Shown here: piece after piece, positions 1-64,000 of the stretch | Numbering within the stretch: the stretch's first letter is position 1 | Layout of the letters: every line of letters starts with the position of its first letter | Origin: Clytia hemisphaerica | Taxonomy: Eukaryota; Cnidaria; Hydrozoa; Leptothecata; Clytiidae | NCBI GenBank assembly: GCA_902728285.1 | Contig: CACVBU010000910.1 | Coordinates: 62,001 to 126,000 of the forward strand | Direction of reading: 5' to 3' | Length of the DNA stretch: 64,000 nt | Translations under genes and position numbers: made by a program | The notes under the pieces: model-generated | Told to the model about the DNA's origin: nothing | What the model saw: only the letters and a program-made list of their open reading frames with translations | The model's database searches: none

Positions 1-845
1 ATGATATTTTCAATGCGTTTATTGTGTTTTTCTTTCATTTAGAGTATTTTGTTTAAAAATTCTGTGAATGAAGAAATAGAAAAAGAAATTGACAAAGAAG
101 AATGTCATGGTTGTGGTGAAACCAATCCTAATAATTTGAAAATTATTATCAAAATGGAAGATGAATCAATTGGATATCCAGACGACGAATTTTTAGAACC
201 ATTAAAAAAACCATGAAAGTGAACTATTTAAAAGTTCTTCTAGAAATGTAAAGGGGAACAATTTAACCTCATCCGAAGAAACAAACCCAAAAATTATGAA
301 ATCACCATTAAACTTGTAGATGAGTCAAAACCTCAAGATGATAAGAATAAAAGTGCAAAATCAATGGAATTTTCGGATAATCGAAATTCAGAAAATATTA
401 ATGATGGTATGAATTGTTTTGATCAGTTTTTACCGACTGAAGAAATTAATTCACAGATTGGGGAGGAAATCACTATTAAATTTGAAGATGAATTGGAAAG
501 CTTTCACAACAACGAAAATGATAATTCACAGTAATTTTTTGAAGCTGACAAGATTGAAAATCGATTTCCCATCAAAGAAATGTCCATCAAGGTATTAAGG
601 CCTTTAAATGTCAAGAATGTGGTAAATCTTTTGCATAGAAAAGAAATTTAAGTTTGCATCAAAGATCTCTCCACCAAGGTTAAAAGGCTTTTAAATGTCA
701 AGAATGTGGTAAATCTCTTGCTACAAAGATTTATTTGAAAAAAACCCCAAAGAACAGTTCATGATAAAGCCTTTAGAGTCTCAAAACTATGGAAATTCTT
801 TTGGTGAGAAATGTTCGTTAAGAAACATCAAAGAAAAGTACAGTA
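1..845 (+). pseudogene. Decayed family-A C2H2 zinc-finger gene (A0)
   Basis: This is a dead paralogue of the three family-A zinc-finger genes at 17.5-26.1 kb. It keeps the conserved 5' splice-acceptor block ending in TTTAG before AGTATTTTG (about 43) and the acidic N-terminal region with its IKxE repeats. The initiator ATG is altered, an extra A shifts the frame near 210, a second frame change lies near 285, a TAA interrupts it near 532, and later fingers carry TAG and TAA codons. The long middle of the finger array is missing. The last recognisable finger-like text ends near 845. It shows that the family once extended upstream of the present cluster. It could be a tail of a longer locus starting before the window. 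Confidence 0.8.
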
Positions 846-1899
846 CGTGGCCCCCAAAACGTCTATCAAATTTAAAATTTCTCTCAAATCTAGCGGAAAA
901 GAGGTTTTACAAAAATTTTTGCTGCATGAAAAACTTTAACATCTCTACTTTATTTCCCGGAAGTTCTTTTTCAAAATTTTCAATTTCAACAATATTTTTC
1001 AATCGCTTAAAGATAGGTAGCTTTTTTCTAATGGCCCCCAAAACGGAGGTTTGCGGTTTGCGGGGGTTTGGAATAAGAATGTCCTGGGTGGAAAATTTTC
1101 GAAAATTAATTAGCGGGGCGGGGCGGGGCGGCTAATAGGTACCCAAGAGTAGGGGAAAAAACTACGAACATATTTGTGTTTTCCCTTAAATTTACGACCC
1201 GATGGATGTAAAATTTATGATTTTTATGAAATATTTCAAGATTTTTGATATTACAAAGTCCAAACTGAAATTTTAGAAATTTTCAAAATGACAATTTTGA
1301 TTTAACAACGTCTAAATGAAGTTTCTGAAAACCAATCTCTTTCTAAAATAGTCCCATTTACGTATGGCTGTGAAAATTTTAGAAAAAAAGCTTAACTGAA
1401 ACTGAAAATATTAAGCTTTAAAGGTATTTTTCTCCTATATTTTGCAAAATATGGCAGAATTTGCCGTTTTCGCTGATTCAGCAAAAAAAATTTTATATAT
1501 AATGTTAATTTTTTGTTATAAACTATTAACTCAAGCTGATAGGAATGGAATTCCAAGGTTTTTTGCTGTTTCTCATATTTAGAATTTTCGGTTTTATCAA
1601 TGCTTATCCAAAATACTGGTTGAATTTTAAGATGCTATATCTTTTACCCATCCTCTGAAGTCACAGTTGTATCTGCATTTTCTGAACGGCATTAGGTGTA
1701 GAAAGTTTCCTATACCCCATTTTCATAAGTTATTTTCAATATCCAAGGAGCTAGAGTGAGTTATATGCAATTTTTATCTAATTTTGGTGTTACATGATAA
1801 AATCTAGCCTTTTCAATGTCATGGATGTGGTCAGTCTGTTGTATTTGGATTTTTGTTAGCAGACTTATCAAAATAGTGAGGTCTGTTAGCACAAAAATA
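846..1899. other. Non-coding stretch, nothing recognised
   Basis: AT-rich sequence after the dead zinc-finger gene. It has a short G-rich patch near 1120 and no credible ORF, tRNA or inverted repeat. The short reading frame through 761-1135 begins in pseudogene sequence and has no family features. Confidence 0.5.
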
Positions 1900-2424
1900 C
1901 TTCAGATGGTGATTAAAGCATGAAATTTGGCACAGATGATCCTTAGAGGGTCTAAAACTTAATTTTAAACAGTAACACCAAATTTTGTCCCCTGGCCACC
2001 TGCCAGACGACGTCATCAGGTGGCTTAGCAAAAATTTATTTTTTTGAAAATATTCAAATATATATGAATATGAATTCATGTATAAAACATGAAATTTGGT
2101 CAATTTGTACCAAAATTACGAGGTTTTTATGTTTTGGCTGGAAAGGCTTATGATGACGTCATCAAAAAACTTTCAACCTCCATAACTTTAGGAAGATTTT
2201 CAAGGCATGTTTCATACCTCGATTTTTATCAGCATTTCATGCTCTTTCCGCTGGAACCATCATATTTTGAATATTTTCAAAAAAATAATTTTTTGCCCAG
2301 CAACCTGATGACGTCATCTGGCAGGTGGCCAGGTGGCAAAATTTGGTGTTACTGTTTAAAATTAAGTTTTAGACCCTCTAAGGATCATCTATGCCAAATT
2401 TCATGCTTTAATCACCATCTGAAG
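1900..2424. mobile_element. TA-flanked inverted-repeat element (MITE-like)
   Basis: The ends are inverted copies starting CTTCAGATGGTGATTAAAGC, and the arms match for roughly 90 bp. TA dinucleotides flank both ends (1898-1899 and 2425-2426), as expected of a Tc1/mariner-type insertion. No transposase frame is present, so this is a non-autonomous copy. The inner part contains further partly inverted text and GATGACGTCATC palindromes. Confidence 0.75.
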
Positions 2425-2759
2425 TAAAAGCTTAATCTCTAATAAAGATAATCCTGAGTGGGATATTGTCAAAAAAGTACCGGTATAAGTCAGCCCCTTT
2501 TGTCTCCGCTGCAGATTATAATGAGAGAGACTTAAGTTTTGGCGAAAACTCCAATCTATATTTTCTTCCTCTATAAGAAACTTTATTCGCTAGAGGATGA
2601 GCAGAAGCCTACCTAATTTTTTGGGCCCAAAACAAAAACCGATGTTTCACTTTTTAGTTCCATCATTGATTGATTCCAAATGAAGACTTTTTTCGACCCA
2701 TCAGTCAAACTTAATTTTAGTAGGGCATCATTTCAACCTCTCAATATAGATTTTCACCG

Positions 2760-3000
2760 AAATTTAAGGGGTCCGTGTTTTCGCCGAAATTTGAGGGGTG
2801 TCCATGTTTTCACAAAAAATTTACGGGGTCCGTGTTTTCGCAAAAATTTGAGAGGGGTCCTTATTTTCGAAAAAAGTTGATGGGGTCCGTGTTTTTGCTA
2901 AAATTTTAGGGAGGGTCCGTGTTTTCGCGAAAATCTACGGGGGGTCCGTGTTTTCGTAAAAGTCCGGGGTCCGGGTTTTCTTAGGGTCCATGGTCCGGTC
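2760..3000 (+). repeat. Degenerate GTCCGTGTTTTCG minisatellite
   Basis: About seven imperfect units of roughly 30-38 bases, each carrying a core like GGGTCCGTGTTTTCG followed by an AAAATTT tract. Unit length drifts, so this is an old array. Confidence 0.7.
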
Positions 3001-3479
3001 CGGGTCCTGGTTACAGTACGCCTTCTGAAATAAAGAATTTTTTAGCAGTCATTTTTTAATTTCTTCAACAGTTTTACTTAAGGTGGGAGTCTACCCAAAA
3101 ATAAAAAATCATCGAAAAAATTGTCGAATTCTGGTTTTTGGGTGTTTTGAAATCCTTAGGTCTTTCTGTGTTCTGAACATCTCCTAAAAATTTCAGAGCT
3201 ATATCTTTATCATTCAGGCCGCAGTGAGCATTTTTATCCTGCTGGGTGCTTGAAAAATCGCCCTAGCAACGAAAAAAAACCCGTTGCTAAGGACTTATTT
3301 CTTTAATCTTGGCCGAAACATAGCAATGCGATACACGCCAAAAGAAAGCTCTTTTTACGCCCTTTTCGCTCGAACGTCAAAGTATTATTTTCCGTGGCAT
3401 TACGTAATCCTTAAAATTAAAGATGGTAGCTTCAGTAGTGTAACACATCAAAACAAGTTGACTAGCCGTATTGTATAAG

Positions 3480-4808
3480 GGTTGCGAAGCGATCCAGACT
3501 CCGCCTCAATTCGCAAGTTGCTAGCAAAATAAGAGACACTCTAAAAATCCCTCTAATAAATAAAGGCAATATAGAGACAGGGTCGTAAGCTAAGAGCCTT
3601 AATGCCCCAAACATACACAACATAATCTACGGAGAGGCACAACCACTGACCTTTATATAACCCTGGACAAAGCTTCTCAATCCCAGCCAAGCAAAATCTT
3701 TGATCGGAGTTTTTTGAAAATTGGTACCCTAATGTCGGCACTACTCGATAGTGGTGTAAATGCATCGAGAGCGCTAGGTATACTTTTCCTCAAATTCTTT
3801 TGATGATGTAGCGGCGTTTTAGACGTTAATTTTTAGCATTGCAATGGCTTCTCCTTGGGTACCAATTCTAAAAAAACTCCAATCAAAGATGGCAGATGTT
3901 ACTTGGTCCAGGGTTATATAAAGGTCAGTGGGCACAACACCCGCCACCGCCCGCCGCGCATCGCTCTTATTTTCCTTCTAGTTATTCTAGTGTAAATGGT
4001 GCCTTAATAAAATCGAACGATATTAGTCGAACGATCGAACATTTTTATTCGAATCACGAATCGTCTGTCGTCATCAAAACATAAAAATAAAACAAAAACA
4101 AAAATGTACAAAGATGGCTTGTTGGTTCTTGGGCAGTTTTGATTTATTTCTTGACAAATTGACAAATTTGATTACCTCCGTGCTTCTTTATCATAGAATA
4201 TCCACTTGGTTTAGCAAGGTAAGTTTCGTTCATTAAAAAAGAGCACTCCTCCCGCCCGCCCGCGCGACATGCAAAAACCTCTCATTGATTGACCTTATTT
4301 GATACTTGATACTTGCTGCTAAAAGTCGAGGGATGATGAAGATCCTTTCTGTCAACGTTCAAACTAATTTTTTTTCATATAACAGCAAAATAAACATTTA
4401 CAACCGAAGAACCACTGCTTAGATTGCTTAGATGCGTGCCGCCCGCGCGGCAATTTGATCAACTTCAGATTCTAAGTCCGTGTTTCGGCTTCCGGTAATT
4501 TTGTTGCTGTTCACTGTTAGGGTACACCATTTTAAAACGGCATTTTTCGCAGTCCTAGCTACCAAACCGAGAAAGTTTCTGTGGCTTCAAGGCAAACCAT
4601 TCAAGGTCATTTTGATAAAATCATCGGTTTGGAGATGTGATTTATATAGCAAATTTTATAGCAAATTTTCGCTTGGGATAGAAGTTAAAGGTACGTGCAC
4701 AATATAGCAAAACTGCTTCGCTCATAAATTCGCTTCGCAACAAGCCGTATATGTATAAAAGTTGCGAAGCGTTCCAGAGCCTCCTCGATTCGCAAGTTGC
4801 AAGCAAAA
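3480..4808. repeat. Imperfect 50-bp direct repeat pair
   Basis: The text at 3480-3532 (GTTGCGAAGCGATCCAGA onward) recurs at 4759-4808 with a few changes. The two copies are about 1.28 kb apart in the same orientation. They may be ends of a retroelement remnant, which I cannot confirm. Confidence 0.4.
3646..3932. repeat. Short inverted repeat with TATATAA core
   Basis: Two roughly 30-base arms (3646-3678 and 3899-3932) are reverse complements, sharing CCACTGACCTTTATATAACC. They may be the ends of a small non-autonomous element, but no target duplication was found. Confidence 0.5.
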
Positions 4809-5312
4809 CATTTAATGACCAATGACATACAAACACGACGCAGCATTTGTGCAGTTTTCCTTTACATTTGCTGCAGCCTTTCCGAATATCCTATCATTTG
4901 CAAATGTTTTATAGTTCCTCTCTGTAAAAATGACATCTGTAGATAATCTCTCATTGATGAAAAATGAAGCTTCGACCGTTCTATGTACTTTTCATTTTCT
5001 AGAATAAATAGCAAAAAAGTTTAAAGAAACAACAATATAAGAAGTAAGATGAAAGTACTACTACAGTAAACACACTCAGGGCCAGTACTGCTCAGGGCAT
5101 TTTGAACTTAGAAATGAAAACAAACTGTACCCTTATAATCATAAAGGTTGGTGAGTCCAGTCAAAACACAGATTTGATCTATAGCATCACGCTTCACCTT
5201 TACAAAAAGGAGGATATCATAAAAACCAAAATGAACTTAGCGTCATATTGGTAGCGTCATATTCAGATTCGTAGCGTCATATTCACTTTCAAATCGAAAG
5301 TGCTATCAAAAA

Positions 5313-6702
5313 GTGTTCTGGCCAACTTGGATCAAACTGTATGTGTTCCAATTATAGAACGGACGGATGCCATACCCATTGGTGACCTTTTAAAGAAAAA
5401 ATGAAGTTTATAGCTATTTCCGTTCCTGAGATCGGATGCGGAACGTACTACATGGTGAGGTTTCCGAAAGTGTGGAAAAGTGGAATTCTAGTGTTCTGGC
5501 CAATTTGGATCAAACTGTTTGTATTCCAATTATAGAACGGACGGATGCCATACCCATTGGTGACCTTTTAAAGAAAAAATGAAGTTTATAGCTATTTCCG
5601 TTCCTGAGATCGGATGCGGAACGTACTACATGGTGAGGTTTCCGAAAGTGTGGAAAAGTGGAATTCTAGTGTTCTGGCCAATTTGGATCAAACTGTTTGT
5701 ATTCCAATTATAGAACGGACGGATGCCATACCCATTGGTGACCTTTTAAAGAAAAAATGAAGTTATAGCTATTTCCGTTCCTGAGATCGGATGCGGAACG
5801 TACTACATGGTGAAGTTTCCGAAAGTGTGGAAAAGTGGAATTCTAGTGTTCTGGCCAATTTGGATCAAACTGTATGTATTCCAATTATAGAACGGACGGA
5901 TGCCATACCCATTGGTGACCTTTTAAAGAAAAAATTAAGTTTATAGCTATTTCCGTTCCTGAGATCGGATGCGGAACGTACTACATGGTGAAGTTTCCGA
6001 AAGTGTGGAAAAGTGGAATTCTAGTGTTCTGGCCAATTTGGATCAAACTGTATGTGTTCCAATTATAGAACGGACGGATGCCACCACCATTTGTGACCTT
6101 TTAAAGAAAAAATGAAGTTTATAGCTATTTCCGTTCCTGAGATCGGATGCGGAACGTACTACATGGTGAGGTTTCCGAAAGTGTGGAAAAGTGGAATTCT
6201 ATTGTTCTGGCCAACTTGGATCAAACTGTATGTGTTCCAATTATAGAACGGACGGATGCCTTACCCATTGGTGACCTTTTAAAGAAAAAATGAAGTTTAT
6301 AGCTATTTCCGTTCCTGAGATCGGATGCGGAACGTACTACATGGTGAAGTTTCCGAAAGTGTGGAAAAGTGGAATTCTAGTGTTCTGGCCAATTTGTTTC
6401 GAACTGTATGGGTTCCAATTATAAAACGGACGGATGCCACACCCATTGGCGACCTTTTAAAGAAAAAATGAAGTTTATAGCTATTTCCGTTCCTGAGATC
6501 AGATGCGGAACGTACTGCATGGTGAAGTTTCCGAAGGTGTGGAAAAGTGGAATTCTAGTGTTCTGGCCAATTTGGATCAAACTGTATGTGTTCCAATTAT
6601 AGAACGGACGGATGCCACACCCATTGGTGACCTTTTAAAGAAAAAATGAAGTTTATAGCTATTTCCGTTTCTGAGATCGGATGCGGAACGTACTACATGG
6701 TA
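5313..6702 (+). repeat. Left 178-bp tandem array (about 8 units)
   Basis: Unit starts such as GTGTTCTGGCCA fall at 5313, 5491, 5669, 5846, 6024, 6202, 6380 and 6558, giving a period of 178 (one unit 177). Units are about 95% alike. It lies in the left terminal inverted repeat of the 8-kb element. Confidence 0.95.
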
Positions 6703-9055
6703 AGTACGGCGTGGTATGACGAAATTCTTTTGTTTTAGGCCATATTATGCGTAAACTTTAGGGGCTTATATTTTGGGGAGACCTCTTTTATACCAAAAGA
6801 TACCTATATTTTCTTGCTCAGAATTTTCTAGCGATTCTAATGACATAACGGTATCATGACCGCATAATTAGATTAAAAGCTAAAGTGCACGAAAATAAGA
6901 AATCAAATCTGTCTTTGATGAATTTCTATCAATTTTTTTAGAAATAATTTTGGTATCATTTTGATGAGAATTTTTTAGACTGCAAGTTAGTGTAAAATTT
7001 GTTACTGGATACTGAAAGTTTAAAAAGTAATGGATCAAAAACGAAAAACATAAAACCACTTTTATAAAAACAGCACATAGAAACCAGCCCTCTTCGCATG
7101 ACGAGCTGTTTTTTTTCTGAACTTTTTGTAACGACCAAATTAAAGCTAAAACAAAAGAGTTTTCAATAGACACGATCAGAACACTTCGGGTAATCAGAAG
7201 CACATTTTCTATTCCATCCCATTTCTTTGACTTATCTGGAATCAAATTATCGCTGACTATGGGTGCTTTTTCACTACGCTAGATAGATAAATGGTTCTCA
7301 TCAATAGTCCTTTTCATAAATTTTTAAGGGTTGTAAAAAATATACAATGAAGGTCAATGAAGATTCGTGCTTAACATCAGATTTTGATCGCTTCATGTTA
7401 AGATTTCAGATTTAACGTCGAAAATTGGTCATTAAACTTTTTGTTCTCCAAGAGAGGGGTAGAGCTCTCTTGGCTTAATGACCAATTAAACCAAAGATAC
7501 ACCGAAAATAAATTGTTTGCAATAAAATAGCATTCAGAGCATCAACATTTGTCAGCAGTGAAATGGTTTGGTTTTTGCATAAAATGAAAGAACTGGCTGC
7601 GTTTAGACCAGCCTGGCATTTGTAATTGCTTGCAGTATTCTTTTGAATTCTATTGTTCCGCGCAATTGTTCGGTTTGTCAAATGCCTAATGATGCCAGCG
7701 TGTTGGCATTTCGTTGGCATTTTAAATGCCATTTTGAGCAAAGGAATCCCCTTTTCTGGCATTTCAAATCAAACAAAGGAATCAAAACAAAGAGAAAAAA
7801 TGACATTTTTGATTTTTTAAAGTATTTGCACGTTTTTTATTCAGTTCTTTCTATAGATTGTAAAATTCGCAAGATTTGCCATAGCCTAGCCCTACGGCAA
7901 AAAGTTTCAGTCTTAATGACTGCAGTTTTTGAGAAATTCCATGCTTTTCATTGTTTGATCTGTCAAAGTTGAACTTGAGGGAATCACCTTTTCAGTAATG
8001 GACTCTAAAAAGACGATTCCTTAAATGCCATGACAGAAAATACAATGGAAAAGCTATTAAAATCGAATCCCTCATGAGTAAATGCCAAATTACAAATGCC
8101 AGTTGGTCTAAACGCAGCCAGTGCCTCCACTGTTGGAGAACTGTTTTTAAAAACGACTGACTTATAATTACTTTCAGTTAAATTTTGCCAACCATGCTGC
8201 AATTAACTCCAAATTCAAAGGGTCGTAAACGCTTTGACAACTGTTTTGGGAGTCAGTAATATTTTCCTATCAATTTTTTTGTTTCAGCTAATCGATTCTC
8301 GCCACACAGTCTCAATGAAAAAGCACCATATGCTAGCTTAAAATACCTGTTAGAGGCGATTTCCGGCTGGACAAGGGTGGGTGGGTTCGATAACTGGGGC
8401 GGTGGATGACTTAAACTTTCTAATGATTAGTTTTGAGTGGTCGAAATTGCAGGAAGTAAAAAACGTTATCTCAAATAAAAAGGGTACAGTAGCCCTTGCT
8501 CCTTTAGCAAATTCGAACTAACTGCAAAATTAATCACCTCGTTTGTTGTCATAGGTGTCTCTTTATGAACAGTCTGAATTGATCAAAGGAAATTTCTTTT
8601 TTGTTACAGACTGAATAAACTAGGAATACTTTTTAAAAAGCAATGATATGATATCAGTACCCGTTTGATTTAGGAAAAGATGAATTTTGTAATTAAGGAT
8701 TAGAGTTTAACTCTGGTGGAAACCCGAAATTAAGGTCATCCCACCACTCCGTTCATTTTTATGCAAGTTTTCTTACATTTTAAGACTATTCTTAAAAGAC
8801 ATTTATTCTTTGAGGAGGAAGGCTATTTTCTGCATGAACCAAAAGGGCTCTGTTGAATTCGACTTTTGCAGATGAAGTTTTTGGGGAGGGTGTGAGAAAT
8901 AGGCCAAATATATGCGCGTGTCCTTTATGGATGGTCTAGGTCTCTTGGTAGAAAAAAATATATAAACAAAGAACAATTAGCTGAAAAATGCCTTTCATTA
9001 ATTTCTTTTTGGTTGATTACTATCTCGTCAGGAAGCTTACATACCTATGGATATG
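6703..9055. other. Interior of the 8-kb element, left part
   Basis: No gene is supported. A pair of inverted arms sharing CTGGCTGCGTTTAGACCA (7594-7630 and 8094-8120) suggests another small nested element. Short frames here lack family features. Confidence 0.5.
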
Positions 9056-10284
9056 TACCGTGAATAGCACAGGTCAAAATCATATTTTGACGCTGTGCCG
9101 ACGAATCGAGATTCTATTCAGCGCGCAATCAACGAAAACAAAACCATGACGACCATCCAAGATCTTGGATGAAGTTCAAAGTTGATATTTTTATTCCCGT
9201 CTTTGAAAACACAACTTAAAAAATTCATTAATGCTTTGTAAAAAGAGTCAGTGATAGAGAATCATAACATAAAGTCTGTCTATTATTTCGATTCAATTAA
9301 AGTGACATTTCCATAACTAAAAGTTTAGTAATTACTGTTATACATTTGGGGATCATGTAAAAGCTTTCTTTTGAAAGAAACTCATTTCAATTACACTTGG
9401 AGGTTTCTGGGGAATTCGTAAATAAAGTCTGTCTCGAAATAATTTGCAGCTGGAGAAAAAAATGGCTGTAACTTTTGATAGAATTCGAATCAAGTTGCGG
9501 TTTTGTGCTCGTTAAAAAGATATTTGTGAGTGGAATATTATCAAGTAAAAAAATTGAGAAAAAAAAGGAAAATAAAAATGAAAAATGAAGAAGAAAAAAA
9601 TCAACTTCTTGTAGAAATGTGGTATAATTATCATTTTCACAGGAGTGATTCTTCAATCTTAGATCATTACCACTGTCAAAAAATCTTTCAAAAATATTCA
9701 TTCAATCAAAAGATATCAAACAAAAGTTATTGCTGGTTGACTATATAAAGTAGTAAAAAACGACAAAAAAAACGAAAAAAACTGCCTTTTGTCGATCAAC
9801 CAGCAATAAACTTTGTTTGATATCTTTTGATTAAATGAATATTTTTGAAAAATTTCTTCACAGTGATGATGATCTAAAATTGAAGAGTCACTCCTGTGAA
9901 AATGATAATTATACCACATTTCTACAAGAAGTTGATTTTTTTCTTCTTCATTTTTCATTTTTATTTTCCTTTTTTTTCTCAATTTTTTTTAATTGATAAT
10001 ATTCCACTCACGAATATCTTTTTAACGAACACAAAACCGCAACTTGATTCGAATTCTATCAAAAGTTACAGTCATTTTTTTCTCCAGCTGCAAATTATTT
10101 CGAGACAGACTTTAGTAAACTGCAAACTGATACAGTCTGCTAGATATTAATATGGTAATATTTGCTCTTCATCTTTGATTTTTTTCTACAGTGATTAGAT
10201 TGACACATGCGCGATAAAATTTCTTTTATTGGTCTTCAGAGGTTAAAATATTCTTTGAAAACTTAACCTCTGATACTCAGGGTA
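9056..10284. mobile_element. MITE with 9-bp duplication, carrying a nested fold-back
   Basis: It begins TACCGTGAATAGCACAGGT and ends with an imperfect inverted copy (reverse complement TACCCTGAGTATCAGAGGT). Perfect 9-bp duplications ATGGATATG lie at 9047-9055 and 10285-10293. A second copy sits in reverse orientation at 54184-54676 with its own 9-bp duplication, which confirms the ends. About 690 bases of this copy are a later fold-back insertion (9423-10114). It has no coding capacity. Confidence 0.85.
9423..10114. mobile_element. Fold-back element nested in the MITE
   Basis: A near-perfect palindrome with arms of about 345 bases that start TAAAGTCTGTCTCGAAATAA and meet near 9755-9790. A 5-bp duplication GTAAA flanks it (9418-9422 and 10115-10119). 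The related copy of the host MITE at 54184-54676 lacks it, which confirms a secondary insertion. The lysine-rich short frames on both strands here are arm sequence, not genes. Confidence 0.85.
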
Positions 10285-10293
10285 ATGGATATG

Positions 10294-10984
10294 GCCTTTA
10301 ATGTATTATTTCAATTTTTGTGTTATTTATTCCTATTTTTACAGCAACCATTTTTCTTTTGTTTTCATAATTATTATATTCAAAACAAAATAATATTCTT
10401 CGTTTTCTTGTATTCTTTTTGTTCTTCATTTGCCTACTCAAAAATAAAAAAGACTGTCACAGAGTTAATAAAATAGACAATATGGAAATTGACATGGTAG
10501 TGCATTGCAAGTGAATTGATTAATCTTTATATGTGGTATGCATTTTGGTTGATATCATAAGTCACATGTGGATATATGTATTTCTATTTTGAAATTATGA
10601 CGATTGCTGTATCGCTTATCCCTAATGAAGCTTATATTCATTGAATTTCAAATTATCGTAAATTGTCGTCATTTTCAGTCTTCATTAACAAAAAGTCGAA
10701 TGGATTCGAAAGTTTTCATTACAATCACTAACATTCGATACTGCATATACGCTTGAAGTAATTTATCAATATTGTTTTATTCTGTTTCAACCGATTGCGA
10801 TATTCTATATTTGCTCATTGGAAACATAAAATTTTATGATTTTCAGCATTTCTATCATAAATCAACTGTCGCACTCAGCCACCAACCGACCATTGACAAT
10901 AGTAAAATACAGTAACAATTCTTATCGCGATTTCTACGATTCCACTGTGACTTCTTTCGACCTAAGTATCCACACTTGACCTCT
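10294..10984. other. Interior of the 8-kb element, right part
   Basis: AT-rich sequence between the nested MITE and the right satellite array. No gene or repeat recognised. Confidence 0.5.
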
Positions 10985-13135
10985 ATCTTCGAACACTAGA
11001 ATTCCACTTTTCCACACTTTCGGAAACTTCACCATGTAGTACGTTCCACATCCGATCTCAGGAACAGAAATAGCTATAAACTTCATTTTTTCTTTAAAAG
11101 GTCGCCAATGGGTGTGGCATCCGTCCGTTTTATAATTGGAACCCATACAGTTCGAAACAAATTGGCCAGAATACTAGAATTCCACTTTTCAACACTTTCG
11201 GAAACTTCACCATGTAGTACGTTCCGCATCTGATCTCAGGAACAGAAATAGCTATAAACTTCATTTTTTCTTTAAAAGGTCACCAATGGGTGTGGCATCC
11301 GTCCATTTTATAATTGGAACACATACAGTTTGATCCAAATTGGCCAGAACACTAGAATTCCACTTTTCCACACTTTCAGAAATTTCACCATGCAGTACGT
11401 TCCGCATCCGATATCAGGAACAGAAATAGCTATAAACTTCCTTTTTTTCTTCAAAAGGTCACCAATGGGTGTGGCATCCGTCCGTTCTATAATTGGAACA
11501 CATACAGTTTGATCCAAATTGGCCAGAACACTAGAATTCCACTTTTCCACACTTTCGGAAACTGAACCATGCAGTACGTTCCGCATCCGATCTCAGGAAC
11601 GAAAATAGCTATAAACTTTATTTTTTCTTTAAAAGGTCACCAATGGGTGTGGTATCCGTCCGTTCTATAATTGGAACACATACAGTTTGATCCAAGTTGG
11701 CCAGAACACTAGAATTCCACTTTTCCACACTTTCGGAAACCTCACCATGTAGTACGTTCCGCATCCGATCTCAGGAACGGAAATAGCTATAAACTTCATT
11801 TTTTCTTTAAAAGGTCACCAATGGGTGTGGCATCCGTCCGTTCTATGATTGGAACACATACAGTTTGATCCAAGTTGGCCAGAACACTAGAATTCCACTT
11901 TTCCACACTTTCAGAAATTTCACCATGTAGTACGTTCCGCATCCGATATCAGGAACAGAAATAGCTATAAACTTCCTTTTTTTCTTCAAAAGGTCACCAA
12001 TGGGTGTGGCATCCGTCCGTTCTATAATTGGAAAACATACAGTTTGATCCAAATTGGCCAGAACACTAGAATTCCACTTTTCCACACTTTCGGAAACTGA
12101 ACCATGCAGTACGTTCCGCATCCGATCTCAGGAACGAAAATAGCTATAAACTTTATTTTTTCTTTAAAAGGTCACCAATGGGTGTGGTATCCGTCCGTTC
12201 TATAATTAGAACACATACAGTTTGATCCAAATTGGCCAGAACACTAGAATTCCACTTTTCCACACTTTCAGAAACTTCACCATGTAGTACGTTCCGCATC
12301 CGATATCAGGAACGGAAATAGCTATAAACTTCATTTTTTCTTTAAAAGGTCACCAATGGGTGTGGCATCCGTCCGTTCTATAATTGGAACACATACAGTT
12401 TGATCCAAATTGGCCAGAACACTAGAATTCCACTTTTCCACACTTTCGGAAACTTCACCATGTAGTACGTTCCGCATCCGATCTCAGGAACGGAAATAGC
12501 TATAAACTTAATTTTTTCTTTAAAAGGTCACCAATGGGTATGGCATCCGTCCGTTCTATAATTGGAACACATACAGTTTGATCCAAGTTGGCCAGAACAC
12601 TAGAATTCCACTTTTCCACACTTTCGGAAACCTCACCATGTAGTACGTTCCGCATCCGATCTCAGGAACGGAAATAGCTATAAACTTCATTTTTTCTTTA
12701 AAAGGTCACCAATGGGTGTGGCATCCGTCCGTCCTATGATTGGAACACATACAGTTTGATCCAAATTGGCCAGAACACTAGAATTCCACTTTTCCACACT
12801 TTCGGAAACTTCACCATGTAGTACGTTCCGCATCCGATCTCAGGAACGGAAATAGCTATAAACTTCATTTTTTCTTTAAAAGGTCACCAATGGGTATGGC
12901 ATCCGTCCGTTCTATAATTGGAACACATACAGTTTGATCCAAGTTGGCCAGAACACTAGAATTCCACTTTTCCACACTTTCGGAAACCTCACCATGTAGT
13001 ACGTTCCGCATCCGATCTCAGGAACGGAAATAGCTATAAACTTCATTTTTTCTTTAAAAGGTCACCAATGGGTGTGGCATCCGTCCGTTCTATAATTGGA
13101 ACACATACAGTTTGATCCAAGTTGGCCAGAACACT
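10985..13135 (-). repeat. Right 178-bp tandem array (about 12 units)
   Basis: The same 178-bp unit as at 5313-6702, in reverse orientation. The marker GAACACTAGAATTCC and its variants recur from 10991 to 13129 in 12 intervals of about 178. Some alternate units share private variants (for example the 11.3-11.6 kb and 11.8-12.1 kb blocks), which suggests expansion by a two- or three-unit higher-order block. Confidence 0.95.
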
Positions 13136-13291
13136 TTTTGATAGCACTTTCGATTTGAAAGTGAATATGACGCTACGAATCTGAATATGACGCTACCAAT
13201 ATGACGCTAAGTTCATTTTGGTATCATAAAATGAACCAAGGAAAATTTCATAATTTCAAAAAAGTCATTTTGCACTATCATAATATAACTA

Positions 13292-13638
13292 CCTTAAAAG
13301 AAATTTTGGCGGAAAGAAAATTTGGCGGATTTGGCGAATTTGGCCAGAATCCGCCAAATTAAGTTCCCGCCAAAATTGTTTTTTCTGCCATCCGCCAAAT
13401 TAAATTCCTGCCAAATTATGTTTATGTTTTACTTTTTGAAAATATGATCTCTTTTAAGGTGGTTTTGCATTTTTTTTGCTGTTTTTACGCCATTTTAAGG
13501 ATAAATTTTTCTGCAAACGCCAAATTAAATTCCCGCCAAATTTAGTTTTTTCGTCCATCCGCCAAATTAAATTCCCTCTAAAAAACCTTTTTGGCCATCC
13601 GCCAAATTAAATTCCCGCCAAAATTTCTTCCTTTAAGG
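13292..13638. mobile_element. TA-flanked MITE, CCTTAAAGG / GGCGG family, copy 1
   Basis: It starts CCTTAAAAGAAATTTTGGCGG-like and ends with the inverted form ending CTTTAAGG, flanked by TA on both sides. The interior repeats CCGCCAAATTAAATTCCCG several times. Related copies lie at 20933-21211 and 34274-34598. Confidence 0.75.
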
Positions 13639-13879
13639 TAATAATGTTAAAAAAAGGAAAAAACTTTCAAAACAGGACAAATGCAATTTCATATTCATAA
13701 TTTCCAACAGATTGCAAGGAGGGAAAAAAATCTTATGGGAAACATTTTTGTAATCTAAAAGAATGCCCAAAGTGGAAGACAACTTCAATTGCCAACAAAA
13801 GTTTTCCATATTAGACGTCAAACGTGGAAGAAAATTTCCAAATTGACAAAAAAAGCTTTCCACATTTAAAACACAGATA

Positions 13880-14203
13880 CCGTGAGTGGTCCTAAATCCT
13901 ACAGCCCTGCCTAAATCCGACCAAATAACTGTTATGAAAAAATGTTTATGTTTACAAACATGCCCTCTCCAAGTTGAATAATAAACTATTGCAAGAACTC
14001 TCGAAACAAAACATCTAACAATATGACTATAATGTCAAGATGTCAACTAATGTGATCAAAAACGTGTGAGTTGTAAAAATAATTACTTGTATTCCGTATT
14101 CTGAACCCGTTGCTCGTGTTTAATGTTAACAATTTGGACAATTTTTAAATCTTTGAAAGACCTCGGATTTAGGCAGGGCTGTCGGATTTAGGACCACTCA
14201 CGG
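13880..14203. mobile_element. TA-flanked MITE starting CCGTGAGTGGTCC
   Basis: Terminal inverted repeats of about 40 bases (CCGTGAGTGGTCCTAAATCC at the left end and its inverse at the right), with TA at 13878-13879 and 14204-14205. No coding potential, so Tc1/mariner-type non-autonomous insertion. Confidence 0.8.
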
Positions 14204-14852
14204 TACCAAGTAAGTTCAAGACAGAAGTTTTCCACATTTGAAAAGGTATGCGATCAAAAATGAGAAAAGAGACTTTTTAATCTAATGTTTCCAGACCATC
14301 TAAAAAAGAACGACAAACCCTAACTATCAAAGAACGACACATCACCATCCACAACCCTGACAGAAAGTGACTGTACCACCCCTACAGATTCATTCATCAT
14401 TGTTTGATTCACGGGAATTAACTATGAACTACATGTGGTTTAAAAGAACGCAAAACTATGTATGCATATGAGTCTCTATTAGGGTGAGCTGGAAAGATTA
14501 AATGAATTATGAAAAATGATTCATTTGAATGAAGAATGGACTCTACAGAAGCTATAAAGTTGCTGTACATTGGTAATGTTGCAGGATTTCTGCGAAAAAC
14601 ATTTAAGTTGTCCCATTTTGTTTTGAGCATAGACAGTGTGCTTTTGGTGGCTCACATAATGCTTTGTAGTGGATTTAAATGTAACTGAGATATTTCCAAG
14701 CACATCATGATGTAACAGAGATAGAAATGTGCATTATACTTTAATGGGATAAACTTTCTCTTTAAAGAATTGAAGCTATGTACCTGATTTAAACAAGGGA
14801 ACAACAACATCATTCCCTTTTTTGTAGAATCATAAAGAAGTAATGTCAGAAA
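14204..14852. other. Non-coding spacer
   Basis: Nothing recognised between two MITEs. Short antisense frames at 14418-14897 overlap each other and show no family motif. Confidence 0.5.
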
Positions 14853-15827
14853 CGGTTGGTTCGAAACGCAGGACACAGGACCCAGGAGGCAGGACACAGG
14901 ACGCAGGACAGTGCTGACAGGTCAGCTTTAATTGATGTAAAAGACAAAGAAAATGTTTGAAAAACACTTGTAATTGTTAGAAATATCATTCTGAAGGTAT
15001 TTTATTGGTCTAGAACCTTTTTAAATGTCAAAATCTATCCACATGCTTGCCACGTGCTTTTGCATTTTGTGCCGTGTATAACACGGACCTGTAATACTTG
15101 TATTATATATTACACATAAATCATGCATTTATAATAGCAGTTATCTTTTCACATTGGCATGTTACATAATATGTTATATACAAAATACATGTGTTAAAAA
15201 TATTTATCTCATCTTTAAACAGCCCTTTAAACAGCCCCTGACAGGAAAATAGCTATTTCACAATCACTTTATCATATCTCATTATATCTCCTGCATCACC
15301 TTGGGTATGATAACAAAAGTTGACTAAAATAGCGTCAAAGGTTTGTATTTTATTAATATATCAATATTTTTATTCCCTATCTCGTATTTTTGATGAAAAT
15401 GACATCACTATTTTCATATCTCTAAAAATGCTCTCTTGGAGCATTTAATGTATTCAAAATATTTAAATCTATATCTACTTGCACCGTCAGCATCCTATTT
15501 AGCATGAAAAAATATTTTGTTGTAAACTGATTTACACACCTTGTATTTTGTGATAGCGTCATCATTTACATAATTTAAATGTCATTTTGTCAATATTTGG
15601 GATTGATGGCTTGTCATTTAAAAATCTTCTAAATAGCGTATTTTGTATAATTATATGGTATAATTTTCCATTGCGTATAATGTTTTTAGAAACATTTTAT
15701 GAATTATATGTTACGAATGTGTTACAATTTTCCGGTCTGTAGTTTGTATGACCTGCGTCCTGTGTCCTGTCTCCTGCGTCCTGTGTCCTGTCTCCTGCGT
15801 CCTGTCTCCTGCGTTTCGAACCAACCG
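14853..15827. mobile_element. 975-bp inverted-repeat element with 9-bp duplication
   Basis: The ends are CGGTTGGTTCGAAACGCAGG and its inverse, each followed inward by a short array of an ACAGGACGCAGG-type motif (about 14873-14915 and 15752-15812). A perfect 9-bp duplication TGTCAGAAA flanks it (14844-14852 and 15828-15836). The interior has no frame. The duplication length matches the 8-kb element at 5225, although the termini are unrelated. Confidence 0.85.
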
Positions 15828-15836
15828 TGTCAGAAA

Positions 15837-16554
15837 TATTCTATATAACTTCCAAAATGTACTAAATATACATAATTAAAATACCTTGAGATAATCTGCA
15901 ACATATTCTGTAGAACTAACAAAACAATTATATGGAGCCAAAGTGATCAACGAATCCAGTGTGGTAAAAAATTATACACTCATATAAGTCCAAATTCAAG
16001 CATAAAAAAATGTAGTTTTATGAAGCAAAACTTTGTTGGTGCTCACAGAAGATGCATCAGGGCACTCAAAATTCAATAAATCTAATTTCTCATCTTTTAC
16101 AAAATCTCCACATTAAACAAGAAAGAAGTTAGAAAAACAAGCAAACTTCCTTCCGCGTACTTTTTTTGGAAAGCGAAAAAACAAGCAAAAAGAGATAAAA
16201 ATTGTTATAATTTCTGACGTCAGAAATAAAAAATGAGAGGAATGATGTCAACGCATTGTTCATTTTCCTTTGAAAAAGTGACGTCTCTGGCCAGTGTAGG
16301 GTAGACGGCGGGGTCATGCGAAAAGAACCAATTGCATTGCAAAAGTGGTGTAGCCCGCTTTGAAAAAGTAACCGGTTAACAAAAGCAAATTACAATTTTT
16401 GATCTGAAATACATGTAACATCTAAGGGTGAAAGTTTTTGGATCGAAATTTTTTTTCAAAATTTTATATTGTTAAGTTGGTTCTTATTCTTTAGAAAATA
16501 ATTTTGTGATAATCCTGAGTGGAATATTTCCAAAGAAATAAGTCAATAGCAAGA
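15837..16554. other. Non-coding spacer
   Basis: No gene recognised. A phrase near 16380-16460 (AAGCAAATTACAATTTTTG onward) recurs at 24328-24410, so it is part of a dispersed or duplicated block in the zinc-finger region. Confidence 0.5.
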
Positions 16555-17010
16555 CATAATCGAAAAAACTTAACAGAAGCAATGTTAATTTTTATTTTTA
16601 GACATGTTTCGATATATTAATATCATCATCAGTAATTATTTAGTGTTCTAAAAAGAAATAAGAATTAGGTTATTAAAAGTGCAAGTAAAATTATAAAATG
16701 AGACGAAATATAAGGACAAAATCAAAATAATCACAAAATCAAAATAATCAAACCATCAAATTAACTTTTCAACGTTTTCTGGATATTTAAGACACCTCTT
16801 AAACGTTCATTCCATAAGTACTCCCTTTCAGACAAAGAGTACTTTCCTCTAGAGTACATGTTTTCAAGGTACTGAACTGAGAAATCAGTTTTCTCTTTAC
16901 CAACACTACAAGTTTTCAAGTGTTCCAAAACTGCCGAGGTTCATGATTTTTGGAAATGTTCCTTAAACCTATGATCAAATTTTGTGGTATTTTTACCAAC
17001 CATTTTTTTT
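16555..17010 (-). pseudogene. Penelope-like retroelement 3' remnant (GIY-YIG end)
   Basis: On the minus strand, 17003 to 16761 reads as an 80-residue C-terminal fragment with one in-frame TGA. It contains FDHRFKEHF, SAVLEHLKTCS and then KYSLSEREYLWNERL, the pattern I know from the last part of Penelope-like element proteins around their GIY-YIG endonuclease. Downstream lies an ATATCGAAACATGTC segment with ATGATGATATTAA, typical of the 3' flank of such elements. The reverse transcriptase is absent, so this is a 5'-truncated dead copy. Family assignment is by recognition of the motif only. Confidence 0.6.
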
Positions 17011-17460
17011 CAAAAAAAGTTGATGAATGAAGATGATGAATTAAGAAGAAGAAATTTAAGTTCTTGTAGAAAAGTGCTATGATCTTCATTTTTGTAATGG
17101 AGATGCTTCAGTATTACAACGTCATAAATGCTAAAATAAATTGAAAAAATAGTCGTTCAGTAAAAAGTACAGTTTAAAACTTTTTTATTTCCAAACTTTT
17201 TTATATTTTTGATTTTATTTTTATCATCATTTTTATTTGTATTCCACCCATATTTATCTTTTCAACAAGCATTGAACCGAAATCAATTCAAACAGCCTCT
17301 TTTGTCTCGGCTGCAGATTATATTTAGACAGACTTTAGTTTTGGCGAGGGTGTCACTTTATGTGCTTACTTCGTTTCACCTTTTTGCTTTTTTCTTGTAC
17401 ATCACAAGATAAAATAAAGTATTCCGAAGTAAACAATTTAGGGCCGTTGTTTTTTAAATT
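17011..17460. other. Relic of the fold-back family and spacer
   Basis: The text at about 17020-17340 resembles one arm of the fold-back elements (ends near TAGACAGACTTTAGTTTTGG), with no intact partner arm. The same kind of relic precedes gene A3 near 24740-24890. No gene is supported. Confidence 0.45.
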
Positions 17461-17530
17461 TCATCTACTTAAACATTTAACTTAAGGACTGCTTTAAGTC
17501 TTTTCAAGCATAATGATTTCAATTCTGTTA

Positions 17531-17569
17531 CTGTATCTTTCTTTTAGCTTAGAGTATTTTGCTTAAAAA
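17531..17569 (+). promoter_or_regulatory. Conserved 5' splice acceptor of gene A1
   Basis: A pyrimidine tract ending in TTAG at 17549-17552, then AGTATTTTGCTTAAAAA and the ATG. The same block, with upstream text CATAAT-GATTTCAATTCTG, precedes A0, A2 and A3. It is either the end of a 5' UTR intron or a trans-splice acceptor; the sequence does not decide. Confidence 0.6.
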
Positions 17570-18640
17570 ATGAACGAGTTTGAAGAAATAAAAATAAAAG
17601 TTGAACAAGAAGAAGATCATGGTTGTAATGAAACGAATCATGAACATTTGGAAATTTTAATCAAACTGGAAGATGAATCAGTTGGATATTCAGATGACGA
17701 AAATATGGAACCAATTAAAAACCATGAAAATGAACTATCTAAAAATTCTTGTAGAAATGTAAAGGGGAACGATGTTACATCATCCGAAGAAACAAACCCA
17801 CAAAATTATGAAATTAGCATTAAACTTGAAGATGAGTCAAAACCTCAAGATAATCAAAGTGCTAAATCAATGCAATTTTTGGAAAATCGAAATTCAGTAA
17901 ATATTAACGATGGAACAAATTGTTTTGATCAGCTTTCACCGAATGCAGGAATGAGTTCACAGATCGGGGAGGAAATCACTATTAAGTTTGAAGATGAATT
18001 AGAAAGGTTTCAAAACCATGAAAATGAAAATATACAGGAATGTTTTGAGGCTAACAAGACTGAAAATTCTAATAATGACCACTTGACAGGTGCAGATGGT
18101 TTTGATTACGATCAAAGTATTAAACCTTTCAAGTGTAATGAATGTGGTGAACGATTTTACCAAGAAAGCACTCTAACTCGACACAAAGGGATCCATAAAG
18201 GATATAAGTATAGATGTAAACAATGTGATAAAGGTTATAATGCTAAAAATGCTCTTATTCAACATCACAAAGATCTTCACAAAGATTTGAAATCCTTCAA
18301 ATGTGACAAATGCCATAAAGCCTTTAGCAGCGAAACTTACTTGACAATCCATCAAAGATCAGTTCATGAGGGAGTTAAACCATTTGAATGTCAAGTATGT
18401 GGTAAATGTTTTGCACTAAAAAGACAATTAACTTCTCATCACAGATTTGTCCATGAAGGTATAAAGCCTTATAAATGTCAAGAATGTGGTAAATGTTTTG
18501 CTAGAAAGAGTTATTTGAAGCGGCATAAATTACTAGTTCATGATGAGATAAAGGATTTTGAGTGTCAGGAATGTGGTAAATGTTTTGCTACAAAAGGTAA
18601 TCTGAAGCGGCATAAATTAACAGTTCATGACGGGATATAG
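17570..18640 (+). CDS. C2H2 zinc-finger protein A1 (6 fingers)
   Basis: A 356-residue probable nuclear DNA-binding regulator. Residues 1-186 are acidic and carry four IKxE motifs (lysines 10, 32, 85 and 139) that fit the SUMO-acceptor pattern; no KRAB, BTB or ZAD domain is visible. Six fingers fill residues 187-356, mostly C-x2-C-x12-H-x4-H joined by EGIKP(F/Y)-like linkers instead of TGEKP. The coding region has no intron. The start follows a conserved acceptor block with stops upstream. It ends at a TAG where paralogues read AAG (GATAAAG became GATATAG). At least one more finger is still legible after it, so the protein is probably a truncated allele or descendant. Targets are unknown. Confidence 0.9.
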   Translation: MNEFEEIKIKVEQEEDHGCNETNHEHLEILIKLEDESVGYSDDENMEPIKNHENELSKNSCRNVKGNDVTSSEETNPQNYEISIKLEDESKPQDNQSAKSMQFLENRNSVNINDGTNCFDQLSPNAGMSSQIGEEITIKFEDELERFQNHENENIQECFEANKTENSNNDHLTGADGFDYDQSIKPFKCNECGERFYQESTLTRHKGIHKGYKYRCKQCDKGYNAKNALIQHHKDLHKDLKSFKCDKCHKAFSSETYLTIHQRSVHEGVKPFECQVCGKCFALKRQLTSHHRFVHEGIKPYKCQECGKCFARKSYLKRHKLLVHDEIKDFECQECGKCFATKGNLKRHKLTVHDGI

Positions 18641-19065
18641 GCTTTTGTGTGTCAGGAATATGGTAAATCTTTTGCAGAGAAAAGAAACTTAACTTTGCAT
18701 CAAAGAACTATCCATCAAGGTTAAAAAACTGTTAATGTCAAGAATGTGGTAAATCTCTTGCTACAAAGATTTATTTTTAAAAACCTCAAAGAACTGTCCA
18801 TGATAAAGCCTTTTGAGTGTCAAAACTATGGAAATACTTTTGCTGAAAAAGGTTCGTTATAGGAACATCAAAGAAAAGCACATGATAAAATCTACACTTT
18901 TCAATGTCATGAATGTGGTCAATCTTTTGCATTTAGGTTTTTTTTACAGAGGCGTCAAAAGGATGTTAATGAGAGAATGAAAGCTTTATGTGTGAAAGTG
19001 TTGCAAACCTTTTGCAGGGAAAACTAATTTGAAGATGCACCAAAGAACAAGCGAATAGGCGATAA
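18641..19065 (+). pseudogene. Decayed 3' fingers of A1
   Basis: Directly after the A1 stop the frame still reads one finger (CQEYGKSFAEK) and then falls apart through TAA codons and frame changes. Finger-like text (ATGTGGTCAATCTTTTGC, then GTGTGAAAGTGTTGCAAACC) continues to about 19050. The same decayed text follows gene B1 (23714-24180), which links the two loci. Confidence 0.75.
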
Positions 19066-19284
19066 GAACATTTTTAGATCCTAAAAACGAAAGTCTCATC
19101 GGATTTTGTCATCGATCTATAGAGCTCCCTATAGTGCCTTCAACAGAGCTTTCTTCTTCCAAGCTGGAACAGATGATAATGCGCTGCAAACCTTTCTTAA
19201 AAATGTTCAAATTTGTAATAGATTTTACCAAATTATATTTAACACTTCTTTTGACATTTTCAAACATAATAATTTCAATTCTGG

Positions 19285-19324
19285 TACTGTATCTTTCTTT
19301 CGTTTAGAGTATTTTGTTTAAAAA
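19285..19324 (+). promoter_or_regulatory. Conserved 5' splice acceptor of gene A2
   Basis: Pyrimidine-rich tract ending in TTTAG at 19303-19307, followed by AGTATTTTGTTTAAAAA and the start codon, as in A0, A1 and A3. Confidence 0.6.
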
Positions 19325-20854
19325 ATGAATGAGATTGAAGGAATCAAAATAAAAATTGAAGAAGAAGAAATTCATGGTGGTGACGAAACGAATCATGAAC
19401 ATTTGGAAATTGTTATCAAACTGGAAAATGAATCAATTGGATATCCAGACAACGAAATTTTGGAACCATTCAAAAACCGTGAAAATGAACTATTTAAAAA
19501 TTATTGTAGAAATGTAAAGGGGAACGATGTTACATCACCCGAAAAAACTGACCTCAAAAATTATGAAATTAGCATTAAACTTGAAGATGAGTCAAAACTT
19601 CAAGATGATAAGAATGAAAGTCTAAAATTAATTGATATTTCGGAAAATAAAAATTCAGAATATATTAACGATGGAATGAATTGTTTTAATCAGTTTTCAC
19701 CGATTGAAGAAATTAATTCACAGATTGGGGAGGAAATCACTATCAAATTTGAAGATGAATTGGAAAGCTTTCACAACCATGAAAATAAAATTTCGCAGGA
19801 ATGTTTTGAGGTTTATAAGATTGAAAATCCAACCGTTGACAAAATAATGAAAGGTTCGGTTAAGGAACACCAAACAACAGTTCACGATAAACCTTTTACA
19901 TGTCTTGTATGTGGTAAGTCTTTTACATTGAAAAGTAATTTGAAGGTGCATCAAAGAACAGTCCATCAAGGTATAAAACCATTTTTGTGTCAAGAATGTG
20001 ATAAATCTTTTGGAAATAAAACGAAATTAACTTCCCATCAAAGAACTGTTCATCAAGGCATAAAGGCCTTTAAATGTCAAGATTGTGGTAAATGTTTTGC
20101 TACAAAGAGAAATTTGGTGAGGCACCAAAGAACAGTCCATCAAGGTATAAAGCCTTTTAAATGTCAAGAATGTGGTCTGCTTTTTGGGCGGAAATATGAT
20201 TTAGAGAGCCATCATAGAATTGTCCATGAAGGGATAAAGGCATTTGAGTGTCAGGAATGTGGTGAATCTTTTGCTACAAACAGAAATTTGGTGATGCATC
20301 AAGTAACTGTTCATGAGGGGATAAATCCTTTTGAGTGTCAAGAATGTGGTAAGTCTTTAGGAAGCAAATCAAACTTAACTTCGCACCAAAGAACTGTCCA
20401 TCAAGGTATAAAGGCCTTTAAATGTCAAGAATGTGGTGAATCTTTAGCTACTAAGAGAAATTTGGAGAGGCATAAAGTAACAGTCCATCAAGGTCTAAAG
20501 GCTTTTGAATGTCAAGAATGTGGTCTGCTTTTTGGGCGGAAATATGATTTGGTGAGGCATCATAGAATTGTCCATGAAGGTATAAAGGCATTTGAGTGTC
20601 AGGAATGTGGTAAATCTTTTGGACAGCAAAAGAACTTAACTTCTCATCAAAGAACTGTTCATCAAGGTATAAAGCCATTTAAATGTCAAGAATGTGGTAA
20701 AAGTTTTGGGCAGAAAACGAACTTAACTTCCCATCAAAGAACAGTTCATCAAGGTGTAAAGCCCTTTAAATGTCAAGAATGTGGTAAATCTTTTGGACAG
20801 AAAACGAACTTAACTTCCCATCAAAGAACTGTCCATCAAGGTATAAAGGTGTAA
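19325..20854 (+). CDS. C2H2 zinc-finger protein A2 (11 fingers)
   Basis: A 509-residue protein, the longest of family A. The N-terminal 190 residues repeat the A1 plan with IKxE lysines at 10, 32, 85 and 141. A broken half-finger (EHQTTVHDKP) precedes 11 complete fingers from residue 191, all C-x2-C-x12-H-x4-H with HQGIK or HEGIK linkers. The last two fingers are almost identical 84-base tandem units, and fingers 4 and 8 are near copies (CGLLFGRKYDL), which points to recent unequal exchange inside the array. One coding exon. Probable nuclear DNA-binding factor of unknown target. Confidence 0.9.
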   Translation: MNEIEGIKIKIEEEEIHGGDETNHEHLEIVIKLENESIGYPDNEILEPFKNRENELFKNYCRNVKGNDVTSPEKTDLKNYEISIKLEDESKLQDDKNESLKLIDISENKNSEYINDGMNCFNQFSPIEEINSQIGEEITIKFEDELESFHNHENKISQECFEVYKIENPTVDKIMKGSVKEHQTTVHDKPFTCLVCGKSFTLKSNLKVHQRTVHQGIKPFLCQECDKSFGNKTKLTSHQRTVHQGIKAFKCQDCGKCFATKRNLVRHQRTVHQGIKPFKCQECGLLFGRKYDLESHHRIVHEGIKAFECQECGESFATNRNLVMHQVTVHEGINPFECQECGKSLGSKSNLTSHQRTVHQGIKAFKCQECGESLATKRNLERHKVTVHQGLKAFECQECGLLFGRKYDLVRHHRIVHEGIKAFECQECGKSFGQQKNLTSHQRTVHQGIKPFKCQECGKSFGQKTNLTSHQRTVHQGVKPFKCQECGKSFGQKTNLTSHQRTVHQGIKV

Positions 20855-21740
20855 ATTGTCGAAAGTGTGGTAAATCTTTTAGACAGAAAACGACCATAAC
20901 CTCGCATAAGAACTTAACTTCGCATTAGAGTACCTTAAAGGAAGAAATTATGGCAGAAAGAAAATTTGATGGATTTGGCGGATTTGACTGAAATCCGCCA
21001 AATTAAGTTCCCGCCAAAATTTCAACTGAATTCCCGCCAAATTAAACATTTTGAAAATATGATCTCTTTTAAGGTGTTTTTGCTATTTTTTTCGCTGTTT
21101 TGACGCCATCTTAAGGTTAAATATTTAAGCTATCAAATTAAATTCCCGCCAAATTTAGTTTTTTCTTCCATCTGCCAAATTAAATTCCCGCCAAAATTTC
21201 TTCCCTAAAGGTACTGTCCATCGAGGTATAAAGTCTTTAAAATGTCACGAATGTGGTAAATATTTTTTAGAAAAAGAAATTGAACTTCTCATCAACGATT
21301 TGCCCATAGGTATACCAAATTTAAATGTTCTTAATATTGTAAATTTTTGTAGAGAAAAGAAACTTAGTTTTTCACCAAATAATTGTTCATGAAGTTGTAA
21401 AGACTTCTAAATGTCAAGATTTTGGTAAATATTTTGAATGGAATATAAACTTCTCATCAAAGGATTGTCCATCAAGGGATAAAGGCATATGATTCTCATT
21501 AATGTGGTAAATCTTTTGGGGATAAAAGTAACTTTTTAAGGCTCATCAAGAAAATTTCACGATAGAATAAAACTTTTTTAAAAAATGTTAAGAATGTGGT
21601 AAATCTTTTGCACAGAAAAGTCATTTGAAAGCACATCAAAGAACAGTGTATAAGATATAAAATCGTTTGAGTGTCAATAATATGGTAATTGTTTTTGAGA
21701 CAAAGGTTTGATAAAGAAACATCAAAAACAGTCCATGATA
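20855..21740 (+). pseudogene. Decayed fingers downstream of A2, split by a MITE
   Basis: Finger-like text (GAATGTGGTAAATATTTT and similar) with stops and frameshifts. The same decayed tail follows A3 (26091-26700), so the decay predates the duplication that made A2 and A3. A MITE (20933-21211) interrupts this copy only. Confidence 0.75.
20933..21211. mobile_element. TA-flanked MITE, CCTTAAAGG / GGCGG family, copy 2
   Basis: It starts CCTTAAAGGAAGAAAT and ends in the inverted form CCTAAAGG. TA flanks it at 20931-20932 and 21212-21213. The A3 tail has the unoccupied site (GAGTACTGTCC at 26163-26173), which fixes the ends exactly and shows the insertion came after the A2/A3 duplication. Confidence 0.9.
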
Positions 21741-22201
21741 TAAATTTGCAATTTTTTTTTGGTCGTACAAATCGGATTTTCTTATTTTGGGGAAATTCCC
21801 TCATGTCATATTTAGGGAAAAAGAGCATTACTCGGGATTGGATTGATACTTTTTTATAATTTTTTGCACTTTGATGTAAAATGGTAATATTTATAATGTG
21901 ATGAAGCCCGATTTTCAAATAATACTTTTTTTGGGCAAATATGGGCCAAAATAATATGCCTAAAAATGGGGTTTTCTGGACTTTATGTGAAATTGCTTCA
22001 TTTAGTTTGTTCCAAATTTTCGAACTGATCGCTACACTTTCCTACTCTCTTGCTATTTATCTCTTCATCTTTATCTGATTCCGACCACACACGTGACAAA
22101 ACTGAAAATTGTTCACTGTTTTAAATGGTAAATATCTCCCACAGATGAAAGGATACTAGGGAAATCCTGATAGAAGTTCACTCTAACCCCTTCCTCCCAT
22201 T
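21741..22201. other. Spacer shared by both A-to-B intervals
   Basis: No gene. Most of this sequence recurs upstream of B2 (26690-26990), as part of the larger segmental duplication. The antisense frame at 21499-21918 has no domain. Confidence 0.6.
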
Positions 22202-22342
22202 GGGGTTATCCATATAGTACGTACGCAAAATGTTTTTAAATATTGGATACCCCATTCCCCCTTAAATGACGTCATTTAAGCAATAATTTTGCTAATTCCC
22301 CCTCTCCCCCCTTCACTGCGTACGTACTATGTGGATGGCCCC
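22202..22342. mobile_element. Small MITE upstream of B1 (TAGTACGTACGCA type)
   Basis: Terminal inverted repeats of about 27 bases: GGGGTTATCCATATAGTACG at the left and the inverse of GGGGCCATCCACATAGTACG at the right. It lies about 85 bases before the B1 acceptor. A homologous copy sits at the same place before B2. Confidence 0.7.
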
Positions 22343-22400
22343 TTTGAACTTCAAGCTTCAAATAATTTTACGTCTACTTTATTTGTCTGTATCAGATTCA

Positions 22401-22450
22401 TATTTTTCTTTTGTTTACTTTATTTTCAGAGATAACACAACTAAATAATA
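22401..22450 (+). promoter_or_regulatory. Conserved 5' splice acceptor of gene B1
   Basis: A long T-rich tract ending TATTTTCAG (22421-22429), then AGATAACACAACTAAATAATA and the ATG. The identical arrangement precedes B2. It is a 5' UTR intron end or a trans-splice acceptor. Confidence 0.6.
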
Positions 22451-23713
22451 ATGAGTGATATAATTGAAATAAAAATAGAAGAAGATGTAATCGAAACCGA
22501 AGAAAATGAGTTTCCACAAACATTATCATTGATTGTGAAGAAGGAAATTGTTGTTTGTGATAGAGTATCAAGTATTCCAATGGTTAAAATCGAATGCAAT
22601 GATGGAACAGAATCAAACGAAAAAGCACCAGGGTTGAAGTATGGAGAACAGTCTAAAACTGACGCGTTCAAGAAGTTTAAGTGTTCCAAATGTTTTATAA
22701 GTCTTAAACGTAAAAGAGATTTAATAAAACATCGTCAAATGGTCCACGGTAGAATTAAGCTTTTCAAATGTAAAGAATGTGGTAAATGTTTTACATTGAG
22801 AGTTAAACTTAATGTACATCGAAATCGTGTCCACAATCAAAAGAAATCATTTAGGTGTCAGGAATGTGGTGAAACTTTTACACACAAAACTTACCTTGAG
22901 GAACACAAACGATCCTTACATGGAGCTGCAAACCATATAACTACCAAGAAAACTGCATTGTCCATTGAAAAGAAGATTAAACATAAACATTTTGAATGTC
23001 AAAAGTGTGGTAAATCTTTTGCTTGTAAGAGATCATTAATGAAACATCAATTAATTCACACTGGCAGTGACTCGCCATGTATGGACAATCTTCCTGATCA
23101 TACTCACGAGAACTTAAAAGCTTTCATATGTAAGACATTTAAATCAAAGAAGAAGCTGAAAAAACACGTTGACAGAGTGCATAAGAAGATAAGACCACAC
23201 GTGTGCGATGAATGTGGTAAAGGTTTTACCATGCAATATGAAGTTAAAAAACACCAGGATGCTGTTCATAAAGGTATAAAGCCGTTTGAATGTCAAGAAT
23301 GTGGTAAATTCTTTGCTACAAAGGGAAATTTGGCGAGGCACCAAAGAACAGTCCATGAAGGTATTAAGGCATTTGAATGTCAAGAATGTGCTCAAAGTTT
23401 TGGGCAGAAAACGACCTTAACTTTTCATCAAAGAACAGTTCATGAAGGTATAAAGCCTTATAAATGTCAAGAATGTGGTAAGTGTTTTGCTAGAATGAGT
23501 TGTTTGAACCAGCATCAATTAACAGTTCATGACGGGATAAAGGATTTTGAGTGTCAGGAATGTGGTAAATGTTTTGCTACAAAGAGTTATTTGAAGCAGC
23601 ATAAATTAACAGTTCATGACGGGATAAAGGCTTTTGAGTGTCAGGAATGTGGTAAATCTTTTGGACATAAATCGAACTTAACTATGCATCAAAGAACTGT
23701 TCATCTAGATTAA
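22451..23713 (+). CDS. Chimeric C2H2 zinc-finger protein B1 (B-type front, A-type back)
   Basis: A 420-residue protein. Its N terminus (MSDIIEIKIEED, with SUMO-like lysines 8, 30 and 46) and fingers 1-6 are nearly identical to B2. Finger 5 has lost four residues around its second cysteine (FICKTFKSKKK against FICKECGKTLSSKKE), so it cannot fold normally. After about nucleotide 23304 the match switches: fingers 7-11 and the 3' flank to about 24185 resemble A1, not B2. The last finger is intact where A1 has its premature stop. This is a gene fusion within the cluster. One coding exon; probable nuclear regulator whose binding specificity should combine both parents. Confidence 0.9.
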   Translation: MSDIIEIKIEEDVIETEENEFPQTLSLIVKKEIVVCDRVSSIPMVKIECNDGTESNEKAPGLKYGEQSKTDAFKKFKCSKCFISLKRKRDLIKHRQMVHGRIKLFKCKECGKCFTLRVKLNVHRNRVHNQKKSFRCQECGETFTHKTYLEEHKRSLHGAANHITTKKTALSIEKKIKHKHFECQKCGKSFACKRSLMKHQLIHTGSDSPCMDNLPDHTHENLKAFICKTFKSKKKLKKHVDRVHKKIRPHVCDECGKGFTMQYEVKKHQDAVHKGIKPFECQECGKFFATKGNLARHQRTVHEGIKAFECQECAQSFGQKTTLTFHQRTVHEGIKPYKCQECGKCFARMSCLNQHQLTVHDGIKDFECQECGKCFATKSYLKQHKLTVHDGIKAFECQECGKSFGHKSNLTMHQRTVHLD

Positions 23714-24185
23714 AAGACCTTAAATATCAATAATCCACATTAAATATCTTGCTACAAAGAGAAATTTAGAGAGTCATCAATTTAACAGTTCATGGTAAAA
23801 CCTTTTCAGTGTCAAAACTATGGAAATTTTTTTTAATGAGAAAGGTTCGTTATAAAAACATCAAAGAAAAGCACATGATAAAATCTAACCTTTTCAATGT
23901 CATAGATGTGGTCAGTCTTTTGCATTTAGATGCGTCAAAAGGATGTTAACGAGAGAATGAAAGCTTTTACGTGTGAAAGTGTTGCAAACCTTTTGCAGGG
24001 AAAACTAATTTGAAGACGCACCAAACAACAGCCGGCAAGGCGATTAGAACATTTTTGGATCTTAAAAACGAAAATCTCATTGAATCTCAATGCCATTGAC
24101 AAAGAGCTACCTATGCTGCCTTCAACAGAGCTTTCTCCTTACAAGCTGGAACAGATGATAATGCGCTGCAAATCTTTCTCAAAAA
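23714..24185 (+). pseudogene. A1-type decayed tail after B1
   Basis: Decayed finger text followed by AACAGAGCTTTCTCC and GCTGGAACAGATGATAATGC, matching 18720-19215 downstream of A1. It supports a B1/A1 fusion extending through the 3' flank. Confidence 0.75.
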
Positions 24186-25010
24186 CATTCAAAAATTTGA
24201 TAAGTTACCAAGTTAACAAACAAAGCTATATTTTCTCTTAAATTGTGCTTTTTTGGTCAACTTTTCAAAATCATAGGTGTATTTTAATCATGAAGACAGT
24301 CATAGTTATGTCAACAATGTTATAAGCAAATTACAATTTTTGCTCTGAAATACTTGTAACATCTGAGGTTAAAAGTTTTTGGATCGAAAAGTTTTTCAAA
24401 ATTTTATATTGTTAAATACCGTCAATCCTCAAATAAGTGCTCTGACGCTTATTTAATTTTTCAGGCTCTAAGGGGGGCGGCGCTTATTCAAGCGGGGCGC
24501 TAAAATTTTTCATTTCAGAAATTCGTATATCAACAAATTCGGAATCTGCTTAAACTTAACTTTTTCAAAAAAGGTTGGTTTTTCAAAAAAGGATGAATAA
24601 AAGAATAATTGGAAAAATCCAATTGACAATGTCTATCATTTTATTCTTAATCGCTTTCTTTCTTTTAAAGACACAAGTATCTACTCAATATCTTATTCAA
24701 TCAATAACAATATTCAATCAATAACAATATTCGAATAAGCGCACTTCATTTTTGTATCGGAGATGCTTCAATATTACAAAGTCATTAATGCGAAAAAAAA
24801 GAAAAATTAAATAAAGTTTATTCAATCAAAAACTACACTTTAAAACTTCTTCATTTCGGAACTTTATTTACATTTTTATTTTCATCAATACTCCAAAGTA
24901 AACAATTTGGGCCGTCGTTTTTTAAATTTCATCTACAATTTAACTTGAGGACTGCTTTAAATCTTTTCAAACATAATAATTTCAATTCTGTTACTGTATT
25001 TTTCTTTTAT
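24186..25010. other. Spacer before A3
   Basis: No gene. It holds a GC-rich patch (GGCGGCGCTTATTCAAGCGG near 24477) that may belong to an element between about 24418 and 24745, and a fold-back arm relic near 24740-24890. Confidence 0.45.
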
Positions 25011-25034
25011 CTTAGAGCATTTTGTTTAAATGAA
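24990..25034 (+). promoter_or_regulatory. Conserved 5' splice acceptor of gene A3
   Basis: Pyrimidine tract ending CTTAG at 25011-25015, then AGCATTTTGTTTAAATGAA and the ATG at 25035. An ATG five bases upstream (25030) is out of frame and stops at once. Confidence 0.6.
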
Positions 25035-26090
25035 ATGAATGAGATTGAAGAAATAGAAATAAAAATTGAAGAAGAAGAAGATCATGGTTGTGATGAAACA
25101 ATTCATAATAATTTGGAAATTATTATCAAACTGGAAAATGAATCAATTGGATTTCCAGACGACGCAATTTTGGAACCATTAAAAAACCATGAAAGTGAAC
25201 TTTTTAATAATTCTTGTAGAAATGTAAAGGGGAACGATGTTACTTCAACCGAAGAAACTGACCCCAAAAATTATAAAATCGCCATTAAACTTGAAGATGA
25301 GTTAAAATCTCTAGATGATAAGAATCAAAGTGTAGTAAATATTAACGATGGAACGAATTGTTTTGATCAATTTTCACTGATTAAGGAAATGAATTCACAG
25401 ATCGGTGAGGAAATCACTATTAAATTTGAAGATAAATTGTTTCAAAACCATGAAAATGAAAATAAGCAGGAATGTTTTGAGGCTGACAAGATCGAAAATC
25501 CAAACATTGACGAAATAACGAAAAGTTCGGTTAAAGAACATCAAAGAACGATATATCATAAACCTTTTAAATGTCAAGAATGTGGTAAATCTTTTGCTAC
25601 AAAGAGAAATTTGTTGAGGCACCAAAGAACAGTCCATCAAGGTATAAAAGCCTTTAAATGTCAAGAATGTGGTAAATGTTTCGCAGAGAAAAGGAAATTA
25701 ACTTCTCATCAAAGAACTGTTCATCAAGGTATAAGGCTTTTTAAATGTCGAGAATGTAGTAAATCTTTTGCTACAAAGAGTTGTTTGGTGAGACACCAAA
25801 GAACAGTCCATCAAGGTATAAAGGCATTTGAATGTCAAGAATGTGGTAAAACTTTTGGACAGAAAACGAACTTAACTTCCCATCAAAGAAATGTCCATCA
25901 AGGTATAACGGCCTTTAAATGTCAGGAATGTGGTAAATCTTTTGGACAGAAAACGAACTTAACTTCCCATCAAAGAACTGTCCATCAAGGTATTAAGGCA
26001 TTTGAATGTCAAGAATGTGCTAAATGTTTTGGGCAGAAAACGAACTTGTCTTCCCATCAAAGAACTGTCCATCAAGGTATAAAGGTGTAA
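25035..26090 (+). CDS. C2H2 zinc-finger protein A3 (6 fingers)
   Basis: A 351-residue family-A protein. The open frame extends upstream to 24945, but family alignment and the acceptor at 25015 place the start at 25035 (MNEIEEIEIKIEEEE). The acidic N terminus again holds IKxE motifs. A degenerate half-finger (EHQRTIYHKP) precedes six C-x2-C-x12-H-x4-H fingers from residue 178. Fingers 4-6 share FGQKTNLTSHQR, the type that also ends A2. It is the counterpart of A2 in the second cluster unit, with five fewer fingers. Confidence 0.9.
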   Translation: MNEIEEIEIKIEEEEDHGCDETIHNNLEIIIKLENESIGFPDDAILEPLKNHESELFNNSCRNVKGNDVTSTEETDPKNYKIAIKLEDELKSLDDKNQSVVNINDGTNCFDQFSLIKEMNSQIGEEITIKFEDKLFQNHENENKQECFEADKIENPNIDEITKSSVKEHQRTIYHKPFKCQECGKSFATKRNLLRHQRTVHQGIKAFKCQECGKCFAEKRKLTSHQRTVHQGIRLFKCRECSKSFATKSCLVRHQRTVHQGIKAFECQECGKTFGQKTNLTSHQRNVHQGITAFKCQECGKSFGQKTNLTSHQRTVHQGIKAFECQECAKCFGQKTNLSSHQRTVHQGIKV

Positions 26091-26700
26091 ATTGTCGAAA
26101 ATGTGGTAAATCTTTTAGACAGAAAACGACTATAACCTCGCATAAGAACTTAACTTCGCATTAGAGTACTGTCCATCGAGGTATAAAGTCTTTTAAATGT
26201 CAAGAATGTGGTAAATATTTTTTAGAAAAAGAAATTGAACTTCTCATCAACGATTTGCCCATCAAGGTATAAGAGCCTTTAAATGTCCTGAATTTTTTAA
26301 ATGTTTTGTAGAGAAAAGAAACTTAATTTTTCACCAAAGAATTGTTCATGAAGTTGTAAAGGCTTCTAAATGTCAAGATTGTGGTAAATATTTTGAATGG
26401 AATATAAACTTCTCATCAAAGGATTGTCCATCAAGGCATAAAGGCATTTGATTCTCATTAATGTGGTAAATCTTTCGGGGATAAAAGTAACTTTTTAAGG
26501 CTCATCAAGAAAATGTTCACGATAGAATAAAACTTTTTAAATGTTAAGAATGTGGTAAATCTTTTGCACGGAAAAGTCATTTGAAAGCACATCAAAGAAC
26601 AGTGTATATGATATGAAATCACTTGAGTGTCATTAATGTGGTAATTGTTTTTGAGACAAAAGTTTGATAAAGAAACATCAAAAACAGTCCATGATAAAAC
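26091..26700 (+). pseudogene. Decayed fingers downstream of A3
   Basis: The duplicate of the decayed tail behind A2, with the same stops and frame breaks but no MITE. It contains the empty insertion site at 26167-26168. Confidence 0.75.
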
Positions 26701-26990
26701 TTTGCAGTTTTTTTTGGAATTTTTTTTTTGGTTGTAAAAATCGGATTTTCTTATTTTGGGGAAATTCCCTCATGTCATATTTAGGGCAAAAGAGGATTAC
26801 TCGCGATTGGATTGATTCTCTTTTATCATTTTTTGCACTTTGATGTAAAATGGTAATATTTAAAATTTGATGAAGCCTAATTTTCAAATAATAATTTTTT
26901 TGGGCAAATATGGGCCAAAATGTGCCTAAAATTGGGCTTTCTGGACTATGTGAAATTGCTTCATTTAGTTTGTTCATTTAGTTCTCCCTT

Positions 26991-27144
26991 GTGGTTATCC
27001 ATATAGTACGTACTCAAAATGTTTTTAAATATTCGATACCCCCTTCCCCCTTGTACATAGTGAACAATAGAAATGACGTCATTAAAGCAATAGACATACG
27101 CCCCCTCTCCCCCTTCACTGCGTACGTACTATGTGGATGGCCCC
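26991..27144. mobile_element. Small MITE upstream of B2 (TAGTACGTACGCA type)
   Basis: The homologue of the element at 22202-22342 in the same position before a B gene, with about 15 extra bases in the middle. It was present before the B duplication. Confidence 0.65.
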
Positions 27145-27199
27145 TTTGAACTTCCAGCTTCAAATAATTTTACGTCTACTGTATTTGTCTGTATCAGAT

Positions 27200-27252
27200 T
27201 CATATTTTTCTTTTACTTACTTTATTTTCAGAGATAACGCAACTAAATAATA
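27200..27252 (+). promoter_or_regulatory. Conserved 5' splice acceptor of gene B2
   Basis: TATTTTCAG ends at 27231, followed by AGATAACGCAACTAAATAATA and the start codon, almost identical to B1. Confidence 0.6.
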
Positions 27253-28773
27253 ATGAGTGATATAATTGAAATAAAAATAGAAGAAGATGTAATCGAAACT
27301 GAAGGAAATGAGTTTCCACAAACATTATCATTGACTTTGAAGGAAGGAATTGTTGTTTGTGATAGAGTACCAAGTATTCCAATGGTTAAAATCGAATGCA
27401 ATGATGGAGCAGAATCAAACGAAAAAACACCAGGGTTGAAGTATGGAGAACAGTCTAAAACTGACGCGTTCAAGAAGTTTAAGTGTTCCAAATGTTTTAT
27501 AAGTCTTAAACGTAAAAGAGATTTAATAAAACATCGTCAAATGGTCCACAGTAGAATTAAGCTTTTTAAATGTAAAGAATGTGGTAAATGTTTTACATTG
27601 AGAGTTAAACTTAATGTACATCGAAATCGTATCCACAATCGAAAGAAATCATTCAGGTGTCAGGAATGTGGTGAAACTTTTACACACAAAACTTACCTTG
27701 AGGAACACAAACGATCCTTACATGGAGCTGCAAACCATATAACTACCAAGAAAACTGCATTGTCCATTGAAAAGAAGATTAAACATAAACATTTCGAATG
27801 TCAAAAGTGTGGTAAATCTTTTGATTGTAAGAGATCATTAATGAAACATCAATTAATTCACACTGAAAGTGACTCGCCATGTATGGACGATCTTCCTGAT
27901 CAAACTCACGAGAACTTAAAAGCTTTTATATGTAAGGAATGTGGTAAGACATTGTCATCAAAGAAGGAGCTGGAAAAACACGTTGACAGAGTGCATAGGA
28001 AGATAAGACCACACATGTGCGATGAATGTGGTAAAAGTTTTACGATGCAATATGAAGTTAAAAAACACCAGGATGTTGTTTATAAAGGTATAAAGCCGTT
28101 TGAATGTCAAGAATGTGGTGAACGTTTTACATATAACAAATATCTTCAAAGGCACTCGTTGAAACATAAAGGAATTAAACCCTTTAAATGCGACCAGTGT
28201 TCTGCGAAATTCATAACAAAGTATTCCCTTACCTCTCATGTCAATATCGTTCACAAAAAACTGAAACCTTTCCATTGTACTCAGTGTAGTATGAAGTTTT
28301 CTATGAGTGCAGGATTGAAACGTCACATCAACGCAATACACAAGAACCTTAAACCATTCAAATGTAATACTTGTGATACAGATTTTTCACGCAAAGACCA
28401 TCTTCAATTACACCAAGACACTGTTCATAAAGGACTTAAAAAATATTCCTGCGATCAGTGTGGTGTTAGTTATGGATGCAAATCTTATCTTAAACAACAT
28501 ATAGACTTTGTCCATAAAAAATTAAAGCCACTTAAATGCCATGAATGCGACTCTAAATATAGTAGAAAGAGAGATCTCGATGCTCATATCAATACAGTAC
28601 ACAAGAAGATCAAATCTTTTAAGTGTGAAATTTGTGGAGACCGTTTCAGCCAAAGTAGTTGTCTCTACAGACACCAACAAATTCATAAAGGGACAAAATT
28701 CTCATGCAATGTTTGTGGTAATTCCTTTTCAAGGAAAGATAGTCTGAAGAAACACATGGAAACTTGCGAGTAG
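27253..28773 (+). CDS. C2H2 zinc-finger protein B2 (about 14 fingers)
   Basis: A 506-residue protein and probably the intact form of family B. The N-terminal 75 residues carry three hydrophobic-K-x-E motifs. About 14 fingers follow, in two styles: 1-6 shared with B1, and 7-14 diverse with linkers such as HKKLKPF and HKNLKPF. These back fingers differ strongly from each other, unlike the near-identical A fingers, which suggests long-term selection for a defined site. Finger 6 has its last zinc ligand changed (VVYKG instead of VxHKG), and finger 14 ends in cysteine. One coding exon. Role: probable sequence-specific nuclear regulator; target unknown. Confidence 0.9.
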   Translation: MSDIIEIKIEEDVIETEGNEFPQTLSLTLKEGIVVCDRVPSIPMVKIECNDGAESNEKTPGLKYGEQSKTDAFKKFKCSKCFISLKRKRDLIKHRQMVHSRIKLFKCKECGKCFTLRVKLNVHRNRIHNRKKSFRCQECGETFTHKTYLEEHKRSLHGAANHITTKKTALSIEKKIKHKHFECQKCGKSFDCKRSLMKHQLIHTESDSPCMDDLPDQTHENLKAFICKECGKTLSSKKELEKHVDRVHRKIRPHMCDECGKSFTMQYEVKKHQDVVYKGIKPFECQECGERFTYNKYLQRHSLKHKGIKPFKCDQCSAKFITKYSLTSHVNIVHKKLKPFHCTQCSMKFSMSAGLKRHINAIHKNLKPFKCNTCDTDFSRKDHLQLHQDTVHKGLKKYSCDQCGVSYGCKSYLKQHIDFVHKKLKPLKCHECDSKYSRKRDLDAHINTVHKKIKSFKCEICGDRFSQSSCLYRHQQIHKGTKFSCNVCGNSFSRKDSLKKHMETCE

Positions 28774-31700
28774 CCATCAGCCATCAGCCATTAAAACGTG
28801 AGGAAACTGGGTTCGAGTTTGTCAGGGAAGAATGACGTCAAAAAGTTGTTGCATTGACATCCTTATAGACAAAGAACGTGACGTCATATCCTTGTAAATT
28901 CATTACCAAACCCCTTTAAAGTCGACGATGTCGCTTAAGGGCTAATTAATAGGTGTGTTCAAGGTTACAATTTTCATTTTTTTTATTCACTTGTCTATTC
29001 TGTTTTCTTAGGATTTTCAAAAAATTTCATTTCTATTTCATTCCTTTTTAAATAAGAAAACAAATGTCGGTACAGTGCTCCATACGGAAGTATTTTTAAA
29101 ATACAAGAAATTCAATTCAATTCACATAATGTTTTTTTGTCTCATATTGCTGTTCTTATTTCTTCAATATCCAATTGGCTTTGAGATCTGACGATTTTAG
29201 AATTTAGATATGCTCTTAACAGCATTGATAAAATCCCAAATAATACTTATCTCTTTTTTAGATAATCAGGGTTATCTAAAGTCCACCTGCCTTAAGTGTG
29301 CAGTGATATTTGTTTTACCTGTCATTTTTCGACCGAAATTCAAACATATGATTTACACACCCCTGTCTCGCAGCCCCGCGGTGGAACTTTTTTCTCAATG
29401 GGGATTAAAATTCATATTGAAATCTCAATGGGGATAGGATAATTATTTTTCACTTAAACGAATTGTGAAGCTTTTTTCGGTCTTTCTGTTCCGACAAGTG
29501 TAGTATGTATGTTACACTATATTGTTATAAATTTTTTTCTTTTACTTTTTAATGAAGAACATCTGTACTAATTTTCACATTGATAACTCTACTAGAACAA
29601 AGATAATCGAGGGTGGTAGAGTCTAATACCCCCCCCTTCCCCCCCCCCCCTTGGGGCTAGAAAAAAAGCTTGGGCTTAATAGGGGTTAAACAAGGTGTAG
29701 AGGACATTCTTAGATCTTCTTGCTGCTCGTAAAACGATAAAGGTCATTTCTACGTTTATATTTATATTGTTTTAGAAAATTAAGAAAACATAGTCAATAA
29801 TACACGAAGTTGCTTTTGGAAGTAAAAAGATAAAGAAAATGTGTCACATAAGCAAAATGATTGCGTCATCAGTATTGACGAGTTGGAAAACGTCAATGAA
29901 AATTCAGGAAAATTACGAAAGTTGCAGATGTAAACATGGGATAACGTTGTTTCGAAGATCGAATGTACGAGATTTGGAAAACCATTTACACGAACCAACA
30001 ACAACTCTCAAAGAAGAATGCCAGATGATGTAGTGAGTATTTCTCTCTTTTTTTCATCTCGTCATTTTTATGGGATTTTACAATCTAACGTGGATATCAA
30101 AGGCCGCGTTGGGAGCAGAAAGTTTAAGTAAGTAGTACTAAGTTGATATGGGAATTCAATTCTGATTACTCTTAGTAGGGGGCCAATCCTTAGGATCCGT
30201 GACATCTTTTATGCGACGCAACCGCATCTTCTTTTAAGATAAGAACATTCTTAGGCTTAAAACTGAATAAGTTAAGAACATCCGAAGGTTTTAAAAGTTT
30301 CGGATGTTCTTATAAAATAACGTGTAATGATCTTAATCTTGGCTTGATCTTAATATTGGATTAGCCCCTTTCCTTTAGAACTCTAGCATGAGTGGCCGCA
30401 AATACGCCCATCGAAATATCAGATAAGAGAAAGCTAAACTATGATGCTCACGAAAACTCAATTTTCTGAATTTTTAGTTTTCATCTGTGAATATTCTCAT
30501 CAGGAAAAGCATGTCACGACTTAGGATTCAAAATCAATTAACACGTGACTGCTTCAAATAACCGAATTCTTAACATGTAATGAGATGTTGTCATGTCTAT
30601 TGCTTTCTCATTAGAATCTATATAAAAAAATGCGTTCAAAAACTGGAACCTTAGTTATTTAGTCATTTTGAATACATCATCATAAGAATATAAGAATTCG
30701 ATGGCCAAGAAGCTAAGAACACATAGTCCCCTCCCTTTTATAAAGAGGGGGAACCAATTTTCCAATTTTGAATAGGTGAGGGGGAAATGAAAATTTGAAT
30801 AGTAAAGGGGGGGGGGGAGAGAGGAGGGAAAACATCGATAGTTGGCAATTTTTTTTTTGGGGGGGGGGAGTGTAAAATCACTTCAATTTTATCTCAGCAA
30901 CCAGGTCAGTCCACATGATATCATGTGATTAGATCATGATTGAAAAATTAACCAATTTTCGTTCTATTTTGTCTAGTATTTCTTTTGCAGCAAAATTTTA
31001 CGTTTGTGTCAGGTTGAAATTTGAGATATTTATACGGGTATATGGGGGGAACTGATATTTTCAGAATTTTCTGGGGGGGGAAGCAAAAAAGAGGGGGAAA
31101 CGAAAAAACTCAGTCATAGGGGGGAAAAAAAGAGGAGGGAGATTTAAAAAAATCAAGAATTTGGTGGGGGGAACAAACCCTGGATGACACTATGGAACAT
31201 TATAATAAAAGGCTATATGAACTCTAAAACACCCAATTTCCTATAGAAAATTGATTCTACTGTCACTTTCAAGCGGGATAGTGGTTCTGTCAGTTAAAAG
31301 ATAGTTTGCGGTAAGTTCACTTGTTTTTACGTCAATAAAAGATATTTTCCGTTCCCCTAGAAAAAACTCTATTAAAATTTTTAGCCGCCTATCCCGGAAA
31401 GAAACAGTTGAAAACATCTCTTAAAAGTGAGGAGATCTTATCCAAGATAGCGCATCCTGTATCACCCCGAAATCCCACAGGTGATACTGTAAAAAAATTC
31501 ACAAAATCTGTAAAAAAAACTTGTGAGTAGGATTGCTTTTTTGAAAATTGAACCTTAGTTGAAGCAGTTGGCATGCTAAAAAATGTAAAACCACTCCACG
31601 GCAGAGACTTGCGATGAAATGTCTCATAAAAAGAACATTATTCTTTTTAACCTAACCATAACAGACCTAGACTATGCTATAGTCTAAGACGAGTTTCATC

Positions 31701-32337
31701 TAAGAGGAACAAAGGTGAAGACGGGAATTTTTTACGGGAGTAGCTGTTGTCAACAGTAAACACAGACTCTATCCGCCGCGAAACATATTACGTTTTAGAT
31801 AATATACAAACTATATTATATCATAATAATACATTATACGGACGATAGCATCGTCTATAACAGACCGTTCGTCGGGGTTCTTTTCGTGCGAGGAAGAGTT
31901 TGGTACAGGCTACAGAACGATGGTACATATGATTCAGTTAACATGGCAATACACGAATTTCCTGTCAACAGGTTCATGTAAAAAAGTCACAAAAAAACGT
32001 CAAGTAAAGGCTGAATCGGCTGAATATTGCACGCTTAAGCATATTTTTTTAAATGTCTACAAAGCTCTACTCGTCGTTTTTGGCGACTTTTTTATATGAA
32101 TTTTTTATAGGAAATTTTTATAATTCTGAAAACTGAGTTCACATAATCAAATAAAGCTGACATGTAAATAAGAGCAATCGAATTATGTCACTGTTATTGT
32201 TTACATTGTCATCATGTAAAACAACCAAAACGTTACTTTTCAATTTAAAGAAAAAAAACATACAAAAAGGTATTAGAGCTTGTATAACTATCAAATGATT
32301 GGTTGGACCTGATAATCACTGGCTCATGTTGAAGAAA
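28774..32337. other. Gene-poor stretch
   Basis: No gene supported. It has C-runs at 29629-29651, G-runs at 30808-30818, 30858-30867 and 31074-31081, and half of an ATAAGAAC-family element near 30236-30333. The short frame at 29839-30033 has no recognisable feature. Confidence 0.5.
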
Positions 32338-32339
32338 TA

Positions 32340-32756
32340 CAGTGGAATCTCCATAACTCGAACACGCACGGGAAAACACAAATTGAGAGTTAAGGAAATT
32401 TTGAGTTAAGGAGTAAGGTTTATGAGGCATTGTTAACTGACATTGTCAACTTGTTCGAGTTAAGGAGACATTCGAGTTATAGAGTAAAAGAGTTTTCATA
32501 AGAAAGTTTCCATCGGCTCGTACGGGATACTCGAGGATGGATTAACTTATACTCGAGCAAAAATTGACTTATCTATAGATAAATATAGAAGATTTTTTAG
32601 CTATAGTTAACACTTATAACTCGATTTTTAAGGGCGATTAGTTATTCATCGAATAAGAGCGTCTTTTATCAGAGTTTCTTGTTTGCGGCGACTTTAAATA
32701 TTATCGAATAATGGAGCGTGTCGAATAGACGTCGTTGAATTAGAGAGTTTCAACTG
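32340..32756. mobile_element. pogo/Tigger-like MITE
   Basis: Starts CAGTGGAATCTCCATAACTC and ends with the imperfect inverse (reverse complement CAGTTGAAACTCTCTAATTC), flanked by TA on both sides. CAGT ends and TCGAA-rich termini are typical of pogo/Tigger elements. No transposase. Relatives lie at 49161-49727 and, truncated, at 53404-53496. Confidence 0.75.
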
Positions 32757-32867
32757 TATTGCGAGTTTTGCTGAGATCGCGAAGATGTTTTTTTTTTTTT
32801 TAACTGACTTTTTAGCCTGGTGATAGCTTGATTTCTCCACAATTAGTAACGATCACGATAGAAGTTT

Positions 32868-33098
32868 TGAAGCCTTAGGATGTTCTTAGTCTTTTGAGTT
32901 TTAAGCCTAAAAATGTTCTCAAGTTGTTCTTATTCTCATCATTTTTTGAGTATTTTTGTCCATTTTTTTAAGAAATCGGGTGCTTAGAGTCTGCAAAACC
33001 TTGAAATATTATCTATCAACTTGTCCTTGATATTTTGGCCATCAAAGATTTATGTTCTACTTTTATAGATTGTTCTTATAAAAAAATGCTCAGGTGGT
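32868..33098 (+). mobile_element. ATAAGAAC-family MITE, diverged
   Basis: Resembles the 35351-35580 copy through its length (TTTTAAGCCTAAAAATGTTC, then GTGAGTATTTTTGTCC-like text) and ends GATTGTTCTTATAAAAAA. Confidence 0.6.
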
Positions 33099-33224
33099 CG
33101 AGGGTCAACATTACTTTCGGTACGTACTAGAACTAGAAGTTGGGGGGGGGGGTGATAGAGCTATTTATGTTAAGGGGACAAGGAGATACGCTCAGAATAA
33201 TCGGTTACGCATAGGGTGCCCAAC

Positions 33225-33508
33225 ATTGAGTTTCAAGCCGAAGGCTAGAGGTCAATCTCCTTGGTAGGATTTGAAGCCAACAAATCCTACCAAAGTTGCG
33301 CGGCCTTGAGCGACCCGCCTGGTTTTTACACAAATGACAGATTGAAACTAAAATTTACCGCTTCATTTTGAAAAATATATCACTCGAAAACAAAGGAATT
33401 GCTAGATTCAATCCGTCATCAAAAATACGGCGCATATTTTAAGGCTTCAATTTTTCTTGCCTGAGAAAGGTTAGAGATTGACCTCTAGCCTTCGGCTTGA
33501 AACTCAAT
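33225..33508. mobile_element. Inverted-repeat element with 10-bp duplication
   Basis: Ends are ATTGAGTTTCAAGCCGAAGG and its inverse, with arms of about 45 bases. A 10-base duplication GGTGCCCAAC flanks it at 33215-33224 and 33509-33518. Duplications of 9-11 bases again suggest a Mutator-like source. Confidence 0.8.
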
Positions 33509-33530
33509 GGTGCCCAACAGTTTATGCTAC

Positions 33531-33780
33531 AGATTTTTTTATAAGAACAAATTATATAAGAACATAAGGCTTTGCTGGCCAAAATGTTAAGAACAAGTTA
33601 AGAACATTTTAAGGCTTTGTGGTCTCAAAAACACCCTATTTCTTAGGAAAACGGTTAAAATTATCCACAAAATGGTCAAAATTAGAACATTTTCAGAACA
33701 TTTTTAGGCTTAAAATTGAAGAATTTAACAACATCTGAGGGTTTCAAAAATTTTGGATATTCTTACAAAAAAATGTGAAG
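33531..33780 (-). mobile_element. ATAAGAAC-family MITE flanked by 20-bp repeat
   Basis: Reverse-oriented copy of the dispersed family. The phrase GGTGCCCAACAGTTTATGCT occurs on both sides (33509-33528 and 33781-33800). Confidence 0.6.
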
Positions 33781-33927
33781 GGTGCCCAACAGTTTATGCT
33801 CTGTGTCAATTTCACCTTCGTCCACGATTTCGCTGACCAAATATTTACTTTGTCTGTTGATTTTAAGTATACTTGTTGATGAGATGTTTGTTTGTCATCT
33901 AATATATAATGGTTGTATGATGCTACA

Positions 33928-34169
33928 CGTTTTTCTAAGAACAAGCTATATAAGAACATAAGGCTTCGATTGCCAAAATATTAAGAACAATTTAAGAACA
34001 TTTTAAGGTTTCTTGGACTCAAAAACATTCAATTTCGTACAAAAATACTCACAAAATGAATTGCGTAAATAAGAACATGCTAAGAACGTTTTTAGGCTTC
34101 AAACTCGAAAAGTTAAGACCATCTAAAGGCTTCAAAAATCTTTGATGTTCGTATGAAAAACGTATAATA
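33928..34169 (-). mobile_element. ATAAGAAC-family MITE
   Basis: Starts ACACGTTTTTCTAAGAAC and ends with a variant inverse (GTTCGTATGAAAAACGT). Interior matches the other copies. Confidence 0.65.
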
Positions 34170-34273
34170 AAAATGTATGTTTTCAATGATGTTATTGACG
34201 CCGTTGTCTGACTACAACAGTTATCCTGCGGTTGTTCGTGTTCGAAGTTCGTTGCATTTTTACATCAGACATA

Positions 34274-34598
34274 CCTTAAGAGCAGAAATTTTGGTTTTGG
34301 TGCAATTTGACGGAATTTATTTTGGCGATTTAATGAAATTTTCTAAATTTGACGAGAATTAATTTTGGCGAACGACCCATTTTTTGTTGAATATTTAAGC
34401 TTAAAAAGGACGAAAAAGGGGTTTTTAGGAGAAATAGAGACAAGTGTGAAATAAATTTAAATTTGGTGAGAATCAATTATGGCGAGTGGCCTATAAATTT
34501 AAATTTGGCGGAAAGAAATTTGGTGAATTTGGCAAATTTTTTAAGCAGTTTGCCAAATTCGCCGAAATTTTTTCTCGTCAAAATTTCTTCTCTTAAGG
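34274..34598. mobile_element. TA-flanked MITE, CCTTAAAGG / GGCGG family, copy 3
   Basis: Starts CCTTAAGAGCAGAAATTTTG and ends AAAATTTCTTCTCTTAAGG, with TA on both sides. More diverged inside than copies 1 and 2. Confidence 0.65.
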
Positions 34599-34599
34599 T

Positions 34600-35350
34600 A
34601 ATTATATCTCCAACAAAGAATACAAGTCAAGGAAAAGTTTTTAAAATTATTATGTCAGATGGAGTAAATATATCATATATTTCTTGTAAAGGTAATAAGA
34701 TTAATATATTTTTTGTAAGATTAAAGAGGTTCTTGAAAGGTGCTACTTCGAATGTTGTTTATGTTGGACCTTCCCGGTCCCACTAAGGGTCACAAAACCC
34801 ATAACATCAAATTTCACCGGGGAAGGTTTTTTATCAGGTTCGCCAGGTTGCTGTCACGGGGCATCATATTGATTCAAAGAACTGTCAAGGGTAGAAAAAT
34901 TCCCACTAGGTCATCTCCCGGGAGACGGGGCACTGACCTTGACGGCCGACGGAGACGTGCCGCTGGAGTTTGAAAAATGGACCCTGTCAGATATTTGGTA
35001 AATTTGGGACCCTGTCAGAAAGAAAAATCGAAAAGTTTTCCTATTTTTCCACCCTGAAAAGTGGCCAAAATGGATAAAAGTAGACGAGAAATTGGACTCT
35101 GTCAGATATCTTCAGAGCCTAAAAAGGGACCCTGACCAGCGGCACGTCCCCGTACCCAATTTCGCCTGTGTGCCGGGGTCATCGACTGAGGGATTGGAAA
35201 ATTGCATTTCATGTGTGAGATCGTATGAAAACGTTATAGCATTTGGTCTCTCTGGATTTTTGCTATTTTTTTCCCGTTCAATTGCTGTTTTGCGGTTTTT
35301 CAAGCTTGTTGTTTTGAAGTGTGTTTAGCTTATTTCAAGTGATGATTTTC
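34600..35350. other. Non-coding stretch with GGGACCCTGTCAG repeats
   Basis: No gene. The phrase GGACCCTGTCAG or ACTCTGTCAGATAT recurs four times between 34978 and 35135, and a relatively GC-rich patch surrounds 34900-35170. It may be a decayed element; I could not find its ends. Confidence 0.4.
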
Positions 35351-35580
35351 ACGTTTTTTTTTATAAGAACATCCAAAATTTTGAAAGCCTGCGAATGTTC
35401 CAAAAAATGTTCTTAAACATTTCAGTTCTTATTTTCACTATTTTGTGAGTATTTTTATCCATTTTTCTAAGAAAATAGGTGTTTTAGGGTCCGCAAAGCC
35501 TTAAAATGTTCCTAACTTGTTCTTCACATTTTAGCAATGAAAGTGTTATGTCTTATGTAGTTTGTTCTTATAAAAAACGT
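35351..35580 (+). mobile_element. ATAAGAAC-family MITE, best copy
   Basis: A 230-base element starting ACGTTTTTTTTTATAAGAAC and ending GTTCTTATAAAAAACGT. The inside is made of inverted TTAAGAACA-type motifs and GAAGCCTTA-type phrases. At least six relatives lie in the window. No frame and no clear target duplication. Confidence 0.75.
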
Positions 35581-36560
35581 GTATTTTTCTCTCAAGAAGC
35601 GTGAAAACCTCATATTTACCACAATTTTTATTCGGATCTCCTTCTTTCAGTTTTGGTACCCGTTTCATAAAATGTTCCAAACTTATTTTTCTTGAAGAAG
35701 GACTCCAAAACACCTACCTTTTGAAAGATTGACCCAGTTTTTGGATATGAAAAATTTCAAATTTTGTCTCAACAATGCTTTAACCAACTTTTTGACGGTT
35801 TACACTTTTATCCACCCTGATAAAATATATTTGTCCTGTGTTTTAATGAAATGGGGGCTTGTTGACCGACGAAAAACATCAAAACAAGCTTTAATTCAAA
35901 TAATAACTGAAAATTCAAATCGTAAACAAGTATATAATAAGGAAAAGACTAAAATTGAAAGTTTTGGATTTGAGAAAGGTGATAAAAGAGAACATTTTTG
36001 AGTAAAGATCTTACATTGTTGAACTATTTCTTAACAACTGACACTTGCGGTACTACATGCATTTTACCAACGTACCGACTTCAAGATGAGAACTCTAGCT
36101 AATATTAAAATTCGAATTCCAGCAATTATTGTTTCAAAAAGGTAAGAATTTTGAATACTTTTTGTATTTAAAACACCCCCTTCTCACAGACTCACCGGGA
36201 CCCCTTCCCACTCTGGAAAATTGGTAAAAATATCGTTCCCACTGGAAAATTATGCTTTGATTTTTGTCATCACTAAAAATAATCAGATAAGAAAATCGTC
36301 ATTGCTAAATTTCGTAATATTTTTTCCATACCACTGAATTTTTTGGCTCGAGAACAATGGAATTCAAACCCCAGCCATAAAAACACGAGAATAGCAATCC
36401 CCATCGAGTTTTGGTCCGTTATTTTTATCCCCAGCTGAAAAGATCCTACTGGGTCTGTGAGAAGGGGGTGTTTAAAAAAGATCTTTGTCAAGACCATAAA
36501 CCCAGGGGTTACTGCCCTCGCCGATTGACATAGATTTTGATTGGGAGGCAAGTGAAGTTA
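35581..36560. other. Non-coding spacer
   Basis: No gene or element boundary recognised. A phrase near 36180-36215 and its approximate inverse near 36430-36475 (CTCACAGACTCACCGGG and GGGTCTGTGAGAAGGG) may mark another decayed inverted-repeat element; similar text recurs at 51325 and 52910. Confidence 0.45.
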
Positions 36561-36564
36561 AGTA

Positions 36565-37188
36565 CCGGGTGCAGCAGAAAAAACTTTGGACGTTTGGCGA
36601 GCCACTGAGGCCGAACAAAGTCTTGTTTAGACTCAAAACCACTTTTATTAGAAAGAGGACATGCTAACTTAAATTTTGCGGTATAACTTTTTAAGTTTGG
36701 TCAAGTAGTTGTCAAGTTATAAGCTTTTGAAGTCAAAATTCACTTTTCGAAAAGTGTAAAAAACACGTAAAAAAAGGTGTATTAAATTTATGCAAATAAT
36801 GAAAAATAGCTCAGTATTTGACTTATTTAACGACTTTTACGACATAATTAATTGTTAAAATACTTTTAAAAGTAGTTTTCGTTTACAACATAGTCAGTTT
36901 TTAGTAAATAGTCAGTTTTTAGAAATATTTGAAAAAAATTCTTATCGAAAACGCTTAAAAATGCTTAATTTAATACCCTTTTATTACGTGTTTTTACACT
37001 TTTCGAAAAGTGAATTTTAACTTCAAAAGCTTATAACTTGACAACTACTTGACCAAACTTATAAAGTTATACCGCAAAATTTAAGTTAGCATGTCCTCTT
37101 TCTAATAAAAGTGGTTTTGAGTCTAAACAAGACTTTGTTCGGCCTCAGTGGCTCGCCAAACGTCCAAAGTTTTTTCTGCTGCACCCGG
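36565..37188. mobile_element. 624-bp fold-back element, TA-flanked
   Basis: Arms of about 260 bases starting CCGGGTGCAGCAGAAAAAAC are near-perfect inverses. TA lies on both sides (36563-36564 and 37189-37190). No coding sequence. Confidence 0.85.
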
Positions 37189-37276
37189 TATTATTACGAC
37201 TCAAAAATATCTCTGTAAACTTAGACTACACAATAGACAGCTCCAGTCTTTTAGGCCTTACTTTGTAGGAGTTTTA

Positions 37277-37530
37277 AGGCCGGTCTCCACTTGCGCGTGC
37301 TGCGATCGCAACTTTGGCTTCAATCATTTTTGCTTGGAGAAAAGATTACGTCATAAAAACGCAGAGCGCGCTTGGAAAAAAAGTTGAATGTATTTCAACT
37401 TTTTTTTCAAGCGCGCGATCGTTACGTCATATCGCACCAATGGAGTTGCTTCATTTCTCTTTTGACCAATAGCGTGGAAGCTTTGCTCGAAGAAGTGCGA
37501 TCGCAGCGCGCGCAAGTGGAGACCGGCCTT
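37277..37530. mobile_element. 254-bp MITE with GGCCGGTCTCCAC ends
   Basis: Starts AGGCCGGTCTCCACTTGCGC and ends with the inverse, flanked by TA. The interior is unusually rich in GCGATCGC and GCGCGC motifs compared with the AT-rich surroundings. Confidence 0.8.
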
Positions 37531-37617
37531 TACGCTTGAATCGAAGGAAGATATGACGTAGCCTACCTAAACTAAGACCAGAGGAAGTTGGTTTTGTTTA
37601 TTCAATACACACACCTC

Positions 37618-37720
37618 CCAGCTGACACACAACGTTTTAACGTTTTAACGTTCAAATGACGTCATTTGGACGTTATGAATGTCACATGGACGTTGTTTTG
37701 ACGTTGTGTGTTGTCTGGGT
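37618..37720. repeat. Short ACGTT-rich inverted repeat
   Basis: CAGCTGACACACAACGTT at the left and ACGTTGTGTGTTGTCTGGG at the right, with ACGTT motifs between. It shares its end sequence with the 31-bp minisatellite at 40781, so both may come from one family. Confidence 0.55.
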
Positions 37721-37904
37721 ACTAATGGAAGTTTAATGACCAAATTTTAAGTGTTGAAAATGATAACTAAAGGGGTGGTAAAGATATCGCGTTTGTTGAA
37801 AAAGATTTAATTTAGATTATGGAAATTTTCGGGGGATTAGAACGCGACAGAGAAAACGGTAGTATAGTAGGGGATTCATGCCAGTGTTTGTATGTAACAT
37901 AGGA

Positions 37905-38125
37905 TTCACTTTTTTCGATTTTTCTCAACATTTTTGAAGCCTTCAGATTGTTCTTAACTTTTTAAGTTTTAAGCCTAAAAAATGTTCTTAACCTGTTCTT
38001 ATTTTCACAATTTTGTGATTATTTTTGTGTAATTTCCTAAAAAACTAGGTATTTTAAAAGCCTTGTTTTATTTAGTTTTGACCATCAAAGTCTAATGTTC
38101 TTATAAAGTTTGTTCTAATCAGATA
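37905..38125 (+). mobile_element. ATAAGAAC-family MITE, diverged
   Basis: Carries the family's interior phrases (TTTTAAGCCTAAAAAATGTTC and TAATGTTCTTATAAAGTTTG) but the left end is worn. Confidence 0.55.
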
Positions 38126-38306
38126 ACAAGTATTTTCAGAGAAACTTTTGAAATGTTTGTCAAATTATTTAAACTGAAGAATTTAAAATTTTTATCTCCG
38201 AAGGATCTTGACACGATCTTTTTTATTTCTAGCGTCTTGGATAATGTTTTTTTTTTCAACGAATTTCATGTTTTTTTTTTGGTTTCCTTGTATTACCGTC
38301 AAGTTT

Positions 38307-39406
38307 TTATAAGAACATCCAAAATTTTTGAAGCCTTAGAATGTTCTTAACTATTTGGGTTTTAAGCCTAGAAATGTTCTTAAAATGTTCTTATTGTCGC
38401 ACACGGAGATTTAGGTGTGGAACTCCCTGGATATTTCACCAGACAGTTTCACTAAACCCCGAGGCGCAGTGTACCCTGAAAGAGTACAATTTAAGAAGAT
38501 AGTAACTGGACGATAGTAACTTCGACCGAATGAATTTTATATTTACATAAAAGTGATCACTAATATTTCAATAACTCCAAATAACTGTTCCTTAATATAG
38601 TTGTCTAAAAAGTCGATAACACGATAATATCTCCAATTGATGTTATGGAAGGTTCCAGATCTAAATCAGTAACAAGTCTCTTTACTAATAGTACGGTTCG
38701 TAACTCTCTAGCTTTCCAGCATGTTTCGACTCTCCAGCACGCTTCCGACTCTCAGCACGCTCTCCGACTCCCAGCACGCTCTCCGACTCCAATAATGATT
38801 TTGTGATTCCGGTATTTATAGTTTTTAGTTCTATGAGTATTTAGAGGACTGGATTTAGAGCCTGGGATCAATAGTCACGTTGGTTTAGTTGTCCGCGTCC
38901 ATTCATTTGGTTGGGATTGCTTCCTCGATCCCAGTTCATAAATCTTTCAGTGTTGTGCGTAGATTGATTCAGTCTCTTGGTTTTGTTCTCGATTATCTCA
39001 GTGTGTCAGTGGTATGTAAGATATTAGTCACGCTTGGGCTAACGGGGTTGCAGTCCGTTTTCCTCGATGATCTTCATGCGTAAATCTATTCAACGTGAAT
39101 GGTATATGATGATTTTCCATTGACTGAATGCTGGTAGCTAGAGAAGGTCTTTTCATGGTCTATTCCTGCGTAAGCACGTTGGACTTGAATGGATAATGTA
39201 GATTGTTTATTTTGGGATGAGTGATATTTTCTCAAAATATCTCTACTGTCACATTATTCACACCATTTTGTGACCATTTTCCTAAGAAAACGGGTGTTTT
39301 GAGTCCACAAAGCCTTAAAATGTTCTTAACTTGTTCTTAACATTTTTGCCATCGAAGCCTTTTGCAGTTCTTATATAGTTTGTTCTTATAAAAAAACGTT
39401 GCTGTC
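38307..39406 (+). mobile_element. ATAAGAAC-family MITE split by an insertion
   Basis: The left half (38307-38394) and the right half (39254-39406) together make one ordinary family member; 859 bases sit between them, flanked by TTAT on each side. Confidence 0.7.
38395..39253. mobile_element. Solo-LTR candidate
   Basis: The insertion starts TGTCGCACACGG and ends CTACTGTCACA, fitting the TG...CA rule for long terminal repeats, with a 4-base duplication TTAT. At 859 bases with no frame, a solo LTR left by recombination is the simplest reading. No primer-binding site is available to confirm it. Confidence 0.55.
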
Positions 39407-39477
39407 AAGTTTTATTTGAAGTTTGTTTCGGTGTCTGTCTATCATCTTTCTTTATCAAGTCAAATTTGGCTTTCTAC

Positions 39478-39700
39478 ACGTTTTTTTATAAGAACAAACT
39501 ATGACCATAAGGCTTCGAAAGCCAAACTATTAAGAACAAGTTAAGAACATTTTAAGGCTGTGGACTCTAAAACACTTGACTTCTTAAGAAAATTGCACAA
39601 AAATACTCACAAAATGGTGAACATATAAGAACATTTTTAGGCTTAAAAATTAAAAACATGGGAAGGATTCAAAAATTTAGATGTTCTTATAAAAGAACGT
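39478..39700 (-). mobile_element. ATAAGAAC-family MITE
   Basis: Reverse-oriented copy with both ends: ACGTTTTTTTATAAGAAC at the left and GTTCTTATAAAAGAACGT at the right. Confidence 0.7.
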
Positions 39701-39706
39701 GTACAT

Positions 39707-40780
39707 CACTCTTTACAAAAGGTTTTTGAGTTTTCTTTGACTTTATGAGAGACAAACTATGGATCGATTCCTTTTGGTATTGACACTGTGAACAAAAAAA
39801 GCCAATAGGGTTTATAATTTCTCAATTTTTCTTTTTCAAAAAAAATTAATTCAATTAGTTATCTTTTGTTATTGACAAATAAGAAATAACAAAATTCAGG
39901 ATTTTTCTAAATTCCGTTCTGTGGCTTTTTGAAAGTTAAGCAAGACCAATTTTATTTGTTGTTCCACGGGCAAATCGTTAGCAAAATATGAGTCGGTCGG
40001 TCGGTAAAATAAAGGTAAGATTTTCATTAATCATGGAAGGTAATAAGGCTTTAAGTAATATTTTCAAATAAACTTGATGGAAAATTCATCATTCATCTTT
40101 GATGGAGTTTGTAATAAAATCTTTCGTGCATAGAATTCATGATCCTAGATTGTTTTCAACATTAAGCGTAAATATTTTAAATGTACTAATATTAGAAATT
40201 TGTGGCATAGGAAATCCAATATTATTACTTTTACGTTTGCAGCAAATGCAGGGTCGGTCAAGCCCGTAGAACAACACATTAAATTGGTCTTGCCTTAGAG
40301 GTATGCTGGTTTTTATCTCTCCGTGCAGAGGGTCCGAGCTTATCGAGAAAGACAATGTTTTTCTGCTAAGGTTATCCATCCATTTAAAAGAATGGAGGTT
40401 GATGACATTTGATTTTCGAGACGAAGGCTAAAGCTGAATCTTAAACCTTTCTCAAGTAAGAAAATCTGAAGCCTTAAAATTTGCGTGGTATTTTGGATGT
40501 CGATTTAATCTCACTTTTTTTTCGTGTTTTAAATTTTTTAAACTATGGCGATTAATATCAAGCTAAGCATTTGTATTATCTGGTACCAGATGTTGAAATT
40601 TAATATGACACGCATTGCTCTGGACTGAAGGTCGTGCAAATTTTCGGAATATCAAATGAACATTTGTATAAAAACAACAAATCTAATTCATCAAGATTTA
40701 AAAACACCTACTTATAGCCAACACCTTTATAAGGATTATGACTCCCAAATAGTAATGCATTTAAACGTTTTGTACATCCT
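39707..40780. other. Non-coding spacer
   Basis: Nothing recognised. The antisense frame at 40137-40379 has no family motif. Confidence 0.45.
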
Positions 40781-41028
40781 GTGGACGTTAGATGAATGTT
40801 AAAATAACGTTGTGGACTTTAGATGGATGTTAAAATAACTTTGTGGACGTGGGATGGATGTTTAAATAACGTTGTGGATGTTATATGGATGTTAGAATAT
40901 CGTTGTGGACGTTATATGGATGTTAGAATAACGTTGTGGACGTTAGACGGATGTTAAATTAACGTTGTGGACGTTATATGGATGTTAGAATAACGTTGTG
41001 GACGTTAGATGGATGTTAAAATAACGTT
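40781..41028 (+). repeat. 31-bp minisatellite (8 units)
   Basis: Eight units of a 31-base sequence with the core GTGGACGTTAGATGGATGTT followed by AAAATAACGTT. Period is exact; changes are point substitutions. The array ends in GTGTGTCAGCTTAG, the inverse of the 37618 repeat's left end. Confidence 0.9.
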
Positions 41029-42257
41029 GTGTGTCAGCTTAGTATGAAAAATATCTTACTCAACTTTAGAGAAAGAAAAACAGCATCTGTGGCCGGCAGT
41101 AGATTTTCTGCTGATATTTTTCTTGCATACGTTATGCAATTTCTCATCAAGTTTTCAAAAAAAAGGATAATTAATTTCTCAATAATGCTTCTTAGATTTT
41201 TTACAAGCACAACACTCTCTAAGATACCAACGTTCCGTGAATCAGTGCCTTTTCAACTTTTTGAATTCTGAAAAAGCATCGCTCTCACATTAAGAATATC
41301 GCATTTAAAATCTTAAAATTTCTCAAAGAGCGCTGTGGCGATCATATGAGGAAATACTGCATAGATTGGGGCTCAAAAACAGTAGATATTCATATCTATT
41401 GAGTATCTAACATAGAAAAATGGTTTTATCTACATAATGTCCCAAATTGATAAAGCTGCTTATTAAAAAAAAAACCGCTATATGTTTTCATAGAGGTATA
41501 AAGAAAAACAGGAGTTGAATGTGTCGGTAATTGGTCGTTAAAGTCTTTTGATTTCTTTTATAAAATGTATCAAAAGAAATTCTAAGCTCGCCCGATGAAA
41601 TAAGACTTTTTAGTTGAACTCAAGTTTGCGCTGAACATTCTAATAATCAGTATTGAAGATTCTAGCCTTTAAATATACGAAAATTAGATAAAACTTCGTC
41701 CACGAAACAAGTTTATGTTCCATTTCGCTATCCGTTCAATTTAGTTTTGAAAAGATATTTTCTCATGCCAGAAAATGAAAAGTTCTTTATAAGCACACAC
41801 GATCTCAGACTCAATTTGTAGACATAAAGTCGCTGGAGAATTTTGGAGGAAAGTATCAAGCAATAGAGGTCACCTTAAAGAAAACATTGATCGAAAAATC
41901 TTATCATTTGATGAAGGATTGCCAAGTTTACAGGTCTTTTTAGTCCAAATATTTTCTTACACTGATGTCAGAAACAATGAAACTCGTCTCATCTAATTTC
42001 TAAAGCTTAAATGAGCCAATAAGATTTCACCTATGGATAAAAGAGCATTAAAAATGCACGATATATATGAGATTATGAGCATGCATACATCGTAACTTTT
42101 TTAATCGGAGGGCGAGCTTGGTTACAATAGCTTACTTCTCCTGTTTCTTTATACCTCTATGATGTTTTGCAATATTGCAAAAATACGAAAAAAGAATCAA
42201 GATTTTCCGCGTCAAAAATAAACGTAAACAGAAACAGATTATTACACACTCTTTCTT
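41029..42257. other. Non-coding spacer
   Basis: No gene recognised. TTTATACCTCTATGA near 42149 is inverse to CATAGAGGTATAAAGAAA near 41491, which may be ends of a roughly 670-base element (41485-42165). Confidence 0.45.
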
Positions 42258-42475
42258 CAGAAGAACATTTTTATAAGAACAATGAGTCTTAAAAAATGCT
42301 AGTAAATAAGAACAATTTAAGAACATTAGCTAGGAAATTTTATTCTACCTACAGTACCTCTGTTTTGCCATAGGAATAAGAACAAAATAAGAACAATTAT
42401 AGTCTCAAAGTGTCGAAAAAATAAGAACATCCGAGACTGATAAAAGCTTTACTAGTTCTTATGAGAAAGCTTGCA
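42258..42475. mobile_element. Distant ATAAGAAC-type element
   Basis: Starts ATTTTTATAAGAACAATGAG and contains several AATAAGAACA phrases, but the interior differs from the main family. Related diverged copies appear at 47021-47275 and 49838-50090. Confidence 0.5.
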
Positions 42476-43202
42476 ACTGCTGTCTGATTTCATAGGTAAG
42501 TTTAGAGGGGAGATTTAAGGAGAGAATTTTTTGAATCTTTGCGGTAAATTCTAGTAGGCAACAAGCGAGTGAATAGATAGGAATGTGGATAGAATGATGA
42601 CAAATTGTGAAAGAAAATCTGGTTAAGTGGTCGTCGAATGTAATGAAAAGACCTGAAAAGACCGAACTGTTCGTGTCATTGTTTTCTGCGAAAAAGAAAT
42701 ATCCTCTGAAGGGTTTTTTTAACCTGGTATTTGAGTTTTATTGACATTCCTTTGTTTAACAAGATTATGAAGTGCCTCGAATTCTGTAAAGTTTTAACTA
42801 CAATTTTTACAATATAAAAGTAGCGACTTTTAGTTAGAAAATATATAAAGATTTATAATAAATTTTAGAATATAACTATTTTAACATACTTTAAAATATC
42901 AGCATGTCATAATATTTAGACATGATGAAAGGTCTTCAATCTCCCAAGAGTCTTTGGTTTTATTGAACTTTTCTCCTATATATATGGCTTCTATTTAACA
43001 GGGGACACCCGGCTCTGTATTGAATGGTCTAGGAGGCTTCTCCTTAGAACCGTCTGCGCTATAGTTTATACTGCCTGCAATCTTTTGAAACACTTTTTTG
43101 GATGAGTGCATTAATCCGTTGTGAACCACTAAGGAACAAGGTCAGCACTCCCAACCCATCCACGTTGTATTGTGGAATCGATACTTAACACAGTCACAGA
43201 AA

Positions 43203-43679
43203 TAGACTAGTAAACTAGTCGGTTATTACCTATAACCTTATAATAAAACTGTCAATCAAATAATGTAAACACTGACATTCAGCGTGAGAGAAAAGGAAAA
43301 TAACCGACTAGAAGCTACTTCCAACGCCTTTCTTTCTTCGCCTAAAATCGTAAGGAGAGACATACAGATTTCTGTATGTCTGACCCGTGCGGGATTGCAT
43401 TTATTTTTCTTTCTGTTTATTGCGTTTTTAGAAATGCTCATTTATTTATATGTTCCCATGTTCAATGTTACTATGAAATATCATTTAGTCAAAAAAGTTG
43501 GATGGATTCTCAAAAACCTAAAAAATGTTGTAAAATTAAACAACGTTTTTTGAGGGAAGTAGCTTCTAATCGTTGAAATTCAGAAAAGACACGCAACTTC
43601 ATCCCTTCGATTCTTTTTATTTGGAGCTTGATTTTTTGTATTATATAGGTCTGTTTTCAACGACTAGTTTACTAGTCTA
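43203..43679. mobile_element. 477-bp element with 9-bp duplication
   Basis: Ends TAGACTAGTAAACTAGTCG and the inverse. A perfect 9-base duplication TCACAGAAA flanks it (43194-43202 and 43680-43688). A second inner inverted pair (TAGAAGCTACTTCC and GGAAGTAGCTTCTAA) lies at 43308 and 43555. Short frames across it are repeat sequence. Confidence 0.85.
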
Positions 43680-43777
43680 TCACAGAAAAGCTTCTTGAAT
43701 TTACTTGCCAAGTGATTAACATTCCTTGTGGGAATCGAGCACCAACGATGCCAACAACTACAGTATTACGCCTTTTA

Positions 43778-44071
43778 AGGCTTGGGAGACGAGAATTTTT
43801 TTTCGCGTTGGTGCAATGCAACATGCTCCGTCCCACCAACCAGAAACGCTTTCTCGTGTCTCTACCCCATTTTTCTTTCTACCAATAAAAGTGAGATCTC
43901 ACTTTTGTCCAAGGGACGAAATCAGCGTGTCTTTTGGGTATTTCCTTAAATTTTTGTCCCATGAAACAAGAAGATAAATCATGAGACACGCACTTTTTCT
44001 CTTGTTTTTGTAGGATGGAGCATGATACATTGCATCAACGCGAAAAAAAACTTTTAGTGTTCCCAAGCCTT
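43778..44071. mobile_element. TA-flanked inverted-repeat element just upstream of the receptor
   Basis: Starts AGGCTTGGGAGACGAGAATT; the right end is the imperfect inverse ending CCCAAGCCTT, with TA on both sides. It ends 67 bases before the receptor start codon, so it lies in the presumptive 5' UTR or promoter. Confidence 0.75.
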
Positions 44072-44138
44072 TAGTGTTAAAATTTACAAAAGTCAATAAA
44101 TACTTTATCCTTTTTTCTCTAGTCGCAAGTTATTAAAA

Positions 44139-45869
44139 ATGGTGACTACATTCAACAACAGCTCAACCAGACAAAATGGTGGAATCTCTAATACCAATAT
44201 CACGGTAACCGAAGCTCTAAATGGTTTGTCAGATGGATTGTCATTGGAAACCAAATTAAGCATCTTATGTATCATCTTAACGTTCGCGTTGCTTGGAAAC
44301 GTAATTTTGATTGTTTCTATATTAAAGACACCACGCATGCGTAAATCATTGACCAATCAACTGATTCTAAATCTAGCATTGTGTGACGTAGTAATCGTTA
44401 TTACAGGTATTCCAGGCGAAATCATTAACCAGACATTAGGAACCTGGGTACTAGGAGAGATCGGATGCCGTTTACTATATCCCGTATCAACCTACGCCGT
44501 AATTGCTGCCGTCACCACGTTACTTATGATCGGCGTAGACCGCTTCTTTGCGGCTTCATATCCGTTCCGGTACCGTACCCTGAAATCGAAATCACATCTT
44601 ACGCTTGGTATAGTGCATGTGTACGCTCTCGCTTGCGTCGTCCCGTATGCTTTTCATTTGACGTTAACGGAAGATGACGGCGTCATTATATGCGACGAGA
44701 CGTGGTCAGATTCTACTAGCACTATTTATACTATATTTTTATTCGTGATTCAATACGGCGCTCCTCTTCCCATCATCGTTGCGTTATACGCTAAAACGTG
44801 GATACGGATCAAACACCAAAACGATAGCGTCATCAAAAACGCGGAGAGTATGCATCGTGGGAGTAAGAAACGTCAAGACGCTAGAAAACGGGAGAGTGGA
44901 GAATACGCCCGGCAAAGTCTTTTATCCGTCGATAATAATTCGTTAGCCCCAAATCACAGCACCCGGCGTCGATCACGGTCACTTTTAGATGCAATACGTG
45001 AAAGTTTCATTTCCCTTACGGGGGAAGACGGGGAACACTCGCATAAATACGTTTCACAGACGGCGATAGATCGACATAAACAGACAACGAAACTGTTGAA
45101 GCTTTTCATCTGTGTTATTCTTGTGTTTGCAGTTTGTATGTTACCTTATCATATCATTTGGTTAAATATCGCTATAACGGGTAAATCACTTTTATCAAAT
45201 GAAACTCATTATCTAATAGCGTATTTGTTAACATACGTTAATTCCGTAATTAATCCGATTATATACGGAATTCACCCACGTTTCCGTATTCTTTATAAAA
45301 ATTGTATAAAAGAGGTTTTAAATTGTTGTACTAATGTATGTTTCAAAAGACAATTTTATGAAACGGAGGAGATACGTGGCAGTACTGCAGACTCTGTCTA
45401 TTCCGTTTGGACACCAGAAACATTTCGGAAACGGATTTCCCGGACGTTTTCCACCGGTTCAAAGTCTTCACTGAAAAAGCGGAACAAAAGCCGATCAGAC
45501 AGTTTACCTAAAAATGGAACGTCTAGGCGACGGAGTAAGACTGTTCCACCGACAAATATTCCCGTCAAAAAACGAAGTTTAACGATACCACAAATCACGG
45601 TGACGGATATTGAACACGATATAGGCGACGTTTTTACCGACGAGAACCGAGTAAAAGTATCGGTGTCGTCGAGTTGTAGTAGCGAGAACGATGACGTTTT
45701 CGTTACGAACAATCAAGCTTTAACAGAATATCGAGCATCTTTTTTTAACAGTAACGATGAAGGGAATTCGAAATTTGACCAACGTGGCCTATTATATATT
45801 GACAAAGATTTTGTTATGTCTAGAGAAGGTTTACTATTACTTGAGACAATGTCCGAAAGTGATTGCTAA
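44139..45869 (+). CDS. Rhodopsin-class G-protein-coupled receptor, single coding exon
   Basis: A 576-residue seven-helix plasma-membrane receptor, probably for a neuropeptide or similar small ligand. Visible landmarks: N-glycosylation sites at NNSS and NIT near the N terminus; helix 1 GN (53-54); LALCD in helix 2 (79-83); conserved cysteines 110 and 185 for the extracellular disulfide; DRF in place of DRY (134-136); CMLP in place of CWxP (333-336); NPIIY in helix 7 (372-376). Loop 3 (about 222-315) is long and rich in arginine and serine. The C-terminal tail is about 190 residues, longer than usual, with basic and serine-rich phosphorylation-like stretches (RRRSKTVPP). The start codon follows ATTAAAA. 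The ligand cannot be told from sequence; the peptide group is an inference from the overall pattern. Confidence 0.92.
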   Translation: MVTTFNNSSTRQNGGISNTNITVTEALNGLSDGLSLETKLSILCIILTFALLGNVILIVSILKTPRMRKSLTNQLILNLALCDVVIVITGIPGEIINQTLGTWVLGEIGCRLLYPVSTYAVIAAVTTLLMIGVDRFFAASYPFRYRTLKSKSHLTLGIVHVYALACVVPYAFHLTLTEDDGVIICDETWSDSTSTIYTIFLFVIQYGAPLPIIVALYAKTWIRIKHQNDSVIKNAESMHRGSKKRQDARKRESGEYARQSLLSVDNNSLAPNHSTRRRSRSLLDAIRESFISLTGEDGEHSHKYVSQTAIDRHKQTTKLLKLFICVILVFAVCMLPYHIIWLNIAITGKSLLSNETHYLIAYLLTYVNSVINPIIYGIHPRFRILYKNCIKEVLNCCTNVCFKRQFYETEEIRGSTADSVYSVWTPETFRKRISRTFSTGSKSSLKKRNKSRSDSLPKNGTSRRRSKTVPPTNIPVKKRSLTIPQITVTDIEHDIGDVFTDENRVKVSVSSSCSSENDDVFVTNNQALTEYRASFFNSNDEGNSKFDQRGLLYIDKDFVMSREGLLLLETMSESDC

Positions 45870-45896
45870 TTATCAGAGTTTGATGAAGAATAGTAC

Positions 45897-46170
45897 ACGA
45901 TTTTTTATGAGAGCATCCAAAATTTTTGAAGCCTTCGGATGCTCTTAACTTTTTAAGTTTTAAGCCTAAAAATGTTCTTAACATGTTCTCACCATTTTTT
46001 GAGAATTTTTGTCCATTTTCTTAAGAAATTGGGTGTTTTAGAGTTTGCAAAGCCTGAAAATGTTGAAAGTAAGATAAAACTTTTTGTCTTTTCTTATTCC
46101 TGAAAATGTTCTTAACTTGTTCTTAGCATTTTTGCCATCGAAGCCTTATGTTCTTATATAGTTTTTTTAT
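45897..46170 (+). mobile_element. ATAAGAAC-family MITE in the receptor 3' flank
   Basis: Starts 28 bases after the receptor stop (CACGATTTTTTATGAGAGC). It has an internal duplication of a CCTGAAAATGTT phrase and a variant right end. It may supply the gene's 3' UTR. Confidence 0.6.
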
Positions 46171-46228
46171 CTTTTCATAAATTACACTACGAAGCATTCG
46201 CCTCGTTTCGAGACAATTGTCAAACACA

Positions 46229-46521
46229 CAGATATCTAAGCCCGAAGGGCTAGATAGGCAACTTTAAGCTTTCTCCAGCAAAAAAAAGTGAAGCAAAAAT
46301 TTGACTTTTTAAATTTCGTGCCGATGGATAGGATCTAGCATTTTAATTGTTTTCGGAGCGCGAGATCAAAAAACGTACGCGGCAAACGCTATTTCACATC
46401 TCTCAAACCGGTGAAATTGCATATTTTAGTCAAGTGACTTTGGTAGGAAATCCTTCCAAACCTAGGCTTCACTTTTCGATAAAAGCCGCAAATCTAGCCC
46501 TTCGGGCTTTACAGATATCTG
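46229..46521. repeat. Inverted-repeat element, AGCCCGAAGGGCTAG ends
   Basis: CAGATATCTAAGCCCGAAGG at the left; the right end is its near inverse ending TTTACAGATATCTG. About 293 bases, with no target duplication found. Confidence 0.55.
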
Positions 46522-47469
46522 TAGTCAAACATCATCAGGAGGGACGGGAAGGAGTTTTTACAAGCTCTTATTTGATTTGTTTGGTCGTTAACCAGTAATA
46601 AAACAACTTTGTTACTTTTTCTAAAGAACGCGTCATTTTTATTACTTCAAATGACCAATTATTAAAGCATCTTATAAAAACTCCATTTCATCTGCATCAG
46701 GAGTGCTGTAAGTGAAATGCGTCGAATGCTGCTGATTGGAATAGAATTCTGGTCTTGTGGAAGGAAATTTGTAACTTTTTCATTTTTATTTCAATTTTTG
46801 GAAAAAAAGGGGACAGAAGAAAAAAGTAAATTTACTCTAATTAATTACGTTTTTCGATATTATTTTTGACCCCACCAACCCTTATACATTATAGATAGTG
46901 AATTTTCTGGACGATGAAAACTTTTATTTTGAATACACTCTTCTGGAAAAATCAGAGCCATATTTTTAGAACCCAGGGACAAGCGAAGAACGTATCAAAT
47001 ACATCTTACACTTTCTATCTTTTATTAAAAAAAATATATAAAAACAATGAGGCTCAAAATCGTGAAAAAAAAAAGGCTTCGAGAACAATTCTGAGCCTGA
47101 AATTACTCAATTTCAAGCAATTTAGGGGTAGGTAAAAATTGAGTAAAAAGGCTGAAATACCTCAATTACACCCTATAAATAAGAACAGGATAAGAACAAT
47201 ATAAAGCTAAAAGTGTAAATCAATAAGAACAGCTAAACCTCATCAAAAATCTACCGGTTCTTATAAAAAAATGAGTGCGACCTAAAGGTTCCTATAATTT
47301 CTTTCAGTACAGTTCCCAGGAGCAATAATTCCATCTCTACTTTGTCATAATTTATATTTTATACTTCATAATATTTACATAATGAAACGTTAAGATGCAA
47401 CCCAAGCAATCATTATATATTTTTGCTTATAATTTTTAAGATACAAAACTCACATTTTGGCAAAATCCT

Positions 47470-48093
47470 AACCAATCCGAGAAGATCATGTTTTTTTACT
47501 TTTTTACTCGATTTCTACATCGACCGTACTATGCTGTCCAGGGTTTCGGTAGCGTGGGATGATCTATCCCATGACACAGAAATCTTGAAAGCAGACGGGT
47601 AAATCTATATCAATCTAATTACCAGTAGTAGGTTTGTTAAAAAAAAAATTGAAGTCAGTGCTGCTTAAGGAAGAGGTGAGAAAGTGTTCTGGGAGCCGAT
47701 TGGGCTGGGATTGCTTGAGCATAGAAGGTGTAATCAGAACAATGTTTTGAAGAAAAGAAGATGGGCTTTGAACCAAGGTGTCATTGAAATGTCAGACGTG
47801 TATGCTAGATAAATCATAACATGGGGCTGTGGGCCATAGAACAAACTTTGAAAAGATGAAGATCCTATTTTTGTCTTGGAGTGGAGACAAAGTCATGTGG
47901 CTGTCTAGGCTTTTTGAATGGCCGTAATGGAATAGAGTTGTAGACAGTTGTCTAGGCGAGAAGAAGAAGAAGCATTTAGGACTTCCCCTAGAGTTAGGTG
48001 TGCCGGCAGGAGTAAACACTCTTTGCTTTTCTAGAACCAATCCGAGAAGATCATGTTTTTTTACTTCTTTACTCGATTTCTACATCGACCGTA
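47470..48093. repeat. 59-bp direct repeat pair 565 bp apart
   Basis: AACCAATCCGAGAAGATCAT and the following text to CATCGACCGTA occur at 47470-47528 and again at 48035-48093 with one or two changes. The second copy runs straight into the tRNA-like boxes; the first does not. Confidence 0.8.
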
Positions 48094-48150
48094 TAGTGCA
48101 AAGGTAGAGCGTTCGGTTACGTTGCGCAAGGTACTGGTTCAATCTCCGGT
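48088..48150 (+). repeat. tRNA-derived SINE-like or decayed tRNA segment
   Basis: TAGTGCAAAGGTAGAGCG (48093-48110) matches a polymerase III A box, and GGTTCAATCTC (48136-48146) matches a B box, at normal spacing. GACCG at 48088 can pair with CGGTC at 48147. The anticodon arm does not pair, so a functional tRNA is unlikely; a SINE head or tRNA relic fits better. Confidence 0.45.
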
Positions 48151-48286
48151 CATATCATATCTAAGGCTTCGCACTTAGTGTAAATTACCAAATCTGCGGT
48201 ATGTGCCGGATAACTTATAATGATGTAAACCTAATAAGATCTCATACAGTAATTTATATACATAATCAATATAATTCATATAATTT

Positions 48287-48570
48287 TTAGCATTGTTTCT
48301 TGAAAAAACTTGTTTGTCTCCCATTCAAATTTTTGGTAATTTTCTCAACCTCTTCAAGCATTTTCTTGTTCTTCTCAGGGACATATCGACATGACTTTGA
48401 CATCAGATCCGGTGTGAACAGATCAGGACATTGAACGTTACCACTTGTAATTTCAGTACACATTTTCATCAAATCATAATTTATTTCTTCACTAACAACC
48501 GAATCAAATTTATATTTCGGATGTGATCGAATGAATTTTCGCATCCAGCTTGCTGTTGTAAGGACCTCCC
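48287..48570 (-). CDS. GCLC: GCLC coding exon 14 and stop
   Basis: 284 bases: [18 protein letters not shown] and [12 protein letters not shown], then an extension of about 30 residues ([18 protein letters not shown] and so on) past the vertebrate end. Stop TAA at 48287-48289. Confidence 0.93.
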
Positions 48571-51500
48571 CTAAAAAGGTAAAAAGGCAAAAGTTTAGTT
48601 TGCGCTTATAAAGCGAATGTACTTAAAGAGCCTATAAAATGAAATAATTTGATTGCCACTAGCCTGACAGGTCCCCGGTGGGACCCGAAATTTAGCAAAA
48701 ATTTCGTCCCAGGTGAAAGGAAACCCAACAAAAAGTTCAGCCCAACTGGGAAATTGACTATGTTGTTATCTCCTTTTTAGATTCAATGGAAACATTGCAC
48801 TCCAAAACTATCTCAACTGGATTTTTGACCCGGGAACAATAGAATTTCTATCAGTATCACCATTGGGATTTCAATGAAAACATTTATCCCCACTATGGGA
48901 AAGAGTTCCATCTGTGAGACGGGTAATAGATAGGCAGCAAACTTAAAAGTATTCAAAATTTGTTCTCCTTGATATTCAAAACTGGATTAGCGAGAATAGA
49001 ATGTTACAAACCTGAAGCCCTTGCACTGATCAACTTTAGATATTGGCTGATCGTACATCGTGTGTCTGCATCGATATCCAAATGACTCAAATAAAATTGA
49101 ATCACATTCAACAGACCAGGAAACGTTGTGCCCTACAACAAGAGAAAAAGGTTTTTTTTACAGTTAACTCTTGCTAATTCGAACTCAAACAGGAAGTCTG
49201 ATTAGTTCGAATTATAGAGAGTACCTTATCGGCCAAAACTTAGTCGGCCTTAATTATTAGTCGGCCCTAATTTTAGTCACCTCGTCAAAATTTAGTCACT
49301 AAGGGCCGACTAAGCGGGTTCTATTTACAGTTAATTCGGCTCAAATTTTTAGTCGGCCCTGCTTTTAGTCACCAAGCCAAAATTTAGTCACTTAGGGCCG
49401 ACAAAGTTTTGGCCCATAAGGTATTTTGCGAAGCCTTCCTCTTGACGGGAACTGAGAATTAGATCTTTTCATAAACTACGTCACGAACATCACTTGCCTT
49501 GTATTCAAACAAACAATTACCATGGTAATTATGTCCCTTGCTGAGACATTTAATTATTTTTTCATGAATGGGAAGCAGTTTTGATAAATTCCGATGGGAG
49601 TTAATCACCATGGCAATAATTTCAAAACGAGGCAAGTGATGTTCGTGACGTAATTTATGAAAAGGTCTATTGGTTCGAATTATAATACATTCAAATAATA
49701 GAAGCTCGAATTAGCGAAAATCCACTTTATTTCTCATCTTTAATGGGTCTAATTTAAGTCTCTGTACTTCTTTTTATAATTTGATCCGAATAGAAGTAGA
49801 AAGATATTCACGAGTCTAACTGTATACATTCTTTTTTCTATAAGAGCCAATAGAATTTTGACGAGGCTTGGCTGTTCTTGTTTTTTGGCACTTCGAGTCC
49901 CAAATTGTTCTTATTTTGTTCTTATTCAAAGAGTAAAATTGAGGTATTTTAGGTTTTATATCCAATTTTGACTACTTTGACTCCTAAATTACTTGAAATT
50001 GAGTAATTCCAGGCTCAGCATTGTTCTCAAGAAAGTGTTCTTATTTTTCGGCAATTTTGAGCCGCATTGTTCTTATGATTAAAAAAGAGTATATCTTTTC
50101 GTCTTACCCCGTTGATAATCTCGTTCATTGTCATTTCTTCATTACGTGATTCTGTTTCTTCGGGACCTGAAAGGAAATTGAAGGGTGTTAATTAAAGCTC
50201 AAAGGTTATAAGTGTCTTTACCACAGAGTAACCAGAAAAAGGCATTATTCAAATCTAAATGCACTTTGACATACACAGTACATGTTATTTCATAAAGTTT
50301 TCATAGGCGTAGCGAGATAGGAGATACCCTGCAAAAGAGCGGTTTTTACGACACTGTAATTATTGTCTTTGTTTTATCAAAAGATAATGAATATGTCATT
50401 ACCGTCTGCACTACCTCGTAAATTTTGCAGGGTATCTCGCTACGCCTATGGTTTTAAGCCAAGAAATGTTCTTAACCTGTTCTGATTTTCACCATTTTTG
50501 TGAGTATTTTTGTTTGATTTTCTAGAATTTTCTAAGAAATCAAGTGTTTTAGAGCAAAGAATTTATATAAAAGAGTCTCCAAAACGTTAAGAATGTTCTT
50601 AATTTGTTCTTAATATTTTGTTAATCGTAGCCTATGTTGTTCTTATAAACAAAAGTGCGGTGTACCAAAAAAAAGGGTACCATAAAAAGTAAGATTACCT
50701 AAATTAGTTCTAAAAAAGAATTTTTCTTGGCGAGCAGCATCCCTTTTCGAAGCTCTTTCCATATTCTTCTCCACTTTAGACATTGGGATTGCTAAGTTCA
50801 ATTCATATGATAAACAAACTCTTGTCAACAACACCACGAAACATGTGAAAGCTGCATTTTCGAAGTCTGTGAGTTGCGACTGATAAAAAAAGTTGAGATT
50901 TAAATATTTTATCAACATCTAGAATTCTGGACAAAACCCTGTTCATAAACCCTTTTCAACTTCTAAAGACCCTCCTCTCAATTTCAATGTTGTTTTTAAA
51001 CTTTTCCCCAGTTCCAAAACACTGAAATTGGGGAGAAGGGGTAGACACCCAGTTTTGTCCAGCAGAATTGTAGTGAGTTATCTTTTTTAGCCAAAAAATA
51101 TTTGAAATAAGTGAAATATAATGGTCTAATAGAATGGTTCAAATCTTCAATTTTTGACCTTAAAACTGATTCTTGATCATTTGAACACAGAACTTTAAGC
51201 ATGACTACGCACTTAACTCTCTCTAATCGTAATTAAAAAAAACATCGGTCCCTATAAATCTTCTATAACTTGAAGAAGATTCCCCGTCCTTTGAAAATCG
51301 AATTAGAGAAAGTACACCCCTTCTTACAGACCCAGTTGGACCTCACCCACTAAAAAAATTGGCCGAAATTTCGATTCGATTGGAAAATTTTATACCAATT
51401 TTAAAACTCGCTGCAAATAATCAAAAATATAAATCCTCGCTCAAAAATGTTGTGCACCTTTTTCCATCCCTAATGAAATTTTCAAAACAATGCAATATTC

Positions 51501-54500
51501 AAATCCCCAGCCTTAAAAAACATAGTAATATCTATCCCCTTATCGAGTTTTGGTGCGTTTCATTTTTACCCCCACTTGTTTAGAACATCCTACTGATTCT
51601 ACGAGAAGAGGATGTGGAAGTCGGCGATTATAAATATACGGAAAATCCGGAACGAGTGAAATATTTCCATATTGTACGAGCAAATGTCTGATAACTGGTT
51701 TATCAGTGACCCAAAAAATACACTTTTTTAGTTGGAAAAAAGCGCAGGGCACTTTTGTAGCAAAGTGACGTTAGATTGCTGCTACCGCTACAATGCAACA
51801 ACATCTTTTCGTCAATTTATATTTTATACATGTAAAATACAAGATATATTGTACTCTTTTTAACCAATCAGGCCCAATCGCATTGCAGATATTTTTTGGA
51901 TCGCCGATAATCGTTCTTATTCCTAGAATATTTTCTTATTTTTTTACCTCAATAGGTCGCATCTCGACACGCCATCCCATATTAGCGCCTGGCGGTGGTG
52001 GTTTGAACCTCACTGTTTGCCAATTGGTCGAGTTGAACAATTCAAAATGATCCATTTCTTGATCTTCTAACATGTGTTTATAAACGGCAAGTGGGTCACG
52101 TGTGAAAAGATGAGCAATATGGCGGGCGAGCTGTTGATCGATGCCTAAAATATTGATTTTGATTGGTCAAAAGGAATTACAATTGACGCTCTTTAATTCG
52201 ACGTTCTATTATTCGATACGCTCTATCATTCGATAATATTGAAAGTCCCTGTCAACAAGAAACTTTTATAAACGACGCTCTACTATTCGATACGCTCTAT
52301 CATTCGATGAAAATCAGATTCCCCTTGAAAATCGAATTAATGAACCTCAACACTGTATGAGTAATCAGGACCAAACTATTTTTTTTTTTGCCTCGGAAAT
52401 AATTTATAAATTTAGCTGATAGATAGATAAAAATCTAAGCCCAAACGTACCCTCATCGAGTAGTATTTTCAAATGTTCATCACGATAAATGATATCAATG
52501 TCGTTGTACTTGTCATTCTCCTCAGATAAATACATATCCACGCTTCCGTAGCGCGATTTGTACAAACGACGACGTGTCTTGTCGATCAAAGGCTAATGCG
52601 AGAAATGAAATGTGATATCAAGAAGTTATCTATATCTCGGCCTACTGAAAGACCCACTGGGAATCCTTCCCAATAAAAAAATTGGTCAAAAATATCGTCT
52701 CCGGTGGGAAATAATCCTCCAATTTTTGTCCCCACTGAAAATAATCAAATAAACCAATCCTCACCAACAAATATTATGCTATTTTCCCATCCCCACTGAA
52801 TCATTTGACTTGAAAACAAAAGAATTGAAATCCCCAATCATAAAGAATATGAGAATATCAATCCCCATTGAGTTTCAGCCCGTTATTTTTATCCCCCCTT
52901 GCTGAAAAAATCCTACCGGGTCTGTGAGAAGGGGGAAATCTCGTATATAGATTGTATCACTTTGTGATTTTACTGATGGAACGTAATACGATCAAAATCA
53001 TCAAAAGTGAACTAAGGGACTGGGTTCGAGTTTACTATATTGTCCATTTTGTTCAGGAATAATTGAACCAAACTTAGTATTAGCTGGTAATTACTGACTC
53101 TTGATTTACCAATTTACCAGCTGAAAAACATTTCTTTGCTTCGTTTTCCTTTTGAAATGATTAAAGCCTTACTTTGAGGTTTTAGAGCACTACATTTAAC
53201 AGAAATCAGAATTCTCGATTATTTGATCAAGAATAAATTTGTTGAAATCTCACCACTTCACCGAGTTCATCTGCTCTTCGATCGTCACACAATCCAGAAA
53301 TATTTTCCCATCTGGTGTCTGTCTCCAAAAGGTATCCTTTAATACAAGGAGAACTTGCTGACAATGCCATCTGAAAGTAAAAAATGTGTGTATATATTGT
53401 ATAGTGAAGTCTCTTTAACTCGAATCTCTGTAACTCGAATGTCTCCTTAACTCGAACAAGTTTTATGGTCTCTTCAGTTAACAATGCCGTCTCAACTAAA
53501 GTCTGTTCACGATAAGTGTGCACTCTTTTTTCTTTTACCTATAACTTTTGAAGGAATTCTTCAATCTTTATAAGTTTGGTATCATTGGAAAGATATTAGT
53601 AAGTGGAACAATTTGAAATAAAAAAGTCTTTAAAGAAATCCTAAAAACGAAGATGAAAATGAAGAAGAAAAAAATGAAGATCTTGTAGAGAAGTGCTATA
53701 ACTTTCATTTTCACTGGAGAGATTCTTTGATCTTAGGAGATCATCACTGTGAAGAAATTTCACTAAAATATTTATTCAATATAAAGTTATGATACAAAGT
53801 TAATAAGTGATTGACCCCAAAAAACAGCAAAAAACTGCAGAAAACAGCGTTTTTAGACGTCAATCAGCTTATAACTTTGCTTGATATCTTTTGACTGAAT
53901 GATTATTTTTGAGAAATTTTTTCACAGTGATGATGTTCGATAATCAAGGATTCACTTCAGTGAAAATGATAGCTATAGCACCTTTCTACAAGATCTTCAT
54001 TTTTTTCTTCTTATTTTCATCTTCATTTTTAGAATTTAAGATTTTTTTATTTCAAATTGTTCCACTCACTAATATCTTTCCAATGATACCAAATTTATAA
54101 AGATTGAAGAATTCCTTCAAAAGTTATAGGTAAATGAAAAAAGAGTGCACACTTATCGTGAATAGACTTTAGAGCCTATACAGAACCTGAGTATCAGAGG
54201 TTAAGTTTTCAAAGCATATATTAACCTCTGAAGACCAATAATAGAAATTTTATCGCGCATGTGTCAATCTAATCACTGTAGAAAGAATCAAAGATGAAGT
54301 TTACTATTTACAAATTCCCCAGAAACCTCCAAGTGTAATTGAAGTGAGTTTCTTTCGAAAGAAATCTTTTACATGATCCCCAAATGTATAACAGTAATTA
54401 CTAAACTACTAATTATGGAAATGTCACTTTAATTGAATCGAAATAATAGACAGACTTTATGTTATGATTCTCTATCACTGACTTTTTTTAAAAAGCATTG

Positions 54501-57500
54501 ATGACATTATTTAGTTGTGTTTTCAACGACGGGAATAAAAATATCAACTTTGAACTTCATCCAAGATCTTGGATGGTCGTCATGGTTACTTTTGTCTCCA
54601 TTAATTGCGCGCTGAATAGAATCTGGATTCGTTGGCACAGGTCGATATATGATTTCGACCTGTGCTTTTCACGGTACCTATACAGGCTAAGATTTAAAGA
54701 AAAAACTTACGACAATAGGAGCCAAGACTGTTTGTTGATCATACAGAGTTCGTGCTTCTTCGACATTGCATGCTTGGAACGTGGTCTAAAATGGAAAAGA
54801 AAATGCTATGAAACCATGGTGAAACGAAACAGTGAATAATTGATGTTATAACTGCTAATTTATCATCCGGGGGTTACTACCTTTACCAAACGAGGGGGTG
54901 TTCCGCTGGGGTTCGAAAATGGACCAAACGGGGTACTCGTTTTTTTTTTAATCTTGCCAACATTTGTGAATCCTGAAGCCTGGTAATGAATTATCATTTG
55001 TGAAAAAAGTCAACCTATTTTAGTGTTTTTACGACTTTTTCTTACCTGTAAACATCCACAACCGAGACCATTGCATACTGAATCTAAATGAACATGATTC
55101 GGTTTCATCACTTCAATATCTTCTGGTGAATCTTTTGGAACGTCAGGATCGATGAAGGGATTTGGTGTGTTTGTGTCACGGAAAACTGAAAAGATTCCAA
55201 TGTTGTAGAATATCATATCAGATTTGATGATAATTTAGGATCACAGCCGTTATACCACCCGCTGACATCGTTAATTAAGATAAGACTTTTTTTGATGGCT
55301 TACTTACTTAGAACATTTCTGAACTGTCTCCGCCTTACGTTTAGTCATCATTTCAGCATCCACCCACCGCCCTTTGTTTCCCGCCCTCTGGTCTACTTAC
55401 TTGGAGCATTGTTGAACAGTCTCCGCCTTACGTTTTGTCATCATTTCAGTATCTACCCACCGCCCTTTGTTTCCCGCCCTCTGGTCTACTTACTTGGAGC
55501 ATTTCTGAACAGTTTCCGTCCTTTACGTTTTGTCATCATTTCAGCATACCGCCCGCCGCCCTATATTTCCCACCCTACGGTCTACTTACTTGGAGCATTT
55601 CTGAAGAGTTTTCGCCCTTTACGTTTTGTCATCATTTCAGCAAGTTTTCTGAATCGAATATGTGTTTGGTTGAGAACTTCATCAGGGATACAATAGGATC
55701 TGGTTGCGTCATTTTCCTCTACCTTGTTTTCCATTGGTGGATAGAAGACATCACGACATCCTAAACGTGGATACGTCGATAACGACAATATACGTTCTTT
55801 ATCGTCATTGAAATACGACATAAGTTCATCACGTCTGAAAAATAGAGAAACGTTACAGTGGAATGGTGTATTAAAGAAAAGACATTCTGTTTGCAATTCC
55901 ATGACCATACCGGAAAAAATTCGTCATTAAAAATAGACAAAGAAATCGCTTGGTGAAGAAAACTTATTACCGCGACAAAATCTTTAGCCGTTGGTTATAT
56001 TTCTAAAATTTTTAAATTTTAATACTTTCGCGACTAGATTTTGGGTTTATGTGATACTTATGACATGGATTGCCATACAAACTAAAGGAAATGCAATAAT
56101 TTCTAATTTTACTGGTATTTTCCAGCCTTAGTCGATGTTACGCTGGAAAATAATCATCGGTAAAAACTATTCATCGGTAAAAATAGACGATATCGGCTTA
56201 ACGAAATTCTCCCCGAATGATTACCCATGATGCATTGCGCAAAAAAATTCAGTAAGTCAATATAGTCCGTGAATTTTTTTGCGCAATGCATCATGGGTAA
56301 TCATTCGGGGTGAATTCGTTAAGCCGATATCGTCTATTGACGAATTTTTTGGCAAAAGACAAAATTTAGACATAGACGACGTTAAACCAACAATACCTTA
56401 TTTTCATGTTAGCTTCGACTGTATTGAAGTGATCAATGTTTCCTCCATACGGGCGTCCAGGAGATGCTATTTACAACAAAAACCATTGATTTAATGGAAA
56501 TGGAAAATATAGTCTTTTATGGGATTTTGATAAATATTTTTTTCTATAAGTATAACATATAGAGGCTTTTGGTATCCAAACAATGGCTTTATTGTTAGGA
56601 AGAACAATAAAATGCGGAGAATGGTGCGAGCCTGATATAAATTTTCTAAATTTTAATAAACGGGGGGGCCTAATTGCCGGGGGGTTGGAAATTGTCCTTG
56701 CAAAAACCCAAAAATAAGGTAAATATAGGCTAAAATCAAGTTATTTAGAGCAGAATAAGGGACCTTCTCTTTGAAAGCTGAAAAAATTCTTAAAAAATAA
56801 TAAACGGGGGGGGGGGTCCTAATAAGGTCCGGGGGTATCGATATCAATGATGTAATATCAGAGAAAAGCTTACATTCAATCATCCATTCCGTCATTTCAG
56901 GTCTCCAGGCAGTGTCTGTGTTGCCAGGGTTAAGATTCTCGGCTTCCGTTAAAGGGCCGATGATGTCTTTAGCTTTACAAACCAACGGAGCGGACTTCTT
57001 TTCATCGTCCAATCGAATCATCATCATCTCAATCTAAAGAAGGATAAATTATATTGTAAATATATTGTAAAGGTGTCCATGATATATTACCAACTTGATT
57101 TGCGATTTTCCAATAATATAGGGGGATTTTCTAAAGAGAAAAAAAAACCTCATTGTATAGTCTAAATATTGTTCGCCAAATATATTGTGTCGTCTAAGAA
57201 GCCTTAGCCATCTAAGAAGTCTTAGAATTTCGACCACTTTTCGTTACTGCCTGGTAGACAACTACCTACTCGTAGCGTAGACATTATGAGTTTTTTTACC
57301 CTAAGATTGACTAGTTTTCAAACAAGTAAGCTGAAATTTTGATTATTTCAATTTTAGTTTTAGTCCAAAGAAATCAATTTTGAATTTTTTTGTGTTTTGT
57401 AACCCTATAAAGACTCAATTTTATGTGTAACTCTGAAAAGCGATCCCGCAATATGCCCGGAATGTTTGTTTTTGCTTGAGTTAACCTCCAGGGGAACTGA

Positions 57501-60109
57501 TTCGCTATGTTAAGGTGTGTGAATCTACCTCGTCACCCCATTTGAGTGTTTCATAATTCTTATCTTTGATTTTGTTGTAATGTCTGCAGAATTGTTGAAT
57601 TCCATGTGTCTTCAGAAATTCTTTGTATTGTTGAATCTCTTCAAATGTTAGAGGTGCGAGTTCTCCTAAAATATATGGTTCAGTAAAGAATTAAAAATAC
57701 TCATCGATAATGTAAATTTGCAAGATTTGACCAAAATTACCTTTTCGGTGGTAAAAAACCGTAAAAAATACCCGATACAGTCTTAATCTCCAATTGGAAT
57801 CTCAGGAAAAAATATTGAATTCCAAAACCATCCCCACTAGATTTTTTGAGCTGGGAACAAAAAAATTTCTTTTCCCACTGGGATTCAATAGAAATTTTCA
57901 CCAACACTGTGGGAAGAAGTTCCACCGGGGTTATGAGACAGGGGTGTGTTAGTGTTTGTGACTGTATTTTCCAACCCCCTCCCCTCCTCTGATAATTTAT
58001 GATGACCCTTAGTCCATTTAAGGTGGCCATCCACTGGGTTTGAAAATAGTGATACTTTTTTGGTGGTTTTTTATTTTTTTGGCTTAAAGTCAAGTACAAC
58101 TTCTCTGGAACAACCTCTGAAAATTTCAATTCATAAAAGTAAAGAATAAGCAGAAAATTTTAGGTTTTAAAATACCTGCCTTTAAGCTTTTAATGCTTCG
58201 CCCACAGACGCCCTGTTTCCCGCCCGTTAGTAAAACAGCAATTCTACCTTCTCTAGCAGCTCGAACGGCTTGAAAATCTTTACGGGTCGTCTTCAAGTCG
58301 CTAGAAACATTTCTAGAAGGTTTGAAGTCGCTTGGTGTACCCATATTCAGTTTTCAAATGTTGTAAACAATGACCGCCCTCGAATTTTAAGGTGAATTTT
58401 AAAGACAGAAAGATGGTTTTTGGAGGATGAAGCTTACTGACTTTTGCTGAGTGTTTCATCCCCATTTGTTGCTGTAAATGATGTTTTATGGTTCTCTTAT
58501 TATACAAGGAGGTTTGTAAAGCTCTAAGGAATATTTAATCATGATGTAACTTATGATTTCTTTTGATTAAGAGCACAGTCGGTTGTCGTGTAGTGCGCCA
58601 AAGGTATGTAGAACTTTTGTTTACTTGTTTATTCTTTTTAGGGTGCTATTTTAATGTATTTTTGCCAGGAATCTCTTAAAAAACAACACAATCATCTTCA
58701 AATTACTTTTTCAAATGTGTGGGATTGGATTGTGGCGGTTTCATTATGTTTTCAGCGATGGCATGAAAGTGAAAGTGAAAGTGCCTGTAACACGATAATG
58801 AGTCTTCAGTTCCAGAGCTTTTTGAATGAATATTTTAACTTAATTGATTCCCTGCTGATAGGAATAGTCCAAAATAGTCTTACAATGAATGTGGGCATTG
58901 TTATTTACATTTCGGGGTGGTTTTCGTGGTGAAAATGAGTTTTGCGGTCTTTTTTCAAAGTTTTGCGGTTTTCTGGAAATGATCAAAATGTCACTCAAAT
59001 TGGCCAAAATTTTCACTGTAAATAGATTTTAATCCTTATTTCCTTTGAAATAATGTAGAAAACTCCCTTATAGGCTCAAATCATAAAAAAATCCCTATTG
59101 AAAACTATAATCTTTTCATTTAACCGCAATTTATGTTTTAAAAGCACGATTTCTCAAAACGCAAATCTTGGGGTTCGCAATCACTGTGGCGGAAAAATCT
59201 CAGGATGTAGTTGACCGATTGGTCTGATTTTTTCAGGGTATTTGCACATCTATCACAGGAAAAAGTATGGAAATCACATGCGTGTGAAAACCAATTTCCG
59301 AGCATGTGATCTTGCAAAAAATCACATGCGTGTGAAAATGTAATTCACAATCCATCTTTTTTCACTTGTTAAATAGAATAGAAGTGAGTTACTTTTAGGG
59401 TATTAAACCTCTCTCTCTAAGAAAGACAAACAATCCTATTTGTGATTTTAGATCTAGTCAGACACTCCATTTAAGTTGAGAAAAGATGGCTTGTGAATTG
59501 TATTTTCACACGCATGTGATTTTTTGCAAGATCACATGCTCGGAAATTGGTTTTCACACGCATGTGATTCACAGATTTTTTCCTGTGTATGAGAGCTATG
59601 GAATGAGCGAATGATTTTTCAGATTTCACTAATTCCAGATCTCATATTTTGAAAAAACAGTTTTTTTGGCTTTTACCCCCGGATTTTGGATTTTTCAAAA
59701 AAAAATTTCGCTCATTCCATTCTTTGTCCCAAAGTGCCTCAACATACCAAAAATCATTAACCAAGTATTTGTAGTTCTATCTAAAACGTTGACACAAGAT
59801 TATTTTGATTTTACTGAAAAGTCGTACCAAACCCCCGTCTTCCATTTTTTTTTTTTTTTTTTTTTTAATATTAACTTTAGGTCATAAATAATAATACCTG
59901 AAAGTTTCAAGCCCATATCATTTTTAGTTATTGAGTAATCAACATTTAAAGTTAAAAGGTCGATTTTTCAATTTCCAGTGGATGGCCACCTTAAATACTC
60001 TAAGGATTCAATGCAGGGTTGGAAATTTCTACAAATACATTTCCGATTAAAAAAAGCCAAATTCGGAAAAAAAGTTAAATTAGGACTTACCTTCTGTAAG
60101 AATCCCCAT
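48287..60109 (-). CDS. GCLC: Glutamate-cysteine ligase catalytic subunit, 14 exons
   Basis: Cytosolic enzyme joining L-glutamate and L-cysteine with ATP, the rate-limiting step of glutathione synthesis; in animals it pairs with a modifier subunit and is feedback-inhibited by glutathione. Fourteen coding exons run from 60109 to 48287 and join in frame to 1947 bases, 648 residues plus stop (human 637). All introns begin GT and end AG. Family landmarks in order: [21 protein letters not shown] (48-52), [70 protein letters not shown] and [10 protein letters not shown]. Human has adjacent cysteines 248-249; here the motif is GCGCLQ, so only the second is kept in place. The linker after FFFRTNLG is shorter than in vertebrates, and the C terminus has a basic extension. 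Introns are full of MITEs. Identification is firm; exon limits were read by eye. Confidence 0.95.
49012..49132 (-). CDS. GCLC: GCLC coding exon 13
   Basis: 121 bases, [15 protein letters not shown] to LKLISARAS; contains DADTRC, whose cysteine aligns with human Cys553. Donor GTTTGT is less standard. Confidence 0.92.
49224..49421. mobile_element. Nested TA-flanked inverted repeat (TTAGTCGGCC)
   Basis: Starts CCTTATCGGCCAAAACTTAG and ends GGCCCATAAGG, TA on both sides. Arms of about 95 bases contain repeats of TTAGTCGGCC and TTAGTCAC. Confidence 0.7.
49465..49664. mobile_element. Nested 200-bp MITE (CTTTTCATAAA ends)
   Basis: CTTTTCATAAACTACGTCACG at the left and its inverse at the right, arms about 36 bases. 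A one-ended relative begins near 46173. No clear target duplication. Confidence 0.65.
49838..50090. mobile_element. Distant ATAAGAAC-type element in GCLC intron 12
   Basis: Carries GTTCTTATTTTGTTCTTATT and GTTCTTATGATTAAAAAAG, related to 42258 and 47021 rather than to the main family. Confidence 0.5.
50108..50166 (-). CDS. GCLC: GCLC coding exon 12 (59 bases)
   Basis: [19 protein letters not shown], matching the family's MSIDTIING position; donor GTAAGA. Confidence 0.88.
50452..50655 (+). mobile_element. ATAAGAAC-family MITE fragment in GCLC intron 11
   Basis: Has the family's interior (TTTTAAGCCAAGAAATGTTC, GTGAGTATTTTTGTTTG) and right end, lacking the left end. Confidence 0.5.
50699..50879 (-). 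CDS. GCLC: GCLC coding exon 11
   Basis: 181 bases from [11 protein letters not shown] through [16 protein letters not shown]; acceptor ATCAG, donor GTAATC. Confidence 0.92.
51948..52144 (-). CDS. GCLC: GCLC coding exon 10
   Basis: 197 bases: [31 protein letters not shown] and [10 protein letters not shown], the most conserved part of the protein. Donor GTAAAA. Confidence 0.93.
52451..52592 (-). CDS. GCLC: GCLC coding exon 9
   Basis: 142 bases starting [17 protein letters not shown] and containing KYNDID; acceptor CATTAG, donor GTACGT, phase 1 at the end. Confidence 0.92.
53254..53370 (-). CDS. GCLC: GCLC coding exon 8
   Basis: 117 bases, 39 codons, [14 protein letters not shown] to RRADELGEV; acceptor TTTCAG, donor GTGAGA. 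Confidence 0.92.
53404..53496. mobile_element. pogo-like MITE fragment
   Basis: GTGAAGTCTCTTTAACTCGAA begins a pogo-like end like that at 32340 but breaks off where the fold-back at 53497 begins. Confidence 0.5.
53497..54171. mobile_element. Second fold-back element (675 bp), GCLC intron 7
   Basis: Ends TAAAGTCTGTTCACGATAAG and inverse ...ATAGACTTTA; arms of over 300 bases. The same family as 9423-10114 by its TAAAGTCTGT ends and interior phrases, but well diverged. No target duplication found. It ends three bases before the duplication of the next MITE. Confidence 0.75.
54184..54676. mobile_element. MITE copy 2 with 9-bp duplication, GCLC intron 7
   Basis: A reverse-orientation copy of the 9056-10284 MITE without the fold-back. 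A 9-base duplication CCTATACAG lies at 54175-54183 and 54677-54685. At the place where copy 1 carries the fold-back, this copy reads TTTACTATTTAC (54300-54311). Confidence 0.85.
54711..54785 (-). CDS. GCLC: GCLC coding exon 7
   Basis: 75 bases, 25 codons, [18 protein letters not shown] to LAPIV. Donor GTAAGT at 54710; a MITE's target duplication ends only 25 bases further on. Confidence 0.92.
55046..55185 (-). CDS. GCLC: GCLC coding exon 6
   Basis: 140 bases: [10 protein letters not shown] to GLGCGCLQ, acceptor TTTTCAG, donor GTAAGA, ending in phase 0. GCGC replaces the vertebrate adjacent cysteine pair. Confidence 0.92.
55295..55589 (-). repeat. 93-bp tandem copies of the GCLC exon 5 end and splice donor
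   Basis: Three units of 93-96 bases follow exon 5 in its intron. Each repeats ATGATGACAAAACGT, a RNAP-like end and GTAAGT, plus an intronic spacer GGGCGGGAAACAAAGGGCGG. Donor positions recur at about 55302, 55395, 55488 and the true one at 55584-55589. Confidence 0.85.
55590..55834 (-). CDS. GCLC: GCLC coding exon 5
   Basis: 245 bases from [11 protein letters not shown] through YPRLGC to KLFRNAP plus one base before donor GTAAGT. The last 40 or so bases and the donor are repeated three times in the following intron. Confidence 0.92.
56397..56466 (-). CDS. GCLC: GCLC coding exon 4 (70 bases)
   Basis: A small exon easily missed. It supplies SPGRPYGG and FNTVEANM, part of the conserved glycine-rich and glutamate-binding region of the family. 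Acceptor TAAATAG is weak; donor is AG before GTATTG. Phases 1 and 2 match the neighbours. Confidence 0.88.
56874..57033 (-). CDS. GCLC: GCLC coding exon 3
   Basis: 160 bases starting [13 protein letters not shown] and ending [11 protein letters not shown] plus one base before donor GTAAGC. Confidence 0.9.
57529..57665 (-). CDS. GCLC: GCLC coding exon 2
   Basis: 137 bases after acceptor TATTTTAG; encodes from [10 protein letters not shown] to KWGDE, ending in phase 0 before GTAGAT. KWGDE is a strongly conserved family motif. Confidence 0.92.
58179..58344 (-). CDS. Possible alternative first exon in GCLC intron 1
   Basis: An ATG at 58344 preceded by an in-frame TGA opens 55 codons ([12 protein letters not shown] to SIKSLKA) that end in G followed by GTATTT at 58178. 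Phase 1 is exactly what exon 2 needs, so splicing would give a ligase with a new basic N terminus. The coding is not similar to anything I know, and part of it (ACGGGCGGGAAACAGGGCG) resembles the repeat unit at 55.3-55.6 kb, so it may be repeat-derived chance. Confidence 0.3.
59254..59587. mobile_element. Inverted-repeat element in GCLC intron 1
   Basis: Starts CACAGGAAAAA and ends TTTTTCCTGTG; arms of about 110 bases contain ATCACATGCGTGTGAAAA twice each. 334 bases, no frame. Confidence 0.75.
60091..60109 (-). CDS. GCLC: GCLC coding exon 1
   Basis: Nineteen coding bases (MGILTE plus one base), followed by donor GTAAGT. The start matches the MGLLS start of vertebrate orthologues. Phase 1 joins exactly to exon 2. 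Confidence 0.85.
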
Positions 60110-60865
60110 CTCAAAATAAATTTTACAGAATTACAATGCGCTAGCTAGTAAATGAAAAGTCACACTAAAAAACTTGACCCAAACGCCTTATAAGCTTTAT
60201 CAAAAATGAAACCAAATTCTCTAAAAGCAAAATTTCGAAATGATTTTTCAGCAGTATTGAAAAGTAATTTATTAATTATTAATCTTTATTGAATAACCGT
60301 AATGAATGAAAGATATACAATTGAATAAATTATTCAATAATTTCCGAAAATTCTGTATACCTCTACGTAGAGATTTAAGCAACGGCATAATTTTAATATT
60401 TAAACACCTTAATAAGCTTTTTCAAACAAATAAAGTATCTTTCCTTCTTCCATCAATCTAAATCACCAGCATCTATTTAAATAATTTGAATACGTCAACC
60501 GTTTATTTCAATTATTGATGATTTTTCGGCATCAGCTTTCCACTCTATAAAGTATGGTAACATGTGATTTCGTCATTGATTGGCCTTCTTGTCAACGTAC
60601 CATTGATTTCAAAGCTCCAAATGAGCTAGATCCGAAACTCCAGGACAGGGAATGAAGCCGCTATTTCCCATCCAGAACACGTGACCCGTGTAAGCCTTAA
60701 CATTTGCGCCGCATCCAGAATGATGGATTTAATCTATCACTTTCTTCGTTTTTTAAGCAGCATTTCATACTTTTTGAAATATATGGCGATGGATTTTATT
60801 TTCATTTTCCATCCAAGAGTATCGGATTTATCTAGTCCCTGCGGGGCTTTAAATTTAATGCTATA

Positions 60866-61116
60866 CAGGGTGCCCCTAATTAAAGTATCGAGTTTGAACA
60901 TGCGATTGAGTAGAAGAGTTTGTGTGTGTTATCGCTAAAATATAAGAACGTTCTCCATCACACAGGCTTATTAGAAAAGGTAGTTACAACGTATAAATTA
61001 ATCGTAATGACAAAGAAAAAAGAGGGAGAGCTTAAAATACAATTTTGTGAACACGCACATAAAACTTTCTACTCATAGTTGTGTTTCGACTCGATACTTT
61101 AATTAGGGACACCCTG
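60866..61116. mobile_element. Mariner-type MITE, TA-flanked
   Basis: Starts CAGGGTGCCCCTAATTAAAG and ends with the inverse (reverse complement CAGGGTGTCCCTAATTAAAG), TA at 60864-60865 and 61117-61118. CAGGGTG ends are typical of mariner-like elements. Confidence 0.85.
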
Positions 61117-61186
61117 TAGAATATACAAAGTAGCATGATGAAATTTTCTAGATTTCACAACGAAATGTTTCCTAAGTGTCTCCTTT

Positions 61187-61270
61187 AGGCGTACAAACTT
61201 TTCGAGATTTTTGTGAAGTTTAGCCCTTTTCACGAAAATATCGGCTCGCGAAGGTTTGCACGCCTAAAGT
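61187..61270. mobile_element. Short relative of the TTTAGGCGTA MITE
   Basis: TTTAGGCGTACAAACTTTTCG at the left and GAAGGTTTGCACGCCTAAAG at the right form an 80-base inverted-repeat element. Confidence 0.6.
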
Positions 61271-61584
61271 ATTTCATTTGATCTTTTGTTTTAGAATTTC
61301 TTTTATTTGTCCAGCCAACCTTCCAAACGAGGCATGGTTTTCAGGTTTTCAGGTCCCCCCATCTGGGGTCTAAAACCCTCATTTGGTTTTCTCCCTCCAC
61401 CTACCCCTTTTCCAGGGTTCCCCCTATTGGAAGAATATTTTTGTGAAACCAGCCGATTTGCTATATTTTGCATAAGAACTTAACACAAATAACAATTTTC
61501 TGCAATGAATGTACAAATGCTGGAAATATAGACACATTTAATCATCTGTTCGAAATATTATACCTAATCTTTGCACTTTCTATA

Positions 61585-62752
61585 CTCAGGCAAGTTACGG
61601 CCTGTGCAAAAATTAACGAATCAAATAATGCGTGACGGCCAGTTGTTCAACCCCCTTTTCGGGAAAAATTTTTGGTTTTTCTCACTCATCATATTAATGC
61701 CTTTTCAAAAAGTCCTGGGCCAAAAATTGTGTTTCAGCCATTTTGGTAAAATTAAGGAAAAACACTATTTGCTGACGTCAGCAAAAATTTAAACTGCTAA
61801 TAACTATTGGAATATTTATCCAAATGAACTCAAATTTGGTACGAAGTTAGGGTTTATAAATATCTCTCGGTTCATAAAAAAAAATTCTCAAAAAATTGAT
61901 GACGTCAGCAAAAATCAGCAATTTTCTTTTTTCCTCAAAAAATGCTGACGTCATCAATTTATAGGGAAATTTTTTTTTGGAAATGATAGATATTCATGAA
62001 CCCTACCTATTTACAAAGTTTGAGCTCATTTGAATGAAAATTTCAGGAATTATGGGCATTTTAAGTTTTGACGTCAAAAATATCCGACATTTCCATGACA
62101 ACCAACACAAAAATCCAACAGTTCATAAAACTCGTGACGGCCAGTTGTTCCACCCCTTTTCTGGAAGAAATTTTTACTGAGTTATGTTCATCATATTAAT
62201 ACCTTTCCAAAAAGTCCTGGGCCAAAAATTCTGTTTCAGCCATTTTGGGAAAATTAAGGAAAAACACTTTTTGCTGACGTCAGCAAAAATTTAAATTGCT
62301 AATAACTCCTGGAATATTTATCCAAATGAACTGAAATTTGGTACGAAGGTAGAGTTTATAAATATCTTTTATTTCCAAACAAAAATTTTCCAAAAAATTG
62401 ATGACGTCAGCATTTTTTTAGGAAAAACGAAAATTGCTGATTTTTGCTGACGTCATCAATTCTTTAAAAAAGATATTTGTAAACCCTACTTTCGTACAAA
62501 ATTTGAGCTCATTTCAATGAATATTCCAGGAGATATTAGTATTTCAAATTTTTGCTGACGTCAGCAAAAGTGTTTTGCTTTAAATTTCCCAAAATGGCTG
62601 AAACAGAATTTTTGGCCCAGGACTTTTTGGAAAGGTATTAATATGAAGAGTAAAAATAACGAAAAATTTTCCCATAAAAAGGGGTGGAACAACTGGCCGT
62701 CACGGCCGTCACGATTTATCGATTTTTTTGCACAGGCCGTAACTTGCCTGAG
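61585..62752. mobile_element. 1.17-kb TA-flanked fold-back rich in TGACGTCA
   Basis: Starts CTCAGGCAAGTTACGGCCTG and ends with its inverse, TA on both sides. Inside, a roughly 500-base block occurs as direct and inverted copies (CGTGACGGCCAGTTGTTC at 61629, 62133 and inverted near 62690). Eight TGACGTCA palindromes are spread through it. Confidence 0.8.
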
Positions 62753-62801
62753 TAAAATTTCCTGAAATCCCCCATTTGCATTTGCATTACATAATACAAT
62801 A

Positions 62802-63233
62802 CTTTAGGCGTAAAAACGTTCGCGAGCATAAACTTTCGCGAGGACGAAAAATCGCGAAATTCACGACATTTACTTTCGCGAATTTAACGGAAAAATATTT
62901 TTCGCGAGCATAAACTTTCGCGAATCAAGACGTAAAATTGAGAATCTTCACATGAAAAAATGGCTTAGAGACACAAATGCTTCTTGGGTTGGCTTGAAAC
63001 AATTGTCCTTTGACTTATTAGTCTTTTAGCAGGCTAAAAAGTGCCACAAAAGTTACATTTTATTCAAAGTTTGAAGTTTTACAGATTTTCTATTTTGTCA
63101 AGAATTTTTCGCGAGCATAAACTTTCGCGAATGGCCGTTCCTAGAATTTTTAAAGACATTTACTTTCGCGAAAAGGGCCAAAATTCGCGAAAATCGCGAA
63201 AGTTTCTGCTCGCGAAAGTTTCTACGCCTAAAG
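62802..63233. mobile_element. TA-flanked MITE with TTTCGCGA repeats
   Basis: Starts CTTTAGGCGTAAAAACGTTC and ends with the inverse of CTTTAGGCGTAGAAAC. The interior repeats GCGAGCATAAACTTTCGCGA three times. A worn relative with TTTAGGCGTACAAAC ends lies at 61187-61270. Confidence 0.8.
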
Positions 63234-64000
63234 TAGTCCCCCAATCAAGGTGAAAATATTCACTTCCCCCTCCATGGCAAAAGTTGACCCCCCATCTTCC
63301 TGGGGGGGGGGGGGGGTGATGATCCCATGCGAGGAAGGAACTTGAAAATACAAAACTAAAAGAATAGTTTCATTTTCTCTAAATAAGACTTCTTTTTCAG
63401 TTATCATCAAATTTCAATCAAATAATTATCTAATAATAAGCCAACAAAATATTATTTTACAAAATTTTTACTTTCTGCTAACTATAATATCATATATTTA
63501 CAAAACAAAAAAACTGTTTCAAAAAATACCAAAATTAAAAAGAAAAACGTAATAAGCTTTTCACGAAAACGAGGCTGATAAAAAGCCTAGATGTAGGCTT
63601 CAGGCATCCACTAACGGATTCGAGCTCCTTATAGAGGATGCTTAAAGATTTTATTTTTTAATAAGAGTGATATCGTTTGCTTACTCATCAATCTTAATTT
63701 ACAAGCTTCTTCACATTGAATCAACACAGATGTAGAGCAAGATTGGTCAGAAAGAGGAAAAGAAAAACACTTTTTTGCTTATATCAGCATAATATAACAA
63801 TGGCAAGACACCGTCCTGGTATGAAATATGTGTCTGTTATGAAACGGAAACACTTATGTAAAAATAAAACCTTTAATAAGTACATCGGCTATAAAAGATT
63901 TTTAGCTGACAACAATGGATTCTGTAGACTTCATCGAAGTAAATAAAAAAACCGAACCGAAAAGTAGTTGGTAGAATATTAAGCAAACCTATATTACCTG
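63234..64000. other. Window end, no gene supported
   Basis: G-run at 63301-63315, then AT-rich sequence. A basic 76-codon frame at 63716-63946 has no recognised domain. The final bases read CAGGTAATA on the minus strand, which could be a splice donor of a gene continuing past the window, but this is only suggestive. Confidence 0.4.

Follow-up and report, generated by a model that had tools for sequence, protein, structure and literature searches.

Foldback-type DNA transposons with satellite-sized tandem repeats in their terminal inverted repeats (TIRs) are already known in flies and beetles. Rehavkus-1_TC of Tribolium castaneum is described as a 9.5-kb DNA transposon whose inverted termini contain 164-bp monomers of TCsat23, arranged in short arrays of mostly five and eight consecutive copies, and a transposon origin is assumed for TCsat23 (PMC10218199). 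For the Rehavkus group, the published description gives 9-bp target site duplications (TSDs), TIRs of 26–400 bp and a minisatellite that precedes the 3′ TIR, while for MULEs the same source gives TSDs of 8–11 bp with long TIRs as typical (PMC6446971). Tetris/TIR-220 of Drosophila virilis and D. americana is reported to have ~220-bp tandem repeats in its TIRs, TSDs of 8–10 bp, an external flanking domain of up to 866 bp that has 37 bp in common with the repeat, an inner TIR domain, an interior without conserved ORFs and a copy number that varies between alleles; derived satellite-like arrays are described as well, supported by its authors with sequence, phylogeny and FISH, and most foldback elements are attributed there to Mutator (PMC4079207). 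FB4/FB of Drosophila melanogaster is presented as a non-autonomous element with TIRs of ~700 bp and 9–10-bp TSDs, and is argued to be a MULE (PMC8277862). Finally, Tm1 of root-knot nematodes is classed as a Mutator/foldback element with composite TIRs, unequal tandem repeats of a 13–15-bp motif, asymmetric terminal motifs, most commonly 9-bp TSDs and a known transposase-bearing member (PMC3169594).

The locus described here appears to be another example of such an element. It lies in Clytia hemisphaerica, in a window of 64 kb that is the whole stretch of DNA analysed, and spans 5225–13222 (7,998 bp) between two exact copies of the 9-bp TSD ATCATAAAA. From outside to inside, each end consists of an 87-bp outer domain followed by an array of 178-bp units:

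5216–5224, no strand: left TSD copy ATCATAAAA, an exact match to 13223–13231
5225–5311, plus strand: 87-bp outer domain on the left, containing the TAGCGTCATATT motif three times; identical inverted copy at 13136–13222
5312–6705, plus strand: array of the left TIR, with 7.8 copies of the 178-bp unit, from TRF and unit alignment
6706–10990, no strand: interior with nested elements inside, without a transposase domain in a Pfam scan of its ORFs
10991–13135, minus strand: array of the right TIR, with 12.0 copies of the 178-bp unit and a repeated two-unit block (R06–R07/R09–R10), from TRF, direct repeats and unit distances
13136–13222, minus strand: right outer domain, 87 bp, the exact inverse of 5225–5311
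13223–13231, no strand: right TSD copy ATCATAAAA, an exact match to the left copy

The perfect flanking duplication, the coordinates and the TIRs built of tandem 178-bp units, eight on one side and twelve on the other, stand as the first-pass annotation had given them, and the anatomy, with its 178-bp-unit TIRs and 9-bp TSD, supports its reading of the locus as a transposon. Its description of the two ends as exact inverses holds for the outermost 148 bp and fails beyond them, 10 of the 540 outermost positions being different; past the first 540 bp, the register between the arms is shifted by a left-arm unit of 177 bp. The two outer domains are 100% identical as inverted copies, and each contains the TAGCGTCATATT motif three times. 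When lengths from 5 to 13 bp were compared at the flanks of the element, none but 9 bp gave a matching duplication. Exact occurrences of the 18-bp end in the window are confined to the two element termini, and two more sites, each with 4 mismatches, appear when up to 4 mismatches are allowed. Exact searches with short probes gave 0 matches to unit and end in viral contigs and 0 to the unit in prokaryotic contigs, collections that say little about an animal element.

The combination of inverted ends and a flanking duplication was compared with a chance control. In a scan of the window for inverted-repeat pairs with TIRs of at least 20 nt, a flanking duplication of at least 8 bp accompanies 5 of 555 pairs, which are not independent of one another (many may arise from the two arrays). 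Across ten first-order Markov resamplings of the window, the scan picked up 37 pairs, far fewer than in the real sequence, and 0 of them were flanked by a duplication that long.

TRF finds a period of 178 in both arrays, with 7.8 copies and 96% matches on the left (5312–6705) and 12.0 copies and 95% matches on the right (10991–13135). Phase-cutting accordingly gives 8 left units (L01–L08), the innermost of which is incomplete, and 12 right units (R01–R12), at a spacing of 177–179 bp. With all 20 units cut in one phase and aligned, and gaps not counted as differences, the mean number of differences is 6.9 within the left arm (21 pairs), 8.3 within the right arm (66 pairs) and 8.0 between the arms (84 pairs), such that the units are not sorted by arm (p 0.40 by label permutation, with the incomplete L08 excluded). 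Between the arms, the outermost units hardly differ: L01 is 1 difference away from R01 and likewise from R02. L07 and R12 differ from each other by 5 positions and from every other unit by at least 10, and have private variants in common. Because the units mix across the arms and L07 and R12 share variants, both arms appear, as far as their sequences tell, to go back to a single array and to have kept their likeness since.

Within the arms, particular units recur. The pairs R06/R09 and R07/R10 are separated by 2 substitutions each, so that a consecutive two-unit block is present twice in the right arm, and a direct repeat of 11443–11742 and 11978–12277 (98%) has the same offset. Judged by its sequence, this recurrence of R06–R07 as R09–R10 is a segmental duplication, and the right array has been rearranged at some time. 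The left arm has a close pair in L02 and L03, set apart by 1 substitution and a 1-bp gap. Both sets of similar units (R06–R07/R09–R10 and L02/L03) are plausibly marks of unequal exchange or slippage. The unequal copy numbers had been taken in the first-pass annotation to show that the arrays changed length after insertion. This conclusion does not follow, since the asymmetry may predate the insertion: the rearrangements carry no date relative to it, and the donor copy may already have been asymmetric. Tm1 offers a comparable case, with a TIR repeat number reported to differ between the two ends of one element (PMC3169594).

The same unit relationships bear on whether copy numbers or the second arm could be wrong through an assembly artefact, an explanation to which we give very little credence. 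Inverted arrays of such similarity are difficult for assemblers, and in a shifted phase 12512–12689 and 12868–13045 have the same 178-bp sequence, for which reason the exact copy number could be a matter of assembly. Against an artefact, private variants separate the units, with 0 identical pairs among the 20 in the phase used; the inner borders of the two arms differ; and the TSD sits exactly at both outer ends.

A different question is whether the array is the element's own product. The transposon could instead have taken up into its ends a satellite that already existed in the genome, which we regard as unlikely. Kinship of the 87-bp outer domain with the unit, as in Tetris with its shared 37 bp, is rejected here: the best local score between the two is 17, a score that 218 of 500 shuffles equal or exceed, and this is a lack of significant similarity that would suit a captured unit. 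The unit is also richer in G+C than the interior (41%, one unit measured, against 32%). However, the two arms have diagnostic units in common (L07/R12), so that no more than a single capture, copied afterwards in inverted form, would be needed; moreover, unit matches in the window are confined to the two arms of the element, and no free-standing array is known. A CENP-B-box-like pattern is absent from the one unit examined.

The interior was examined for coding content through its 43 overlapping stop-to-stop ORFs of at least 40 aa, all of which were scanned against Pfam; frames in shorter pieces escape such a scan. None of the 43 has a transposase or PHD domain by Pfam, nor, at the E-value limits used, does any of the 21 window ORFs of at least 110 aa have a transposase domain; for one zinc-finger protein in the window scan, this rests on 25 of 29 matching families listed. 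A 132-aa frame at 6880–7278 on the minus strand matches TMEM192 (E 2e-4) with 21.0 bits, under the Pfam cut-off of 25, and could be a captured host gene fragment, or a match by chance. The other interior matches (YpjP, CNNM, Kinase-like and Herpes_US9, and MyTH4 as second match on the 132-aa frame) have E values above 0.05, lie below the cut-offs and are taken as chance. Rfam gives no match at gathering scores in the window.

Elsewhere in the window, 17543–28773 holds a duplicated C2H2 zinc-finger gene cluster with apparently decayed copies, to which fragments at 31–820 are related. A rhodopsin-type GPCR lies at 44100–45869, and the window also contains a glutamate-cysteine ligase fragment. 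Together with the zinc-finger genes, this gene content suggests an animal host, to which a comparison of the GPCR with solved structures added nothing.

Three segments can be delimited within the interior:

7592–8122, no strand: segment bounded by the short inverted repeat CTGGCTGCGTTTAGACCA, from an inverted-repeat search and self-match; no flanking duplication by eye
9056–10284, no strand: nested MITE-like element with ends TACC.../...GGTA and an imperfect TIR, supported by an exact TSD and a second copy at 54184–54676
9425–10112, no strand: near-palindromic hairpin of 688 bp inside the nested MITE, with TA on both sides, supported by the second copy and by arm complementarity

The nested MITE is flanked by ATGGATATG, an exact 9-bp TSD at 9047–9055 and 10285–10293. 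Its second copy at 54184–54676 has an exact 9-bp TSD of its own, CTGTATAGG, and is without the hairpin. The two copies correspond in two blocks on opposite strands, 9048–9424 with 54684–54305 (91.6% over 381 bp) and 10167–10281 with 54299–54186 (95.7% over 115 bp); where the nested copy ends in GGTA the second ends in GGTT, and the TIRs are imperfect. The match between the interior and 54.2–54.7 kb might be taken for a captured host segment (Pack-TIR), a reading that is rejected since each copy lies between 9-bp duplications of its own, which differ from those of the other. These duplications therefore lead us to read the repeated segment as a mobile MITE-like element and not as a captured chromosomal segment.

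The arms of the hairpin are 95% complementary over 194 nt. At the corresponding point, the copy at 54 kb reads GTAAATAGTAAAC, like an unoccupied site, although the junction is not wholly clean, with a gap of ~45 bp between the two MITE copies directly beside it. A near-palindromic hairpin at 53496–54172 and stretches at ~17012–17340 are ~67–80% similar to the hairpin at 9425–10112. The arrangement has three layers, with a hairpin inside a MITE inside the foldback element; the arrival of the hairpin may have preceded or followed that of the MITE in the foldback element. Whichever timing holds for the hairpin, the nesting means that the lineage of the element received at least one later insertion.

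Further elements of several kinds are found in the window. A second foldback-like element at 14853–15827, 1.6 kb from the one described here, has the exact 9-bp TSD TGTCAGAAA, CGGTTGGTTCGAAACG as its 16-bp outer ends and, in its TIRs, a 7-bp minisatellite (CAGGACA type) with 6.0 copies on the left and 8.6 on the right. A short element at 43203–43679 has the exact 9-bp TSD TCACAGAAA and a 19-bp exact TIR, TAGACTAGTAAACTAGTCG. The ends of both differ from those of the foldback element at 5225–13222. Of two small elements, the one at 33225–33508 has TIRs of ~42 nt with a duplication of 10 (or 8) bp and the one at 3644–3930 has TIRs of ~34 nt with a duplication of 8 bp, and a 31-bp tandem array of ~8 copies occupies 40780–41031.

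With good confidence, we read the element at 5225–13222 as a non-autonomous foldback-type DNA transposon (FB/Tetris/Rehavkus-like), probably moved in trans by a MULE-type transposase. It has the long composite TIRs, the variable-number internal tandem repeats and the flanking TSD of foldback elements, and its TSD of 9 bp falls in the MULE range of 8–11 bp. From the Rehavkus group it has the 9-bp TSD and mini- or satellite repeats at the termini; its arms, at ~1.5 and 2.2 kb with their arrays, exceed the Rehavkus TIR range of 26–400 bp, into which the 87-bp outer domain alone fits, and the lack of a PHD-finger transposase among the 43 interior ORFs is compatible with a non-autonomous member. 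Because no transposase domain was found, the superfamily is assigned from the length of the TSD and the form of the TIRs, and the element is classed as foldback, probably MULE-mobilised, and is filed neither as a MULE nor as Rehavkus. It is the 9-bp TSD together with the long TIRs that points to a MULE-type transposase. Mobility of the family is deduced from one TSD and one copy in the 64-kb window.

The same features could belong to a foldback form of another superfamily, P/Galileo-like or hAT-like, with tandem-repeat TIRs reached by convergence and a duplication of 9 bp by happenstance. According to the Tetris paper, the foldback form may arise independently in different lineages and exceptions to Mutator exist, and Galileo, of the P superfamily, is named there as foldback-like (PMC4079207); a transposase is, moreover, absent from the scanned frames of the element. 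We nevertheless hold this origin to be quite improbable, as the exact 9-bp TSD fits the 8–11 bp given for MULEs (PMC6446971) and exact 9-bp TSDs occur in three more families of the window, the MITE included, although none of the four families is tied to a transposase.

For such a foldback element, a course of events can be proposed. A MULE-type transposase supplied in trans would recognise the outer 87-bp domains, in which the TAGCGTCATATT motifs are possible transposase sites, and the element would have been pasted in with a 9-bp target duplication. The TIRs would have grown by amplification of the 178-bp unit. Unequal exchange within an arm, combined with exchange between the inverted arms, would then change the copy number while the arms stay alike.

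A comparison with the known systems places the element close to several of them. With Rehavkus-1_TC it has in common the satellite-sized arrays in the inverted termini of a transposon, and with the Rehavkus group the 9-bp TSD, whereas unit length, copy number and host differ and no PHD-finger transposase was found here; this likeness is one of published description. Like Tetris, it is a non-autonomous foldback with an outer domain, tandem-repeat TIRs and an interior without a transposase. In contrast to Tetris, its outer domain is 87 bp long and has no detectable similarity to the unit, the inner TIR domain is a feature of Tetris, and free satellite arrays are those of Tetris, the unit here being known from two arms in the window. 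The unequal repeat number in composite TIRs and the 9-bp TSD resemble Tm1, which differs in its 13–15-bp motif, as opposed to 178 bp, and to which the asymmetric terminal motifs and the transposase-bearing member belong. In the style of its TSD and long TIRs the element also resembles FB4, and its 178-bp unit distinguishes it from FB, in which the repeat units are short.

The seeding of satellites by way of a transposon is not a new route, having been published for Tetris/TIR-220 (PMC4079207). An active role for the element as the source of a nucleosome-sized (178-bp) satellite in its host is doubtful; on this reading its arms would amplify by exchange, detach from the ends and found long arrays, with every stage present in the genome between 8–12 units within TIRs and free satellite blocks, and the unit would be a captured satellite set moving by the transposon. 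A single copy alone leaves the general picture unchanged. Among the foldbacks with satellite-sized arrays, the element is a further, well-preserved case whose unit relationships are readable and which has nested insertions; elements of this kind have been documented or suggested as a source of satellites (Tetris, TCsat23). With its arms dissected unit by unit, it makes testable how inverted arrays stay alike and how they change in length.
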